Origin: Atriophallophorus winterbourni
Lineage: Eukaryota; Platyhelminthes; Trematoda; Plagiorchiida; Microphallidae
DNA length: 64,000 bases
Direction of reading: 5' to 3'
Assembly: GCA_013407085.1 (NCBI GenBank)
Contig: JACCGJ010005681.1
Location: 1 to 64,000 of the forward strand
The notes under the pieces are model-generated. The model was given only the letters and a program-made list of their open reading frames with translations, did not search any database and had not been told where the DNA came from. How positions within the stretch are numbered: position 1 is the first letter of the stretch; every line of letters starts with the position of its first letter. Shown here one piece after another: positions 1 to 64,000 of this stretch. A program made the position numbers and the translations under genes.

Positions 1-554
1 AGTATCAGGATCCACATGCGCTTGAAACAGTGGAAGAATGTTAAACAAGTTGTGCTTGTATGTCGCTGTTGGATAAGGTTGGTACGATCAACCTGTTTAA
101 TTACAGAGCCACACTCAAGTAGAAGGGGTGTTTGTATTCACACAACTAAGCAAAAAAGCACTATTCCGAAGAAACAGCCACAAGAACCAACTACGACCGG
201 CTGCGAACGAAACCAGAGTTGAGAACCTCCACGACTACCAATGGACAAAGTTTTAAAAGCTGTGGGCTCGCTCGTGTCTCGGGGAGCTGGAGGTGAGTGT
301 CGATCGGAAATCAATAAGTCAATCGCACACAGCGGACAGGTTTCTATGCCAAAGCCCGTAGGACACAACAACGGGGATTGAAAAGATGTCCAAAAAAGCT
401 TGTGTGATGATTTCTACTAATTGTAATATGGTGAGAGTTATATGTTTTACGATGCATTGTGTAGAAAATATGGCGATACGACGATTTTAGTTTTTTAGAT
501 ATTATCACAAATATATCAGTTCCTGTATGTACCGTATAGAAAATAGAGGAATAT
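1..554. other. Unassigned left edge, probably transposon-derived
   Basis: I recognise no coding domain here. The short open frames lack family motifs. Positions 50-105 carry a motif that recurs at three other places in the window. The stretch lies just upstream of the 3' end of a CsRn1-type element, so it may be its degraded 3' non-coding part, but I cannot show this. Confidence 0.3.
50..105 (+). repeat. Palindrome-containing repeat, copy 1
   Basis: The core AGGTTGGTACGATCAACCT at 76-94 is an imperfect inverted repeat. About 55-60 bases around it match copies at 44550-44605, 53057-53112 and, inverted, 61838-61897. The element it belongs to is unknown. Confidence 0.6.
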
Positions 555-875
555 GGGAAAGCAAGTATCGTGCTTGACTTCACAGTGGTTGGTTGCTGAG
601 AAATTATGTCGCAGCCTGGCATGACCTGGTAACGCTTGGTCCATCCGACTGTCAGTTTCTGATCAGAAGTCTCCTCTGACCAGACTTCTTAGAGGGGGGC
701 TGTGCAACAACCGGCCTACAACCACTTGACCTGGACAATGTTTCAGTTCCCGCGTGCTATGTGATTGCTCTTCTGTACCGTTGCACACGTTTTGCCTACT
801 GCGACAAAATCTTTATTGTCCTTTGCGGTTTCACCTACCTTCGTGGGACGTTATTGTAATAGTCAGTCGACTGCA
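555..875 (+). mobile_element. CsRn1-type LTR retrotransposon, 3' end only (element G)
   Basis: Positions 570-700 match the region just upstream of the 3' LTR in element E (8940-9075, opposite strand). Shared features are a TGGTTGCTGAGA stretch, a block CAGAAGTCTCCTCTGACCAG and a purine-rich tract AGAGGGGGGC directly before the LTR. That tract is the expected polypurine primer for plus-strand synthesis. Coding sequence is missing or unrecognisable to the left. The copy is more diverged than element E. Confidence 0.65.
701..875 (+). repeat. 3' or solo LTR of element G
   Basis: The sequence begins TGTGCAACAA straight after the polypurine tract and ends CGACTGCA, giving TG...CA borders over 175 bp. 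It aligns along its length with the 186-bp LTR of element E, for example GTGATTGCT and TTATTGTA near the end. No partner LTR is visible in the window. Confidence 0.6.
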
Positions 876-2779
876 AAATGAAATGTAAACTTTTGCGGAT
901 AAACGACAAATTGGTCTTTGAGCAATTTATTTACATTGTTAGTAATTTTAAATGTTGATGAAATTGATTGCATTTTCGTTATTAATTTAAACTGGCAACA
1001 TCAATGTACAGTTTTTCGAGTAAAAACAAGAAGCAATCAAGAAGCAATTTTTAATCGAGAATGTTCAATCAAATTATATTCTGAAATTCCGGTGTTTGAT
1101 TTTGATGTCTACGCTTGAGTCTGTATTTACATTTTGATTTTGGAGCAGACGATTTTTCATAATTCGATCATTATTGGGACGTTATCATGATATCCCAAAA
1201 TCAATGACCGGATACTGCATAGTTTTCTAGTTTATTTCCAAGTAAAAAATAAATTTGCATAGATTTGGGAACCAAAACATAAAATGTTGAATGCAGCCGA
1301 CTTTAAAATTACTGAAGTTTATTTCTCAAACAGAGTGGTAGGTGTCTTTATACAAGTTTGAATTTATTGACCATCTTAAAAGAAAATTTGAATATTCATT
1401 TGAATGAAACTGAGTACATTGAAAATTAGCTTTCCACCATTTTTACTATCAATCCATCTTGTTTTTCCTCCTGCTGAAAACAAGGAAAAACTATGATATT
1501 TTTTTAAGCTTCTTAAGCTGCATACTTATATTAGGCCTCCTGCGATTCTGCAACTCAAGTTCACTTCATCTGGTCTAGAATTACCTACTAGTCTACAGAA
1601 CAAGGAATACTCTTCAGTTGCTTGTTTGAACAGGATGTGGTTTATTTCTAACAAGTCCAAATATACGCTTTTTCTTTCATTTACAAAGTTAACTTATCCC
1701 AGTGTTTCTGTTTGGATAATTCACAAATGAGCATTCGGAGGGTTTCATATTCTTAACGGATACCAGAAGCAGGCTCCAATTGGCATGTTGTTTGTGTCAA
1801 TGGGCGGCGAAAAATATTTTATATGAAGTCGAAGATTGGTCGTCCTCAGTAACACAGCATATCTCCTAAGTCGTATATGCATAGATCTCACACTGAAGTA
1901 GTGCGTGAAATGACATATCTAGCCCGGCGGTGAAAACGGTAATAACTGATGGCATTACGGTGTGCAAAACTCTCAGGCCTATTGAGCCTCGCAAAAGTAA
2001 TAAGAAAGCTAAAGGACAGGGTGAAGTTGTTAATTCTGGTGTCATTGGGCAGAGTTCATCTTCCAAGCATTCAAAGCATCGTTCCCGTGAGAAAACGTCA
2101 CAAACGGTGCATAAATCGGTCACCAGTCAAAACTTCGATTTTCAGTCACATTAAATTGCTACTGTAATTTCGAGCCTACATAAGTTAGCAAAAGAACCAG
2201 AGCTGATTCAAACGTCTTTTCAATGAAAGCGAGATAAATCTCATGACGTCTGGCTGCACAAATAATGCCTCCCACTTCGGTTTTTTTCATTCAACAAACC
2301 AACACAAACCGTAACTCATCGAAGAGTATTAAATGTTCTCAGTCATTGAAAAGAACCATATTACCTAATCTTCGACGAAGTAGCGCCATATTGACCACAC
2401 CAACTCCTATTATGAATTCTTTGACCTTTAACAATAAAAATATTCCTATATTAAATCGACGATTAATGAACCACTCTACTGAGAATTATAAGTTAATGCA
2501 TAATCCATTAGATCAGAACCTTCCATTTCAACTCCAACGACCAATTTCTCAATACTGAAGTCCATTATTGACTTATCATATCCCATCACCGCCTTTTCAC
2601 GCTTATAGATGGTAGCTTGACATCCTTGCCCAATAATTAACCCGTTTAACCTTCAGCCTTTTATGGTTCCTTAGTCAAACCTGAAAATTTTTCCAATGCT
2701 TCCAAGAAAGTTAACAACATCAAGCATTTTGCTCCAAATAATCATAAATCACATACTAAGCCCCTCACTTTTTCGATTT
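876..2779. other. AT-rich stretch without a recognised gene
   Basis: No conserved domain, RNA gene or mobile-element terminus was recognised. Open frames at 1930-2154 (Lys/Ser-rich, 74 aa) and 2265-2558 (Asn/Ser-rich, 97 aa) are of biased composition. The second lies just before CR1-a and could be a remnant of its first ORF. I would not call either a gene. Confidence 0.3.
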
Positions 2780-4286
2780 ATTCTTATTAACGTTTGATCC
2801 ATAACTGACAAGCTATTAGCTTTACGTCAATATCTTCTTTCTAACCTCGCTGATATTGTTATAATGAATTAATCGTGGAGAAAAGAGGAACAAGCAAATT
2901 CTGAACTGTTCAATCTGACATCCACCCAAACATAATCATTTTACTCGTCTTAGATCATATCGAAAATTCCATCTGGCTTACACTACCAGCTTTTGATCTC
3001 TTATTCATCTACTAGCTTGATCGACTGCTTCACGGAATCCTCTCTCCACCATTCCCCCTCTAAAATGACTACAGGAGATTTTAACATGCCCATACTTAAC
3101 TTTGTAGAAATAACGAGGTAAGCCTGAATTCTTTTTTTAATACCATTAAACTATGAGGTTACACACATTTCGTTGATAAGCCAACGCGTAAGAAAAATAT
3201 ACTTGACCTTGACTTCACTCTAAATATCTCACCGTCTAGCTTGAACGTATCACCATCATTGTTCAATGGCTATCATATTAATATATCGTTGGAATCGAGT
3301 TGCAATAATACAATGACCAGAAGTAGAAAGTTACCTATAATTAGTAACCTAGATTGGAAAATCTTTGTGAAACTCATCAAAAACAAAGTTTTAACTGAAT
3401 ATTTAGTAGCTGATAATTTTAATATATTCTCAGAAACCTTTCATGATAAAATATCGGAGTTACTGCAAAGGTCAACTACCACAAATGTTAGACGCCTCAA
3501 AGAAAGTAAAGCTCGAAAGATAGAAAAGAATATTGATTCATTAACATCATGTGCTCGTAATAAACATGACACCTCTTCTCTTCTGCGTGCGTACGATCTA
3601 TCCGACACTACAAACCTTATACCACAAATTGATTTCTGATAACCGTACAGCCCTTAACTCCTGTAAATAGCAGAATACATTATCTATAATAATCCACTCT
3701 AGAATATCAAGTTTGAGACATGGTCAAGTTGCCTGCGCACTAGCTTGTATGAATGTATGCGCTCCTTTGGTTTCAAAAGGGAAGAGCAATTTGGTTATAT
3801 ACTCAAGACAAATTACACAAACCACTGTGTTTAAATCAATCCACATAAGACTGTAATCTAGCAAATGTCGCTCATGTATGAAGAAGATCCTCAATGCGTT
3901 GGAGTTCAGGCCACAGCGATGGTTGCTGCTACTCCAATGGAGGTTATATGCAATGAATTCAACAAAGTATTTGCTCGCATAACACATGATCATATAAAAT
4001 CTATGCTTGATGCCGTTGGTATCACTAGATATGTACTCAAGTAGATCAAAGATTTCGTCAACAGAAGAGTTAAATAAGTAGATGTAAATGGAGTCCGATC
4101 CAAAATTACACTGACCACATCAAGCGTACCATATGGTTTAATTCTCATACCATCACTTTTCAACGGGTTTGACAATGATCTGCCCGCTAGATTGAATGGA
4201 AACTGCTTCCTTTTTAGCTGACGACCTAAAGTTGTAGGGCGTTGTTGGAAGAAATGAGGACATAGAATTATTGCAAAGAAAATTAA
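2780..4286 (+). pseudogene. CR1-a: decayed CR1-like LINE, endonuclease to mid reverse transcriptase
   Basis: Translation in shifting frames gives a CR1-like ORF2. An endonuclease start (SITDKLLALRQYLL, then DIVIMN) lies at 2795-2870. The catalytic-type TGDFNMP is near 3070-3090. An inter-domain linker is open at 3241-3639. Reverse transcriptase follows: HDHIKSMLDAVGITRYVLK near 3985, then the degraded SGVPQGS block and LFADDLKL near 4210-4235. Several stops and frameshifts make it non-functional. The frame resumes at 7369 after the piggyBac insertion, so the two halves were one LINE. APE-type endonuclease nicks the target and RT copies the RNA in place; this copy can do neither. Confidence 0.65.
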
Positions 4287-5936
4287 CCCTTAACGGTTGA
4301 ATGGGCAAATTCGGTACACAAAATTTAAAGGTATATGATAGGTTAAAATAGACAGATCACATTCGTATGCCGTGGGTATCGGAATCGGCACACGTTCTGC
4401 TCTCGCTTAGTATGCGTTTGAGACGGCTAAGCCATGCGGCGCGCCAGTTGTCAACAAACTTCGCAAGTGAGGTGACGCTTGTGAAATTTCGCTCCGTGCT
4501 TCATTTTTCTGCGTGCAATGGCTGAAAAACCTTGTAAGTATATACATTGATAATTTTGTGCTTCATTTATAGACATCTTCTGAACACATTTAACGTATAC
4601 ACGAATGATGAAATATTTTTCTATGCGAAATATGACTGTCGGAATATGTCTCAAATATGTGAAATCTGGCATGTGAACCTATACAAGAGCGTATCCCAAA
4701 AATGATACAACCGGCACTTATGTTCCTGAAGAAGAACTGGAAAAATGGTTGGGCCTTGTACTGTATTTCTCAATATTAAAGTTACCAAATACAAGAATGC
4801 ACTTGGCCAAGAAGCTCTCTTCTCTCACTGACTATGCAGCTGAGTGCATGTCTCGAGATAGATTTGAAGCCATCAAATCAAATCTTCATTTAGCTGAAAA
4901 CACAAACGCTGGCAAACCGTGAGATGCTGATATTGACCAAATGTTCAAAGTGAAACCTCTAGTAAACCATCTAAGAACAAAATTTCAAAACCTAACCAAA
5001 GAGCAAAATCTCTGCGTTGATGAGCAAATGGTGCCATTCAAAGGCAGATCAAGGCTCAAACAATACCTGCCAAATAAACCCAAAAAGTTTGGCTACAAAC
5101 TTTTTGTACTCGCTGATGATCGTGGGATGATGTGCGATTTCATCCCATATACTGGAAAAATGTCCCTCGTCGATGATCTTAACGTCCCAAACATCGGTGC
5201 TAGCTCAGATATTGTGCCACATCTTGCCAAGACCATTCCTTCCAATGAGAACCATCTTGTATTTTTTGATAACTGGTTCACCTCTGTACCCCTTCTGCAA
5301 TACTTGACAGATGTGGGAATATTTTGTTGCGGCACAGTTAGACTGTTAAGATTTGCTGGCTTACCAAAAAACATGAAGAATAACAAGCGCCTAATGAAAA
5401 AAGCAGGGGTTCCTTTGAGGAGAAAGAACTGGTGAAGGGACATTCAAGTGTCACCCTAGTTCGCTGGTACGACAACAAAGTAGTCAATTTGGTGTCTACA
5501 TTTGCCAGGGCAAATCCTCTATCAAATATCCGTAAATTTGATAAATCTACAAAGAGGTGCATTGAAGTAACTTGCCCTGATATTGTGAAACGATACAATA
5601 AGTCAATGGGTGGTGTACATTTGGCAGACCATCTTCTTTATTTGTATAGAATAAGCATGCAATCAAAGAAAGCTTATCACAGTCTGATCTATCACTTCAT
5701 TGACATGGCTATAGTTAATTCATGGCTTTGTTATCGTAGAGACTGCAAGAGGCTTTCTCTTCCAAAAAAGAAGTGCTCCAGCTTGCTTCCTTCAAACTTG
5801 AGGTAGCTTTCACCCTTACCAAAGCTGTAAAAATTTGCTGACCTCCTAAACGTGGACGCCCATCTTTAAGAGGTGGAGACATTAGCAGCAAAAGAAGGTG
5901 TGGAGCCCCATCCGACGATGTGAGGTTGGATCAAGT

Positions 5937-5985
5937 GGCACATGTGTAGCGTTTCACATTTTCATACATTTTGTATCGTTGTTTT
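5937..5985 (+). repeat. Left arm of perfect 49-bp inverted repeat
   Basis: It is the exact reverse complement of 6864-6912 over 49 bases by eye; identity stops at both ends. The right arm is the native piggyBac coding sequence (it reads into the C-terminal finger), so the left arm is an inverted duplicate of it. Confidence 0.9.
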
Positions 5986-6067
5986 ACTAAACTGCAACCG
6001 CATAAAATTTGAATATATACTTTTCCGTCCAACCGCGCGTCGTTCGTTCTGCCTCGTTGTGCTAGTC

Positions 6068-6117
6068 GACTGTTCTGTGCTGACTGTTCTGTGCTGACTG
6101 TTCTGTGTTGATTGTTC
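6068..6117 (+). repeat. 14-bp minisatellite in the element F LTR
   Basis: Three adjacent copies of GACTGTTCTGTGCT (the third ends GTT) and a partial fourth, GATTGTTCT. They lie in the LTR upstream of the primer-binding site. Confidence 0.75.
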
Positions 6118-6314
6118 TAACGGAGTCGAGCTCCTTTTCAGCTGTCTCCGGACCTTTCTCATCACTCGTTGTCCGTCTTGGATTTATTCGGAGCGGTTTA
6201 TTTTGTGTGTAGTGGAATATACTTCTTCACTGTCCGTGAGTTTTCATTGTCATATTTTGTTTATGATTTATCGTGTTGTTTGTATTATACATTGGTATTT
6301 TTCCGCTACATTAT

Positions 6315-6326
6315 TGGTGAGCCCGA
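6315..6326 (+). other. tRNA-Trp-like primer-binding site of element F
   Basis: TGGTGAGCCCGA starts 4 bases after the LTR end (CA at 6309-6310). It matches the 3' end complement of tRNA-Trp (TGGTGACCCCGACG) apart from one base in the first twelve. A tRNA-Trp primer is known for the CsRn1 lineage. Element E has the same site. Confidence 0.7.
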
Positions 6327-6367
6327 TATTTGTATTTTCTTTCGCTCTTATATCAATTTTTTTCATC

Positions 6368-6895
6368 ATGGAATCTGACGTCTCTGCCAACTCTCTCAAC
6401 CTTAACGCTGTTGTTGTCCCTTTTCCTAATTTTGACGGTACTAATCCGCGTGCATGGTTTCGTCTGATGGAAAACACATTTCGGCTCAGAGGAATTACGA
6501 AACAGGACACGATGTATCTGTATGCTTCGAATTCTCTCCCCACTGCGATCGTCGCAGAGGTTTTTGATGTAATTGATGTCATGCCTCCTGAAACCCCTTA
6601 CGATCTTCTCAAGGCCGCTGTTTTGAAGCGAACCACTATATCGGAAGAGGGCAGATTGCGTCAGCTTCTCTCAAGTGTTCAGCTGGGTGATCGCACTCCC
6701 TCGCAGCTTCTTCGCCATATGCGCGCATTGGTTGGGGACTCAAAGGTCGATGACTCTATCATTCGTCAATTATGGTTGAAATGTCTACCTGTAAGCATGG
6801 CGTCCATCCTAGCAGCCTCTGCCACCCGTTCCACGTTGGATGAGCTTGCTGATATAGCCGATAAAAACAACGATACAAAATGTATGAAAATGTGA
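6368..6895 (+). pseudogene. Partial Gag of CsRn1-type retrotransposon
   Basis: I chose the ATG at 6368 because it follows the LTR and primer site. An upstream in-frame extension to 6203 would lie inside the LTR. About 165 residues of true Gag are present: FPNFDGTNPRAWFRLMENTF near the start, then LRQLLSSVQLGDRTPSQLL and LWLKCLPVSMASILAAS. The pattern is typical of the capsid region of CsRn1/Kabuki-type elements. Gag ends at LADIADK (6863). The last residues to the stop at 6893-6895 come from the inverted-repeat arm. Nucleocapsid, protease and all of Pol are missing. Gag would form the cytoplasmic particle; this piece cannot. Confidence 0.8.
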
Positions 6896-6912
6896 AACGC
6901 TACACATGTGCC
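6864..6912 (+). repeat. Right arm of perfect 49-bp inverted repeat
   Basis: Reverse complement of 5937-5985. It is continuous with the piggyBac transposase C-terminus to its right, so this arm is in native position and orientation. Confidence 0.9.
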
Positions 6913-7368
6913 TTGTGTCGAGAAAAAAAGAAACCGATACAGGTTCAAAAACTATCCTGGAAAGACGAAGATATTATGCGCTAAATTCAATGCCCACTTA
7001 TGCTCAGACATGCATAAGAACTGTTTTGCTGCATTCCATGGGTTTTGATCGCGATGACTGCATGAAGGAAACACATTATTTTCTATTCAACCTATTTTTC
7101 TACCTTGTGTGTGTTTCACATTAAACATTCAATTGAGAAATCTTTTTATAACTTTTATGTCTCATATAGCTGACTACAGCTGGAAATCAATGAAAAAGGT
7201 GCCAGCACAGGACGATTTTACCGAATTTGTCCCATTTTTTATTTTCCGTGATTTACAAAAATACTGAAAATACTTTCTGTCTCCATATAAGGAGAGCAGA
7301 TTCATCACAAAAATGCAGGAGAAAAAATTATTTTAATGTAAAACATAATTCAGGCAGTTAAGGGTTAA

Positions 7369-8150
7369 ATCAGCTACAACACTGGTTTAACCGGTGGCAA
7401 CTACCAATAACTACAACCAAACTTGCGGCTATGCACATTGACCTGGTTCAATAATCAGGACGTACTTTCTTGATGGTAATTCTATCAAGTTTGTAAAATA
7501 GGAGAAAGTTCTTGGAGTATTTGTGTTGGACTCGTCGAGGACAAACGCGGAAACCTCTCGTAAAGCACTCAGAGCTGATCGGATATTATGACAATGCAGA
7601 TAACTTTTTAAGTGCTTACTACGGATATGTTCAAGATAATCTATGGCTCACATATCAGGCCTCTTTTTGAATACGGTCTGCCAGCCTGCTATTCATTATC
7701 AAAATGTGAAAAAGCTATTTTCGAATTCTTATGGGATTTTCTTCTTGAGTCGATTTTACAATAATTTTTTCCATTTGCAGAATATAGAAGAACTCGTGGT
7801 CACAGCCTGAAGCTTATTAAGCGGAAAACGCTGCAACTCCTGGCGTAATTTAAACTGTCCACTCTTGTGGTCAACGCATAGAATGCATTGCCGCAAGATG
7901 CTGTGTCGCTGCAATCAGAACTAAGTTTCAGGGCATTTATGGACTCCTAACAATTTAGTGGACAATGGAAAGCCGTTCTGGTTATCATCCCGAGATTGCC
8001 TGTTTGGCTGGATCCATCGTCCCGGAGAAGCTAGTGATGAAGCTGACACGAAATTCGCCCCACCTTTCTATCTATCTGACATCATCTTAACCCACATGCA
8101 GTCTATGAATGTACTGCTCTTTGCCCCGACTAGGCTAGTGATTTAATACA
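7369..8150 (+). pseudogene. CR1-a, C-terminal reverse transcriptase remnant
   Basis: Directly after the piggyBac TTAA the broken LINE frame resumes with LQHWFNRWQLPITTTKLAAMHI. Next comes EKVLGVFVLDSS (the usual DLGV block) near 7510 and RICS...AHISGLFLNTVC near 7630. Many stops interrupt it. Together with 2780-4286 it gives a nearly full-length dead CR1-like ORF2. The frame continues across the TTAA, which confirms that piggyBac landed in an existing LINE. Confidence 0.6.
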
Positions 8151-8426
8151 TCATACATTGTTCACGAATATTATTGCATTGTTTCCTGTATAGATGATCT
8201 CTCACCGTGCTGGTGAAGAGAACGCCTACCTTACTTTCTAGATATGGAAATAAGAACATGTGAAACCTACGAACTGTATACTCAATATCTAAATGCCGGC
8301 TGCTCAGCCGCATAACGTCGAAGGAATTCGAGGCGTGTGATTAGCTTTAGGTCACCTTCGGCTAGGTGCAACTTGAAATTGTAATTAAAAAATAAGATTT
8401 GTAATCTAATATTTTGCGGAAATTTG
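8151..8426. other. Non-coding, probably CR1-a 3' region
   Basis: AT-rich sequence with no recognised domain. It follows the CR1-a C-terminus and could include its 3' untranslated region. No clear tail repeat or target duplication was found. Confidence 0.25.
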
Positions 8427-8600
8427 AGGTACGTTTAACTTGGTTGTATTTCCCACGCTATTCTGTGAAATTGCTGCGAAATAGACTAATGATTTTACTA
8501 TATTACTAAAAGCGAAACTTTTATCATATTTCATGCTGATTAATTACGCTTGTGATAAAATCAGCCTATAAATTTACTGGTACATTATCGTTACTCACAC
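8427..8600 (+). repeat. Dispersed ~180-bp AT-rich repeat, copy 1
   Basis: It starts GGTACGTTTAACTTGGTTG and aligns, with many differences, to 12498-12690. Shared blocks include TTGGTTGTATTT, ATTTTACTATATT and ATTACGCT..GATAAAATCAG. A short inverted pair (CTGATT / AAATCAG) lies inside. The class is unknown. Confidence 0.55.
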
Positions 8601-8753
8601 TTCTTATTGTCAGGTGAGTACAAAGAATGCTGACCTCAACAGCAACTGCTGCAAAACGTGGTCAGGGGCATTGAGTCTACAGCTTTCAAGCGTTGGGTTA
8701 ACCCTAGCTGCTCTGGCATACACAAATCTCACTATGGGATTTATGCAAAACAC

Positions 8754-8939
8754 TGTAGTAGACCAGATTACTACAATAATGTCCCCAAGAATGTTGGAGA
8801 AAAGGCAGGTTGACTGGAAGATTTATAGCGGTAGCCAAATAGGTACGCGATGGTACATGGTAGCAATCACGGAACACGAATCAACGGGAAGTGTGTTATC
8901 AAGGTCAATTGTTATATACAGTAAAACAATGTTGTTACA
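8754..8939 (-). repeat. 3' LTR of element E
   Basis: TGTAGTAGACC...GTTACA on the plus strand; in sense it begins TGTAACAACATTG. A TATA-like CTATAAAATC is present in the sense strand near 8825, consistent with a promoter inside the LTR. The polypurine tract is immediately interior. Confidence 0.85.
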
Positions 8940-9467
8940 CAGCCCCCTTCCAAGAAGTCTGGTCAGAGGAGACTTCTGATCAGGAATTCACAATTGAACT
9001 GGTCAAGCGGTGTCAGGTCGTTCCTGGCTGGAACATAGTCTCTCAGCAACCAGTAACTTCGAAGTCAGCCAAGGCACTTGATCTGCGTGGGTCGATTGTC
9101 GGTGGTGACCAGGGTAGGATACACGAAAAACCGATCAGTACTAAGCCAAGTCACGTCTCACATGGAGTGAACGTGCTGCCGGAGCCGAATCACATGGGGT
9201 GAACGAGCTGCTAGCGGGAATCGCCCGTCTGGCATGGTCTTAGTATGAACCCAGTAGGAGCAGATGTAGGCACATCCGTAGGCTTGACAACAAAGAACCA
9301 GAAGCTTCGAAAACATAGTCCGTGCTGAGAGGTTCCTGCACCCCAGGGTCGATGGCGAATGGCCTCGCCTGGAGAAAGCTGAGTGGCGTGTCGTCGGGCT
9401 GGTAAGGACCTTGTCTGATAAGTTTCGTGTTGGGCGGCGTGTGCTGATGGTAGGGGCTACCGGGTGG

Positions 9468-9653
9468 GATGGCGACAGGCGTCGGCGATCCGGGGGTGGC
9501 GCGTGCCACGGTTTCCACAGCGGGAGGTACATGCGTACAGAGGGGATACACGAAGGATGCGTGTATTCCAGGTTACCGGATAGGATGTCGACAAGCGTCG
9601 GTGATCCGGGGGTGGCGCGTGCCACGATTTCCACTGCGGGAGGTGCATGTGTA
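9468..9653. repeat. Two-unit GC-rich minisatellite inside element E
   Basis: A ~72-bp block at 9468-9540 recurs at 9582-9653 (period about 114 bp). Both share GATCCGGGGGTGGCGCGTGC and GGGAGGT(A/G)CATG. It lies downstream of the integrase remnant in sense, in what should be 3' non-coding DNA. Its GC content stands out from the AT-rich surroundings. Confidence 0.75.
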
Positions 9654-9709
9654 CCTGAGAAGTGAGAAGAAAAAACTCTCTGGTGCATGGGTTTATGGCC
9701 ACGACCGAG

Positions 9710-10278
9710 TTATAGTGAAGAGGTACAAAAAGCATGCACGGGATATACCAAGCGATAATAACGTGTTAAATACCCGCTACATAATTGGCAAATGTGCCGT
9801 TCTGGGCGCATACTCAAAGTGGAGATGGCGGATTGTGGGTATATACTTGATGTACAAGCGGTTATTATCCCAAATGGCGTGGGTGCCATGACAGTGTCAT
9901 GCTGCACGTACCCACTGGCTTTCGGCCATACTACTTTTTTCGTAACAAACGTAACGTAAGCACGAATGCCAGGATGGAAAAGATTGCGTATGGTGTGACT
10001 AATGCGCCGTCTAAAGGCAGACAGGGTAAGTAGTCGGAAAGCGCTTTGCGATAAGGCGCAAAGGATATCGCCCAAGCCATCGGGCAAGGGGAGAGGTGTG
10101 ATGAAAGAATAGGCGTCCCTGAGCTGTACGATGCCGGCATCGGTAGCTTGCACTGCAGCGATTTCGCTGAGTTCGAGGGAGAGTGGCGGTCTATCACACA
10201 CGTTGTAAGGATAGGAATTGTGGCACCTAAGATATATCGTATGTCAGTCGTAAAATGACTGACAAAATCCTGGTGCAT
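9710..10278 (-). pseudogene. RNase H end and integrase zinc-finger remnant of element E
   Basis: Two overlapping minus-strand frames read FTTDIRYILGATIPI (a degraded RNase H end) and then LSELSEIA-type linker text. SAFRRRISHTIRNLFHPGIRA and KVVWPK follow. The block LFHPGIRAYVTFVTKKVVWPK corresponds to the second His and spacing of the HHCC integrase finger in CsRn1-type elements. The catalytic DDE core of integrase is absent. A frameshift separates the two halves. It cannot make active integrase. Confidence 0.6.
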
Positions 10279-10572
10279 AGTCTCTCTAGGAGAGTACCTA
10301 CCCGACGATCCGTTGATTGATGTACGAGGGGCTTACAAGCAGTATACAAAGTAAACTGTCTGCCCTGTAGATTGTGTTCTAACCCGACTTGTGAATTGAT
10401 CAACAAGTGTAGTTATGTGATGCATATGACGTTTTGATGTAAAACGTGTCAAAGGATGTAAAAAAATTATCCTGAAATAACGCCGATGTAAATCGGGAAA
10501 AGACGTACCGGAAAAAATCTCGAATTGTGCGTGGATATTGGGCTTACCAATTGTAGTACACGAAGGATTCGT

Positions 10573-10592
10573 GCATCACGTCGGGCTCACCA
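10573..10592 (-). other. tRNA-Trp-like primer-binding site of element E
   Basis: In sense the site reads TGGTGAGCCCGACGTGATGC and starts 3 bases inside the 5' LTR. It matches the tRNA-Trp 3'-end complement (TGGTGACCCCGACGTGATTC) at 18 of 20 positions. This supports the CsRn1 assignment and contrasts with elements A-C. Confidence 0.75.
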
Positions 10593-10595
10593 ATT

Positions 10596-10782
10596 TGTAG
10601 TAGACCAGATTACTACAATAATGTCCCCAAGAATGTTGGAGAAAAGGCAGGTTGACTGGAAGATTTTATAGCGGTAGCCAAAAAGGTACGCGAAGGTACA
10701 TGGTAGCAATCACGGAACACGAATCAACGGAAAGTGTGTTATCAAGGTCAATTGTTATATACAGTAAAACAATGTTGTTACA
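10596..10782 (-). repeat. 5' LTR of element E
   Basis: 187 bp, TG...CA, differing from the left LTR by about three substitutions and one base of length. Followed by ACAC, the target-site copy. Confidence 0.85.
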
Positions 10783-10786
10783 ACAC

Positions 10787-11938
10787 CGCTGGTTGTAGTG
10801 GTATTGCAGCTGCTGCCATAAGGCTGCCACTGACGCTGTTCTATTGACGAAAAACTTCAAAATAGTGTAATCTGGCCAAGCAAGTAGAACGTCGTTCCCA
10901 CTCAAACTTATGCATCTGTTTTGCGTGCAAATATGAGTCTGGGGACAACTGCAGCCATGGCGAAAGTTGAGCAAGTTAGCCAGTTACACCATTCTCCCAA
11001 GGAGGTCAATGTAAGCAGAAATTCAAAAAAACATGCAAATAAAAGATATGGATTAACTGCAGCCAAGGGAACGTTGAACCAGTTAGCCAGTTATTCAGTC
11101 CACCCATGCAAGCTACCACTCCCAATTTGGCCAATGTAGCTGGACCAATAAGGTCAGTACACAGAAACGCAACAGTCAATTGTTGCTTGTTCACCTGTGC
11201 TGGATTAAATTATCCATGAAATTAATGGTTTGCGTAAGCAAATTAAAACACTGCATGGAAATTCCTCTGCTTCAAAATCTAGAAGTCGAAGTATACTAGT
11301 TTTCAACGAGTGGAACCCTTCATTAAGAAATCCAAATCTCACAAAGATTTTGATCGCAGGTGATCAACGATCTTATCCGAATGGTGGATCTGTAGCCTTC
11401 TACTGTAACGGTGCGAGTCCACCGTGTAGAAGGTGGTTGAATGCAAACACCAGGCTGATCGGGATGCATTCCAGGCTATGGTTGAGCATATCGCCAAATC
11501 AACGCTAGATAAACATTAGGTAAAGCCCGACAGCTCTACGTCTGCGATTAGACAAAACTCATTTAATTCAAATAGGAGAAACTTAGCAGTGGGAAAATCT
11601 GTCATCCTTAAACCGGATGCGGCGCAAAACGCTATTTAGTCGCAGACGATCATATCAAACACGTTTTCGCCATGAGTCTTGCTGTCCGGCCCAGACAACG
11701 TTTATTGTCTTAGCGCGAATGACGACGACACCCGAGCAGGTGTTTCCAGTAGTTGCTTCACTACGTTCGATGCGGTCTCAATTGTCAGGCAACGATCCAT
11801 TACCCTAACGCAAGAGGCTGCCGAAACTGATGCTCCTGCTCTAAGTAGCACGTCAAAAAACGTGCAGCTCACTTGGGTGCCTCGACCGAGGGACAAACAG
11901 GATTAGTTTAAGAAGCGCGAATAACCACTGCCCCAGTA
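10787..11938 (+). other. Possible ORF1 remnant of CR1-b, low certainty
   Basis: Short plus-strand frames (10921-11139, 11230-11508, 11679-11906) have an ORF1-like flavour: KSRSRSILVFNEW near 11275, and a Ser/Thr/Asp-rich stretch ending VPRPRDKQD at 11903. They sit directly upstream of a CR1-like endonuclease piece, where ORF1 would be. No zinc finger or RNA-recognition motif is clear. Element E splits this stretch from 8601-8753. Confidence 0.3.
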
Positions 11939-12497
11939 GTGAACGCAAATGTATGTAACAAAATGAATAAGTGGGCTGAACTTTATATACGTGTGACTGT
12001 GTTACGCCCAAGGTTTATTGCACTTTCCGATACCTGTCTGTCTTCGCTTGATGAGGTGCAGATAAACATCAGCGAACAGTATCTCGTCATAAGTTGCGAT
12101 AGGCCTGCGTTGGCGTTGCACGCCTTTTGGAGTATGGTTTGCACAGTATGTTTACAGGTATATCACTGGCCAGTGAAAACGTCAAAGTTGTTGCGAAAAT
12201 CCGGACTTTCTACAAGTCATCCCTCGCAATTGCTTGTTTCTACGTCACACTCAATGCAGCCCAACAGGTGATTACACAGCCTATTCTGACACTCGGCGGT
12301 TTGTTTCACTCAGCTCCCAGCGTACTTATCTTGGGTGATTTTAACCTCTCAGACATAGATTGGCCTGTCCCTGCATGTGTAGTAACCAAGCATTCTGAAA
12401 ATTTATCGAATGGCTTCATAACCATGCGTTGCACCAGCATGTAAGTGATCCTACAAGGTTTCGTCATGGATGCAATCCATCCACTCTTGACTTGCGC
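11939..12497 (+). pseudogene. CR1-b: endonuclease-domain fragment
   Basis: Frames give FIALSDTCLSSLDEVQINI near 12015 (the TETWLS region) and then SAPSVLILGDFNLSDIDWP near 12315. HVSDPTRFRHGC and STLDL follow near 12440-12490. GDFN and the DPTR...LDL block are hallmarks of the CR1/L2 APE-type endonuclease. At least two frame changes are needed. Sequence stops being LINE-like at 12498, where a dispersed repeat starts. Confidence 0.65.
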
Positions 12498-12690
12498 GGT
12501 ACGTTCAATTTGGTTGTATTTTCCACACTCCGATAAAATATTACGAATTTTCACTAATCCTTGAATTTGCAGTAAAATAGGATCACTATTTTACTATATT
12601 CTCCATATTTTTGCTGACTAATTACGCTAGCGATAAAATCAGGTTGTATTTTTGGTAACTTTTCATTACTCATACTATTATACGCTCATA
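12498..12690 (+). repeat. Dispersed AT-rich repeat, copy 2
   Basis: Partner of 8427-8600. It abuts the broken end of the CR1-b endonuclease on the left and an RTE-2 fragment on the right. Confidence 0.55.
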
Positions 12691-12785
12691 CGTTACTCGC
12701 TCATCCCATCGAACATTCAGGGTACGTCGGAGACACCAGTGGTCGAAAACCTCTAGTTTTCGCATATCCTCCACCCGCACAGGCC
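12691..12785 (-). pseudogene. RTE-2 fragment, part 2 (post-RT region)
   Basis: On the minus strand this matches RTE-2 at 19189-19283: ETWPVRVEDMRKLEVFDHW and the following block, with a few differences. It is the downstream continuation of 14711-15012, the two being separated by CR1-c. Confidence 0.75.
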
Positions 12786-14637
12786 ACGTCTTGCATCAAT
12801 TCGTAATGCCGTAACGAAAGTTAAAAGAGACAAGCGTCGAACCTTTGAGAGATCATTAATCGAAAATTCTTCGTCTCAACCCAAAAGACTGTACGCTTAT
12901 GTAAACAAACGTTTGAGAAGGAAAGACGACATTTCATTCTTATCGGACGACAACGGCCACATCCTCACAACAGATTCATCAAGAGCCGAAACTATGGCAG
13001 AATTCTTCGCATCATGCTTCTCTGGAGAGCAGCCCGACCTCCCGCATATCAACGCAGCCGACAATGCTATGCTTGACACTGTCACATTTAATTCCGATGC
13101 TGTGTACGGACTACTCAGAGAACTCGATCCAACCAAGTCTCCTGGATGGGATGGAATCCACCCAGTTATACTGAAACATCTGGCTCCAATAATTGCTCGG
13201 CCCCTGGCTTGTGTCTACCAAAAGTCATTTTCGGAGGGCGAACTACCTATCGAATGGAAATATGGTGTCGTTAAGCCGTTTCATAAACAGGGTGACAAGC
13301 ACAAGCCTAGTAACTACAGACCAATATGCCTTACTTCTGTTCTGTTGAAGATCATGGAGAAGCTGGTGAAACGCTGCATTGAAAATTATATTTACCATCG
13401 CGACGTACTTTCTCCTACACAGCATGGATTTATCAAGGGTAGGTCTTGCTTAACCAACCTCTTAATCACAAGAGAGGCTTGGGCTGATGCAAAAGACAAT
13501 AAGATATCTGTCGATGTGATATTCTTCGACTTTTCGAAAGCTTTTGATAGGGTCAATCACCGGAAGCTGCTGCATCGATTGAGAGCATATGGGCTTGGAG
13601 GCTCGCTTTTGAAATGGCTTCATAGTTTTATTGCAGATCGGCAATGGGCTGTGCAAATCAACGTGTCCCTTTCTCGTTGGAGGCCTGTCAGCAGTGGTGT
13701 ACCACAAGGGTCGGTTTTAGGCCCTCTCTTATTCATTCTTTATGTGAATGACATAACACGTAGTCTGCAATCAACTTGCTTGATGTTTGCAGACGATCTG
13801 AAAATATGGCGCGCAGTTGCTTCATCAACTGACCGTGAAATACTGCAAAAGGATATAGACGCCATCAGCAAATGGGCATCAGTCAACGATCTTCCGCTGA
13901 ATGCTACCAAAACGAAACACTTGACGGTAGGCGTTCTGGACCCCTTTGATTATTACATCGATGACATGAAGATTGAGAGCTGTACGGAGACCAGAGATCT
14001 AGGCACGATTGTGACTTCCAGCTTGAAGACCGCAGCAAACACTGCTCAAGCACGATCAAAGGCCTTGCGATGCTTGTGGGCCCTAAGAAGAACGTTTGCT
14101 GATTGGTCTATTCCTATGACAAAAATACTTTTTGGCACTTACGTTCGACCACTCCTAGAATACGGTGTTGTAGCGGCGTTTCCCTGCACCGCAGCCGAAG
14201 AGCGACTTCTAGAAAAAGTTCAACGACTTGCGACGAGATTCTGCACCAGTATCTGCAAGCTACCATACGCAGAGCGATGTCTGAAATTGAATATTTTCTC
14301 ACTAGCCTACCGCAGGGTTCGTGGTGACATGATACTCCTCTATCGGATTGTTTGCCGGAACGAGCTTCCTGGCCTCAGATCGCTTTTTGTAGTTATCTCT
14401 GATCATCGCACAAAGGGCCACAAATTTCGGTTGCTCGTCCAACGGACGAATCGTCTGTCGCACTGGTACAGATTTTCACAACGTGTTGTCGGCACTTGGA
14501 ACTCACTTCCGGCCAAGGTTGTTGAAGCGCCAAGTCTATCTCTGTTCAAGAACAGCACCGATCAATTTCTCTGGTTCGCCAAAGACGACTGCTTTGAGAA
14601 ACGAATCCACCTCCCAGGATACCCGAGGCGTTGGTAG
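12786..14637 (+). CDS. CR1-c reverse transcriptase (5'-truncated CR1-like LINE ORF2)
   Basis: The frame is open from the insertion edge at 12786 to a stop at 14635-14637, over 600 codons. No ATG marks the start because the 5' end of the LINE is missing, so this is the 3' two-thirds of ORF2. The RT blocks are all present: LDPTKSPGWDGIHP, NYRPICLTSVLLKIMEKL, DVIFFDFSKAFDRVNH with the first catalytic Asp, SSGVPQGSVLGPLLF, and LMFADDLKIW with the catalytic Asp pair. The C-terminal thumb includes WNSLPAKVVEAPSLSLFK. No endonuclease remains, so it could not retrotranspose alone. It is the best-preserved CR1 in the window. Confidence 0.85.
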
Positions 14638-14710
14638 TTATGCCGGTTCAAGAAAGAGCTTAAATGGAACTTTTGTACTCCTTCTGCTCTAAATATAATT
14701 GTATTGTATA
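12786..14710 (+). mobile_element. CR1-c, 5'-truncated CR1-like LINE insertion
   Basis: The insertion splits an RTE-2 fragment: RTE-2 sequence ends at 12785 and resumes at 14711 in the same minus-strand orientation. About ten RTE-2 bases appear lost at the join. The LINE 3' end after the stop is short and closes with ATTGTATTGTAT, a pentamer-like tail typical of CR1-group elements. No target duplication is visible. Confidence 0.7.
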
Positions 14711-15012
14711 ACTGGGCGAATCACCGCTCTGTAAACGCGCAGCTTTGTACGTCGGCTGATTTCTCTACGGCTAAATAGAACCCAGCGTAGTCGCGAAAAC
14801 GCCGTGCGCACAGCTTGTACACGGGTCGGTATCTCATCCCTGGCTTGACCTGACGGTAGCACGCACGAACGAAGGTAACGAAAAGTGTTCACCATTTCCA
14901 AGTTCTCGCCACCAATCTTGAGAGGCAGATGAGGTCCAGTGGCGGTGGTAAAATACTTAGTTTTGCGCGTGTTGATTCGTATCCCAGCATAGAAACAAAT
15001 AAGCTGAGGCAT
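14711..15012 (-). pseudogene. RTE-2 fragment, part 1
   Basis: The minus strand encodes AGIRINTRKTKYFTTATGPH, then the HLPLKIGG block and ISRRTKLRVYRAVIRPV, nearly identical to RTE-2 at 18884-19165. The frame then breaks at the CR1-c insertion. This is the region after the RT catalytic core. Confidence 0.8.
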
Positions 15013-15083
15013 TCCAGGATCATCCCCTAAGATTACTATGTCGTCGGATACTATCCTTATGGTGTTTTCTTCATCTCAAATGC

Positions 15084-16276
15084 ATGATTATGCTCTCATG
15101 GGCGTCATTTACCTCCCCACATAACGAACCTGATACTGGTGCGAAACGACTTGCTTTATCGTCACAAGACAGTCACGTATTACTGACAGGAGACTTCAAT
15201 TCGCCTAAGCTATCGACAACACGTGCATGTCGTTTCTTTGCCTTGGATCTTGGAGAACTTAAAGTAACTCACAAATCGTATAATTATGGGATCCAACCTA
15301 CAAGAATCCGTGGAGCTGATGCACCTTCTCTCCTTGATTTGTTGCCAACCAATGAATAATTGATGATTGAAGAAACGCACATTGAACCACCCCTTTGGAA
15401 AAATGACTGTGTAGTTTTGACCTGTTATATTTGTAATGCAAACTGTCCCACTGAAAAGCCTGTCAGATTTCGGACTGTCACAAATTATAATGCTTTTCGT
15501 GACACCATGTCACCAAACACTTCATTTTTTGTTTACCGATACTCCTACAGCGACCTAGTCCTAGTTCGTAACGAGATGGCACTGGCTTTTGAGCCATACT
15601 TTCGTAGTCAAAACGTTTAAACAGAAACACACAATTCTTTTGTACACAGTAGAACTCGGAAATGGATGTGTTATAGAAACGATGCATGGAATCGGCTAGG
15701 ACTGCAACCAGCAGCTGTGTAATTATTGTACTACACGGTTACGCCAAGACAAGCTTAAACACCAGACTGCACTTGGAAACAAATTTGAGTTTAAGCAGAA
15801 GTTGCTGTATAAGCATTTAAGCGATCAACAACAGATTCGAACAGATGTATGTATGTATGAAAGCACAAGCTTGAACCAGGCACGGAGAAAACCGTAGAAA
15901 CACAGGAAATTATCGCCCAGTCGCATTTGCTCAATCAATCAATCATTGCATAAAATATAATGGATTCATTAAAAGTTTCGGATCTCATTACTCGCTAACA
16001 GCATGAATTTCACCGAGGCCATTCGTGTACCACCAACTTACGCCATCTAATATACATGTACGAGTGCGCGAGACGCTTGCCGAATCCCTCCTAGCTGAAT
16101 GCAGTGTACCCCAAATATCGGTACTTGGGCCACCCCTATTTCTTCTATTCATCAATGACATAGTAAAAGGAATAATATCACGATTCATCATACTCGCTGA
16201 TGACATCAAAATATGGCGCGAGCTTTCCTGCTCTACCAACATTACTGACTTGCTGTCTAATATGGATTCCCTTTAA
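15084..16276 (+). pseudogene. CR1-d: decayed CR1-like LINE
   Basis: At 15170-15360 the frame reads HVLLTGDFNSPKLSTTRA, later YNYGIQPTRIRGADAPSLLD. This is the end of a CR1 endonuclease. A degraded linker runs to about 15890. RT traces follow: RNYRPVAFAQSIN near 15910, and SVPQISVLGPPLFLLFINDI with ILADDIKIWREL at 16105-16220. Stops and frameshifts are frequent. It differs from CR1-c. Confidence 0.65.
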
Positions 16277-16317
16277 TCCTGGTCCGTGTCGAACCGCTTT
16301 TTATTTTGTTTCTCATA

Positions 16318-16634
16318 TCTGTCTAGACCTGGGCAATCTGACAGTATCTCAGCCCACGTGCAGTCTCTGACTGTGCGGCACTTTGCCTGGATCAGGCTTG
16401 TGCTTTCACATCATGTAGCGCTTAAAGCACAGCTTGTTTAACCATTGACTCCAGTACCTTTGATACAACAGAAGTATGGTATGGTATGATCCAGGCAAAG
16501 TGCCGCACAGCCAGAGACCGCACCTGGGCTAAGATAATGTCAGGTTATATGGTATTGAAGCACAAGCCTGATCCAGGCAAAGTGCCGCACAGTCAGAGAC
16601 TGCACGTGGGCTAAGATACTGTCAGGTTATATGG
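16318..16634. repeat. Cluster of SINE-like repeat fragments, including a tandem pair
   Basis: A fragment in sense (+) lies at 16318-16420: CTAGACCTGGGCAA through GGATCAGGCTTGTGCTTTCA. Two minus-sense 3' fragments repeat head-to-tail with a period of 82 bp at 16488-16634. Each has GCCTGATCCAGGC or its truncated form and AGATAATGTCAGG or AGATACTGTCAGG. The array is the target into which RTE-1 inserted; the matching right flank is at 25116-25336. Confidence 0.75.
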
Positions 16635-16739
16635 TCATCATCATCATCATCATGAAGCACAAGTCTGGAGCCAGACAAAGTGCTAAGCAATATGAAGCAG
16701 GAAAAGCAGATAAGCAAGCGCGTGGAAGAGGGAAAGCAG

Positions 16740-18869
16740 GCAAGCGGAATACGCAAAAGCAAATGCACAAAAAAGCAGCTTGTTTTTGTAGTTTCACTGC
16801 ATGCGATATTTTGGTTTTTTTGTTTTGTTTTTGTTTTCTTGTTTTTTTTATGTAAAATAATACTGAATAAAAAATTATGACACATAATAAAATACACTGG
16901 CGCCACTGACTTCGGTTTGTAGCCATATCGCGTAAGGTTTCCAGCCAACTATTAGGTGGAGCTTTTGGACCCCATTCAGGCAAACGAATACGCCCAACTG
17001 AGCCTAGCGCTACGGTGAGTTTCTTCATCCCAACGCGCCACGTCATGAACTGGCCACCCGATCTATTCTCCCAGCTTCTGTCAGGCTCTGCGAATAAGGC
17101 GCGGTACGGTAAACGGTGAGTAGGCATTCTCAATACATGTCCCAACCACCGCAAGCGAGCAAGCATCAGCATTTCTCTCAGTCCGTGGCCACCTGGTCTT
17201 AACACCCGCTTGCAGACATCTATATTTGTAACACGATGCTGCTACCCAATGCGAGCAATTCTACGCAGACAACGGGTATCAAAAACAGAAAGCCGAAGGA
17301 CATCTTCCGCTCGGATAGATCAGGTTTCGCAGCCATAAAGGAGTGTAGCACGCACCACTGCGTTGTACACTCGGCCTTTAGTATGGAGTGAAACATCACG
17401 TCGACGCCACAGGTGGCGAAGGTTAGCAAACGCTGCACCCGCTTTGCGAACACGATGTGTGATCTCGTCCTCGACACAACCTCCAGCGCAGATACAACTG
17501 GCAAGGTAAACAAAGCTGTCGACCAATTCAAGATTGACATCGCACACAGTTAGGCTTGGAAGAGAGCTGCTCCAATCCTGGGTAAGTGTTTTACACTTGT
17601 TAGGCTCAAAGCACATGTCATATCTTGAAGCTTCAAGTGCCAGGCGGTCCAGAGCTTGTTGCATTATATGAGGGTCATCTCCCAGTGCGATGTCATCGGC
17701 ATACTCTAGATCGGTCGCTCGCTCACCCGGCAGAAGTTCAACACCTGTGCCCACCAGGCCAGCTAAAGCTTTTCTCAGGACATCATCGATCGCGAAGTTG
17801 AAAAGGAACGGCGAGACAGGGCAGCCCTGCCGCACCCCGCTGGAGATATTGAACGAGGACGACAATTGTCCGTACGCTCGAACCCTGCCCGAAGTTTGGC
17901 AATATAATGCTTTCAAGATCCAAACATACTTCTCGGGCACTCCATGTCTCAGTAGACAGTTCCAAAGACTTTCACGATCGATTGAATCGAATGCCGCTCG
18001 GATGTCAAGGAATACCACGATAGTTGGTTTACGAAAAGTGTGGCGTTGCTCCAGTAACTGACGGAGTGTGAAAATTTGATCTATGCACCCTCGGCCGGCA
18101 CGAAACCCAGTTTGCTCCTCACGGATTTGCTCTTCCCGTTTGGTACTCAATCGGTGAAGCAGAATGGACGCCAGTATTTTAGGAGCTACTGAAATGAGAC
18201 TGATACCCCGATGATTTTCACAGGAATCGCGCCGTCCCTTTTTGAAAATAGGAGCAATTATTGATTCTCTCCAAGGGATCGGAACGCGTTCCTCAGCCCA
18301 TATGTTGGCGAACAGCGCTTGAAGTTCGCGAACTAAAGCGAAACCGCCATCTTTGAACAATGACGGAGGCAAAGCATCAGCACCTGATGCCCGATGGCGC
18401 TTAAGGCTCCGGACTACACTGTAAATCTCTGATTGAGTCGGAGCCTCAAGAGAAATCGACCATGGGGTACAGTGTTCCGTATTCTCGAAATCAGTGGGTG
18501 CAGAAGGCCAGTTAAACTGTGCTTCAAAATGTTCTGCCCATCGCTCCATGCGTCTGTGCATGTTAAAAACTGGCAAACCATCTGCTTCACGTATCAACTC
18601 ACTGATGCCTGGTCGCCCGCTGCCAGTTGTTCTGATGAGTTGGAACAATTTTCTGAAATTGCCTACAGCTGCCGCAGATTCCATTTCCGTAGCCTTAGAA
18701 CTCCACCAACTTTCCCTATCGGTTCTCAAACTGGCAACCACTTTACGTTTAATAAGCCTTTGTGACGCATCATGTATGCTATCAGCAGAAAGCAACCGAC
18801 GTTGGTCCATTAATTGGAGAGAATTCGCAGAAACCCCGTGCTGAGCTACACGGGAAGTCAACCCACAAC
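16740..18869 (-). pseudogene. RTE-1 reverse transcriptase and C-terminal region
   Basis: A long frame (to 17320) carries the RT: HRASGADALPPSLFKDGG, ENHRGISLISVAPKILASIL, TIVVFLDIRAAFDSIDRE (first catalytic Asp), SSGVRQGCPVSPFLFNF, and LEYADDIALGDD (catalytic pair). It then runs to LLYGCET, where TGG has become TGA (17320-17322). A second stop, TAG at 17240-17242, follows RIARIG. Beyond it RLRWLGHVLRMPTHRLPYRA and the final WLETLRDMATNRSQWRQC are open to about 16830. That C-terminal block is typical of trematode RTE elements. The frame upstream is cut at 18870 by the RTE-2 insertion. Confidence 0.85.
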
Positions 18870-18879
18870 TACCCAACGC

Positions 18880-19664
18880 TTCTATGCTGGGGCTACGAAT
18901 CAACACGCGCAAAACTAAGTATTTTACCACCGCCACTGGACCTCATCTGCCTCTCAAGATTGGTGGCGAGAACTTGGAGATGGTGAACACTTTTCGTTAC
19001 CTTGGTTCGTGTGTGCTACCGTCAGGCCAAGCCAGGGATGAGATACCGACCCGTGTACAAGCTGCGCGCACGGCGTTTTCGCGACTACGTTGGGTTCTAT
19101 TTAGCCGTAGAGAAATCAGCCGACGTACAAAGCTGCGCGTCTACAGAGCGGCGATTCGCCCAGTTCTCACTTATGGATGCGAGACGTGGCCTGTGCGGGT
19201 GGAGGATATGCGGAAACTAGAGGTTTTCGACCACTGGTGTCTCCGACGCATCCTCAATGTTCGATGGGATGAGCGGGTAACGAATGACGAGGTTCGCCAC
19301 CGTTGTTTTGATATCCCTCGCCTGAGTTCGATATTGCGGCAACACCGACTGAGATGGTTTGGCCACATCCTGAGACGCTCGGACGCTGAACTAACCAGGA
19401 TGACACTATCGCCGACACCCTGCGCAGAATGGCGTTGTCGTAGCGGAGGGCAAGTGAAGACTTGGCTCGCCACCGTGAGATCGGACGTGGAGCTGCTTGG
19501 CCTACGATCGGTTTACGGATGGCGCACGTGGGACCGGACCTGGCTTACAATCTGCGCGGATCTCGCTTCTAACCGCCGAGCGTGGGCGGCTGCAATCCGT
19601 GATGTCAATGAAGCCGACTCATCCTCCTGGAGGAGATAGTCGCACTAAAGTAAAGTAAAGTAAG
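18880..19664 (+). mobile_element. RTE-2: 5'-truncated RTE insertion with 10-bp target duplication
   Basis: TACCCAACGC at 18870-18879 and again at 19665-19674 flanks a 785-bp insert. RTE-1 is continuous once the insert and one repeat are removed. The insert ends in AAAGTAAAGTAAAG, the short-repeat tail of this family, after a potential stem-loop (TCCTCC/GGAGGA near 19620-19636). Two more fragments of the same family lie at 12691-12785 and 14711-15012. Confidence 0.9.
18884..19639 (+). CDS. RTE-2 ORF2 C-terminal fragment (open)
   Basis: 251 codons stay open to a stop at 19637-19639. The frame starts at the truncation, so no native start is present. The text includes NTRKTKYFTTATGPHLPLK, ISRRTKLRVYRAAIRPVLTY, CETWPVRVEDMRKLEVFDHW, RLRWFGHILRRSDAELTRM and a Trp-rich end. 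This is the region downstream of the RT active site in RTE elements; the catalytic YADD part is not included. The intact frame fits a recent insertion. Confidence 0.75.
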   Translation: MLGLRINTRKTKYFTTATGPHLPLKIGGENLEMVNTFRYLGSCVLPSGQARDEIPTRVQAARTAFSRLRWVLFSRREISRRTKLRVYRAAIRPVLTYGCETWPVRVEDMRKLEVFDHWCLRRILNVRWDERVTNDEVRHRCFDIPRLSSILRQHRLRWFGHILRRSDAELTRMTLSPTPCAEWRCRSGGQVKTWLATVRSDVELLGLRSVYGWRTWDRTWLTICADLASNRRAWAAAIRDVNEADSSSWRR

Positions 19665-19674
19665 TACCCAACGC

Positions 19675-20770
19675 GGCTGTTTCCAAGGAGGTTTGAATCC
19701 CACTCCATTGGTCATCGATACTATTTTGGGGAACTGTAGACACATGCAGACTCAAGTTGGCCTGAAACCCTCGGAGAACCGGGAGATCGTTAAGCCTAGC
19801 AACATTCAACTGCCTTGCAACATTTCTACGTTTCCCACCAAAACGCATCGAGAGCTTAGCACAGACTAACGCATGATCGGACTCTAGACAGGTGCCCCAG
19901 TAGGAGTGGCAATCTTGCACACTCCCTCGCCAGGAGTAGCTGATAGCAATATGGTCAATTTGCGTGAACAAGGCCGCCGATGGAGATCTCCAAGTGGAGC
20001 AGTGGCGCTTCGAATGGCGAAGTTAGTGCTGGCAAGGTACAGTCTGTGCTCTGAGCACAAGTTAAGCAATCTTTCGCCGTTGTCATTACGATGACAATCG
20101 AGACCAAACCGTCCACCCACGAAATGCTCGTTTAAAGATAGACGGCCTACACGTGCATTCATGTCTCCAGCTAGGACAACGATGTCACTCCTCGATGCAA
20201 GTCTAATGAGTTCTTGTAATCTTCCATAAAACTCATCCTTGTCAAGTTCAGAGCTACAATTAGTCGGTGCATAGGCAGCAACCACAAACAGGTCGCGGGA
20301 TTGGTTGCGAAATCGGCCTTTTTTGCACGAACCCTGTAGTCTTACTGCTCAAAGGCGACTGTCGACTGGGATCCAGTCTAACAGTGCGACCTCAGCTCGC
20401 TCACTCAAGACGATTCCGACACCAGCTTGACCAGATACCATGGCATCGTCATCAGTGGACACACGTAGATAGTGTGACTTACGTAAGTTAGAAGGGTTAG
20501 ACAATCGTGTAACTGAGCTAGAGTTATGCATGCGTGTTACCGACAAACAGCACACATCGACGTCGAGGCTATCAAGCGTGCGAGCCAAGGCTGCCTGCTG
20601 TCCGATGCTAGCTAAAGTCCGTACATTAAACGCCGCTAATTTGAATGGTACGCGTGGGCGGAAGAACGCTCTGGAGGCATTCGAAGCAGGCAAAATATTC
20701 GAAGTGGCTGAATTCGGAAACCTCGATGAACAAGCTGCACTTCTGTCAGGGCTAACCAAAGAACCACAAA
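19675..20770 (-). pseudogene. RTE-1 endonuclease domain
   Basis: Minus-strand frames read FKLAAFNVRTLASIGQQAAL near 20640 (the N-VRT motif) and SGQAGVGIVLSERAEVALLD near 20400. VVAAYAPTNCSSELDKDEFY and DIVVLAGDMNARVGRL (APE-type GDxN) follow near 20280-20150. NGERLLNLCSEHRLYL and TQIDHIAISYSWRGSVQ come next. At least two frameshifts (near 20340 and 19975) break it. The enzyme nicks target DNA to prime reverse transcription. Its end joins the RT piece across the RTE-2 insertion. Confidence 0.8.
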
Positions 20771-20824
20771 ACGGAAAACAGTTATTAAAAAAGTTTGCAT
20801 GCAGTGTGAGATCATGTAAAGCAT

Positions 20825-21003
20825 TGTAATGAGATAGAGTGAATGATACTTCAAAACGATTGAGAAGATAACGCCTGATAGAAAGGCTTTAATCAACTAA
20901 AGAACACGAGTATGAGCTACAACAAAAAGAAGAAAGGTTAGATGTGTAATACGGTAAAATAAGCGTGTGTACACAATAAAAGGAATGTCAAAACAACACG
21001 ACA
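20825..21003 (-). repeat. 3' LTR of element A
   Basis: 179 bp, TGTAATGAG...CACGACA on the plus strand; identical to 24597-24775 except one base near 20853. Confidence 0.95.
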
Positions 21004-21046
21004 TTCACCCCGACCGGGAAGACCGAGTGATATAACGGTTACAGTT

Positions 21047-23128
21047 TTAGACCTCACGGGATCGAAGATTGTAGGGTCTAACCCTTTGTTGTTGTGAAAC
21101 AAGGTGTTCTACATTTGGTTGAAGTGTAGTGGTTGGTCCAGAAATGTCTGAAGTGGCAGACTGTATGTCAGGTGTACAAAGGGTATCTGGAGGTGTTTCT
21201 GTTGGGTCAGGTGGGTCAGTGTTCAATGGGTTTGGCGACTGATTCATTGGAGCCAGTTGACGGAGAGACACAGTCTCCTCGCGACCATCTGGCAAGCGGA
21301 TATGGGCATACTGAGGATTACTCTCCAGAAGGTCCACCTCTTCCACCAGGGGGTCATACTTGGAGGAACGAACATTTCTGCGATAAAGGACAGGTCCTGG
21401 CATCAACAACCAATTAGGAAGACTCGTACCGACGGGAGACTTGCGATTATGCTTGAACATGCGCTCGTGAGGCGTCTCATTTGTAGCAGTGCATAAGAGA
21501 GACCGCATGGCGTGTAATGCTTCGGGAAGAACAAGTTCCCACTGCTCTGTCGTCAAACCTCTATCTCGCAAGCATAATGAAACAGTTTTCCATAAGGTAC
21601 CGTTCAGACGTTCTACCTGCCCATTACCTTGCGGGTTATAACTGGTGGTCCTACTCGTAGCAACTCCTCGAGAATGAAGAAAAGATTTAATGTCACTGGA
21701 CATGAAGGATGACCCTTGATCTGAGTGTACGTATCCGGGCATACCAAAAATGGAAAAAAGTTCGGTGAGTCGGGAAATTACAGTAGAGCTGGTCATGTCA
21801 GGACATGGGAAAGCAAAGGGGAATCGAGAAAATTCGTCAATTACTGTAAGCAAATATCGATTCCGAGTAGATGAAGGAATGGGCCCTTTAAAATCGATAC
21901 TGAGACGTTCAAAAGGATGTGTTGCTTTAATGAGTGGCTCATTGTAAGGACCGAAAAATTTGGGCTTCAACTGGGAACATACAAGGCACTGTCGAATAAC
22001 AGATTTGACGTCATCAAGAGAGAACGGAAGATTTTTAGATCGGATGAAATGAAATAAACGTGTGATACCCGGGTGGCATAGTGAGTCATGAATGGACTTT
22101 AGTTCAGAAAGCGAATGTACACTAGCACAAAATCCACGGGACAAGGCATCAGCTACGGTATTATCAGGACCCGGTCGATACACCACGTCATAGGAAAACT
22201 GAGAGAGTTCTATACGCCAACGTTGGATTTTGTCGTTCTTGATTTTACTGGCGATTTTCGTATCAAACATAAACGAAACGGAGCGTTGATCAGTGATTAG
22301 TTTAAAATGAGACCCAATGAGATAATGTCTCCATTTTCGAATTGCTTCAACGATCGCGCAAGCTTCCTTCTCGATCGCGGGATGATTACGCTCACTTGGA
22401 GAGAGTGTGCGGGAGAAGAAAGCAACCGGGCGTCCATTTTGGTTGAGAGTAGCTGCTATTGCTACATCGGATGCATCTGTTTCGACAACGAGAGGTACGT
22501 CACGATCAACTGAGAAAAGGGATGCCTGCACTAATTCAGATTTCAGGGATGTGTAAGCGTTCAAAGCTTTCCCGGACAGTGGGAAGATTTTATTGTGAAC
22601 CAGAGGATGGATTTTATCGGAGAACTGGGAGAACCATTGAGAATAATAAGAGAGCATTCCGATTATTCTCTGTTGTGCTTTGGCATCACAGGGTGGAGGC
22701 AGCTTGAGTAAGGCATCAAAGCGTTCAGGGTCTGGTTTCACATTACCAGCAGATACTTCATAGCCCAACAACTTGATTTGCCTGACCGAGAAAATACATT
22801 TGGTGCGATTTATAGTCAGACCGTATTTTTCAACGACTTGTTGAAATTTGTTGAGGTTGACTTCGTGCTCCTTTTCGTCTCGCCCACATATAGTAATGTT
22901 ATCAACGTAAACGAACGTTCCTTGAAGAGATTCGTCACGAATTAATTCATCCATGGCACGTTGAAAACAGGCAACCCCGTTGGTTACCCCGAAAGGGATA
23001 CGCCGGAACTGATACAAATTGCCACAAGCCTCAAACGCCGTATAGAGTCGGTCATTTTTCTTTATTGGAACCTGGTGATATGCACTTTGTAAATCAAGTG
23101 CACTGAAGAACGCGAATTGTGAAATTTT
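21047..23128 (-). pseudogene. Element A Pol: reverse transcriptase, RNase H, integrase
   Basis: This continues the gag-protease frame after the stop at 23129-23131 and stays open to 21047. RT has FFSALDLQSAYHQVP (first Asp), RRIPFGVTNGVACFQRAMDE and FVYVDNITICG, so the usual YxDD is YVDN here. RNase H has VETDASDVAIAATLNQ and ITDQRSV. Integrase shows the HHCC finger (HDSLCHPG...CLVC), then SIDFKGP, HSDQGSS and GQVERLN, a D,D(35)E core. A Pro-rich tail ends VRPYNLRSREV. All domains are complete; only the shared stop and the lost gag start prevent expression. RT and integrase act in the cytoplasmic particle and nucleus. Confidence 0.9.
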
Positions 23129-24545
23129 TTAAATCAAGTCGTCGATTCTTGGCAAAGGGTACGCATCTAATAAAGTATACCGATTGATTGTCTGGCTGTA
23201 GTCAACAACCATGCGCTTTTTGTGTTTTTCATTCGTTGTCACTAGAACCTGTGCTCGCCAAGGTGATTGGGAGGGTTCGATTATATCATCACTGAGTAGT
23301 TTCGTGATTTCTGAACGAATAAAGAGTTCATCATCGTGACTATGTCTTCTTGACTTTGTAGATAAAGGACGACAATCTCGTTGTAAGTGAGTGAAAAGTG
23401 ATGTTGGTGGTAGCAGGGCGACCGACAAACTACAGAGAGAGAATGGTGGTTTCATTCCTTCAAACGGTATTTCGACTGATCGATGGCGTTGAAGAAAGTC
23501 GTGTCCTAGCAAAACATCGGCGCATAGATTTGGAAGAATAGATAGTTTTATGTTTTGGTAGACGTCATTTTTATGTACGATGGACACAAAGCAATGGCCT
23601 TTCGTTTGGCTCAGCATGAAAGTAGAAGCCAATATGATTTGATTAGTAGATTCGAGGACGGGCCAGCGATTTTGTTGCACGATTGTTTCAGAAACGAAGT
23701 TTTCAGAGCTTCCGGTATCGACTAAAGCTTGTAGAGGTACACCATTGACAATTATTTGAGTAACTGCTTTGGCAAGACTGGTTGGGGCTGCAGCTGTGAT
23801 TATGGCAGAAGAAGGAAAAGGAGTAGCAAAAGAAGCATGTTTCGATTTGTCACTCGAACGGCATACTTTGTGGAAATGTCCTTTTTTTCCACAAGACTTA
23901 CACAGAGCATCTTTCGCAGGACACTTATAGCGTGGATGACGATCGTATCCACAAAAGAAACAACTGGAACGTGTGGTAGCCAGAGTTGTCTCAGAACTGA
24001 AAGGAGTTGAATCGGTAGTGGCGTGAGACGCATCGATTGCAGCAGCACCGTAATTACTAGGTGCAGGCTGGATAAACGAATGAGATTGACGTTGGGCCAA
24101 ATCGAGGGCCTTTGCCTGGTCGAAAGCAGTTTGAACATCCAATGTCTTGTTTTCTAACAACCTCTGACGAATGGCATTCGACAAAAGCCCGCTTATGAAA
24201 GCGTCCCGAATAGCATCTTGTTGGTTTTGTTCAGCACTAACAACTTTAAAGTTACAATCCTTTGCAAAATTACGCAATTTCTGCATGAACTGGTCAAGCG
24301 TTTCGTCGCGATTTTGTTTACAAGTGGCAAGGATATGTCTTGAGAATATCTCGTTTTTGGGCTGAACATACAGAGAATTCAAGGTACTGATGGCTAAATC
24401 GTAGTCAGTGCATTGAGAAATGACTTTATAGACAGCAGGCGATAGGAAATGGATAAGAGTCTTCAGTTTGTCTGGTTTGAGAGATTCAACTGTATCGAGG
24501 AAATTCGTAAAGGTCAAAAACCAGTGTTCCCATGAATCGGTAGCA
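23129..24545 (-). pseudogene. Element A Gag-protease and start of RT
   Basis: Gag begins in the text at ADATDSWEHWF, corresponding to about residue 19 of the related Gag in element B. No in-frame ATG precedes it and a TGA lies just upstream. Capsid is followed by two CCHC zinc knuckles, each CX2CX4HX4C (CFFCGYDRHPRYKC and CKSCGKKGHFHKVC), which bind RNA. Protease has LVDTGSSENFVS and VLLGHDFL. RT opens with PWRAQVLVTTNEKHKKRMVV. The frame ends at IDDLI followed by TAA where element C has Glu. It is one fused gag-pol ORF, unlike elements that separate the two by a frameshift. Confidence 0.85.
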
Positions 24546-24565
24546 TCTGCCGCGTATCAGTGCAT

Positions 24566-24595
24566 GCTCATACTCGTGTTCTTTAGTTGATTAAA
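24566..24595 (-). other. Self-complementary primer-binding region of element A
   Basis: One base inside the 5' LTR, 30 bases are the exact complement of a block in the same LTR (24660-24689). In sense RNA the LTR block could fold back on this site and prime reverse transcription, as in Tf1. The match to a tRNA 3' end (TGG...) expected of tRNA-primed elements is absent. The first 14 bases correspond to the sites of B and C; the remaining 16 are unique to A. Confidence 0.75.
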
Positions 24596-24596
24596 T

Positions 24597-24775
24597 TGTA
24601 ATGAGATAGAGTGAATGATACTTCCAAACGATTGAGAAGATAACGCCTGATAGAAAGGCTTTAATCAACTAAAGAACACGAGTATGAGCTACAACAAAAA
24701 GAAGAAAGGTTAGATGTGTAATACGGTAAAATAAGCGTGTGTACACAATAAAAGGAATGTCAAAACAACACGACA
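24597..24775 (-). repeat. 5' LTR of element A
   Basis: 179 bp. Contains the 30-base block (24660-24689) complementary to the interior site at 24566-24595. If the primer extends to the RNA 5' end, transcription starts near 24689. No clean TATA box lies 25-30 bases upstream of that point. Confidence 0.92.
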
Positions 24776-25115
24776 AGCATTTTGAGCAGAGAGCAAAGAG
24801 CTTGGGAGCAGAGAGCGTGAGAGCACGAGATCTGTCATTTTTACCTTTATTTTCATAATTGCTTGTGGGCGTGATACTACCCGGTTGCCCAGGCCGAAGT
24901 AGGGGGTTAGCTTAGGGGGCCCCACCCGGAGCCTTTGGCTAAAAAGCGTGAATCACAAGGCAGTGGCTTGAGACTGAGTTTGTCTTACCTCTATCCATCG
25001 ACCTTCCTGGTGTGAGTAGCTCTGCTTGCACCAAAAGGCACCACCCAGTATAGCTCAATGGGTCATGAAGGTACACAAACCATCGCACCACGTTAAGGTC
25101 CAGTCTCAGCGCGAC
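24776..25115 (-). other. 5' leader of RTE-1
   Basis: These 340 bases lie between the gypsy A insertion and the RTE-1 5' target duplication. On the minus strand they start GTCGCGCTGAGACTGGACC and are GC-richer than the surroundings (GGGTGGGGCCCCCTAAGC). No long ORF. RTE leaders often hold an internal promoter; none can be pointed to here. Confidence 0.7.
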
Positions 25116-25125
25116 GGTTATATGG

Positions 25126-25336
25126 TATTAAAGCACAAGCCTGATCCAGGCAATGTGCCTCACAATCAGAGACTGCACGTGGGCTAAGATACTGTCAGGT
25201 TGCCCAGATCTAGACAGATACGAGGAAGAAAAATGAACAGGAAATGGTATTGAAACTCCAGCCTGTTTCAGCATGGTGCTCACTATTTCTGGCCAATCAA
25301 TTTACCCCGTTATTAGCCGCACAGCACAAAGTACGG
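25126..25336 (-). repeat. SINE-like repeat, host of RTE-1 and element D insertions
   Basis: Reads AAGCACAAGCCTGATCC...TAGCCGCACAGCACAAAG on the plus strand, so its sense is minus. Its 3' tail is shared with RTE-1. The copy continues at 28099 after element D (CACGGCACTATTGCAC matching the family's TGCACGATTGCAC). Confidence 0.75.
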
Positions 25337-25690
25337 TGTTGTGTTCTACCCGAGAAATTCCCAAGTAATAATTACCCAAATGCTGAACACTGAAAACTGT
25401 TATGTTATTGAATAGCTTAACCCAACACTACGCGTAGCCAGAACGGCAGACCGTTCAGGCAAAGAGCTTTACCGTCTCTGACCAACCGGCCCTGTAGGCT
25501 GTAGCTCGTTTGTATTTATAGGTTGCGTCTCACAAACCCAGACTGTCTGGCGAAACCAGACTGTCTGACAAAACTAGACTGTCTGGCGAAACCAGACAAA
25601 GGTCGACAAATTAATCAGAATCGAGAATAATAAATTCAAAGGGTTTAAAGTTAATAATGAGTTTTTGAGGAAAGTAATGCTTCCTCAACA
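25337..25690 (-). repeat. 3' LTR of element D
   Basis: 354 bp with TGTTGTGTTC...CCTCAACA borders on the plus strand. Its last 26 bp recur as the 5' LTR remnant at 28073-28098. Confidence 0.8.
25508..25602 (-). promoter_or_regulatory. Probable LTR promoter with CAGAC/GTCTG repeat array
   Basis: In sense, CCTATAAATACA (25522-25511) is a good TATA box. Just upstream lie three to four 20-21 bp repeats built on CCAGACTGTCTGG (25536-25600), a palindrome of CAGAC/GTCTG boxes. Such clusters next to the TATA in U3 are usual for enhancers. CAGAC is the core bound by Smad proteins, but that link is only a guess here. Confidence 0.55.
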
Positions 25691-25708
25691 CCTCCCCTTT
25701 TTGTATTC

Positions 25709-28090
25709 TCAATACCGGGACTGGCGTGGATTGACCTGCAACGGTTTCACGGGTTTGCTTTTTCTGGTCGTCCAGCGTCGTGGTTGCAGACTTCGGTCAT
25801 CCGGTATTTCCGTCATGATAGATTCGGTTGAGGTTGGAATGTTGAATGTTTCGTACAGTATGTCCGGTGGTATCCGCATCTCGACGAGCGTATCGGAGGC
25901 GACGGATCTCAGACGTAACTGATTTCTGTGTCGTGTTACGACATCGTTTCCAATTCTGACGTCGAACATTACACTGCCTCTGCGACGGATGATGGTACCA
26001 TCGGTCCACGGTGGACTTGATGTGCTGTAGTCTCGTACGTGGACGGCAGTTCCTGGTTCGAAACATGACTGATGATTCCGATTGTGTGCGAGCTTTGTTG
26101 GCTTAGGCAGCATTGCATTATTCCAAGTACGTAGCTTTCTGCCCATGAGTGCTTCAGCGGGGGTTTTGCGGCTTGGCAACGCATCATTCGGCGTAGTTCT
26201 GTACACCAACAGAAAACGTTGTAGACCATCGACGGATGTCACTCCCCACGTGATTTTAGAAGAGCACGTTTGAATGTGTCTACGAAGCGTTCGGCCTGGC
26301 CATTTGACTGAGGATGGTAAGGCGGCGACCGTAGATGTGACACATCGTTTTGTCGGCAAAATTCCGCGAAAACGTCCGATGTGAATTGAGAGCCATTGTC
26401 GGACACGAGCGTTTCTGGCAATCCATGCTGACTGAACAAACGGCGTAGTGCGCCGATCGTGTTGGTGGATGTAGCAGATGACATCTCGATTATTTCGGGC
26501 CATTTCGAGTAAGCATCGACCACGACGAGGTACATGACCCCGTTTATTGGACCAGCGAAATCGACATGGATTCGTTGCCACGGTTTTTCTGGCGTAGGCC
26601 ATGGTGCAATTGGTACACGGTTTGGCATCTTGGCTGCTTGCTGACATTGACGGCATGACTTGACGAATAGATCAATATCTGCGTCCATACCAGGCCAATA
26701 AGCGAAACTTCGAGCGATCGCCTTCATGCGTTGAATGCCTGGGTGCCCATTGTGGAATTGTCGAAGGACACGATTGCGTAGATTCTTTGGAACAACAACG
26801 CGATCATTGAACATCAAGCACTCGTCAATAATTGAAAGTGACTCGCGTCTTTGGTAGAATTGCGAGAGTTCCCCAGGAGGCGTAACTTTCGGCCAACCAC
26901 CGTGAGTATAGGTGATTGCTTGCAACAAAGTTTCGTCTGATTTTGTACATTGTTTAATATCATCAGCTTTGACTGGCAATCCCCGCACTGCGTCATCAAA
27001 TTGTCGCTGCATAGCTTGCTCGATGGAGACGCATGCAATGACGGTATCCTCGTCTGGCTGATCTCGAACCGGGATTAGGCGGGACAGCGCGTCCGCTTGA
27101 CCAAAATCTTCGGATCGACGATATTGTATATTGAAATCGTATCCCAAAAGTATGAGAGACCATCGTTGTAACCGATTTGCAGAATGTGCTGGTATACCTT
27201 TTCTCGAGCCGAATATCGAAATCAAAGGCTTGTGATCAGTTAGCAACGTGAAGTGACGGCCATAGATTAACTTGTGGAATCGTTTGACCGCAAAAATGAG
27301 AGCTAATGCTTCTTTTTCGATTTGACCGTAGTTGCGTTCGGCTGGAGTCAGTGATCGTGAAGCATGCATGATCGCTTTCTCGTTTCCATCGGGAAATCTG
27401 TGAAGAATGACAGCACCCACACCGTATCCAGATGCATCGGCTGCCACGACGATCGGTAGCTTTGAATCGTAGTGCGTCAGTAACATGTTTGAGGTTAACA
27501 GTGATTTTAGCTTCATAAAAGCTGTTTCACATTCTCTTGACCAATTCCAAGGGACATCTTTTTGAAGAAGACGATTGAGCGGTGTTCGCACAGTGTGGAG
27601 TGATGGTAAGAATGCACTGTAATAACTGATCAAACCAAGGTAGGATCGCAGTGTCGTAACATCTTTTGGAGCCGGCATCTGCTGGATTGATTGTATGTTA
27701 CTGGGGTCAGGGTGACGTCCACTTTGATCGAAAATGAAACCAAGGTATTTTATTGATTTCATGTAGAACTGGCATTTCTCGGGACGAAGGCGTAAACCAC
27801 TTTCAGCGATCCGTTCCAACGTCTGATTGATGCGATCATCGAGTTCTTCTTCGGAGGAACCGACAATGATTAGGTCGTCCAGGTATGCGGCCACACCTGG
27901 GATGCCAGACAAAATGGTGTCCATTAGTTGTTGGAAAACGGTTGGAGCAGTCTTTACACCAAAAGTAAGACGTTGATACTGGAATAATCCTTTGTGGGTA
28001 TTAACTGTGAGTAGTTCTCGTGAATCTGGTGCAATTTCGATTTGCAGATATGCGTCAGCTAAATCGAGCCCATTGAGGAAAGTAATGCTT
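25709..28090 (-). pseudogene. Element D Pol: RT (part), RNase H, integrase
   Basis: The frame is readable from FLNGLDLADAYLQIE at 28080 and is open to 26239. RT has VAAYLDDLIIVG with the standard Asp pair. RNase H has VVAADASGYGVGAVIL and LLTDHKPL. Integrase has the HHCC finger (HNGHPGIQRM...CRQCQQ), HVDFAGPI, VSDNGSQF and GQAERFV, all catalytic acids present. A one-base frameshift near 26255 puts the integrase C-terminus (WGVTSVDGLQRFLLVYRTTP to PLQVNPRQSRY) in another frame ending at 25709. The text resembles mag/K02A2.6-type gypsy elements of animals. Confidence 0.85.
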
Positions 28091-28098
28091 CCTCAACA
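28073..28098 (-). repeat. 5' LTR remnant of element D fused to RT
   Basis: 26 bp identical to the U3 start of the 3' LTR, running straight into RT codons for Asn-Gly-Leu-Asp. The shared TTTCCTCAA at the join may be where the deletion was resolved by microhomology. Confidence 0.8.
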
Positions 28099-28334
28099 CA
28101 CGGCACTATTGCACACCCATGCAAAACTAGCTACTGTTAGTCTTTCTTATCTATCACTTTCTGCTTCCTCCCCTTCACGTCGTTTACTGTGGCGCATGAG
28201 GCTACGAAGGTAAACTGAATTTGGAGTTTGTCCCAGTTGTCGCGCACTTTTGCTGCATGGACCAACCCATTATTTAAATGCTGATTCCGTTTCTCAAGCC
28301 TTTGAACCCGTGCTCATACAGTGCACGGATCTGC
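28099..28334. other. SINE-like repeat continuation and unassigned sequence
   Basis: The first ~30 bases continue the SINE-like repeat broken by element D. The rest has no recognised gene; GTTGTCGCGCACTTTTGC near 28235 could be repeat-derived. Confidence 0.3.
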
Positions 28335-28610
28335 AATCGTGTACTGTGCAGGTACCCATGTTGCGCAGATGTGCAATCGTGCAGTATTTCTGTGCTGTGC
28401 GGCTAACATCGTGCTAAATTAATTGCCAACGGTAGTGAGCTACATGCTGAAATATGCTGGAGTCCCACTACCATTCCTATTTCCACCTCATATCTCTCTA
28501 GGTCTGGGCAACCTGACAGTATCTTAGCCCACGTGCAGTCTCTGACTGTGCGGCACTTTGCCTTGATCAGGCTTGTGCTTTCATACCATACCTCCCCCTC
28601 AATTTTTAAC
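28335..28610 (+). repeat. SINE-like repeat, long copy
   Basis: Sense (+): GTGCAATCGTGCAGTATTTC, GCTGTGCGGCTAACATCGTG, then a GGTAGTGAG...CCACTACC stem. CTAGGTCTGGGCAACC, the 3' hairpin region (CTTGATCAGGCTTGTGCTT) and an ATACC-repeat tail follow. One of two near-complete copies (the other is 39455-39705). No A/B-box tRNA head is convincing. Confidence 0.75.
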
Positions 28611-28639
28611 CGTTATTCTTCAGCATCCAATGCGATAAG

Positions 28640-29454
28640 TGACCAACCTGAAACTTTTCGAAGTATTGCACACACTAAACCCAAAATTCATTTTCTAAAA
28701 TGGCTCAAGTCTGCATAAGTGCCATAAATGTACGAACCTTTTTTCAACCAGGCGAGCAACTTTTGTTGCCCACGCCCAGATTTGCTTCTATTTCACTTTG
28801 CCTGGATCAGGCTTGTGCTTTCATTCCATTTCCTATCTCTGTTTGCTGCTTATGAGAGACGCGGCCTCTACGGTAATCGAATTGACTGCAAAATCTTTCC
28901 AAGTCCATGAGGGTGTACGTATAGTACAGACCTCACGTGCAGAAACCTCACATTTTGACTGGATTCTCTCGAATAGCTGGTTGTTTGCCGTCTGACTAGC
29001 TACATCGATTAACACAACTCAAAGTAGCCACTGGTTGTCCGTTGTAGCAACTTATGCTTTGACTAATTATAGCACTAATGACAGCATAGCTATCTTCTAC
29101 GGCGAACTGATTACATTCATTCGATGCGCGAAACATTAAGCCATCATTATTTTTACTGAGGATATTAATGCTCAACTTGGTCGCCTAGAGATTACTGAGT
29201 CACAACTCAGTGGTGCATTCATTCTCGATGCTCAGCAGGCAGACAATGGTGAACACTTTTTGCACTTATGTGCAGTGTATGGACTATTTATTAGTAGCAT
29301 TTTGCTTAAGCATTAGAAGCGGCAGCGTGAAACCTGGCGTCCAATTAACGATGGTCAGCCATGCACGCAAATCGACCATCTCGCCGTAAGCGCTAGGTGA
29401 AAAGACTACATTGAAGACTGACGCTACTTCTGAAAAACTTCTGTAAATCTTCAT
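28640..29454 (+). pseudogene. RTE-1-type LINE, endonuclease remnants (copy RTE-5)
   Basis: Plus-strand traces match the RTE endonuclease: AINVRTFFQPGEQLL near 28717, FTEDINAQLGRLEITE near 29152 (GDxN-type motif), QQADNGEHFLHLCAVYGLF near 29235, and TWRPINDG...TQIDHLA near 29335. A SINE-like fragment (28788-28830) and gypsy element B (from 29455) interrupt it. The linker continues at 30893. Confidence 0.7.
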
Positions 29455-29649
29455 TGTAACGAGATAGAGAGAATGATACTTCCAAACGATTGAGAAGATA
29501 ACGCCTGATAGAAAGGCTTTAATCAACTATAGATTTGGGCATATAGACTGTAACGAGAAAAGAGAACTGTTAACGAAGTAAAGCAGTACAATATGTTTAA
29601 TATACGTGTGTGTTTATAAAGAAGGAAAGGTATGGAAAATGATACGACA
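29455..29649 (-). repeat. 3' LTR of element B
   Basis: 195 bp, TGTAACGAG...ATACGACA on the plus strand. Its right half (TAACGAGATAG...GGCTTTAATCAACTA in plus coordinates) is close to the LTR of A; the rest differs. Confidence 0.92.
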
Positions 29650-29686
29650 TTCTTCCCGGCGGGAAAGAAATGTATGTTATAATAAG

Positions 29687-30676
29687 TCACGCCTCTCGAT
29701 TTCGGAGACAGTAAGGTCTGACTCTTTGTTGCTGCGTGATGAGTTGTTCACGTATTATTTCTTCAGATACATAACTTTCAGAACTTCCGGTGTCAACCAG
29801 GGCATGGAGCGTTATACCATTGACACGGATTTTAGTAATTGCTTTCTTTAAACTGGTTGGCACGGCAGCGGTGGCAATGGCTGATGAAAGAAATGCGCAA
29901 GCAGGAGCATTATGTTTGACAAAGTTTGTAGAACGACAAACTTTGATGAAATGTCCCTTCTTGCCACATGATTTACAAACGGCTTCTCTAGCAGGGCATT
30001 TGTGACGTGGATGTCGATCATATCCACAGAAGAAACAATTACCTGGAAGCCTCGAGTGAGTAGTTGCCAAGGTTGTATCCGACTTAGAGGTATCGAGGTC
30101 TATGGTTTCCTTGGGAGATGCTTTGCAAGTAATGGCAGGAGCTGACGATGCTTATGAATTAGACTGTTGCTGAGCCAAGTCCAACGACTTTGCTTGATCG
30201 AAAGCTGTCTGTAGATCGAGACATTTATGTTCCAGCAAACGTTGCCTGATAGGATTTGATAGCAATCCAGAAATAAACGCATCACGCGTTGCATCATTTT
30301 GATTTTCAGTAGCGCTCACGGATTTGAAATGACAGTCTTTAGCGAATGTGTGCAATCTCTGAACAAACTGGTCGAGGTTTTCGGTTTGTGCTTGTTTGCA
30401 GGTCGCCAAAACATGTCGTGCGAACACTTCGTTTTTTGGTTGCATGTATATGGACTGAAGAGTGGCTACGGCCGATTCATATGTTGTGCATTGAGATATA
30501 AGTTTGTACACAGAAGGCGACAGAAAATGAATCAAAGTTTTGAGTTTGTCTGGTTTGTGCGATTCTATGATTTCAAGAAAATTGCTGAATGTGTAAAACC
30601 AATGCTCCCAGGAGTCGGCAGCATTAGAAGCGTTCGGATCGGCGTCCAAGCGATCAGGTCTGAGTAAACGATCCAT
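29687..30676 (-). pseudogene. Element B Gag with truncated protease fused to Pol tail
   Basis: ATG at 30674-30676 starts 16 bases inside the LTR. The capsid runs MDRLLRPDRLDADPNASN onward, with DSWEHWFYTFSNFLEIIES and SPSVYKLISQCT. One TAA (30152-30154) follows QQQSNS; the same frame continues through two CX2CX4HX4C knuckles (CFFCGYDRHPRHKC, CKSCGKKGHFIKVC). Protease DTGSSESYVSEEIIREQ then passes directly to ITQQQRVRPYCLRNREA, which is the Pol C-terminus. Apart from the stop it could encode a Gag-like protein able to package RNA. Confidence 0.85.
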
Positions 30677-30677
30677 T

Positions 30678-30691
30678 TATAGTTGATTAAA
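30678..30691 (-). other. Self-complementary primer-binding site of element B
   Basis: In sense TTTAATCAACTATA lies one base inside the LTR and one base before the gag ATG. It is the exact complement of the LTR block at 30756-30769. Compared with A, base 13 differs in both the site and the LTR block, so pairing is kept. Confidence 0.75.
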
Positions 30692-30692
30692 T

Positions 30693-30887
30693 TGTAACGA
30701 GATAGAGTGAATGATACTTCCAAACGAATGAGAAGATAACGCCTGATAGAAAGGCTTTAATCAACTATAGATTTGGGCATATAGACTGTAACGAGAAAAG
30801 AGAACTGTTAACGAAGTAAAGCAGTACAATATGTTTAATATACGTGTGTGTTTATAAATAAGGAAAGGTATGGAAAATAATACGACA
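30693..30887 (-). repeat. 5' LTR of element B
   Basis: 195 bp; contains the 14-base block (30756-30769) complementary to the interior primer site. Confidence 0.92.
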
Positions 30888-30892
30888 TTCAT

Positions 30893-31980
30893 CACTCACC
30901 CCTTCTATCGAGATTTTCATTAAAATTCTCCAGCCCAAAAGACCGTCAATCTCTAAACGCATGCCCTCGAGAAGTTTTCAGAGCCTACAAGTTAGCAAAC
31001 TTATTACAGCAGTTTAGTAGATAATGTTTCCACTGCGGTGTCTGACAATATTACACAATTGAAGTGCAAGAGAGTGTAATGCAAGATACTGTGGAGTCGG
31101 CAAGAGACAGTTCCACCCCTAGCAGAATGCCCCACTGGATCTTAAGGCAAGCCTTCGATTACCGAAAGAAAGACGAACGATTCCTCCTGGTTCGCTAACG
31201 AAGACGCGTCAAACATTATTTCAAGCGTTGCATTCGATCAGACAGGGAAGCGCATTGGCTGCAAAAATTCGGGGAAATGGAGGTAGCCATTGCAATGCAT
31301 AAAGTTTGTGGCTGCGAAACCTGGTCTATCCGAGCGGAGGATGTCCGCCTGCTTTCTGTTTTTGATACCCGTTGTCTGCGTAGAATTGCTCGCATTGGGT
31401 AGCAGCATCGTGTTACAAATATAGATGTCTGCAAGCGGGTGTTAGGACCAGGTGGCCACGGACTGAGAGAAATGCTGATGCTTGCTCGCTTGCGGTGGTT
31501 GGGACATGTATTGAGAATGCCTACTCACCGTTTACCGTACCGCGCCTTATTCGCAGCTAGGAGAAAAGATCGGGTGGCCAGTCCATGCGTGGCGCGTTGG
31601 GATGAAGAAACTCACCATAGCGCTGGGCTCAGTTGGGCGTATTCGTTTGCCTGGGTAGGGTCCAAAAGCTCCACCTAATAGTTGGCTGGAAACCTTACGC
31701 GATATGGCTACAAACCGAAGTCAGTGGCGCCAGTGTATTTTATAATGTGTGTCATAATTTTTTATTCGGTATTATTTTACATAAAAACACAAAAAACAAA
31801 AAATCGCATGCAGTGAAACTACAAAAACAAGCTGCTTTTTTGTGCATTTGCATATGCGTATTCCGCTTGCCTGCTTTCCCTTTTCCACGCGCTCGCTTAT
31901 CTGCTATTCCTGCTTCATATTGCTTGGCACTTTGTCTGGCTCCAGACTTGTGCTTCATGATGATGATAATGATGAAGAAG
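30893..31980 (+). pseudogene. RTE-5: linker, C-terminal region and 3' tail, RT deleted
   Basis: After element B the RTE frame resumes (KDRQSLNACPREVFRAY near 30945, DREAHWLQKFGEMEVAIA near 31238). At 31305-31315 it jumps to VCGCETWSIRAEDVRLLS, so the RT core is missing. The C-terminal part has a TAG (31400-31402) after RIARIG, exactly as in RTE-1, then RWLGHVLRMPTHRLPY. The 3' region ends CACTTTGTCTGGCTCCAGAC and a TGATGATGATAATGATGA tail near 31975. Confidence 0.8.
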
Positions 31981-32021
31981 TTTGTTACAGCAAATTCGGT
32001 CTACACGTTTTAAAACCATTG

Positions 32022-32121
32022 TATGTATGAAAGCACAAGCCTGATCCAGGCAAAGTGCCGTACAGTCATAGACTGCACGTTGGCTAAGATACTGTCAGGT
32101 TGCCCAGGCCTAGACAGATTA
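32022..32121 (-). repeat. Truncated SINE-like repeat with 10-bp target duplication
   Basis: AAAACCATTG at 32012-32021 and 32122-32131 flanks 100 bp containing GCCTGATCCAGGCAAAGTGC and GTTGCCCAGGCCTAGACAG. This proves that 5'-truncated copies insert as separate units by target-primed reverse transcription and defines the 3' end near the ATAC tail. Confidence 0.85.
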
Positions 32122-32204
32122 AAAACCATTGGAGTCATCGATGAAATTACAGAAAACGACGGGGCCTTAATCACCAGCAAAGAACGCTGTTTGTCTCGTT
32201 AGGC

Positions 32205-32277
32205 TGCATATTATCATGCAGTCTATGACTGTGCGGCACTTTGCCTGGATCAGCCCTCTGCTTTCATACATACGTAC
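32205..32277 (+). repeat. SINE-like 3' fragment
   Basis: CAGTCTATGACTGTGCGGCA through GCCTGGATCAGCC and CTTTCATACATACGTACGTAC. Short truncated copy in sense. Confidence 0.7.
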
Positions 32278-32430
32278 GTACAAATTATCATTAACCATTT
32301 AGCTGACCAGCAGCAGTTGGCTCGTTGCCTTCTATTCCGCACTGTGAACCCTGGCGAGTTGATTACACGTTTCCATGCGAAGCGGAAATCAACCTCGGCA
32401 TTGAGTTAATGAAAAGATTCACGACAGCTG

Positions 32431-32609
32431 TGTTATAATTATGAATGTTAGATCCGATTGTAAGAATATCAAAAGACGAAGGCCCGAGAACCAGGCTTTA
32501 GTCTTCTAGAAACCGAGGTATGCAATCTGGAATATAAAACGGTAATACTAAGGTGCGAAATAGGAATACAGTTAGTAATAGAAAACAGGAACGGTAAAAT
32601 ATTATCACA
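32431..32609 (-). repeat. 3' LTR of element C
   Basis: 179 bp, TGTTATAATT...TTATCACA on the plus strand. The primer-complementary block here carries one mismatch (TTTAGTC for TTTAATC), which the 5' LTR lacks. Confidence 0.88.
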
Positions 32610-32650
32610 TTCTCCCTCGCCGAAAATACGCGTGCAATAGTTTCACTCAT

Positions 32651-35600
32651 TCAGGTTTCACACTTCGCGATTACGAAGACAATATGGTCTTGTTCGCTGC
32701 TGCTTGATAAATAAATCTTCAGTGGACAATTGATTATCGGCATTTCCGGTTCGGTACTTTGATGCTCAGAAACTTCCGGTAAAGCTTCATTTTGTGAACT
32801 GCTATCAGGATACTCAACTGGATCTGCGGCTGGTGCAAGATGACGCAGTGAAACAGTTTCTTCTGGACCATCTGAAAATCGTATGTGAGCATATTCGGGA
32901 TTGCTCTCAACCAGGTCAAACTCTTCGACCAGAGAGTCATATTTAGATGAACCTGTATTTCTTCGAAGTAGTACACGGCCGGGAGCTAATAGCCACTGAG
33001 GTAAAGAGCTGCCGGTTGCGGACCTGCGAAGGTGACGGAACATTCTTTCATTAGGCGTAACGTTGGTGGCTGTACACAGAAGTGAACGAATAAAATATAG
33101 CGCGTCCGGTAGCACCGACTCCCATTGATCAATTTTTAAGTTTCGAGAACGTAAGCACAATGAGACTGTTTTCCATAGAGTAGCATTCAGTCTCTCTACT
33201 TGCCCATTACAGCGTGGGTTATAGCTTGTGGTTCTACTAGTGGCCACTCCATGTTCGTGTAGGAATGTTTTTAACTCCGCAGACATCAATGAAGCACCTC
33301 TATCTGAATGAATGAAGGAGGGTAGATCAAATGTTGAAAACAGATCAATAAGGCGCTGTATGATCGTGGATGCTTTCATATCCGGACAAGGAAATGCGAA
33401 AGGAAAACGGGAATATTCATCGATCACGGTCAGAATGTAACTGTTACGTGTTGATGAAGGAATCGGTCATTTAAAATCGAGACTCAAACGTTCTAACGGT
33501 TGGGTGGCTTTTATTAAGTGACTAACATCCGGTTTATGAAACTTGGACTTGAGCTCACGACAAGCAGAGCGCTGCTGAATGATTGTCTTCACATCATCAA
33601 GGGAATACGGTAGATTTTTGGACCGAACAAAATGGAAAAAACGAGTCACGCCTGGATGATACATGTTTTCATGTACGATTTTCAAATCAAGTAACGAATG
33701 AAAGCACAAGCCTGATCCAGGCAATGTGCCGCACAGTCAGAGACTGCACGTGGGCTAAGATACTGTCAGGTTGCCCAGGCCTAGACAGATATGAGGGGGA
33801 AAAAGAAATGGAAATGGTAATGAGACTCCAGCGTGTACTCGCATGCAGCTCACTACCGTTGGCCAATGACTTGATGAACAGTAAGCTCTCGAGAGCGCAT
33901 CTGCAGCTTGATTCTGGGTTCCGGGTCGATAGGTTACATCATAAGAGAATTGAGATAGCTCAATACGCCAGCGTTGAACTTTATCGTTTTTTTTATTTTT
34001 CCACCGAGCTTCGAATCATACATAAAAGCAACGGATCGCTGATCGGTTATCAATTCAAAATGCGTCCCCAGTAGATAATACCGCCATTTTCTAATTGCTT
34101 CTATGATAGCGTATGTCTCCTTTTCTACAGCAGAATGTCTTCGTTCACTAGAACTTAGTGTTCGAGAGAAGAATGCTACTGGACGGCCATTTTGGTTCAG
34201 TGTTGCAGAGATAGCGATATCAGATGCATCAGTTTCGACCACCAAAGGCACGTTTCGGTCTACGGTCATTACTGCAGCTTCCATTAATTCTGCCTTGAGA
34301 GCATCATAGCTACGTAAGAGATCTTTAGACAACGGAAACTCCGTGTTGTGGATGAGGGGGTGAATTTTATCGGAGAATTTCGAAAACCACTGAGAATAGT
34401 ACGCAAACATACCAATTACCCGTTGCTGTGACTTCAGATCCGTAGGCGGAGGAAGGAGAATTAATGGTTTAAAGCGATCCGGATCCGGTTTGATCTTCCC
34501 GAATGAAACGTTATATCCTAATAAACAAATCTCATTCGCAGCAAAATGCACTTCTTGTTGTTGAGTGTCAATCCGTACTGTTTAGCAATGTGTAAGAATT
34601 TATCCAAGTTGCGATTATGCTCGGCTATATCTTTTCCACAAACCGTGATATTGTCAACATAAACATATGTTCCATCGAGATTCTCTTTGCGAATTAATTC
34701 ATCGATAGCGCGCTGGAAGCAAGCTACACCATTAGTCATACCGAATGGTATTCTGCAAAATTGATACAGATTATTACAAGCCTCAAATGCAGTGAATGTT
34801 TTCTCGTCTTCTCTGATAGGGATTTGATGATACGCGCTTTCTAGATCAAATGTACTGTATACTTCATAGCGGGATATCTTTTCAATGATGGCATCTATAC
34901 GAGACAGGGGGTACGCATCAAGTTCAGTGAAACGGTTGATGGTTTGACTGTACTCAATCACCATACGCTTCTTTTGACGTTCATTTGTGGTTACGAGCAC
35001 TTGGGCATGCCAAGGAGACTTGGATGGTTCAATTAAACCGTCAGTAACTAATCTGTTTACTTCAGATTTGATAAACGATTCGTCAGCTCGACTAAACCGC
35101 CGTGATTTACTCGTATTCCTTGGCATGCAGGCGATAAATGCGCAAATAAAGTAGGCGCGGGCAGACTAGATGTCGTGAGACCACATACAGAGAAGGTAGG
35201 GCGATCGCCCTGGAACGAAAGTTGAACGCTTTCGTGATGTTTTAAAAAGTCATGTCCGAGAAGGATATCAGTGCACAAGTGTGGGAGTACGGAAAGCTTA
35301 ACATCGTTATATACTGTTCCGTTATGCGACAAAGAAACAACACAATGTCCCTTGATATTGCTTCGTAATTGTGTAGAAGCTAAAATGATTTCGCTGTGTG
35401 ATTGATATATAGGAAATTTATGCCTCTGAACAATCGATTCGCATACAAAACTTTCTGAACTTCCAGTATCGATCAATGCATCTAACTTCAGACCGTTCAC
35501 AATGACTTTAGTGATTGCATTTGAAAGTGATGACAGAGGATGCTAAAATGGTGATGCAGATGCAACATGTTTGTCAGATTTGGAAGAACGAAATACCGAG

Positions 35601-36343
35601 CAAAAATGTCCCATTTTTCCACATGCCTTGCAGATTGCATCACGAGCAGGACACTTGTGACGAGGATGTCTATCATAACCACAAAAGTAGCAAAGGCCTT
35701 GGAGCTTCCGGTTGATGCTGGCCAACGTTTTATTTGGGACTGAATCTATCGGTATGTTTTGGTGGCTATGCATTTCTGTTTGCACAGTCTTACAAGGAAT
35801 TCCCGGGATGGGTGATGTATAAGAATGTGATTGCTTCTGCGCCATGTCTAGAGACTTGGCTTGGTCAAAAGCAGTTTGGATGTTTAGAAATTTATTTTCA
35901 AGCAAGCGTTGTCGGATAGAATTCGAAGACATTCGCGTAATGAAAGCATCACGTATGGCTTCGTCTTGATACTCGACAGCAGTTACAGATTTGAAATTAC
36001 AGTCCCGTGAGAGCGACCGGAGTCGCTGCAAAAACTGATCGAGGCTTTCGCTGGAATCTTGCTTAGACGTAGCCAGTAGATGTCAAGCAAAAACTTCGTT
36101 CTTCGACTGTACATAGGTTGACTGCAGAGTAGAAATAGCTGATTCATAGGAAGTGCATTGAAAAACGAGTTTATACACAGACGGGGAAAGGAAATGGATG
36201 AGTGTCTTTAATTTGTCTGGCTTATGTGAGTCTGTAACATCAAGAAAGTTTATGAATGTATAGAACCAATGTTCCCACGAGTCTGCAGCATCAGATGCAT
36301 TTGGGGCGGTTTCAAAGCGTTCAGGACGAAGTAATCGATCCAT
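32651..36343 (-). pseudogene. Element C gag-pol, inactivated
   Basis: Gag starts at ATG 36341-36343 (MDRLLRPERFETAPNASD), stops at TGA 36083-36085 where B has Arg, and continues in frame through two CCHC knuckles (CYFCGYDRHPRHKC; CKACGKMGHFCSVF has lost the last Cys) and protease (LIDTGSSESFV). A frameshift near 35110 leads to RT: VYSTFDLESAYHQIP, RIPFGMTNGVACFQRAIDE, VYVDNITVCG (YVDN at 34650-34661). After another shift near 34540 comes RNase H (VETDASDIAISATL). Integrase follows the SINE-like insertion and has a stop after LSLDFK, then HSDRGAS and GQVERLN. Confidence 0.85.
33697..33868 (-). repeat. SINE-like repeat inserted in element C
   Basis: Contains AAAGCACAAGCCTGATCC through GCAGCTCACTACCGTTGGCC (plus strand). 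It splits the text ALSRAYCSSS from LLDLKIVHENMYHPG, which are adjacent in element A. It was therefore active after C inserted. Confidence 0.8.
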
Positions 36344-36358
36344 TTCTAGAAGATTAAA
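36343..36358 (-). other. Self-complementary primer-binding site of element C
   Basis: In sense TTTAATCTTCTAGAAA lies one base inside the 5' LTR and overlaps the A of the gag ATG. It is the exact complement of the block at 36426-36441 in the same LTR. Several bases differ from A and B in both partners together. A TATA-like TTTTATATTCC stands about 22 bases upstream of the LTR block in sense. Confidence 0.75.
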
Positions 36359-36359
36359 T

Positions 36360-36504
36360 TGTTATGATTATGAATGTTAGATCCGATTGTAAGAATATCA
36401 AAAGACGAAGGCCCGAAAACTAGGCTTTAATCTTCTAGAAACCGAGGTATGCCATCTGGAATATAAAACTGTAATACTAAGGTGCGAAATAGGAATAGAA
36501 AACA
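36360..36504 (-). repeat. 5' LTR of element C, truncated
   Basis: 145 bp remain. A 12-base stretch is missing relative to the other LTR after AGGAAT, and the U3 end is replaced by a TCA-repeat that is the tail of an RTE-3 fragment. Confidence 0.85.
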
Positions 36505-36800
36505 TCATCATCATCATCAAAGACAGCAATACACCGGTAGCACGTACCGAATGCTTAACTGCCATACAACCACGAAAAAGTAAAATCCTAAAAGATGGGG
36601 AAGGGTGGGACTTAAATTGCTACGGCTTCTATAGAAGAGTAAGCACAAAGAAACTGGGGAGAGGTGCCTACACCTCGAATGGAACATACATTCAAACAAG
36701 TTTCGTGAACGAGTAGAGCAACATCAGCACGGCAGCTTCCTTGCGGCTTTCACTGTCATGCATCATAACAAGCTTTTCTCGTCACTCTTCTTGACAACAT
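36505..36800 (-). mobile_element. RTE-3, 3' untranslated fragment
   Basis: On the minus strand this matches 44215-44486: AAAGCTTGTTATGATGC, CTACTCGTTCAC, GGCAGTTAAGCA, CCGGTGTATTGCTGTCT and a GATGATG tail. It is a 5'-truncated insertion whose tail lies in the LTR of element C. Confidence 0.75.
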
Positions 36801-36929
36801 ACAAGGTTAATCAAACACCCCAAGAATATGCTTAGTGCAAGACCGCCATTGAGCACGGTTTCGGGACATGTCCTGAAGTGTAACTAACCACTGGGATATC
36901 TGATCGCGGGGACACCAGCCTGGAAGACG

Positions 36930-38360
36930 CGCTACGCCGTAAAATATCATCACCAGCTGTTCCTCGTGGACGAGCCTCGATTCTTTTCAAGGACGGTTGG
37001 GATAACTTACTAAGCACACTAGTTAACCTTTTCCGTCAGACATGAGACATTATTCACCGGTGTTAGGGATAATATATAATGATACCTCTTTAAAAAAATA
37101 TTGTGCGTACTCCGTGCTCTAACCACCGAAATAAGCCTTACGCTCGTCATTACGCGACTTCTTGCTTCAGCATGTCTTCGGCCTTTTTCTTTACATTGGG
37201 AATCACAGTTTCGTGAACAGTAAGCTTTATTCCGCCCCTGGAGAAGGTGTTCGATCACATATTCACCCTGGAACATCGTTATCTCTAAAGGCGGACTACT
37301 ATGGCGATCTTTCTCGATTTTAAGGGTGCCTTCGATTCGGTAGATAAGAACGTAATATCTAATACCTTATCGCACAAATATATCCCGAAACAGTATGTTA
37401 ACTTATTTCGCGCTTCTATTCATATGGTTCTGTGTGCCTGTCGACCTACTTTCCTACGGTTAGCCGTGCCTGACTGAGTTGTTTAATTTATCTATTTTAA
37501 TTCATTTTTCAAATTGACGCTGCAATGCCAGCATACCGACACAGGTTGCGATAAGAAACATGTGAGTTACATTATGCTGATGACGTAGTTCTCCTTTTCA
37601 ATTCTTATACGGATGTTTAGGATAATTTATGCCGTCTATGCGGTACCATACCACCCTTCGACGTGCGCTGTGCACCTTATAGGAGCAAAGTTCTTTGAAA
37701 AAAATATTGATCCTACCGAAAATGCACTACGCATCAGTATTCAGGTACCTTCGACTATAGACTTTTTACTATTTAGGTATTTATATTACTTGCAATGCTT
37801 GTTTAAATAAGGAGATTTATGCTCACATATCCAGAGCTACGGTAGCGTATCGTATGGTATGGTATGAAAGCACAAGCCTGATCCAGGCAAAGTGCCACAC
37901 AGTCAGAGACTTTGGTCATCTACGGCGTCAAAGAGTCTTTAAGGCTACCGTTCGCGCTGTTTTACTATCCGGATGTGAAACTTGGATACAGTGAAAAGAA
38001 AAATAAGACATGTAGGTCTTCGATAATCGCTGTTTCCGCTCAGTCGTTAGAATTACTTTGCACCATCGGATGGTTTATGTAACTATACGTAATAAAATAA
38101 TGACGTAAATATCGAGAAAAATGAATATATGTAGACTTAGATGGTTGGACCATGGATTGCGAATGAGAAAACATCTTTCATCCTACGCGGTCTTATTTGC
38201 GACTCATAACTCGGATTGGCTTCGTTGTAAGGGTTGCTGAACGCTGACTTTGCTCAAGAAATTGACGGCATTGACTGTTAAACTAGCTACAGTTGGGGTG
38301 GCCCGTCCCCCTCAAAATCATTTACAGTCATGGTCTTGTTGTAGACATCTTCTTGGAGTG
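36930..38360 (+). pseudogene. RTE-4: decayed RTE-clade LINE
   Basis: Traces in order: ASILFKDGWDNLLSTL near 36975, PGEGVRSHIHPGTS near 37240, AIFLDFKGAFDSVDKN near 37300 (RT block A), HYADD-like text near 37570. After a SINE-like fragment come CFTIRM..DTVKRK, ICRLRWLDHGLRMRKHL near 38130, and TALTVKLATVGVARPP near 38275. The order matches RTE RT to C-terminus. It is full of stops. Confidence 0.65.
37852..37912 (-). repeat. SINE-like 3' fragment with GTATG-repeat tail
   Basis: GTATGGTATGGTATGAAAGC, then GCCTGATCCAGGCAAAGTGC, ending at CAGAGAC. The pentamer tail marks the 3' end of the family. Inserted in RTE-4. Confidence 0.8.
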
Positions 38361-38462
38361 CTGTAGCTGCTGATGTAAACTTTTCATTACCTGTTCTGTT
38401 CACTTATCCACTCCCTTGTTTACTTTGGGGGCTTTCTGAATGCGACCGCAAAAAATTTGTAG

Positions 38463-38560
38463 GAGGAATGCAACAGCAGGAGTTGCGTATATGTTCTACG
38501 TCATGCATCGTAGACAGTCAGGGAAGAGGCCACAGTCCGTTCTGATGCAAGCTACCGTTG
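38463..38560 (+). other. Possible isolated exon, low confidence
   Basis: A 98-bp stretch lies between a weak acceptor (TTTGTAG) and a strong donor (TTG|GTGAGT). One frame is fully open and reads ATAGVAYMFYVMHRRQSGKR and on to QATV. No homology is recognised and it does not splice in frame onto the gene at 40003. It may be chance. Confidence 0.2.
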
Positions 38561-38569
38561 GTGAGTGAA

Positions 38570-39279
38570 TCGTTTTTAGTTTGAAGTTGGATGTACGTCA
38601 AGTAGTTATTTACTTCTGTCGCCTCAAGAAATGGGTCAAGTGGTTGGTGCTCGTATACAGTTGCTATCTAACCCCGAGAATATTTGAAATGATAATGATT
38701 TCAGCCTAAAAATAACTCATTACTTCTATTATTCACTATTTCGCGGCAATATTCGAATGCATTTTTACTCAATTTTCTTAGTCATTGTGCAGAATAGTGT
38801 TGAGTAACGCATCCGGCTTACGTCAATGAAATCCGACTGTCGGTAGCACAGAAACACTACAGGCTGCGCAGTTTTTTGGCTGATTTTGGATGTCTTCTAG
38901 GAAATAATCACTGCTAAAATTGGTTATACTAATGTGATGCTACAAACGAGGTTTTCAACAACTTTTCGTCAGTTAAGAAACAGCATTTTGCAGAAGGAAA
39001 ACGAAAGCTAACTTCAATTAAATCAATTGTTGTGTCGATAAAACAGGGTTGTTCTGCCGTCAAGTTAGCAATGCTGGTCAGGCCCAATAAACCTAACTGT
39101 ATTTGAGATTGAGCGCACCGTATCAAACTGCTGCACTTTAACGCAACCCTTGTTTGCGATTTTCTGCATGCACATCCGGAATTATTGGTGTTGACCAAGT
39201 TATTGATGGAGTATGAGGTTACACTTTATGCAGTTTCGATCCACTTAAAATTCCTCCTTTTCTTGTATCCTTCTAGGAC
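38570..39279. other. No recognised feature
   Basis: AT-rich sequence with only short random open frames on both strands; nothing repeat-like was matched elsewhere in the window. Confidence 0.3.
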
Positions 39280-39358
39280 TACAACCTGACAGTATCTTAG
39301 CCCATGCGTAGCCTATGACTGAGCGGCACTGTGTCCATCGCGCTTGTGATTACATGTA
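39280..39358 (+). repeat. Diverged SINE-like fragment
   Basis: CAACCTGACAGTATCTTAGC, CTATGACTGAGCGGCACTG and a degraded hairpin. Older than the other copies. Confidence 0.6.
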
Positions 39359-39454
39359 TACTAGTCATGTACTCGCGAATTATTTTTTAGTCAATCAGGT
39401 GACACAAAAGGATAACACTTAACCGTCTACGAGACGCTGCAACGATATTGATAT

Positions 39455-39705
39455 CCCGGTAGTTTACGTGCAATCGTGCAGTACGTTGTGCTGTGCGGCT
39501 AACACCGTGCTAAATCGATTGGCCAGAGGTAGTGAGCTGCATGCTGAAACAGGCTAGAGTCTCACTACCATTTCTATTTCCCCGCTCCTATCTCTCTAGG
39601 CCTGGGCAACCTGACAGCATCTTAGCCCACGTACTGTCTCTGACTGTGCGACACTATACCTGGATCAGGCTTGTGCTTTCATACCATACCATACCTCTAA
39701 ATTAG
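39455..39705 (+). repeat. SINE-like repeat, near-complete copy
   Basis: GCAATCGTGCAGTACG, GTGCGGCTAACACCGTG, a 9-bp stem (GGTAGTGAG ... CTCACTACC), CTAGGCCTGGGCAACC, GGATCAGGCTTGTGCTTTC and an ATACC-ATACC tail. Best copy for defining the family. Confidence 0.8.
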
Positions 39706-40002
39706 ATACGTGCCACTTTATCATTTAGTTAACGAACAATGTTTCAAGCTCTTATACTGACATTTGACCGCTTTCAGTGTCCATTATTCCGATACGGCTG
39801 TGCCACATAGAGATTCATTTGGTTGCTCGTTAAACCATAATTTACCATCTTTTGTAAGCTTTTCAATTATACTTTGCTACTTGCTATTTTTTCGATACGC
39901 CTTAAACGTTTTCATTCAATACATACATACTATTCTACTAATTGACCAACATATGATGCCTTCTCGTATTTCGCTTCTTCTTTCATTTTTCAGCCCTCGG
40001 AA

Positions 40003-40405
40003 ATGAACGATAATCAACCAATCTCCACAGGTGTGTACTTTTCCATTCCTGGCCTTTATGTCTCGTCACCGATATAGTTTTCTAGGCTTTACTTTCGCCA
40101 TGCAATCCATATATAGGTAGCATGACATTGCGATCTCTAAATCATAATTACTCAAAGTTTAACTTACTTAGCTGCAGTTCTCCCAATATTAACTTTCAGA
40201 AAGCGATGAAGACTTTGTCGTGCCACATATGGACGTGGCTTGCTTACGCAATTCATTGGCTTACCGAAAAGCGGTGCAAGAACCGTGGTTGTTCTTGCAA
40301 AATTGGCACACTATTTCCCCAAGTGTTCAACAGGATCTGGTTCGAAACTTTTTCTCTCAACTAAATGAAGAAGATTTCGGTTCAAACATGTCATGTGGTT
40401 TATGA
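40003..40405 (+). CDS. Small two-exon protein of unknown function (candidate host gene)
   Basis: A pyrimidine-rich acceptor (TTCTTTCATTTTTCAG at 39978-39993) precedes CCCTCGGAA and an ATG at 40003. Exon 1 ends ...ATCTCCACAG at 40030 before GT (GTGTGTACTT). A 169-bp intron ends TTAACTTTCAG at 40199. Exon 2 (40200-40405) continues the frame to TGA at 40403-40405. The spliced frame gives 77 residues beginning MNDNQPISTESDEDFVVPHM, with a Trp/Phe-rich middle (EPWLFLQNWHTISPSVQQDL) and an acidic end. No signal peptide or membrane helix. It matches no transposon family here and I do not recognise the protein. The acceptor 9 bases before ATG may be a trans-splice site or a cis acceptor for an unseen 5' exon. 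A further donor at GTG|GTTTAT is possible. Confidence 0.55.
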
Positions 40406-40734
40406 ATCAAAGTCAGTTTCACATTTAATTTGCAGACATCACCACATGAGTTTTCTCTGGCACTTCTTGTTTTGTGGGCAGTAAATCGCGCTTTTAAAAG
40501 GTTTTATATTTAATTACAATCTGGTGCTACGTCTGATATTCCGTGACCACCCAAAGCATTGTCGATGCAATAATATTGCATCATAAACAAGTCGATCCTG
40601 TTTATTCAATACTCTCAATCCCATTCCTTATTTATTCTTTCGTATGATTTTAGAGGCTTTGGACATTTGAGAAATTTTAGTTACCTTTTACAACCGCAAT
40701 GTGCTCTCGACGCATGATATGCAATTTATGTACG

Positions 40735-41143
40735 GTGCTGTTGAAACAGTGCTAAATTGATTTGCCTTCGGTAGTGAGCTACATGCAAAAACACAGGAGT
40801 CTCGCTACCATTTCTCTTTTGCCTTACATCTATCTAGGCCTGCGTAACCTGACTGTATCTTAGCTCACGTGCAGTCTATGGCTGTGCTGCGCCATGTCTG
40901 GATTAGGTTTGTCATTTCATACTTACATACGTGCTGTGCTTTCATTGTGCTCATTTACAAACCTACACAGGAGTCTCGCTATCATTACTTTTGCCTTACA
41001 TTTATCTAGGCCTGCGTAACCTGACTGTATCTTAGCTCACGTGCAGTCTATGGCTGTGCTGCGCCATGTCTGGATTAGGTTTGTCATTTCATACTTACAT
41101 ACGTGGTGTGCTTTCATTGTGCTCATTTACAAACCTAACAATT
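40735..41143 (+). repeat. Diverged SINE-like repeat with 174-bp tandem duplication
   Basis: After GTGCTAAATTG and GGTAGTGAG, the block ACACAGGAGTCTCGCTA...TTACAAACCTA occurs twice (from 40791 and from 40965). Both include CTAGGCCTGCGTAACCTGAC and a degraded tail region (GTCTGGATTAGGTTTG). The copies are nearly identical, so the doubling is younger than the SINE insertion. Confidence 0.75.
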
Positions 41144-42195
41144 CGAGGATAGTTGCGGGTGAATTACATCAGGTCACTCAAGGTCAAACTGCGTTCCGGT
41201 CCTAATGCCTATTCGTTAATTGACTCACCTCGATGACGTTAAATCCATCGTTAATTACACACTCCTTTTCCTGTCAACAACCTGAGAACAAATTATCCTT
41301 AGCATTCATCATAGACCAATGTTATTTTTGCAAACTAGAAGAACTGTACAGCTGCGAATTGCTGCTGAACTGCAAATCAATGCAGCTTCTATATCATCAC
41401 CACGTTGCTGCTTTATGTTAGCGGTTTACGTGCCACTTAGCCTGTCACATGCCTTGTGAAATGGTGTATCGCCTATCTCATTAGCAGACTGTGCTTAATA
41501 GGATGGGTTAATAATTACTTCACTTGAGATACATTAGTTAATCTTCAATGTCTACTTATTACCGCTGGCAACCAGGTTTGCCACGCGTAGACGCACGAGA
41601 ACTACGATCTTTGTTCATCCAGTGATTTCACCACTATTATTATACTCACAGCTAATTTGCTCCCTACTTACGCTCTAACTCTTATGCTTCATTTTTTGCT
41701 GCTAATTTTTTTCAGTCATTGTTGCCTACAATTCCTTTGGATTTAAATGACGATTCATCTGTGATATATTTAAAAAAATATATCATTGGAAACATTTTGC
41801 ATTTTGATTATAGAGCACATTACATTATAATTGTGCATAATCATACTGAAAGCAGCCGTAATTTTCATACCTGATGTATACACACAACACGAATACTATC
41901 GCGGTGTGTATAATGGAAAAAGGCGTTCAATTGCATGTCAACAAACAAAAGTTTGAGTAAAATTAACTTATTACCGATTTTGGGCTGTTCAATCAGAAAT
42001 ACCTATGCGAGGAAGGCCCCGCGGTAATAATGTGAAAAACAGTGAGACTGTAAGAAGCACCTGCTGGCCTGCCTCTGGCAAAGACGTGATCATTTTTAGG
42101 CTTCATATTAATCTTATATTTTGGCCACTTAATCATAGACAATTAAGACAAAGCTTCGATGCTGCTTGCTCCTACATCCCGTTTATACATGGCTT
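41144..42195. other. No recognised gene
   Basis: Open frames at 41233-41421 (62 aa) and 42005-42199 (64 aa, basic start MRGRPRGNN) show no known domain. AT-rich. Could be intron or flank of a host gene or old LINE DNA. Confidence 0.25.
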
Positions 42196-42946
42196 TTAGA
42201 CGAAAAGATTACATATACACAAAGACGAAGAAAATGACTTTATTCGTGTACACGAATTTTCAGCAATTAAATTCATTTCTCCATAAAATTTTAAAAAAAT
42301 GTAGTGCATGAAATAGATCAAGATGACCATTGATTCTAAAGCATATCTGTCAACACGACTAATGAGGTCCAAGGCAGCGGCGAAGTCGTCTGCGTATGTA
42401 ATAGTATTTGAGGAAGGGCTACAAGGAAGATCAGAAATGTATATGAAAAAATAAAAATGAAGAAAATATTGCACCCCGCATGACACCACGCGGAATCAGT
42501 ATCGCATGGGGAGTTTTGACATTCACGATTGAAGATTAGAGGTGATGTTCGAAGTAAGACGAAATCCAATGAAGAATATTCGACGGAACACCACAAATAG
42601 AACGTGTTTTGAGTGAGGTGCTTTTTATAACATTTGGTAAAATCCAGAAATAAGTTGTACAGCTTTCGAATTGATGTCAAGAGGAACGTGAAAGTAAAAG
42701 CATCCGCAGTCGAACGATTCCTACGCTAGGCAAACTAATAAACATCTTGTAACTGACAACTGGAAGCCATTCGTCGTAACACCATGCGTTGAAGTACTTT
42801 GAGCACGCGATTGGGAGGTACTTACCAGGATCTTTCTTTGGAATCGCGGTTATACGCACTGATTTCCAACAGTCAGGCATAACTGCTATTTGCATGCAAC
42901 GTTTGAAATGGATGTGATGGATGGTGCAGAAAGTACACGAGTGCAT
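42196..42946 (-). pseudogene. Decayed LINE reverse transcriptase
   Basis: Minus-strand frames read HFKRCMQIAVMPDCWKSVRI and TAIPKKDPGKYLPIA (the block before NYRP). Later DLPCSPSSNTITYADDFAAA holds the YADD active site. Two frame changes and stops. The clade (CR1- or jockey-like) is uncertain. Confidence 0.6.
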
Positions 42947-44049
42947 TCTTTTAGTACAAAGGGTGAGAGTTCATCATTTCATTCAACCAAAAGAGCACAA
43001 AATACTTCAGATTCATTGGTGATGCACGAATTGCGAAAAAGAAGGGGGTAAAAAATTTGACTCATTATCAGCCATGAAAGGTACGCAAGATTCATTCAAT
43101 TTATGCCGAAAATAGATGAAGATTCCTTATTGTTTTTTCCGCAAATTTGTTTAAGCACGCACCATAACTGATGACTATCTGTAGTTCCAAGTGTATTTGT
43201 GTACCCCTTCTCAAGGTGGGCGAAGGAAAACGATAAAAATTAACAAAAATATAATCTTTATGACAGAAAATGTAAAAGCATTCTTTGGAAACATCCGGTT
43301 CATGAAATATGTCACAATCAGTGGTGTCGCACATTTCTCTGAGGGCTGAAATGCTGTTATGTTCGCAGGTTCTGGTAGCCGCGAGTCTGATACTTTTGCA
43401 CAGTAACCCCGTAAACTTTATGAATATTTTGGGTAACACTACTCATAAGTAGTAAAGTACAGTAAATACGATTCTTGTATAGACCACCTAAGCTATTAAC
43501 TACAATTTCTCCAAACGCGCGTCTCAAATACCATATAAGTAGCAGATTTTGGAACATAAAGCGAACACTTTGTCCAGTGTTAACCTGTGATACAGCAACT
43601 GAAGGGCAAAAGTGGTTGACCAGTAGCTTGAAACCACAATATTTTAGGTTGGCATAACTGTGAGTCAAAGCATGAGGCCCGCTCGTATGTATCAAAACCG
43701 TTATTTTATTTGTTCATTCGATTGACATAAATTTTAGACATTCTATCTTTTTTAAAATCAAGGGTCCCTTGAGGATGTCGGCAGTTTTCATCTCCGTTGT
43801 AGCAATTTCCGCTGAAACTGTTGAACAAAAATGAGTTCCAAATTTTTAACTCACGTGCCTTATGTCTTTGCACACATTTAATGGACACTCCATTCCGCAT
43901 GGTAAAAGCATGTACCGATTTAGGCTGTACTATCATGAAGCTAAACGAACCGATCTGCTTTCAGCGGTTTTAGAATATCTCAGATCTTACTACCTCTCAA
44001 GGTTAGGCTACAATATACATTGGTTTTACTCTGACTTGGCTCAATCAGA
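42947..44049. other. No recognised gene
   Basis: Several minus-strand open frames of 76-112 residues (43101-43936) have no family motif and overlap plus-strand frames of equal length. Probably non-coding. Confidence 0.25.
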
Positions 44050-44490
44050 TATAGGATTTGACTGTTAAACTAGCTGTGGTGGGTGCGATCCGACTTCCAG
44101 GTTGTGGTCCAAAAGATTAGATTTCACAGTGGCTTCTCACCCTTGGCGATATGGTCCAAAATCGTGTTCAGTAGCGGTCTTGCTAAAGACATCTTCTTGA
44201 ATTGTTTGTTAATATTGTCTGTTGTCAAGTGAAGTGTTGAGGAAAGCTTGTTATGATGCGTTACAGTGAAAACCGCAAGGAACCTGTCATGCTGATGTCG
44301 ATCTACTCGTTCACAACACTTGCTTAAATGAATGTTTGATTCGAGGCGCAGGTACCTCCTCCCAGTGTGCCTGGGTCTAACCCTATAGAAGTTCAGTAGC
44401 TTTTAGGTCCCATCCTTTGCCATATATTTTCATGGTTGTACGGCAGTTAAGCACTTGGTACTTTTTCCCGGTGTAATGCTGTCTATGATG
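44050..44490 (+). pseudogene. RTE-3: C-terminal end and 3' untranslated region
   Basis: DLTVKLAVVGAIRLPGCGPK and ISQWLLTLGDMVQNRVQ (44057-44175) are the RTE C-terminus (LTV..VG..RLPGWGP...WL.TL.DM). The 3' region ends GTGTAATGCTGTCTATGATG at 44470-44483. Coding is continuous across 44100, the left border of the duplication, so this is the native copy. Confidence 0.7.
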
Positions 44491-44549
44491 ATGGGAAACT
44501 GTCTATAATAGTTCGGTGTAAATGTGAATGATTAAAATGGAAAACAAGT

Positions 44550-44605
44550 TGCACTTCTTTGCCACTGTTGGATAAGGTTGGTACGATCAACCTGTTCATG
44601 ATCAC
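44550..44605 (+). repeat. Palindrome-containing repeat, copy 2
   Basis: AGGTTGGTACGATCAACCT at 44575-44593. Two direct repeats of about 20 bases, AAACTGTCTATAATAGTTCG and its variant with AAAATAG, flank it at 44496-44515 and 44617-44636. Confidence 0.65.
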
Positions 44606-44902
44606 CAGTCTATGTCAAACTGTCTAAAATAGTTCGGTGAAAATGGACAACACTAAAAATTTATTGTTTGGCCCTCGATCAGTCAATTCAATTCAATTCA
44701 ATTTAATGGTCTAAAAAGCACATAGCTTTACAAAAACCACAGAATAATATGCGAATTACAAATAACATAGTTAGTAAAACGGGGTTTGTTTGCCTACTGA
44801 TTAGTTCAGGAATCACGTAAAAATACATAGAGCAGAAATTGTTTTCAACCGGTTTGATAGGGTAAATATGTATAGTTTACTTGGATGCATTGGTTCAAAG
44901 CT

Positions 44903-45904
44903 TTATGATGCAGAATATATTGTTTCAATGTTTGGATTGGTCAACATGAAATTGTCCAAATTCGATTTGAATATATCCAAGTTGGGTGAATGTGCAACAT
45001 TACAAGGTAGGCAGTTCCAGGTAAAGCATACACGTACAGAATAAAAGTACCTTCGACAGTTCAGTCTCGAGTCAGGAATATGTACTGTATAGTCGTGACT
45101 CCGGCTGGTTCTGCGTGGTAGTCGCGTGAATAGTTGATTTAGGGGATGGTTGGGGGTATGCAGTATATTGAACATAAGTATCAAATCACCTCTAAGACGG
45201 CGGTAGCGAAAGTCGAATAGATTGAGACTTGCAATACGATCTTCGTATTGTTTGTGCTTCAAAACGCGTACGAGCTTGGTAGTCCGATGATATATTCTCT
45301 GCAAGAGGCTCATGTCCTTCTGTAGCCAGGGTGACCAAGCCTGAACCGCATACTCCATGGTTGGCCTCAAGTACGTATTAATTATTCGATGAACGGTTTG
45401 CTTAGTGAAACTCCCGAACACGCGTTTAAGCAGTAGCAGTACTCGCGACGTCTTTTCATAGACAGCTGTGGCGTTATGCGACGGTTTCAACGTGCTGCTC
45501 ACCCACACACCCAAGTCCTTCTCCTTATCAGTGCTTTCGAGAATATGGGAACCAAGGCTGTAAGAGAACTCAAAATATCTTCCAACAGTCAATACCTTGC
45601 ATTTGCTGAAATTGAAAGGTAGTTCATTTCTAACTGATCAGTTCTGTAAGGCATCAAGGTCCAGCTGAAGCTGTCTGCAATCTTCAGTTGTGCGTACTTG
45701 CGTCCACAGCTTGATGTCATCCGCAAATAACAAGATTTTGCTGCGAACAAGGTTCGGTAAGTCGTTTACATAGATCAGGAAAAGAATTGGTCCAAGCGCT
45801 GATCCCTGCGACACCCCACTCGTTACTGCAATGGGTCGTGATGAAGCACCGTCAACCCTTACTCGAATGACACGGTCGACCAAGAATGTACATACCAAGC
45901 GCAT
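44903..45904 (-). pseudogene. CR1-e reverse transcriptase, copy 1
   Basis: SGVSQGSALGPILFLIYVND and KILLFADDIKLWTQV (FADD active site) are followed by KDLGVWVSSTLKPSHNA, the thumb (WLQKDMSLLQRIYHRTTKLV) and WNCLPCNVAHSPNLDIFK. A TGG-to-TGA stop after LDALQN (near 45640) splits the frame. An extra Leu-Leu occurs in SRVLLLLKRVFG relative to copy 2. The first RT blocks upstream of 45904 are degraded. Confidence 0.8.
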
Positions 45905-46960
45905 GATGGTTTCATGCTCCGAAGCATTTAGAATGACTTAACAGCCCGATTCGGGAGTTACAATCTTTCCCTCAGCGCTCACATTGTTAGGCAGTACTCG
46001 GTCTATCGGCTCAGTTGAACGCCGGCGGCGTGATCTGTGTTCAGCAGGACTTGAGCTGTATCTGCTTTTCGCCACTTTGGGCATGAAGCTGTACACAGTG
46101 ACTCAAAAGTAACCGATCAATAGTAACTTATTCCCAATTCGTAGAGTCGAATCCTAGTGCATTCATATCTCTGTTACAAACGTTTTCGTACCGCAATTGC
46201 AGTCTGCCCCAACCTAGACCTCGAACGCCACCACGGTCACGCTACAGGAATGTCATATGGGGAATAGAAAATTCATTGTCGGTCATATTCGATTGATACC
46301 AAGTTTCAGTCACAGCAATAAGAGCAGGAGATTTGACTACATAAATATTAATCAGTTTTGCCAACTTGTTGACTAAACATTGAGCATTTGCATAGACAAA
46401 TTTGATCGATACTGTTTTATGTAATAATGAATCATGTGGTATGTGATAAGGCGTTAAACATTGTGATGCCGTATCCCTCTGAATAGTCAGTGCTTGGGAT
46501 AAAACGTGAACTTTTTACTGATCGCTGACCGCTTTAATCGACAATTAGGTTTGTGTGTGAATTGCTCCGTCCGACTAGATTTAAGCGGGACCTACGATGT
46601 TTTTTGATGTATAGATTTCCTCCGGCTATCGGCTGTCTCCAGACTTATGACATTGGGTTTGGGTTGGCTAAGTCTAACATCCTTGGGTAATGTTCGTTTT
46701 CCTTTTTTCATTCCGACCTTACTATTTCGGCCATAGCACTAGTCAAGAAAGTAATCTTCAGATGTTTCGGTCCATTCCCTTTACATTTTGGTGAAAAAGG
46801 AATTCGAAGTGTCCACAACAACGGCATTAGAAATATCTAGAGAACACGGATTGTAGCGCCATTGCTTGACGCTCTACGGTTTCCTGAATCGATGCTCGAG
46901 AAGTATTTTCTGGTACACCAAGTATAACTATACCCCGCGATACCGTTTATTCCCTGGCGT

Positions 46961-47913
46961 TCAAGCTGCCCTTAATTTCCCACCATGGTACATCGGGATA
47001 TATGCGGCAGTTTGAGTCCGGATCTTTTTGAGTAGGTACGCTTTTAGGAGTATGTTCTCGATGTTAGCCTCATGTTTCAGTGTGACCTTTAGCAAGCGAG
47101 GTTGACTAATATGAGCTGAAGTTGAGTGGCGAGTTAGACGAGTCACTTTGTCTGGGATTGCATGTTCAATCTGCATTATGTGGCAAAGTTGAGACCATTT
47201 CTCGAGGTCGTGTTTCTGTTTGCTATGAAACTGGATTTCTTATGACTCACAAGCATTCGTACATATCACGCTCAGTGCATATGAAGAGTTCTTATTGCGT
47301 ATCGGAAAGTCAGACTTCTTAGAATCTATACCATTTCGGGATTGATTTTGTGAGTCGAGTACAGCATCTTTAGAGTGTAGAGCTGAGATCGAATTTAACA
47401 GAACATCACTGAAAGAATTGCCTACGGCCGTGGTCGATTTTTCGGCTGATTTCAAAACGCGATTAACTCTGCGTTTTTGCTTTTTTGTCACAGCAATAGC
47501 CTTAGTCTCAGATTCCTTCAGTGGTGGTTCCGAAATCGTTGTATTAATGAGATCGTTTACATCAGTGATCACTTACGTACTCACAGAGTACTCAGAGTAT
47601 TGGCATCGTGCAAGGATTTAGCTCCGCAACGAACACAGACATAGCAGGTGCCTGGAACCATTTCATTATTTATGAATGCTATCGAATCAGGGGCTAAAGT
47701 AGGGTCATATTTACCACGGATCTTGCCCATACACATAAAACACGTTCTGAATTTACTCCCCTTGGGACTCACCAGTTGTTCGCGCACTTTGCGCTTGGCC
47801 TCAGGACAATTCTGCGTGCCGAGGTGCGTCCTAACAGGTGGGCGCGCCGCGATCATTGTTGCGTTCGGCAGATCCAGGCTCTTGGCATTGATAGCTATGA
47901 TCAAAGTTAACAC
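46961..47913 (-). pseudogene. CR1-e ORF1 remnant, copy 1
   Basis: Three minus-strand pieces: TCFMCMGKIRG and GTCYVCVRCGAKSLH (cysteine pairs near 47750-47600, finger-like); a Lys/Ser-rich part KKQKRRVNRVLKSAEKST near 47440; and RLLKVTLKHEANIENILLKAY near 47095, as in the C-terminal RNA-binding part of LINE ORF1 proteins. Stops separate them. ORF1 products coat LINE RNA. Confidence 0.55.
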
Positions 47914-47915
47914 AG

Positions 47916-48834
47916 AATTCTTGGAATGGGATACATCCGAGCAGATTCGGCGAAGATCTGACCAGAAGTGTCAGCGCAGTAAAATGCGACCGCTCAACAG
48001 AATCTATTCAAACGTCTGTAGGTAAAAATCTGATCATACATTCGCAAAAGACCTTCCCTGTTAACGTGGTCTAATGCCTCTGTTTGACCAATAAAACAGC
48101 GTTTAAAGGCTCACGCTATTTCGACACTTTTCTTGAAGTTGACTCAGTGAGGAGATCATGTCTACGGTTGACCTTTCCCTGCTAAAGCCATATTGAGATT
48201 CAAATTAAGCTCCATCAGCTAAAACTTGTAGCCAGATCTGTAAGACTTTAGCAAAAAAATTGATTACAACATTCAGAAAAACGTTGGTTACGAAAGTTCG
48301 CTACGACTAAGTGATCACGACGTCATCCAGTTTGACTACCTGTTTGAAGCTGCAAGAATAAACGATGCCCAAAAACATTCTGAGTTTTAGTGATGATCTT
48401 GAAAACGCTCTACATTTGTCCTCAAGAACTCAAGAGAGAGAAAAAACTTAAATTTAAACTAAGAAGCCGAACTCGTATGTGGTTAAAGGAAAGAAATATT
48501 ACTTGGCGACAGCATCAGCAAAACCCACCATCATAGACTGGTGAAACATTTTGTTTACAGAGAAACAAAGAAACCATTTTTGTCATCCAAGAAAGTTGTA
48601 CTACCAAGAACCGATATCACGCATGATGGAGTCAAACCCGAAAATCCTCTATTTTAAGGTTAACGATCATGCTAAGATGAAATCAGGAGTTGCGCCAGTA
48701 AACTTGCTTGCTGGACCAACAACAACTGCATCAGATTCTGAACAAGGTTTCAAGAATTCATGGATTTATGGTTTCAAAGTTAACACTTTACAATGCCACA
48801 ATATTACGGTATGAATGAAAATATGAAAAATATA
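47916..48834. other. LINE-like debris in the duplication
   Basis: A plus-strand trace near 48300-48345 (LSDHDVIQFDYLFEAARIN) resembles the end of a CR1 endonuclease followed by its linker. The open frame at 48551-48814 is not recognised. No RNA gene found. The equivalent in copy 2 is 56414-57331. Confidence 0.35.
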
Positions 48835-48975
48835 ATAGTATAAAAGGAACAGAGAATATCATATGTAAGGCTCACGGATGATATTCATTTGCTTGCGTAA
48901 GTCCAATTTCGCTTCAAACACCGCCTGGCAAGGAGACTCTACCACATGTTGGGGTAGGGAATTCAAAGAAAATGG
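48835..48975 (-). pseudogene. CR1-g C-terminus, copy in duplication 1
   Basis: Minus strand: NSLPQHVVESPCQAVFEAKL then DLRKQM, the usual WNSLP...FKxxLD end of CR1 RT. The same sequence lies inverted at 61670-61760 and in copy 2 at 57350-57450. Confidence 0.65.
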
Positions 48976-49180
48976 CTATATAGACGATTTCCTGTTTGCA
49001 ACTGACTATATAATAGATCTTTCGGAATACGACTACGTTCCATTCTGTACACGGGGCCAATCCACCGCGGGCATTGCTGCCGTAGTAGCGTGAACCTGAT
49101 CGGTAGACCAGCTTTTGAAAGCACTTAAGCGTTAGTCACTCAGTCCATCGACGATATGTTGAAGATCCGATAGATGCTAT

Positions 49181-49560
49181 TTGATGGAAGGCAGTCAGCA
49201 TACGTTCGTGTCTTGCGTGGGTGGTCTAGGATTCACTGCACACAGTAAAGCATTTAGTACGTACGCGCTGTATAACATCATCTTTGTCTTTATAGGCATC
49301 TTGCAGTTACACCAAACATCAGAGTTCAATCGGATCAAATTGACAGCCACTCTGCCAATCCGCTTATCAATTGCCGTGTCTAGCGAGAGGTTATCCTCAA
49401 TGGTAAACCAATTTATGTGAAATGATGAAATGGTTGAAGCTGACAGTTTCCAACAGTGCTGAATAGAGACGATACCATCCCTTGACCAAGAACTTTGTTC
49501 ACGTTTGACAATAATCTTTAACAATATTTTATAATATTTTTTCACCATCCGACCAGATGT
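49181..49560 (-). pseudogene. LINE-X post-RT fragment, copy 1
   Basis: FTIEDNLSLDTAIDKRIGRV, then LNSDVWCNCKMPIKTKMMLY and SAYVLNALL, matches the pattern D.EI..RI..A...F..L...VW...L...TK..LY...V...LLYG after the RT core of several LINE clades. A related longer piece lies inverted at 62690-63995. Confidence 0.6.
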
Positions 49561-50164
49561 TTGGTGAACGATTAAAATTTTCGAATAAATGCGGTAAAAT
49601 AGTGTAGTTCTTAGAATAAATAAAGGGAAATACTCGATCCATCTGTCTGTCCGCAGTGTTTTGCCAACAATCAGTTTACCACAGCATTAACCTTTCAGGA
49701 TAAGATTATTAGATTAATTTATTTTGTTTGAACTTAGCTTCAAAAAGGACTATTAAAATGTCTGGTAGCAGTTATGAAACTTTCAAAAATTTCCAAACTC
49801 AGATATAATCGTTTCAGTCATCATTTCTTGTACGTAATTTCGAATGTTTTATCTTGATAATTTATCTCCATAACAAAGACAGTTCACTAATACAACATGA
49901 AATACGATGGCTATTTTCAAAGCAGTTGTACATTGCTAAAGAAAAAAAGAGTCATGCGTTTTATGCATCATGAAAGACTGTGTATGAACCATGAGTCAAA
50001 CAGAAATCAGTGCAAAATAGAGTCAGGACACCATGTATAGATACAGTTGTGACCCAGATTAATGCACTCCGGTGCATGCATTAGAAAATCAAGTGTGATT
50101 TCATGAAAACAAAATTTGAAAAACATCTAATAGCTCTCATCAGGCTACTTTTTTATTAGAATGC

Positions 50165-50625
50165 TTTTCAGAAAAGATGGTTATTTGTTGAATCCATGCC
50201 GCGCTTCAGAGATTAATTTACGAATCTCAAGTGAACTCCGCAAAGTATCAGCTATGATGGACTCCATTGCTTTCGGTATTACTGCTAATAACGCTATCGG
50301 ATGGTAGTTTAACAGATTATTCCCTTTCGCCGCCCATGTATATCGGACAAAACAGGGCAATTGTCCAGTATTTTAGCACGACGTTCTGTTCGAACAGTAT
50401 CTTGAACACATCGGGCGTCGGTATTCCCAATTCTGTAAACAGGGAATGCAAAAGGTTAGGGTGTATATCATATATTCCGAGTGAACCCGATTTCTTCATC
50501 GTCATTAATTTTGTTTTAACAACGTTAAGAAGGAATTTCATGTCGTGAAGCATTGGCATGATGCAGCTGTTACAGTTCACAAAACTGTCCATGTATCGAC
50601 ACTGTCCATGTATCATATTTTCCGG
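50165..50625 (-). pseudogene. LINE RT N-terminal blocks, copy 1
   Basis: SLGIYDIHPNLLHSLFTELG, VVLKYWTIALFCPIYMGGER, then NYHPIALLAVIPKAMESII and SEARHGFNK match RT blocks 1-3 (SPG.D.I.P..L; P..WK.A...PI.K; NYRPIALL....K..E). Interrupted by stops and a 141-bp tandem repeat. In copy 2 the upstream endonuclease is still attached (59820-60270). Confidence 0.65.
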
Positions 50626-50760
50626 GTGATCCCGTTTTCTTCATCGTCATTAATTTTGTTTTAACAACGTTAAGAAGGAATTTCACCTCTTGAAGAATTG
50701 GCAGGCTGCAACTGTTAGAGTTAACAAAACTGTCCATGTATCGACACTTGTGAGATTACT
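50480..50760. repeat. Two-unit tandem repeat, ~141 bp period
   Basis: CTTCATCGTCATTAATTTTG ... ACAAAACTGTCCATGTATCG occurs twice. Present also in copy 2 (58957-59237), so it predates the large duplication. Confidence 0.75.
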
Positions 50761-51201
50761 GATGCAAATTGTTTTCAAAGAACGTTTGGACAAAATTTAA
50801 ATGATGTAACTATGCCAGTAGGAGAACCAAGTGGCAGTATTCCCATTTCAACTCTACGGAGGTTGTTGACGTGCTTGTACACTTCTTTGTGATTTATAAC
50901 AAGTTTTTAGACTAGATTGATTTAGTAATGTTTTCTGTCATTCCGATTAAGGCGGACACACTTATTTCTTAATGATGTGCAGTTGCATCAATTCTGTCGT
51001 GACGGCTCGTTCAAGTACTTATTCCAGGTTTTGCAACGTTTACACATCTATTTCCGCGTACTGCTTCTAAGAGGCTTTTTTGGATGCTGTTTGTTGCTTA
51101 TTATTAGCAAGTTAGATGACAAAACAATGATGATATGGAGATGGTTGTAAAAAGTTACCCATAATTCCTGGGCGTGAGTTATTTACACTTTTGCCTTCAC
51201 A

Positions 51202-51432
51202 TCAATATATAAGTTTGCTCCTGAAAATCCTTTCAATTGGTAAATGCACAACACCCGACGGTAATGAGTTCCATAAGAAAATAAATGCGCACCAGATAAA
51301 GGCACCGACGGCAGTTACGGTGAAGATATGGAATATCAAATGACATTGTGGGAGTTTTCTAGGACTCAACTGACTACAGGTTATGGAAATGGTGTTAATA
51401 TTGGAATAAATACGTATCAGAGCAGACCTCAC
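51202..51432 (-). pseudogene. CR1-like RT C-terminal fragment
   Basis: GAFIWCAFIFLWNSLPSGVV and HLPIERIFRSKLIY, the end of a CR1-type RT, followed by a stop at 51202. Confidence 0.6.
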
Positions 51433-52339
51433 CTTATGCGCAAAAGATATATGGAATGACTTGCCCTGTTCACTCTGGAGAAAGTGTCAAAATCGTCGTC
51501 TGAAAAGTGTGAATGAAGAAATAATCCTCTCGGACTTGCATTGTTGATAGAGATAGACGAACGGAGCAAACCTATGTTTCATGATATACGAACAGCGGTG
51601 TATAATCTGTCTATTTTTAGACCATAAATTCTTCAAGCTTGACATCGGTAATGACCGTATCCGAATAGTGCGGATGCATGCTGTGGCATGTTGAAACCAT
51701 ACGCTTCAATGTCCTTATCCCAACATGCGTTGTCTTACTTTGGACGGACTACTTTGCCACTTACTTCGCACACCCCTTACTGTTCTCTATATAAACACTG
51801 ACCCTGTCCAGCTATAAGACCTGCGAACCTGTGCCCTGAGTCTCGACTTGGTTATTTCATAACTATCCTGCGTTTTTCTGTTCCCTTTCTCGGTGGGATT
51901 GTTCTCTCGTATCATTTAGTTTTAGTTAAAAATAAAACGGAACATTTTATTCCCAACTGTCACACCTTCTCACTTGAAAGAATGAAATGTTTCTAAAATT
52001 TGTCGACCGTGAGGGGTCCATTTCAGACGTTCTGTGTTATCTTGGTTGTGAAAACAATGAATACACTAACGTGTGTGTGTGTAGTGTAGATCGTGCGGAT
52101 GGCCTGAGGCATGCAATACTTGATAGCGTCGTATTCTTCTAAACCGATGTCTAGATTTCACAACATGAGCTTCTAGCTTGACTGATTCCTCGCCTGTTGT
52201 AGCCTATTTTCCACTCTTCCAAGCCTCACAGGACATAATCTTACTGTCTCGAAACTGCCAAAACCCAGTTGGGTGCGCAGGAATGTGAGCAAAACATTAC
52301 TTTGGTTCATATAATATTGGTTCTGCAATCCACTAGCCT

Positions 52340-52606
52340 TCTTCCCCACACCCCACCCTTGTTGAGAAAAACAACTATAAAATGCATCAACACCAACGCA
52401 CAATGTCTCGGAAACAAAATCGGTGAACTGCGTGCAGTTTTTCTGAAGTGTTCACCAGACATCATCGCCGTAACGGAAACGTGGCTGCAGACTCAGCAAA
52501 CAAATAGTGAACTAGCTAACGGCGAAGACTGTGTTTTGGGAGTAGTATATCGCCCACCGTCTGCACAGGAAACTTACAATCTGGCCCTACTGGATAAAAT
52601 TCGCAT
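52340..52606 (+). pseudogene. CR1-like endonuclease fragment
   Basis: IKCINTNAQCLGNKIGELRA, FLKCSPDIIAVTETWLQTQQ and then, after a jump, CVLGVVYRPPSAQETYNLAL. The first two are the CR1 endonuclease start; VVYRPPS normally lies further on, so there is an internal deletion. It is cut at 52607 by the start of duplication copy 2. Confidence 0.7.
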
Positions 52607-53056
52607 GGTTGTGGTCCAAAAGATTAGATTTCACAGTGGCTTCTTACCCTTGGCGATATGGTCCAAAATCGTGTTCAGTAGCGGTCTTGCTATAGACATC
52701 TTCTTGAATTGTTTGTTAATATTGTCTGTTGTCAAGTGAAGTGTTGAGGAAAGCTTGTTATGATGCGTTACAGTGAAAACCGCAAGGAACCTGTCATGCT
52801 GATGTCGATCTACTCGTTCACAACACTTGCTTAAATGCATGTTTGATTTGAGGCGCAGGTACCTCCTCCCAGTGTGCCTGGGTCTAACCCTATAGAAGTT
52901 CAGTAGCTTTTAGGTCCCATCCTTTGCCATATATTTTCATGGTTGTACGGCAGTTAAGCACTTGGTACTTGTTCCCGGTGTAATGCTGTCTATGATGATG
53001 GGAAACCGTCTATAATAGTTCGGTGTAAATGTGAATGATTAAAATGGAAAACAAGT

Positions 53057-53112
53057 TGCACTTCTTTGCCACTGTTGGATAAGGTTGGTACGATCAACCT
53101 GTTCATGATCAC
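53057..53112 (+). repeat. Palindrome-containing repeat, copy 3
   Basis: Duplicate of copy 2; core at 53082-53100. Confidence 0.65.
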
Positions 53113-53409
53113 CAGTCTATGTCAAACTGTCTAAAATAGTTCGGTGAAAATGGACAACACTAAAAATTTATTGTTTGGCCCTCGATCAGTCAATTCAATT
53201 CAATTCAATTTAATGGTCTAAAAAGCACATAGCTTTACAAAAACCACAGAATAATATGCGAATTACAAATAACATAGTTAGTAAAACGGGGTTTGTTTGC
53301 CTACTGATTAGTTCAGGAATCACGTAAAAATACATAGAGCAGAAATTGTTTTCAACCGGTTTGATAGGGTAAATATGTATAGTTTACTTGGATGCATTGG
53401 TTCAAAGCT

Positions 53410-54411
53410 TTATGATGCAGAATATATTGTTTCAATGTTTGGATTGGTCAACATGAAATTGTCCAAATTCGATTTGAATATATCCAAGTTGGGTGAATGT
53501 GCAACATTACAAGGTAGGCAGTTCCAGGTAAAGCATACACGTACAGAATAAAAGTACCTTCGACAGTTTAGTCTGGAGTCAGGAATATGTACTGCATAGT
53601 CGTGACTCCGGCTGGTTCTGCGTGGTAGTCGCGTGAATAGTTGATTTAGGGGATGGTTGGGGGTATGCAGTATATTGAACATAAGTATCAAATCACCTCT
53701 AAGACGGCGGTAGCGAAAGTCGAATAGATTGAGACTTGCAATACGATCTTCGTATTGTTTGTGCTTCAAACCGCGTACGAGCTTGGTAGTCCGATGATAT
53801 ATTCTCTGCAAGAGACTCATGTCCTTCTGTAGCCAGGGTGACCAAGCCTGAACCGCATACTCCATGGTTGGCCTCAAGTACGTATTAATTATTCGATGAA
53901 CGGTTTGCTTAGTGAAACTCCCGAACACGCGTTTTAGCAGTACTCGCGACGTCTTTTCATAGACAGCTGTGGCGTTATGCGACGGTTTCAACGTGCTGCT
54001 CACCCACACACCCAAGTCCTTCTCCTTGTCAGTGCTTTCAAGAATATGGGAACCAAGGGTGTAAGAGAACTCAAAATGTCTTCCAACAGTCACTACCTTG
54101 CATTTGCTGAAATTGAAAGGTAGTTCATTTCTAACTGACCAGTTCTGTAAGGCATCAAGGTCCAGCTGAAGCTGTCTGCAATCTTCAGTTGTGCGTACTT
54201 GCGTCCACAGCTTGATGTCATCCGCAAATAACAAGATTTTGCTGCGAACAAGGTTCGGTAAGTCGTTTACATAGATCAGGAAAAGAATTGGTCCAAGCGC
54301 TGATCCCTGCGACACCCCACTCGTTACTGCAATGGGTCGTGATGAAGCACCGTCACCCTTACTCGAATGACACGGTCGACCAAGAATGTACATACCAAGC
54401 GCATGATGGTT
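53410..54411 (-). pseudogene. CR1-e reverse transcriptase, copy 2
   Basis: A continuous frame from SSRPIAVTSGVSQGSALGPI through LLFADDIKLW and the thumb to IETIYSAS at 53410, 327 codons in the open part. The codon for Trp after LDALQN is intact. The frameshift near 54355 separates it from the upstream RVIRVRVDG text. Catalytic FADD present, block A missing, so not an active RT. Confidence 0.8.
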
Positions 54412-55458
54412 TCATGCTCCGAAGCATTTAGAATGACTTAACAGCCCGATTCGGGAGTTACAATCTTTCCCTCAGCGCTCACAGTGTTAGGCAGTACTCG
54501 GTCTATCGGCTCAGTTGAACGCCGGCGGCGTGATCTGTGTTCAGCAGGACTTGAGCTGTATCTGCTTTTCGCCACTTTGGGCATGAAGCTGTACACAGTG
54601 ACTCAAAAGTAACCGATCAATAGTAACTTATTCCCAATTCGTAGAGTCGAATCCTAGTGCATTCATATCTCTGTTACAAACGTTTTCGTACCGCAATTGC
54701 AGTCTGCCCCAACCTAGACCTCGAACGCCACCACGGTCACGCTACAGGAATGTCATATGGGGAATAGAAAATTCACTTGTCGGTCATATTCGATTGATAC
54801 CAAGTTTCAGTCACAGCAATAAGAGCAGGAGATTTGACTACATAAATATTAATCAGTTTCGCCTTGTTGACTAAACATTGAGCATTTGCATAAACAAATT
54901 TGATCGATACTGTTTTATGTAATAATGAATCATGTGGTATGTGATCAGGCGTTAAACATTGTGATGCCGTATCCCTCTGAATAGTCAGTGCTTGGGATAA
55001 AACGTGAACTTTTTACTCATCGCTGACCGCTTTAATCGACAATTAGGTTTGTGTGTGAATTGCTCCGTCCGACTAGATTTAAGCGGGACCTACGATGTTT
55101 TTTGATGTATAGATTTCCTCCGGCTATCAGCTGTCTCCAGACTTATGACATTGGGTTTGGGTTGGCTACGTCTAACATTCTTGGGTAATGTTCGTTTTCC
55201 TTTTTTCATTCCGACCTTACTATTTCGGCCAGAGCACTAGTCAAGAAAGTAATCTTCAGATGTTTCGGTCCATTCCCTTTACATTTTGGTGAAAAAGGAA
55301 TTCGAAGTGTCCACAACAACGGCATTAGAAATATCTAGAGAACACGGATTGTAGCGCCATTGCTTGACGCTCTACGGTTTCCTGAATCGATGCTCGAGAA
55401 GTATTTTCTGGTACACCAAGTATAACTATACCCCGCGATACCGTTTATTCCCTGGCGT

Positions 55459-56411
55459 TCAAGCTGCCCTTAATTTCCCACCATGGTACATCGGGATATA
55501 TGCGGCAGTTTGAGTCCGGATCTTTTTGAGTAGGTACGCTTTTAGGTGTATGTTCTCGATGTTAGCCTCATGTTTCAGTGTGACCTTTAGCAAGCGAGGT
55601 TGACTAATATGAGCTGAAGTTGAGTGGCGAGTTAGACGAGTCACTTTGTCTGGGATTGCATGTTCAATCTGCATTATGTGGCAAAGTTGAGACCATTTCT
55701 CGAGGTCGTGTTTCTGTTTGCTATGAAACTGGATTTCTTATGACTCACAAGCATTCGTACATATCACGCTCAGTGCATATGAAGAGTTCTTATTGCGTAT
55801 CGGAAAGTCAGACTTCTTAGAATCTATACCATTTCGGGATTGATTTTGTGAGTCGAGTACAGCATCTTTAGAGTGTAGAGCTGAGATCGAATTTAACAGA
55901 ACATCACTGAAAGAATTGCCTACGGCCGTGGTCGATTTTTCGGCTGATTTCAAAACGCGATTAACTCTGCGTTTTTGCTTTTTTGTCACAGCAATAGCCT
56001 TAGTCTCAGATTCCTTCAGTGGTGGTTCCGAAATCGTTGTATTAATGAGATCGTTTACATCAGTGATCACTTACGTACTCACAGAGTACTCAGAGTATTG
56101 GCATCGTGCAAGGATTTAGCTCCGCAACGAACACAGACATAGCAGGTGCCTGGAACCATTTCATTATTTATGAATGCTATCGAATCAGGGGCTAAAGTAG
56201 GGTCATATTTACCACGGATCTTGCCCATACACATAAAACACGTTCTGAATTTACTCCCCTTGGGACTCACCAGTTGTTCGCGCACTTTGCGCTTGGCCTC
56301 AGGACAATTCTGCGTGCCGAGGTGCGTCCTAACAGGTGGGCGCGCCGCGATCATTGTTGCGTTCGGCAGATCCAGGCTCTTGGCATTGATAGCTATGATC
56401 AAAGTTAACAC
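55459..56411 (-). pseudogene. CR1-e ORF1 remnant, copy 2
   Basis: Almost identical to 46961-47913, with the same internal stops (one residue differs, ENIHLKAY for ENILLKAY). The ORF1 breaks therefore predate the duplication. Confidence 0.55.
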
Positions 56412-57349
56412 AGAATTCTTGGAATGGGATACATCCGAGCAGATTCGGCGAAGATCTGACCAGAAGTGTCAGCGCAGTAAAATGCGACCGCTCAACAGAA
56501 TCTATTCAAACGTCTGTAGGTAAAAATCTGATCATACATTCGCAAAAGACCTTCCCTGTTAACGTGGTCTAATGCCTCTGTTTGACCAATAAAACAGCGT
56601 TTAAAGGCTCACGCTATTTCGACACTTTTCTTGAAGTTGTCTCAGTGAGGAGATCATGTCTACGGTTGACCTTTCCCTGCTAAAGCCATATTGAGATTCA
56701 AATTAAGCTCCATCAGCTAAAACTTGTAGCCAGATCTGTAAGACTTTAGCAAAAAAATTGATTACAACATTCAGAAAAACGTTGGTTACGAAAGTTCGCT
56801 ACGACTAAGTGATCACGACGTCATCCAGTTTGACTACCTGTTTGAAGCTGCAAGAATAAACGATGCCCAAAAACATTCTGAGTTTTAGTGATGATCTTGA
56901 AAACGCTCTACATTTGTCCTCAAGAACTCAAGAGAGAGAAAAAACTTAAATTTAAACTAAGAAGCCGAACTCGTATGTGGTTAAAGGAAAGAAATATTAC
57001 TTGGCGACAGCATCAGCAAAACCCACCATCATAGACTGGTGAAACATTTTGTTTACAGAGAAACAAAGAAACCATTTTTGTCATCCAAGAAAGTTGTACT
57101 ACCAAGAACCGATATCACGCATGATGGAGTTAAACCCGAAAATCCTCTATTTTAAGGTTAACGATCATGCTAAGATGAAATCAGGATTTGCGCCAGTAAA
57201 CTTGCTTGCTGGACCAACAACAACTGCATCAGATTCTGAACAAGGTTTCAAGAATTCATGGATTTATGGTTTCAAAGTTAACACTTTACAATGCCACAAT
57301 ATTACGGTATGAATGAAAATATGAAAAATATAATAGTATAAAAGGAACA

Positions 57350-57450
57350 GAGATGATATTCATTTGCTTGCGTAAGTCCAATTTCGCTTCAAACACCGCC
57401 TGGCAAGGAGACTCCACCACATGTTGGGGTAGAGAATTCAAAGAAAATGG
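57350..57450 (-). pseudogene. CR1-g C-terminus, duplication copy 2
   Basis: As 48835-48975, but 23 bp between two GATAT-type repeats are deleted just downstream in sense. The third copy at 61735-61790 keeps those bases. Confidence 0.6.
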
Positions 57451-57699
57451 CTATATAGACGATTTCCTGATTGCAACTGACTATATAATAGATCTTTCGG
57501 AATACGACTACGCTCCATTCTGTACACGGGGCCAATCCACCGCGGGCATTGCTGCCGTAGTAGCGTGAACCTGATCGGTAGACCAGCTTTTGAAAGCACT
57601 TAAGCGTTAGTCACTCAGTCCATCGACGATATGTTGAAGATCCGATAGATGCTATTTGATGGAAGGCAGTCAGCATACGTTCGTGTCTTGCGTGGGTGG

Positions 57700-58030
57700 T
57701 CTAGGATTCACTGCAGCAAAGTAAAGCATTTAGTACGTACGCGCTGTATAACATCATCTTTGTCTTTATAGGCATCTTGCAGTTACACCAAACATCAGAG
57801 TTCAATCGGATCAAATTGACAGCCACTCTGCCAATCCGCTTATCAATTGCCGTGTCTAGCGAGAGGTTATCCTCAATGGTAAACCAATTTATGTGAAAAG
57901 ATGAAATGGTTGAAGCTGACAGTTTCCAACAGTGCTGAATAGAGACGATACCATCCCTTGACCAAGAACTTTGTTCACGTTTGACAATAATCTTTAACAA
58001 TATTTTATAATATTTTTTCACCATCCGACC
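57700..58030 (-). pseudogene. LINE-X post-RT fragment, copy 2
   Basis: Duplicate of 49181-49560; the frame ends LNALLCCSES, restoring the usual LLYGSE pattern slightly better than copy 1. Confidence 0.6.
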
Positions 58031-58639
58031 AGATGTTTGGTGAACGATTAAAATTTTCGAATAAATGCGGTAAAATAGTGTAGTTCTTGGAATAAATAAA
58101 GGGAAATACTCGATCCATCTGTCTGTCCGCAGTGTTTTGCCAACAATCAGTTTACCACAGCATTAACCTTTCAGGATAAGATTAGTAGATTAATTTATTT
58201 TGTTTGAACTTAGCTTCAAAAAGGACTATTAAAATGTCTGGTAGCAGTTATGAAACTTTCAAAAATTTCCAAACTCAGATATAATCGTTTCAGTCATCAT
58301 TTCTTGTACGTAATTTCGAATGTTTTATCTTGATAATTTATCTCCATAACAAAGACAGTTCACTAATACAACATGAAATACGATGGCTATTTTCAAAGCA
58401 GTTGTACATTGCTAAAGAAAAAAAGAGTCATGCGTTTTATGCATCATGAAAGACTGTGTATGAACCATGAGTCAAACAGAAATCAGTGCAAAATAGAGTC
58501 AGGACACCATGTATAGATACAGTTGTGACCCAGATTAATGCACTCCGGTGCATGCATTAGAAAATCAAGTGTGATTTCATGAAAACAAAATTTGAAAAAC
58601 ATCTAATAGCTCTCATCAGGCTACTTTTTTTATTAGAAT

Positions 58640-59102
58640 GCTTTTCAGAAAAGATGGTTATTTGTTGAATCCATGCCGCGCTTCAGAGATTAATTTACGA
58701 ATCTCAAGTGAACTCCGCAAAGTATCAGCTATGATGGACTCCATTGCTTTCGGTATTACTGCTAATAACGCTATCGGATGGTAGTTTAACAGATTATTCC
58801 TTTTCGCCGCTCATGTATATCGGACTAAACGAGGCAATTGTCCAGTATTTTAGCACGACGTTCTGTTCGAACAGTATCTTGAACACATCGGGCGTCGGTA
58901 TTCCCAATTCTGTAAACAGGGAATGCAAAAGGTTAGGGTGTATATCATATATTCCGAGTGAACCCGATTTCTTCATCGTCATTAATTTTGTTTTAACAAC
59001 GTTAAGAAGGAATTTCATGTCGTGAAGCATTGGCATGATGCAGCTGTTACAGTTCACAAAACTGTCCATGTATCGACACTGTCCATGTATCATATTTTCC
59101 GG
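58640..59102 (-). pseudogene. LINE RT N-terminal blocks, copy 2
   Basis: Duplicate of 50165-50625 with a few substitutions. Here the LINE is continuous on its 5' side through a linker (59103-59700) to the endonuclease at 59820-60270. Confidence 0.65.
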
Positions 59103-59237
59103 GTGATCCCGTTTTCTTCATCGTCATTAATTTTGTTTTAACAACGTTAAGAAGGAATTTCACCTCTTGAAGAATTGGCAGGCTGCAACTGTTAGAGTTA
59201 ACAAAACTGTCCATGTATCGACACTTGTGAGATTACT
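58957..59237. repeat. Tandem repeat, copy 2 of 50480-50760
   Basis: Same two-unit structure inside duplication copy 2. Confidence 0.75.
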
Positions 59238-59819
59238 GATGCAAATTGTTTTCAAAGAACGTTTGGACAAAATTTAAATGATGTAACTATGCCAGTAGGA
59301 GAACCAAGTGGCAGTATTCCCATTTCAACTCTACGGAGGTTGTTGACGTGCTTGTACACTTCTTTGTGATTTATAACAAGTTTTTAGACTAGATTGATTT
59401 AGTAATGTTTTCTGTCATTCCGATTAAGGCAGACACACTTATTTCTTAATGATGTGCAGTTGCATCAATTCTGTCGTGACGGCTCGTTCAAGTACTTATT
59501 CCAGGTTTTGCAACGTTTACACATCTATTTCCGCGTACTGCTTCTAAGAGGCTTTTTTGGATGCTGTTTGTTGCTTATTATTAGCAAGTTAGATGACAAA
59601 ACAATGATGATATGGAGTTGGTTGTAAAAAGTTACCCATAATTCCTGTTCTGATGTGACTTCAAAAAATCCCATAAATCGGCCCTAATAAGAGCCCGAAG
59701 CAAGTCAAAGTTCACAGTTTCCTATCTTCGTTGTCTATTTTCTAACGATTCGTATTTATTAATATAATCGAACGTCAACATTATCAATCAATCTGAGTGG
59801 AGCTGTATAAGAAACAGAT

Positions 59820-60270
59820 TCCATCATGATTTCTTCGTTTGTGCGTATGAGGTCCAGGGTATATGGGGTTTAATCTGATCCAAACCGCGTTGGTTGTTTT
59901 ACATGATTGTAAAGTATGGTGTAAGTAATTATTTCTTCAAGAAAGCTTCGAAGTTATCGTTACTCGTAATGTGTGTGGCGAGCGTCGGTACATTGAAATC
60001 ACGGAGCAGGAGATGATGTGATTATGGAAGTTTCCATGCAAAACGTATAGCATTAGAAAGAACAGTGTCCGCGACTGATGATGAAGAAGGTAATCGATAA
60101 CTCAATGTTAAGTCGCACCTACGGTTATCATGCAGATCAATAGAGGAAAACAATCTATCTTGGACATTTAGCTCAATAGAGAAAAGTGTAATACAATTGA
60201 TGATTTCATGTAAGCAGAGGAGGACACCTTCAAATTTTTTGCACTATCTTCTCTGTAAATCATCCTTTAT
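59820..60270 (-). pseudogene. LINE endonuclease, 5' part of the LINE cut by the duplication
   Basis: Minus strand: VQDRLFSSIDLHDNRRCDLT, LSNAIRFAWKLP, HHLLLRDFNVPTLATHI (GDFN with Gly changed to Arg), FEAFLEEIITYTILYNHVKQ, PTRFGSD and TLDLIRTNEE. The order is that of a CR1-type endonuclease. A stop follows WKLP. Continues toward the RT at 58640-59102. Confidence 0.7.
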
Positions 60271-60939
60271 GTGATGGTGAGTACAAATACTGGTACGGAA
60301 TTAATCAATCACGATTTTGTTCATGCTGCAGTTGCGCGAAAATAAGGTTCGGTAAACTTGTCTCAAAAGCCCTGAGCATTGGTGTAACAGCATTATAGAG
60401 ATTTTATTTTGGCTGCAGATTAATAACCCATAGTATTTGATTGGCCGACCAGGAATTGGTTTGCTGCTGCATGTTTATTGTCTGGGTGCATGTGGTAGAC
60501 TGTGTGGCAAAATCATTTCGGGATAATTCATGTTCGTGCGCTTCATGTCATTTACAGCTCGAATAAGAATTTCCTTTAAATCTAGGATCTCTTTTAGAAA
60601 ATTTCATTTACTACATTCGTGTTGCAGTCATTAACTGGATTCTTCTTCGTTCGAACTGGGTACACCATGAACGATAACACCTCGGCGATTCATAGCATAT
60701 TTTGCTAATTCCAGATTATTCCCATGGAAAAATTGACAATTTTCTTTCAGCGTATTTTATTACAATTAAAAGGGATGAGGCGATCAAGATATTTTCTACA
60801 TCTTGCACAGGCGTTTTACTACACACAGTTAATTGGGTGAGTTCGCTAGAGATGATTTCGGGGGTCTAAATAATCCGGTCAACGACGCCTGTGAGGCACT
60901 GATACCTAAGCTTCGGCAAATGTTGTTCTATTGATTCCT
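60271..60939. other. No recognised feature
   Basis: AT-rich; no motif or repeat match was identified on either strand. Confidence 0.3.
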
Positions 60940-61340
60940 GTCATCCAATTCGCGTTCTCAGAACTGAAAATTGAAACTGATGATTTTCAAAACGTTTTAT
61001 TAGATTGTCAACAATGAGGCGCCCAATTAATTCGGAAACTACAGTTACCTGAGCGAGGGGTCCCTAATTAGAAACATCGGAGCTATTTTCGCCTTTATAA
61101 ATATGAGTAATTATTCCACGTCTCCAATCGGTAGGTATCACAACATTCTCAGCGTTTAATTAGGCAAGCATGTGAGCGGTTTCTATAGCGAGCTCGTACA
61201 TTGGTTCAACATGAGCGGGGTTGTTCCGCCGTCCCCAGGAGACTTTCCGGCTTTGGGATTAAATAATGTATGAAGGTCGCGTTTCGACGTGACATTAATT
61301 TCACTCATGCCAACCGTGATTGAAATGGTTTTATTTAGGT
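60940..61340 (-). pseudogene. LINE RT N-terminal fragment
   Basis: Minus strand: ISITVGMSEINVTSKRDLHT, LFNPKAGKSPGDGGTTP, then VIPTDWR and GIITHIYKGENSSDVSN, GPLAQVTVVSELIGRLIVDN. RT blocks 1-3 of a second LINE, not the one at 58640. One frameshift near 61215. Confidence 0.65.
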
Positions 61341-61389
61341 TGTAAACTGCATGTTCTCTCAGGCTGAATGCAGATTAATAAAATGTGGA

Positions 61390-61815
61390 TAATTATCTCT
61401 TTGAAAAAGTCTGTCACGGTGCAACAAAGTTAATGATGGGTCTCAGCAATGTTCCGTACACCGAAAGATTGCGACGTCTAAGTCTATCTAACTTCACCCA
61501 TAGAAGGATATGACGCGATATTATGACCTATAGAATTGTGTCTACCGGAAGACATCCACAAAAAATTGCTTGATTTGTGTGATGAGAAAGTGACACGCAG
61601 GTATACCTTTTCGCTTTAAGTTTCAAGTTCCAGTGTTAATTACCGGCGCCAATCTATTTGTAATTCCCAAACCCAACATGTGGTGGAGTCTCCTTGCCTA
61701 GCGGTGTTTAAATCGAAATTGGACTTACGCAAGCAAGAGAATATCATTCGTGAGCCTTACATATGATATTCTCTGTTCCTTTTATACTATTATATTTTTC
61801 ATAGTATCATTCATA
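61390..61815 (+). pseudogene. CR1-g RT thumb and 3' end (inverted third copy)
   Basis: Plus strand: TKLMMGLSNVPYTERLRRLS, LSNFTHRRI, IMTYRIVSTGRHP, PKPNMWWSPCLAVFKSKLDL in shifting frames. The last 130 bases match the inverse of 48835-48975 and retain 23 bp missing from 57350-57450. Confidence 0.65.
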
Positions 61816-61837
61816 CGGAGTCTATATCAGTGTGGGC

Positions 61838-61897
61838 TCATGTGATTGAACAGGTTGGTCGTACCAACCTTACCCAACAGGGGCATACAAGCGCAAC
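61838..61897 (-). repeat. Palindrome-containing repeat, copy 4
   Basis: AGGTTGGTCGTACCAACCT at 61852-61870 is a perfect inverted repeat with 8-bp arms and a 3-base centre. The flanks match copy 1 in reverse orientation (TGCGCTTGTATG). Confidence 0.65.
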
Positions 61898-62194
61898 ATG
61901 TTTACTCTAGTTAGCTTCATGCTCAATTGCCACACCATCAGCTCTGCACGTTTGAACCAAAGTGTCAAATAATCTAGACCGATTTCACATTGTGCTGGAT
62001 AAATAGGCTGATTGGTCTTTTCTTTGTCTCCATGACTTGACACTCCTAGTATTTCAACAGGCTGTTTAGTGCGACAATTAATTAAAGGTGGAGGATGATG
62101 TGGCACTTAATAACCTTGGTCTGACGAATCTTCTGTGTCAGAAGTGAAACGTTACTCAATAAACTTCTCCAACCAATTGTTTTAAAATTTTGTT

Positions 62195-62760
62195 TTCATC
62201 AAATCACACTTGATTTTGTAATGCATGCACCGGAGTGCATTAATCTGGGTCACAACTCTATCTATACATGGTGTCCTGACTCTATTTTGCACTGATTTCT
62301 GTTTGACTCATGGTTCATACACAGTCTTTCATGGTGCATAAAACGCATGACTATTTTTTCTTAACTATTTACAACTTCTGTGAAAATCGACATCGTATTT
62401 CATGTTGTATTAGTGAACTGTCTTTGTTATGGAGATAAATTATCAAGATAAAACATTCGAAATTACGTACAAGAAATGATGACTGAAACGATTATATCTG
62501 AGTTTGGAAATTTTTGAAAGTTTCATAACTGCTACCAGACATTTTAATAGTCATTTTTAAAGATAAGTTTAAACAAAATAAATTAATAACTTAACAAATT
62601 AATAAATTAATCTTATCCTAAAAGGTTAATGCTGCGGTAAGCTGATTGTTGGCAAAACACAGCGGATGGACAGATGGATCGAGTATTTCCCTTTATTTAT
62701 TCTAAGAACTACACTATTTTACCGCATTTATTCGGAAATTTTAATCGTTCACCAAACATC
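62195..62760 (+). repeat. Inverted third copy of part of the duplication unit
   Basis: Matches the reverse complement of about 49545-50110, for example CACCGGAGTGCATTAATCTG and GGAGATAAATTATCAAGATA. It leads into LINE-X, so these 565 bases are probably part of that repeat family rather than of the segmental event. Confidence 0.75.
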
Positions 62761-63995
62761 TGGTCGGATGGTGAAAAAATATTATAAAATATTGTTAAAG
62801 ATTATTATCAAACGTGAACAAAGTTCTTGGTCAAGGGATGGTATCGTCTCTATTCAGCACTGTTGGAAACTGTCAGCTTCAACCATTTCATCATTTCACA
62901 TAAATTGGTTTACCATTGAGGATAACCTCTCGCTAGACACGGCAATTGAAAAGCGGATTGGCAGAGCAGCCATCATTTTTTCACGATGGAACGTTGTTTT
63001 CTGAAACCTGGACCATCCACGCAAGACAGGGACATATGCTGAATGCCTTCCATCTAAGAACCATACGTCGTATCTCCGTCATACTCAGCATGCGAAGAAT
63101 TGAACTGCCAATCAGCACTAGCAAAATCAGAAATCCTCTTTCAAACTACTACGCAAGTGCATCATCTCATCTTGGTTCAACCATTGCTGATTACGTCTCG
63201 TTAGACACGGAGATTGATAAGCGGTTTGGTGGACCAGCTACTATCTTGTCCAGATTGAACGTTGTTTTTTGGACAAATGCAAGTTTACTATGAAGACGAC
63301 AATAATGGTGTAATAAATGCTTTATTTTTCATGCGTTAGATCTGTACTATCGAGGCAAGACACGAACGGAGGTTGAATTCTATCCATTTACGAAGCAAGC
63401 AACGTAGCTTGAACCTATGGTAGATGGACAAAGTAATAAAGGCTTATGTGTGTGTTCTAAAAATGGGCTGCAGAGCATATTCACCCCACTACGAAACCGC
63501 CGGCTACGTTGCCTAGGTGTTATGTACAAAATGGAAAATGATCTTATTCCGATAGATCTACTCTATGGAGAGTTGAAATCAGGAATTTGATATTTGTGCA
63601 GACCGCCCTTGTGATACACAGACTGTTGCAAAAGAGTAATGATAGCTTTTCACATTGGCTTACTAGTTGTGAAAAACTTGCTTGTGACCCCTAACGTTGG
63701 AGGCATGGTATAAATCTTCGTCAGCAAGTGTTGGAAGCTCATATAGTGTTATCGGCTGTTAATCGTACAGCGCGCCGTCAGCGAGCGACTAACATCGTTC
63801 GTCCGAGTACTGTTTGTCGCTGCAAGCGCTACGGGAGAGATTTTCTTCCTAAATCGGAGTGTTTAATCATTCGTAAATCTGTGAAAAATAAAACCATCAT
63901 GCGCTTGTCATGTACGTTGATGGCCGACATCAACCGAAGGAGGCCAACAAGAACGACATATTTTTGTTCATTCTCTTTTAATTACTCTGCATAAT
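62690..63995 (+). pseudogene. LINE-X C-terminal region with zinc-finger end
   Basis: FTIEDNLSLDTAIEKRIGRA near 62905, SETWTIHARQGHMLNAFHLR near 63000, then NRRLRCLGVMYKMENDLIPI and DLLYGELKSG near 63500-63585. A final RQRATNIVRPSTVCRCKRYG near 63780 with a degraded Cys/His finger follows. The order matches LINE ORF2 C-termini of the type RRLRWLGHV.RM..D.IPK.LLYGEL. Many breaks; the window ends inside or just after it. Confidence 0.6.
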
Positions 63996-64000
63996 TTGAG

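Follow-up and report, generated by a model that had tools for sequence, protein, structure and literature searches.

A host spliced leader as candidate primer RNA for Ty3/gypsy-type LTR elements in the flatworm Atriophallophorus winterbourni

Ty3/gypsy-type LTR elements of Atriophallophorus winterbourni very probably have their RNA trans-spliced at an AG within the LTR, and the released RNA, a host spliced leader (SL) joined to a short LTR exon, would then prime minus-strand DNA synthesis. LTR elements and retroviruses usually begin reverse transcription from a host tRNA; self-priming is a known exception. The first-pass annotation had proposed self-priming of the kind described for Tf1 from three elements (A, B and C) in the window, the whole 64,000-nucleotide stretch of DNA analyzed here. 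The self-priming part of that proposal is upheld below; the simple Tf1 arrangement is not, as the 5' end of the RNA appears to consist of the trans-spliced SL plus the LTR exon. A literature search found no report of LTR elements primed by trans-spliced leader RNA.

Complementarity between primer sites and LTR blocks

Elements A, B and C are all read from the minus strand (Table 1). In each, the bases next to the 5' LTR had been described as the exact complement of a block within that LTR, and this was confirmed: the reverse complement is perfect over 30 of 30 bases in A (24566-24595 with 24660-24689), 14 of 14 in B (30678-30691 with 30756-30769) and 16 of 16 in C (36343-36358 with 36426-36441). 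Perfect inverted repeats of at least 12 nt with a loop of 20-200 nt number eight in the whole window, and these three are among them; of the other five, three stem from a single interspersed repeat present in inverted copies, and two are 12-mers. Twenty dinucleotide shuffles of the window gave means of 1.4 repeats of at least 12 nt and 0.1 of at least 14 nt, the longest being 14 nt.

Table 1. Positions of element features in the window
Feature	Positions	Strand	Remarks
Element A 5' LTR	24597..24775	-	179 nt, TGTCG...TTACA; 99.4% identity to 3' LTR
Element A 3' LTR	20825..21003	-	
Element A putative trans-splice acceptor	24689..24713	-	CTAAC branch-like site, pyrimidine tract, AG
Element A LTR exon, candidate 3' part of self-primer	24660..24688	-	29 nt, ends ATTAAA
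Element A hairpin GCCTTTCTATCAGGC	24645..24659	-	directly 3' of putative primer end
Element A core primer binding site (putative)	24582..24595	-	14 nt; one base (24596) inside LTR
Element A primer-site part, probably over-copied	24567..24581	-	complement to remainder of exon
Element A complement of last 21 nt of SL	24546..24566	-	21/21 match
Element A open stretch: gag, protease, RT start	23129..24517	-	two CCHC knuckles (judged by eye)
Element A open stretch: RT, RNase H, integrase	21047..23017	-	same frame as 23129..24517
Element B 5' LTR	30693..30887	-	
Element B 3' LTR	29455..29649	-	
Element B LTR exon (putative)	30756..30785	-	30 nt, after predicted acceptor AG 30786-30787
Element B primer binding site (putative)	30678..30691	-	14 nt
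Element B gag open frame	30152..30676	-	starts MDRLLRP, one base past primer site
Element C 5' LTR	36360..36497	-	truncated on U3 side
Element C 3' LTR	32431..32609	-	
Element C LTR exon (putative)	36426..36455	-	30 nt, after AG 36456-36457
Element C primer binding site (putative)	36343..36358	-	16 nt

The LTR was also said to have changed in step with the site from element to element. We agree: 14 primer-site pairs and four hairpin pairs form in all three sequences, and 3 of the 14 primer-site pairs are altered on both sides between A, B and C. When the partners were slid by 1-3 columns as a control, pairing was found in 20-51% of cells. Column shuffles reached the observed values in 10 to 16 of 500 cases, a modest result whose limit is set by there being three sequences. 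Predicted RNA folding (computed without a shuffle control) pairs the primer with its site at a mean P of 0.96-0.99; in the 5' leaders of A, B and C, AUUAAA is left unpaired at 0.06, against 0.57 where it lies in the 3' LTR of A or B.

Element A is flanked by a 5-bp target duplication, ATGCT (24776-24780 and 20820-20824), whereas the sequence between the LTRs of B amounts to only about 1 kb. The LTR block of each element starts at an AG resembling a splice acceptor. By a simple score, 9 of the 7284 AGs in the window equal or surpass the acceptor of A, including the four LTR sites of A and B themselves; that of C is weak. At another locus in the genome (L140), an SL is joined at the same acceptor and exon boundary that we had noted for C. 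No SL-joined copy of the B exon was met among the loci examined.

Two features of A had been overread. Its gag-pol, likened to the single fused frame of Tf1, does lie in one frame, yet in-frame stops stand at 24559 and 23131; the former is introduced by the SL complement, which occupies the position of the gag start in B and C. As for the 30-base match, its LTR part corresponds to the 29-nt exon, but base 24689 already belongs to the acceptor AG, whose G matches the G of the SL's ATG. Nor is a 30-nt site typical: it measures 14 nt in 33 of 36 parsed genomic copies of the A family. Element A is probably a case of an over-copied primer, and its site is not the family norm.

The genome search for this family scored 40 of 528 candidates, so that copy counts are lower bounds. 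Among the 39 loci found by DNA similarity alone (36 parsed by a first pattern, L064 and L091 by a tolerant one, L078 by direct reading), the site continues into the gag start, with no SL there, in 38, L078 included; in the remaining one, L055, it is followed by the remainder of the exon and then an SL complement, as in A. Copies with mismatched site and LTR block, which the first-pass annotation would have counted against self-priming if evidently mobile in recent times, are few among the 36 parsed: in L092 the LTR is of A type and the site of B type, with one mismatch, and L087 has lost one base of the site.

Spliced-leader sequence at the primer sites

The SL-like ending beside A was first spotted by eye and scored afterwards. 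A published flatworm SL was compared with the window (127,910 positions, 3706 of them scored past a prefilter), and its best match fell exactly at the predicted junction of A, with a score of 29 against 22 for the next. None of 5000 shuffled SLs reached 29, the best attaining 26. Genome-wide, the SL pattern had 180 matches and the reversed pattern none. The genome contains tandem SL-RNA genes, some of them with the exact SL variant of A, and the array unit is about 670-700 bp. GTAAG follows the SL in most array copies read, and it also follows the 19-nt SL variant of A at four loci (L130, L131, L164 and L165). The length of the SL is put at about 35 nt, as the copies disagree on the first base: a T precedes ACCTATACGG in most array genes read, an A in several dispersed copies.

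From the 100 places listed of the 180 matches, we examined 70 loci, followed by a further 11 places in arrays and by C9112, in which an inverted exon is lacking. By script, an SL-RNA gene with GTAAG and an inverted exon were both absent from 48 of 71 SL loci (47 of 70, plus L163); L123, with GTAGG after its SL, was entered as "none". Three loci, L113, L128 and L161, resemble sense retrocopies of SL-joined repeats.

Fourteen loci, A among them, belong to seven exon families and carry an LTR end and an A, followed by the complement of exon and SL. In all 14, the exon as it stands in the LTR comes right after an AG, and its last six bases resemble a poly(A) signal (ATTAAA, AATAAA or AGTAAA). The SL complement that follows the antisense exon spans 21-35 nt and is 100% identical in 11 loci, with 29/31 in L055 and 33/34 in each of L102 and L103; these identities cover the stretch picked by a scored extension, and the reference was a set of SL variants written from the loci read. 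LTR exon and primer site agree perfectly in eight loci and differ by 1-3 bases in six, with an exon-site loop of 56-70 nt in every one. Beyond the SL complement, ten different downstream joins were observed. Since CAATTTA was what the parser sought, the spacer of one A and the terminal TAAA of the exon are partly imposed. Where no spacer was imposed, 10 of 11 loci have the antisense exon leading directly into TTG, which belongs to the complement of the LTR end; L145 is mismatched there. In L055, an inverted LTR pair, the SL-exon is joined to the expected cDNA start, leaving the imprint AAA/TTGTAA (the slash marks the junction).

Twelve of the 14 loci were chosen by the SL pattern, and the frequency of trans-splicing is therefore not readable from them; the other two are both of the A-family cases, A and L055, the latter entered from the family search. 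L101 was entered by eye owing to its family, and L095, which passed the inverted-copy test, was left out as an unrelated palindrome. Copies of the same family do not count as independent events.

A proposed priming route and its alternatives

Self-priming in this lineage is well supported: it is strengthened by the match of site and block, seen in genomic copies as well as in the three diverged elements, by the lack of TGG near the LTR, and by the 14 loci with the complement of a longer primer. From the complementarity, the position of the AG, the SL junction and the loci with exon and SL complement, all of which are seen in the DNA, we infer the following route. Element RNA would be spliced in trans at the AG within the LTR, giving it a 5' end composed of the host SL (about 35 nt) and a 17-30-nt LTR exon that ends in the poly(A)-signal-like hexamer. 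The primer site, which lies one base past the 5' LTR, would pair with the 3' part of the exon, an arrangement that may also mask the 5' poly(A) signal. A cut after the terminal AAA (AAA/GC), presumably by RNase H, would free the SL-exon RNA to prime minus-strand DNA at the LTR edge (...AAA/TTGTAA...). To judge from the DNA, the primer would remain attached, and plus-strand synthesis would copy it. In the usual case, no more than about 14 nt of this copy would outlive the second strand transfer; occasionally, the whole exon and 21-35 nt of SL would be copied and joined elsewhere, producing an element such as A.

Much of the evidence could be accommodated by plain Tf1-like self-priming, in which a transcription start at the block edge sets the RNA 5' end and the SL beside A is a chance or secondary feature. 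Complementarity, covariation and folding require no trans-splicing, the pyrimidine tract with AG could be an initiator, and 38 of the 39 A-family loci lack an SL at the site. We nevertheless regard this reading as very unlikely: a transcription-start edge in place of a splice acceptor leaves the SL unexplained, and an SL complement joined at the AG is present in all 14 over-copied loci, across all seven families and mostly identical to an SL variant of this genome. Both A-family cases carry it, and L055 was found through LTR similarity, not through the SL. It is most improbable that the loci with SL arose as unrelated retrocopies, or through rearrangement of the inverted repeat at the DNA level, and have no role in priming, despite the 48 loci with neither feature and the three that look like sense retrocopies. 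Hairpin repair at the DNA level would run into the pyrimidine tract of the LTR rather than into SL, and we rejected it as their source; moreover, the antisense exon abuts the TTG at the position demanded of a primer. Ordinary minus-strand copying of the RNA 5' end was likewise rejected: it would place the antisense exon after the LTR-interior GGC, not after the LTR end and A.

The SL-exon primer might instead act in trans, coming from the RNA of another copy and not from the 5' end of the same molecule. The exon-site differences in six loci, like the mosaic L092 (A/B), are consistent with other copies having supplied primers or templates; on the other hand, later mutation would also explain such mismatches, and the perfect match in eight loci and the loops of 56-70 nt in every locus fit folding in cis. 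We consider action in trans unlikely, and the two modes are not exclusive. An ordinary tRNA primer, with some other role for the inverted repeat, has next to no probability in our estimation. Flatworm gypsy elements have been described with tRNA primers, but the observation that no site resembles the complement of a tRNA 3' end holds, by the criterion of TGG, for A, B and C, none of which has a TGG within 16 nt of the LTR. Downstream of the LTR, TGG first occurs at +64 in A, whereas B and C both have it at +17. We rejected the latter as the site of a tRNA primer: that TGG belongs to the gag start (ATGG), and the differences between B and C in this stretch are of the kind expected of codons. 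Apart from three weak matches, taken as chance, the window gave nothing in Rfam and tRNA scans. The SL-exon primer is the reading that we prefer.

Relation to known elements and significance

Element A has the LTRs, gag and PR-RT-RNase H-IN order of Ty3/gypsy, and its best match among solved structures is Ty3. Membership in the Tf1/sushi chromovirus clade lacks support: a search of the last 117 aa, at the integrase C-terminus, gave no chromodomain at E <= 10, and a separate search gave none either. By mechanism, these elements would be self-primed LTR retrotransposons, with a site that complements the beginning of their own RNA (whose 5' end is putative) and no tRNA-type site. Short LTRs and two CCHC knuckles are leads toward the Mag-like gypsy clade. 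Searches for relatives of A's pol (viral and genome contigs) and of B's gag (viral contigs) confirmed none. Viral contigs contained no exact SL or LTR motif; the SL pattern occurred in 41 stretches of genome contigs and 4 of viral contigs, prokaryote or viral, which we take as chance.

In Tf1, Tf2 and Tj1 of fission yeasts, the sushi group and Tcn1, the primer site complements the element's own RNA 5' part and the primer is cut from that RNA. The flatworm elements resemble Tf1/Tf2/Tj1 and sushi in their self-complementary site, the lack of a tRNA site and a primer that would need release by a cut. They differ from Tf1 and sushi in that the LTR block follows a splice acceptor, the primer would carry the host SL, no chromodomain was found and the primer would end 3' in a poly(A)-signal-like hexamer; Tf1 is not known to have a trans-spliced primer or such a 3' end. 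Among flatworm elements, those of the CsRn1 type are described with tRNA-Trp primers, target duplications of 4 bp and a gag motif of CHCC form, and Saci2-like and taeniid elements with other tRNAs. A shares the Ty3/gypsy affiliation of the CsRn1-like and Saci2-like elements but has a 5-bp duplication, CCHC-type knuckles and a site without TGG, features at odds with the CsRn1 lineage, with gag judged by eye and the tRNA by TGG only.

Cer1 of Caenorhabditis elegans is likewise a gypsy/Ty3 element with an SL acceptor (SL1) in an SL-using animal; its 8-kb RNA for Gag and Pol was reported not to undergo trans-splicing at the SL1 site, and its proposed primer site matches tRNA-Pro (PMC3315495), in contrast to the SL-exon primer proposed here. 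In parasitic flatworms, 597 candidate SL loci were put to one side because of their association with mobile elements, for the most part LTR and LINE, and retrotransposons whose transcripts had gained an SL were suggested (Calvelo et al. 2025, PMC12582326). The main text of that paper does not mention primer binding, PBS, self-priming or long terminal repeat; the loci described here would account for the LTR-linked cases as copied primers.

A broader version of our proposal seems to us as apt to fail as to hold: SL trans-splicing would be a required replication step, the sole definer of both the genomic-RNA 5' end and the primer; the 3' copy of the LTR would restore the discarded upstream part; pairing of site and block would conceal only the 5' LTR's poly(A) signal; and the same cycle would operate in gypsy elements across SL-using flatworms, explaining many LTR-linked SL fragments. 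If SL priming is true, trans-splicing of a host leader onto an element's own RNA is a new route to a primer, and transposon replication is tied to a host RNA-processing step. It could account for the SL fragments found beside LTR elements in flatworm genomes. With over-copied primer sites, genomic DNA by itself would suffice to locate RNA 5' ends, making the idea testable across many genomes.

LTR blocks and primer sites of elements A, B and C

The three Ty3/gypsy-type LTR elements of the window, A, B and C, had been read in the first-pass annotation as self-priming in the manner of Tf1, with a primer site one base inward of each 5' LTR complementary to a block within that LTR. This complementarity proved exact in A (30/30 bases), B (14/14) and C (16/16). 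The 64-kb window contains just eight perfect inverted repeats 12 nt or longer whose loops measure 20-200 nt, those of A, B and C among them; in 20 shuffles the mean number was 1.4, falling to 0.1 for repeats 14 nt or longer. The covariation claimed for the three elements was also borne out: 3 of the 14 core pairs had changed on both sides, and all pairs form in all three. When the partners were slid by 1-3 columns, 20-51% of the cells paired, and 10 to 16 of 500 column shuffles reached the observed values, a figure derived from three sequences only. In predicted RNA folds, primer block and primer site paired with each other at mean probabilities of 0.96-0.99.

The Tf1-like designation survived in part. 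No chromodomain was found at the integrase end of A (last 117 aa, E <= 10), and A, B and C are therefore not filed with Tf1 and sushi; it is the mode of working that seems alike.

Features of the window
Feature	Position	Strand	Details
Element A primer site and LTR block	24566-24595 with 24660-24689	minus	LTRs 179 nt, 99.4% identical, flanked on both sides by ATGCT
Element A coding region	stops at 24559 and 23131	minus	a single frame, interrupted by the two stops, for gag, protease, RT, RNase H and integrase
Element B primer site and LTR block	30678-30691 with 30756-30769	minus	two LTRs (98%) with ~1 kb between, including gag
Element C primer site and LTR block	36343-36358 with 36426-36441	minus	5' LTR truncated, coding region decayed
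Second gypsy element remnant	25709-27924		RT, RNase H, integrase; LTRs not recognised
~8.5-kb tandem repeat	44028-61000		long stretches recurring at 8475-8507 bp spacing, 97-100% identity
Interspersed repeat (TGATCCAGGCAAAGTGCCGCACAGTCAGAGACTGCACGTGGGC)	16304-16646, 25108-25334, 28371-28604, 32008-32281, 33679-33867, 37847-37911, 39468-39727, 40749-41140	both	many copies; similar sequence flanks loci L145 and L161

Alignment of the LTRs revealed a pyrimidine tract and AG common to A, B and C, with a branch-like CTAAC/TTAAC in A and B, an arrangement resembling a splice acceptor. The block after the AG, here termed the LTR exon, comprises 29 bases in A and 30 in B and C; it runs up to ATTAAA, after which come GCC and a small hairpin (the hexamer has one base changed in the 3' LTR of C). 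By a simple acceptor score, 9 of the 7284 AGs in the window match or beat those of A and B, the four A/B sites being included in the nine; C scores more weakly. The AG of B is, by alignment, a putative splice acceptor, and the complement in A extends right up to the AG of its LTR. At the position of the gag start of B and C (MDRLLRP), A departs into a different sequence that contains an in-frame stop.

A spliced leader beside element A

The likeness of this different sequence to a spliced leader (SL) was first spotted by eye. SLs published in a table of PMC3795323 were then scored across the window, before the genome of the window was searched. Over 127,910 positions, 3706 of them scored after a prefilter, the best of these SLs peaked precisely at the junction in A with a score of 29, against 22 for its next match. 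Shuffled versions, 5000 in all, scored no higher than 26. A similar SL from the same table scored 25, and the remaining two scored 12 and 11. We conclude that the sequence in place of A's gag start is, judged by its bases, spliced leader sequence. Going by that table, the host SL presumably resembles those of non-schistosome trematodes.

An SL pattern search of the A. winterbourni genome returned 180 matches, and the reversed pattern none. Among the matches were tandem arrays with units of ~670-700 bp (contigs C2757, C4726, C6607, C8214 and C9206; loci L117-L122, L136 and L164-L167). GTAAG follows the SL in nearly all array places read, the exceptions being GTGAG once (L164) and GTAGG once (L166). 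The SL reads ACCTATACGGTTCTCTGCCG[T/C]GTAT[C/T]AGTGCATG, and the base before it is uncertain. The variant found in A, TGCCGCGTATCAGTGCATG, has GTAAG directly after it in L130, L131, L164 and L165 and therefore counts as a genuine variant among the SL-RNAs of this genome.

SLs of the TATTAG and TATCAG types lay in separate arrays, as far as these were read; within an array, TGCCG[T/C]G was variable. Several dispersed copies (L108, L109, L110, L126, L129, L144, L152, L160 and L161) have AACCTATACGG in place of the TACCTATACGG of most array genes; a non-templated first SL base, perhaps derived from copying of the cap, may account for this.

Primer sites extended by the spliced leader complement

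A search of the genome (537 Mb, 15,840 contigs) with A's leader gave at least 84 matches, from the 40 of 528 candidates that were scored. The sample comprised 39 places besides A itself, 36 parsed by script and 3 read separately. Of the 36 parsed copies, 33 had a primer site of 14 nt, then an A-run of variable length, then ATGGATCG; the others measured 10 (L087), 12 (L092) and 29 nt (L055), against 30 in A. Between site and gag ATG (L054-L091), the A-run sits precisely against the outer edge of the 14-nt site, as if the copying edge slipped there. L092 (contig C8486) is a mosaic of two subfamilies: it has an A-type LTR with a B-type primer site and gag start, and its primer site mismatches the LTR block at one base.

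The site runs into the gag start in 38 of the 39 loci and into an SL complement in one, L055, which was picked by LTR similarity alone. L055 is an inverted LTR pair around a copied primer; read in reverse, SL, exon and AAA are joined to TTGTAACG, the expected first cDNA bases.

From the SL side, 70 loci comprised 11 with an SL-RNA gene, 12 with an inverted exon nearby and 47 with neither; a 71st, L163, likewise had no SL-RNA gene and no inverted exon. L095 (C189) was dropped from the 12: it is a long palindrome that has SL sequence in either arm and shows no relation to the LTR primer sites. The remaining 11, together with L101 (of L100's family), L055 and A, gave 14 loci in seven exon families with an extended site, that is, a primer site running on into the rest of the exon and the SL complement; most were chosen by SL, and their counts do not gauge the share of trans-spliced RNA.

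An AG, which played no part in picking or parsing the loci, precedes the LTR copy of the exon in 14/14, and in L140, of C's family, it is the same AG as in element C. Exons are 17-30 nt long, and the last hexamer is ATTAAA, AATAAA or AGTAAA in all 14, motifs that we take to be poly(A) signals. The parser sought CAATTTA, so that a spacer of one A and the final TAAA of the exon copy were fixed by the parsing itself; parsed without it, 10 of 11 loci have TTG, the LTR-end complement, after the antisense exon. LTR exon and antisense copy match perfectly in 8/14 loci and differ by 1-3 bases in 6/14. Directly after the antisense exon come 21-35 nt of SL complement, identical to an SL variant in 11/14 (29/31 in L055; 33/34 in L102 and L103).

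Ten distinct downstream joins were found, for example to the gag start (L105), protease (L127), RT (L140), the RT-RNase H gap (L102) and an inverted LTR (L055). L105, L114 and L132 have one extended site and join in common with different outer flanks; thus, the presence of such a site is consistent with continued movement. Relatives of A's proteins are encoded in short stretches from four of the six families other than A's: those of L102-L132, L127 and L140 are 39-70% identical, and that of L141 matches weakly (40% over 97 residues). Those of the L100/L101 and L145 families gave no match to A's proteins. A stretch of L114 99.4% identical to A's integrase is probably a neighbouring A-family copy.

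Sense-orientation SLs occur on related repeats with slightly different acceptor AGs, e.g. TTGCATTCCAG (L113, L115, L128, L134, L135, L147 and L154), and are perhaps trans-spliced retrocopies of another repeat family. In L161 (C8771), a sense SL is joined to an LTR exon like that of C, which reads on without a cut into GCC and the hairpin; the locus resembles a retrocopy of a trans-spliced leader that had escaped cleavage.

Known systems and a model of priming

Self-priming is described for Tf1, Tf2, Tj1, sushi and Tcn1 and, in Ty1/copia, for TAR elements. Gypsy elements of flatworms have been described as using tRNA primers, whereas the site in A, B and C is complementary to the element's own LTR block. 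Cer1 of C. elegans (PMC3315495) has a short mRNA spliced to SL1, an 8-kb RNA with no trans-splicing at the SL1 site, and a proposed primer site matching tRNA-Pro. Calvelo et al. 2025 (PMC12582326) put 597 SL loci close to mobile elements to one side, suggesting that retrotransposon transcripts had integrated after trans-splicing; "primer binding", "self-prim" and "PBS" are absent from its main text. We found no report of a self-priming flatworm retrotransposon, or of SL-linked self-priming of reverse transcription, in literature whose coverage of subscription papers and preprints was thin, such that an earlier report could exist.

From the anatomy, which is read directly in the sequences, we infer the following course. 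The pre-RNA would be trans-spliced at the LTR's AG, giving a 5' end of SL plus exon; the exon would fold onto the primer site, be cut at its AAA end and then prime. In predicted folds, ATTAAA is paired in the 5' leaders of A, B and C (unpaired 0.06) and more open in the 3' LTRs of A and B (0.57); its pairing in the 5' leader may prevent early polyadenylation. The primer would be retained, such that the plus strand could copy it. Work attributed to Atwood-Moore in 2006 is said to have found that the Tf1 self primer is not removed, which fits a retained primer open to plus-strand copying. Splicing would remove the upstream part of the LTR, which the 3' LTR would then supply again, and over-copying of the retained primer would give rise to the SL-bearing sites.
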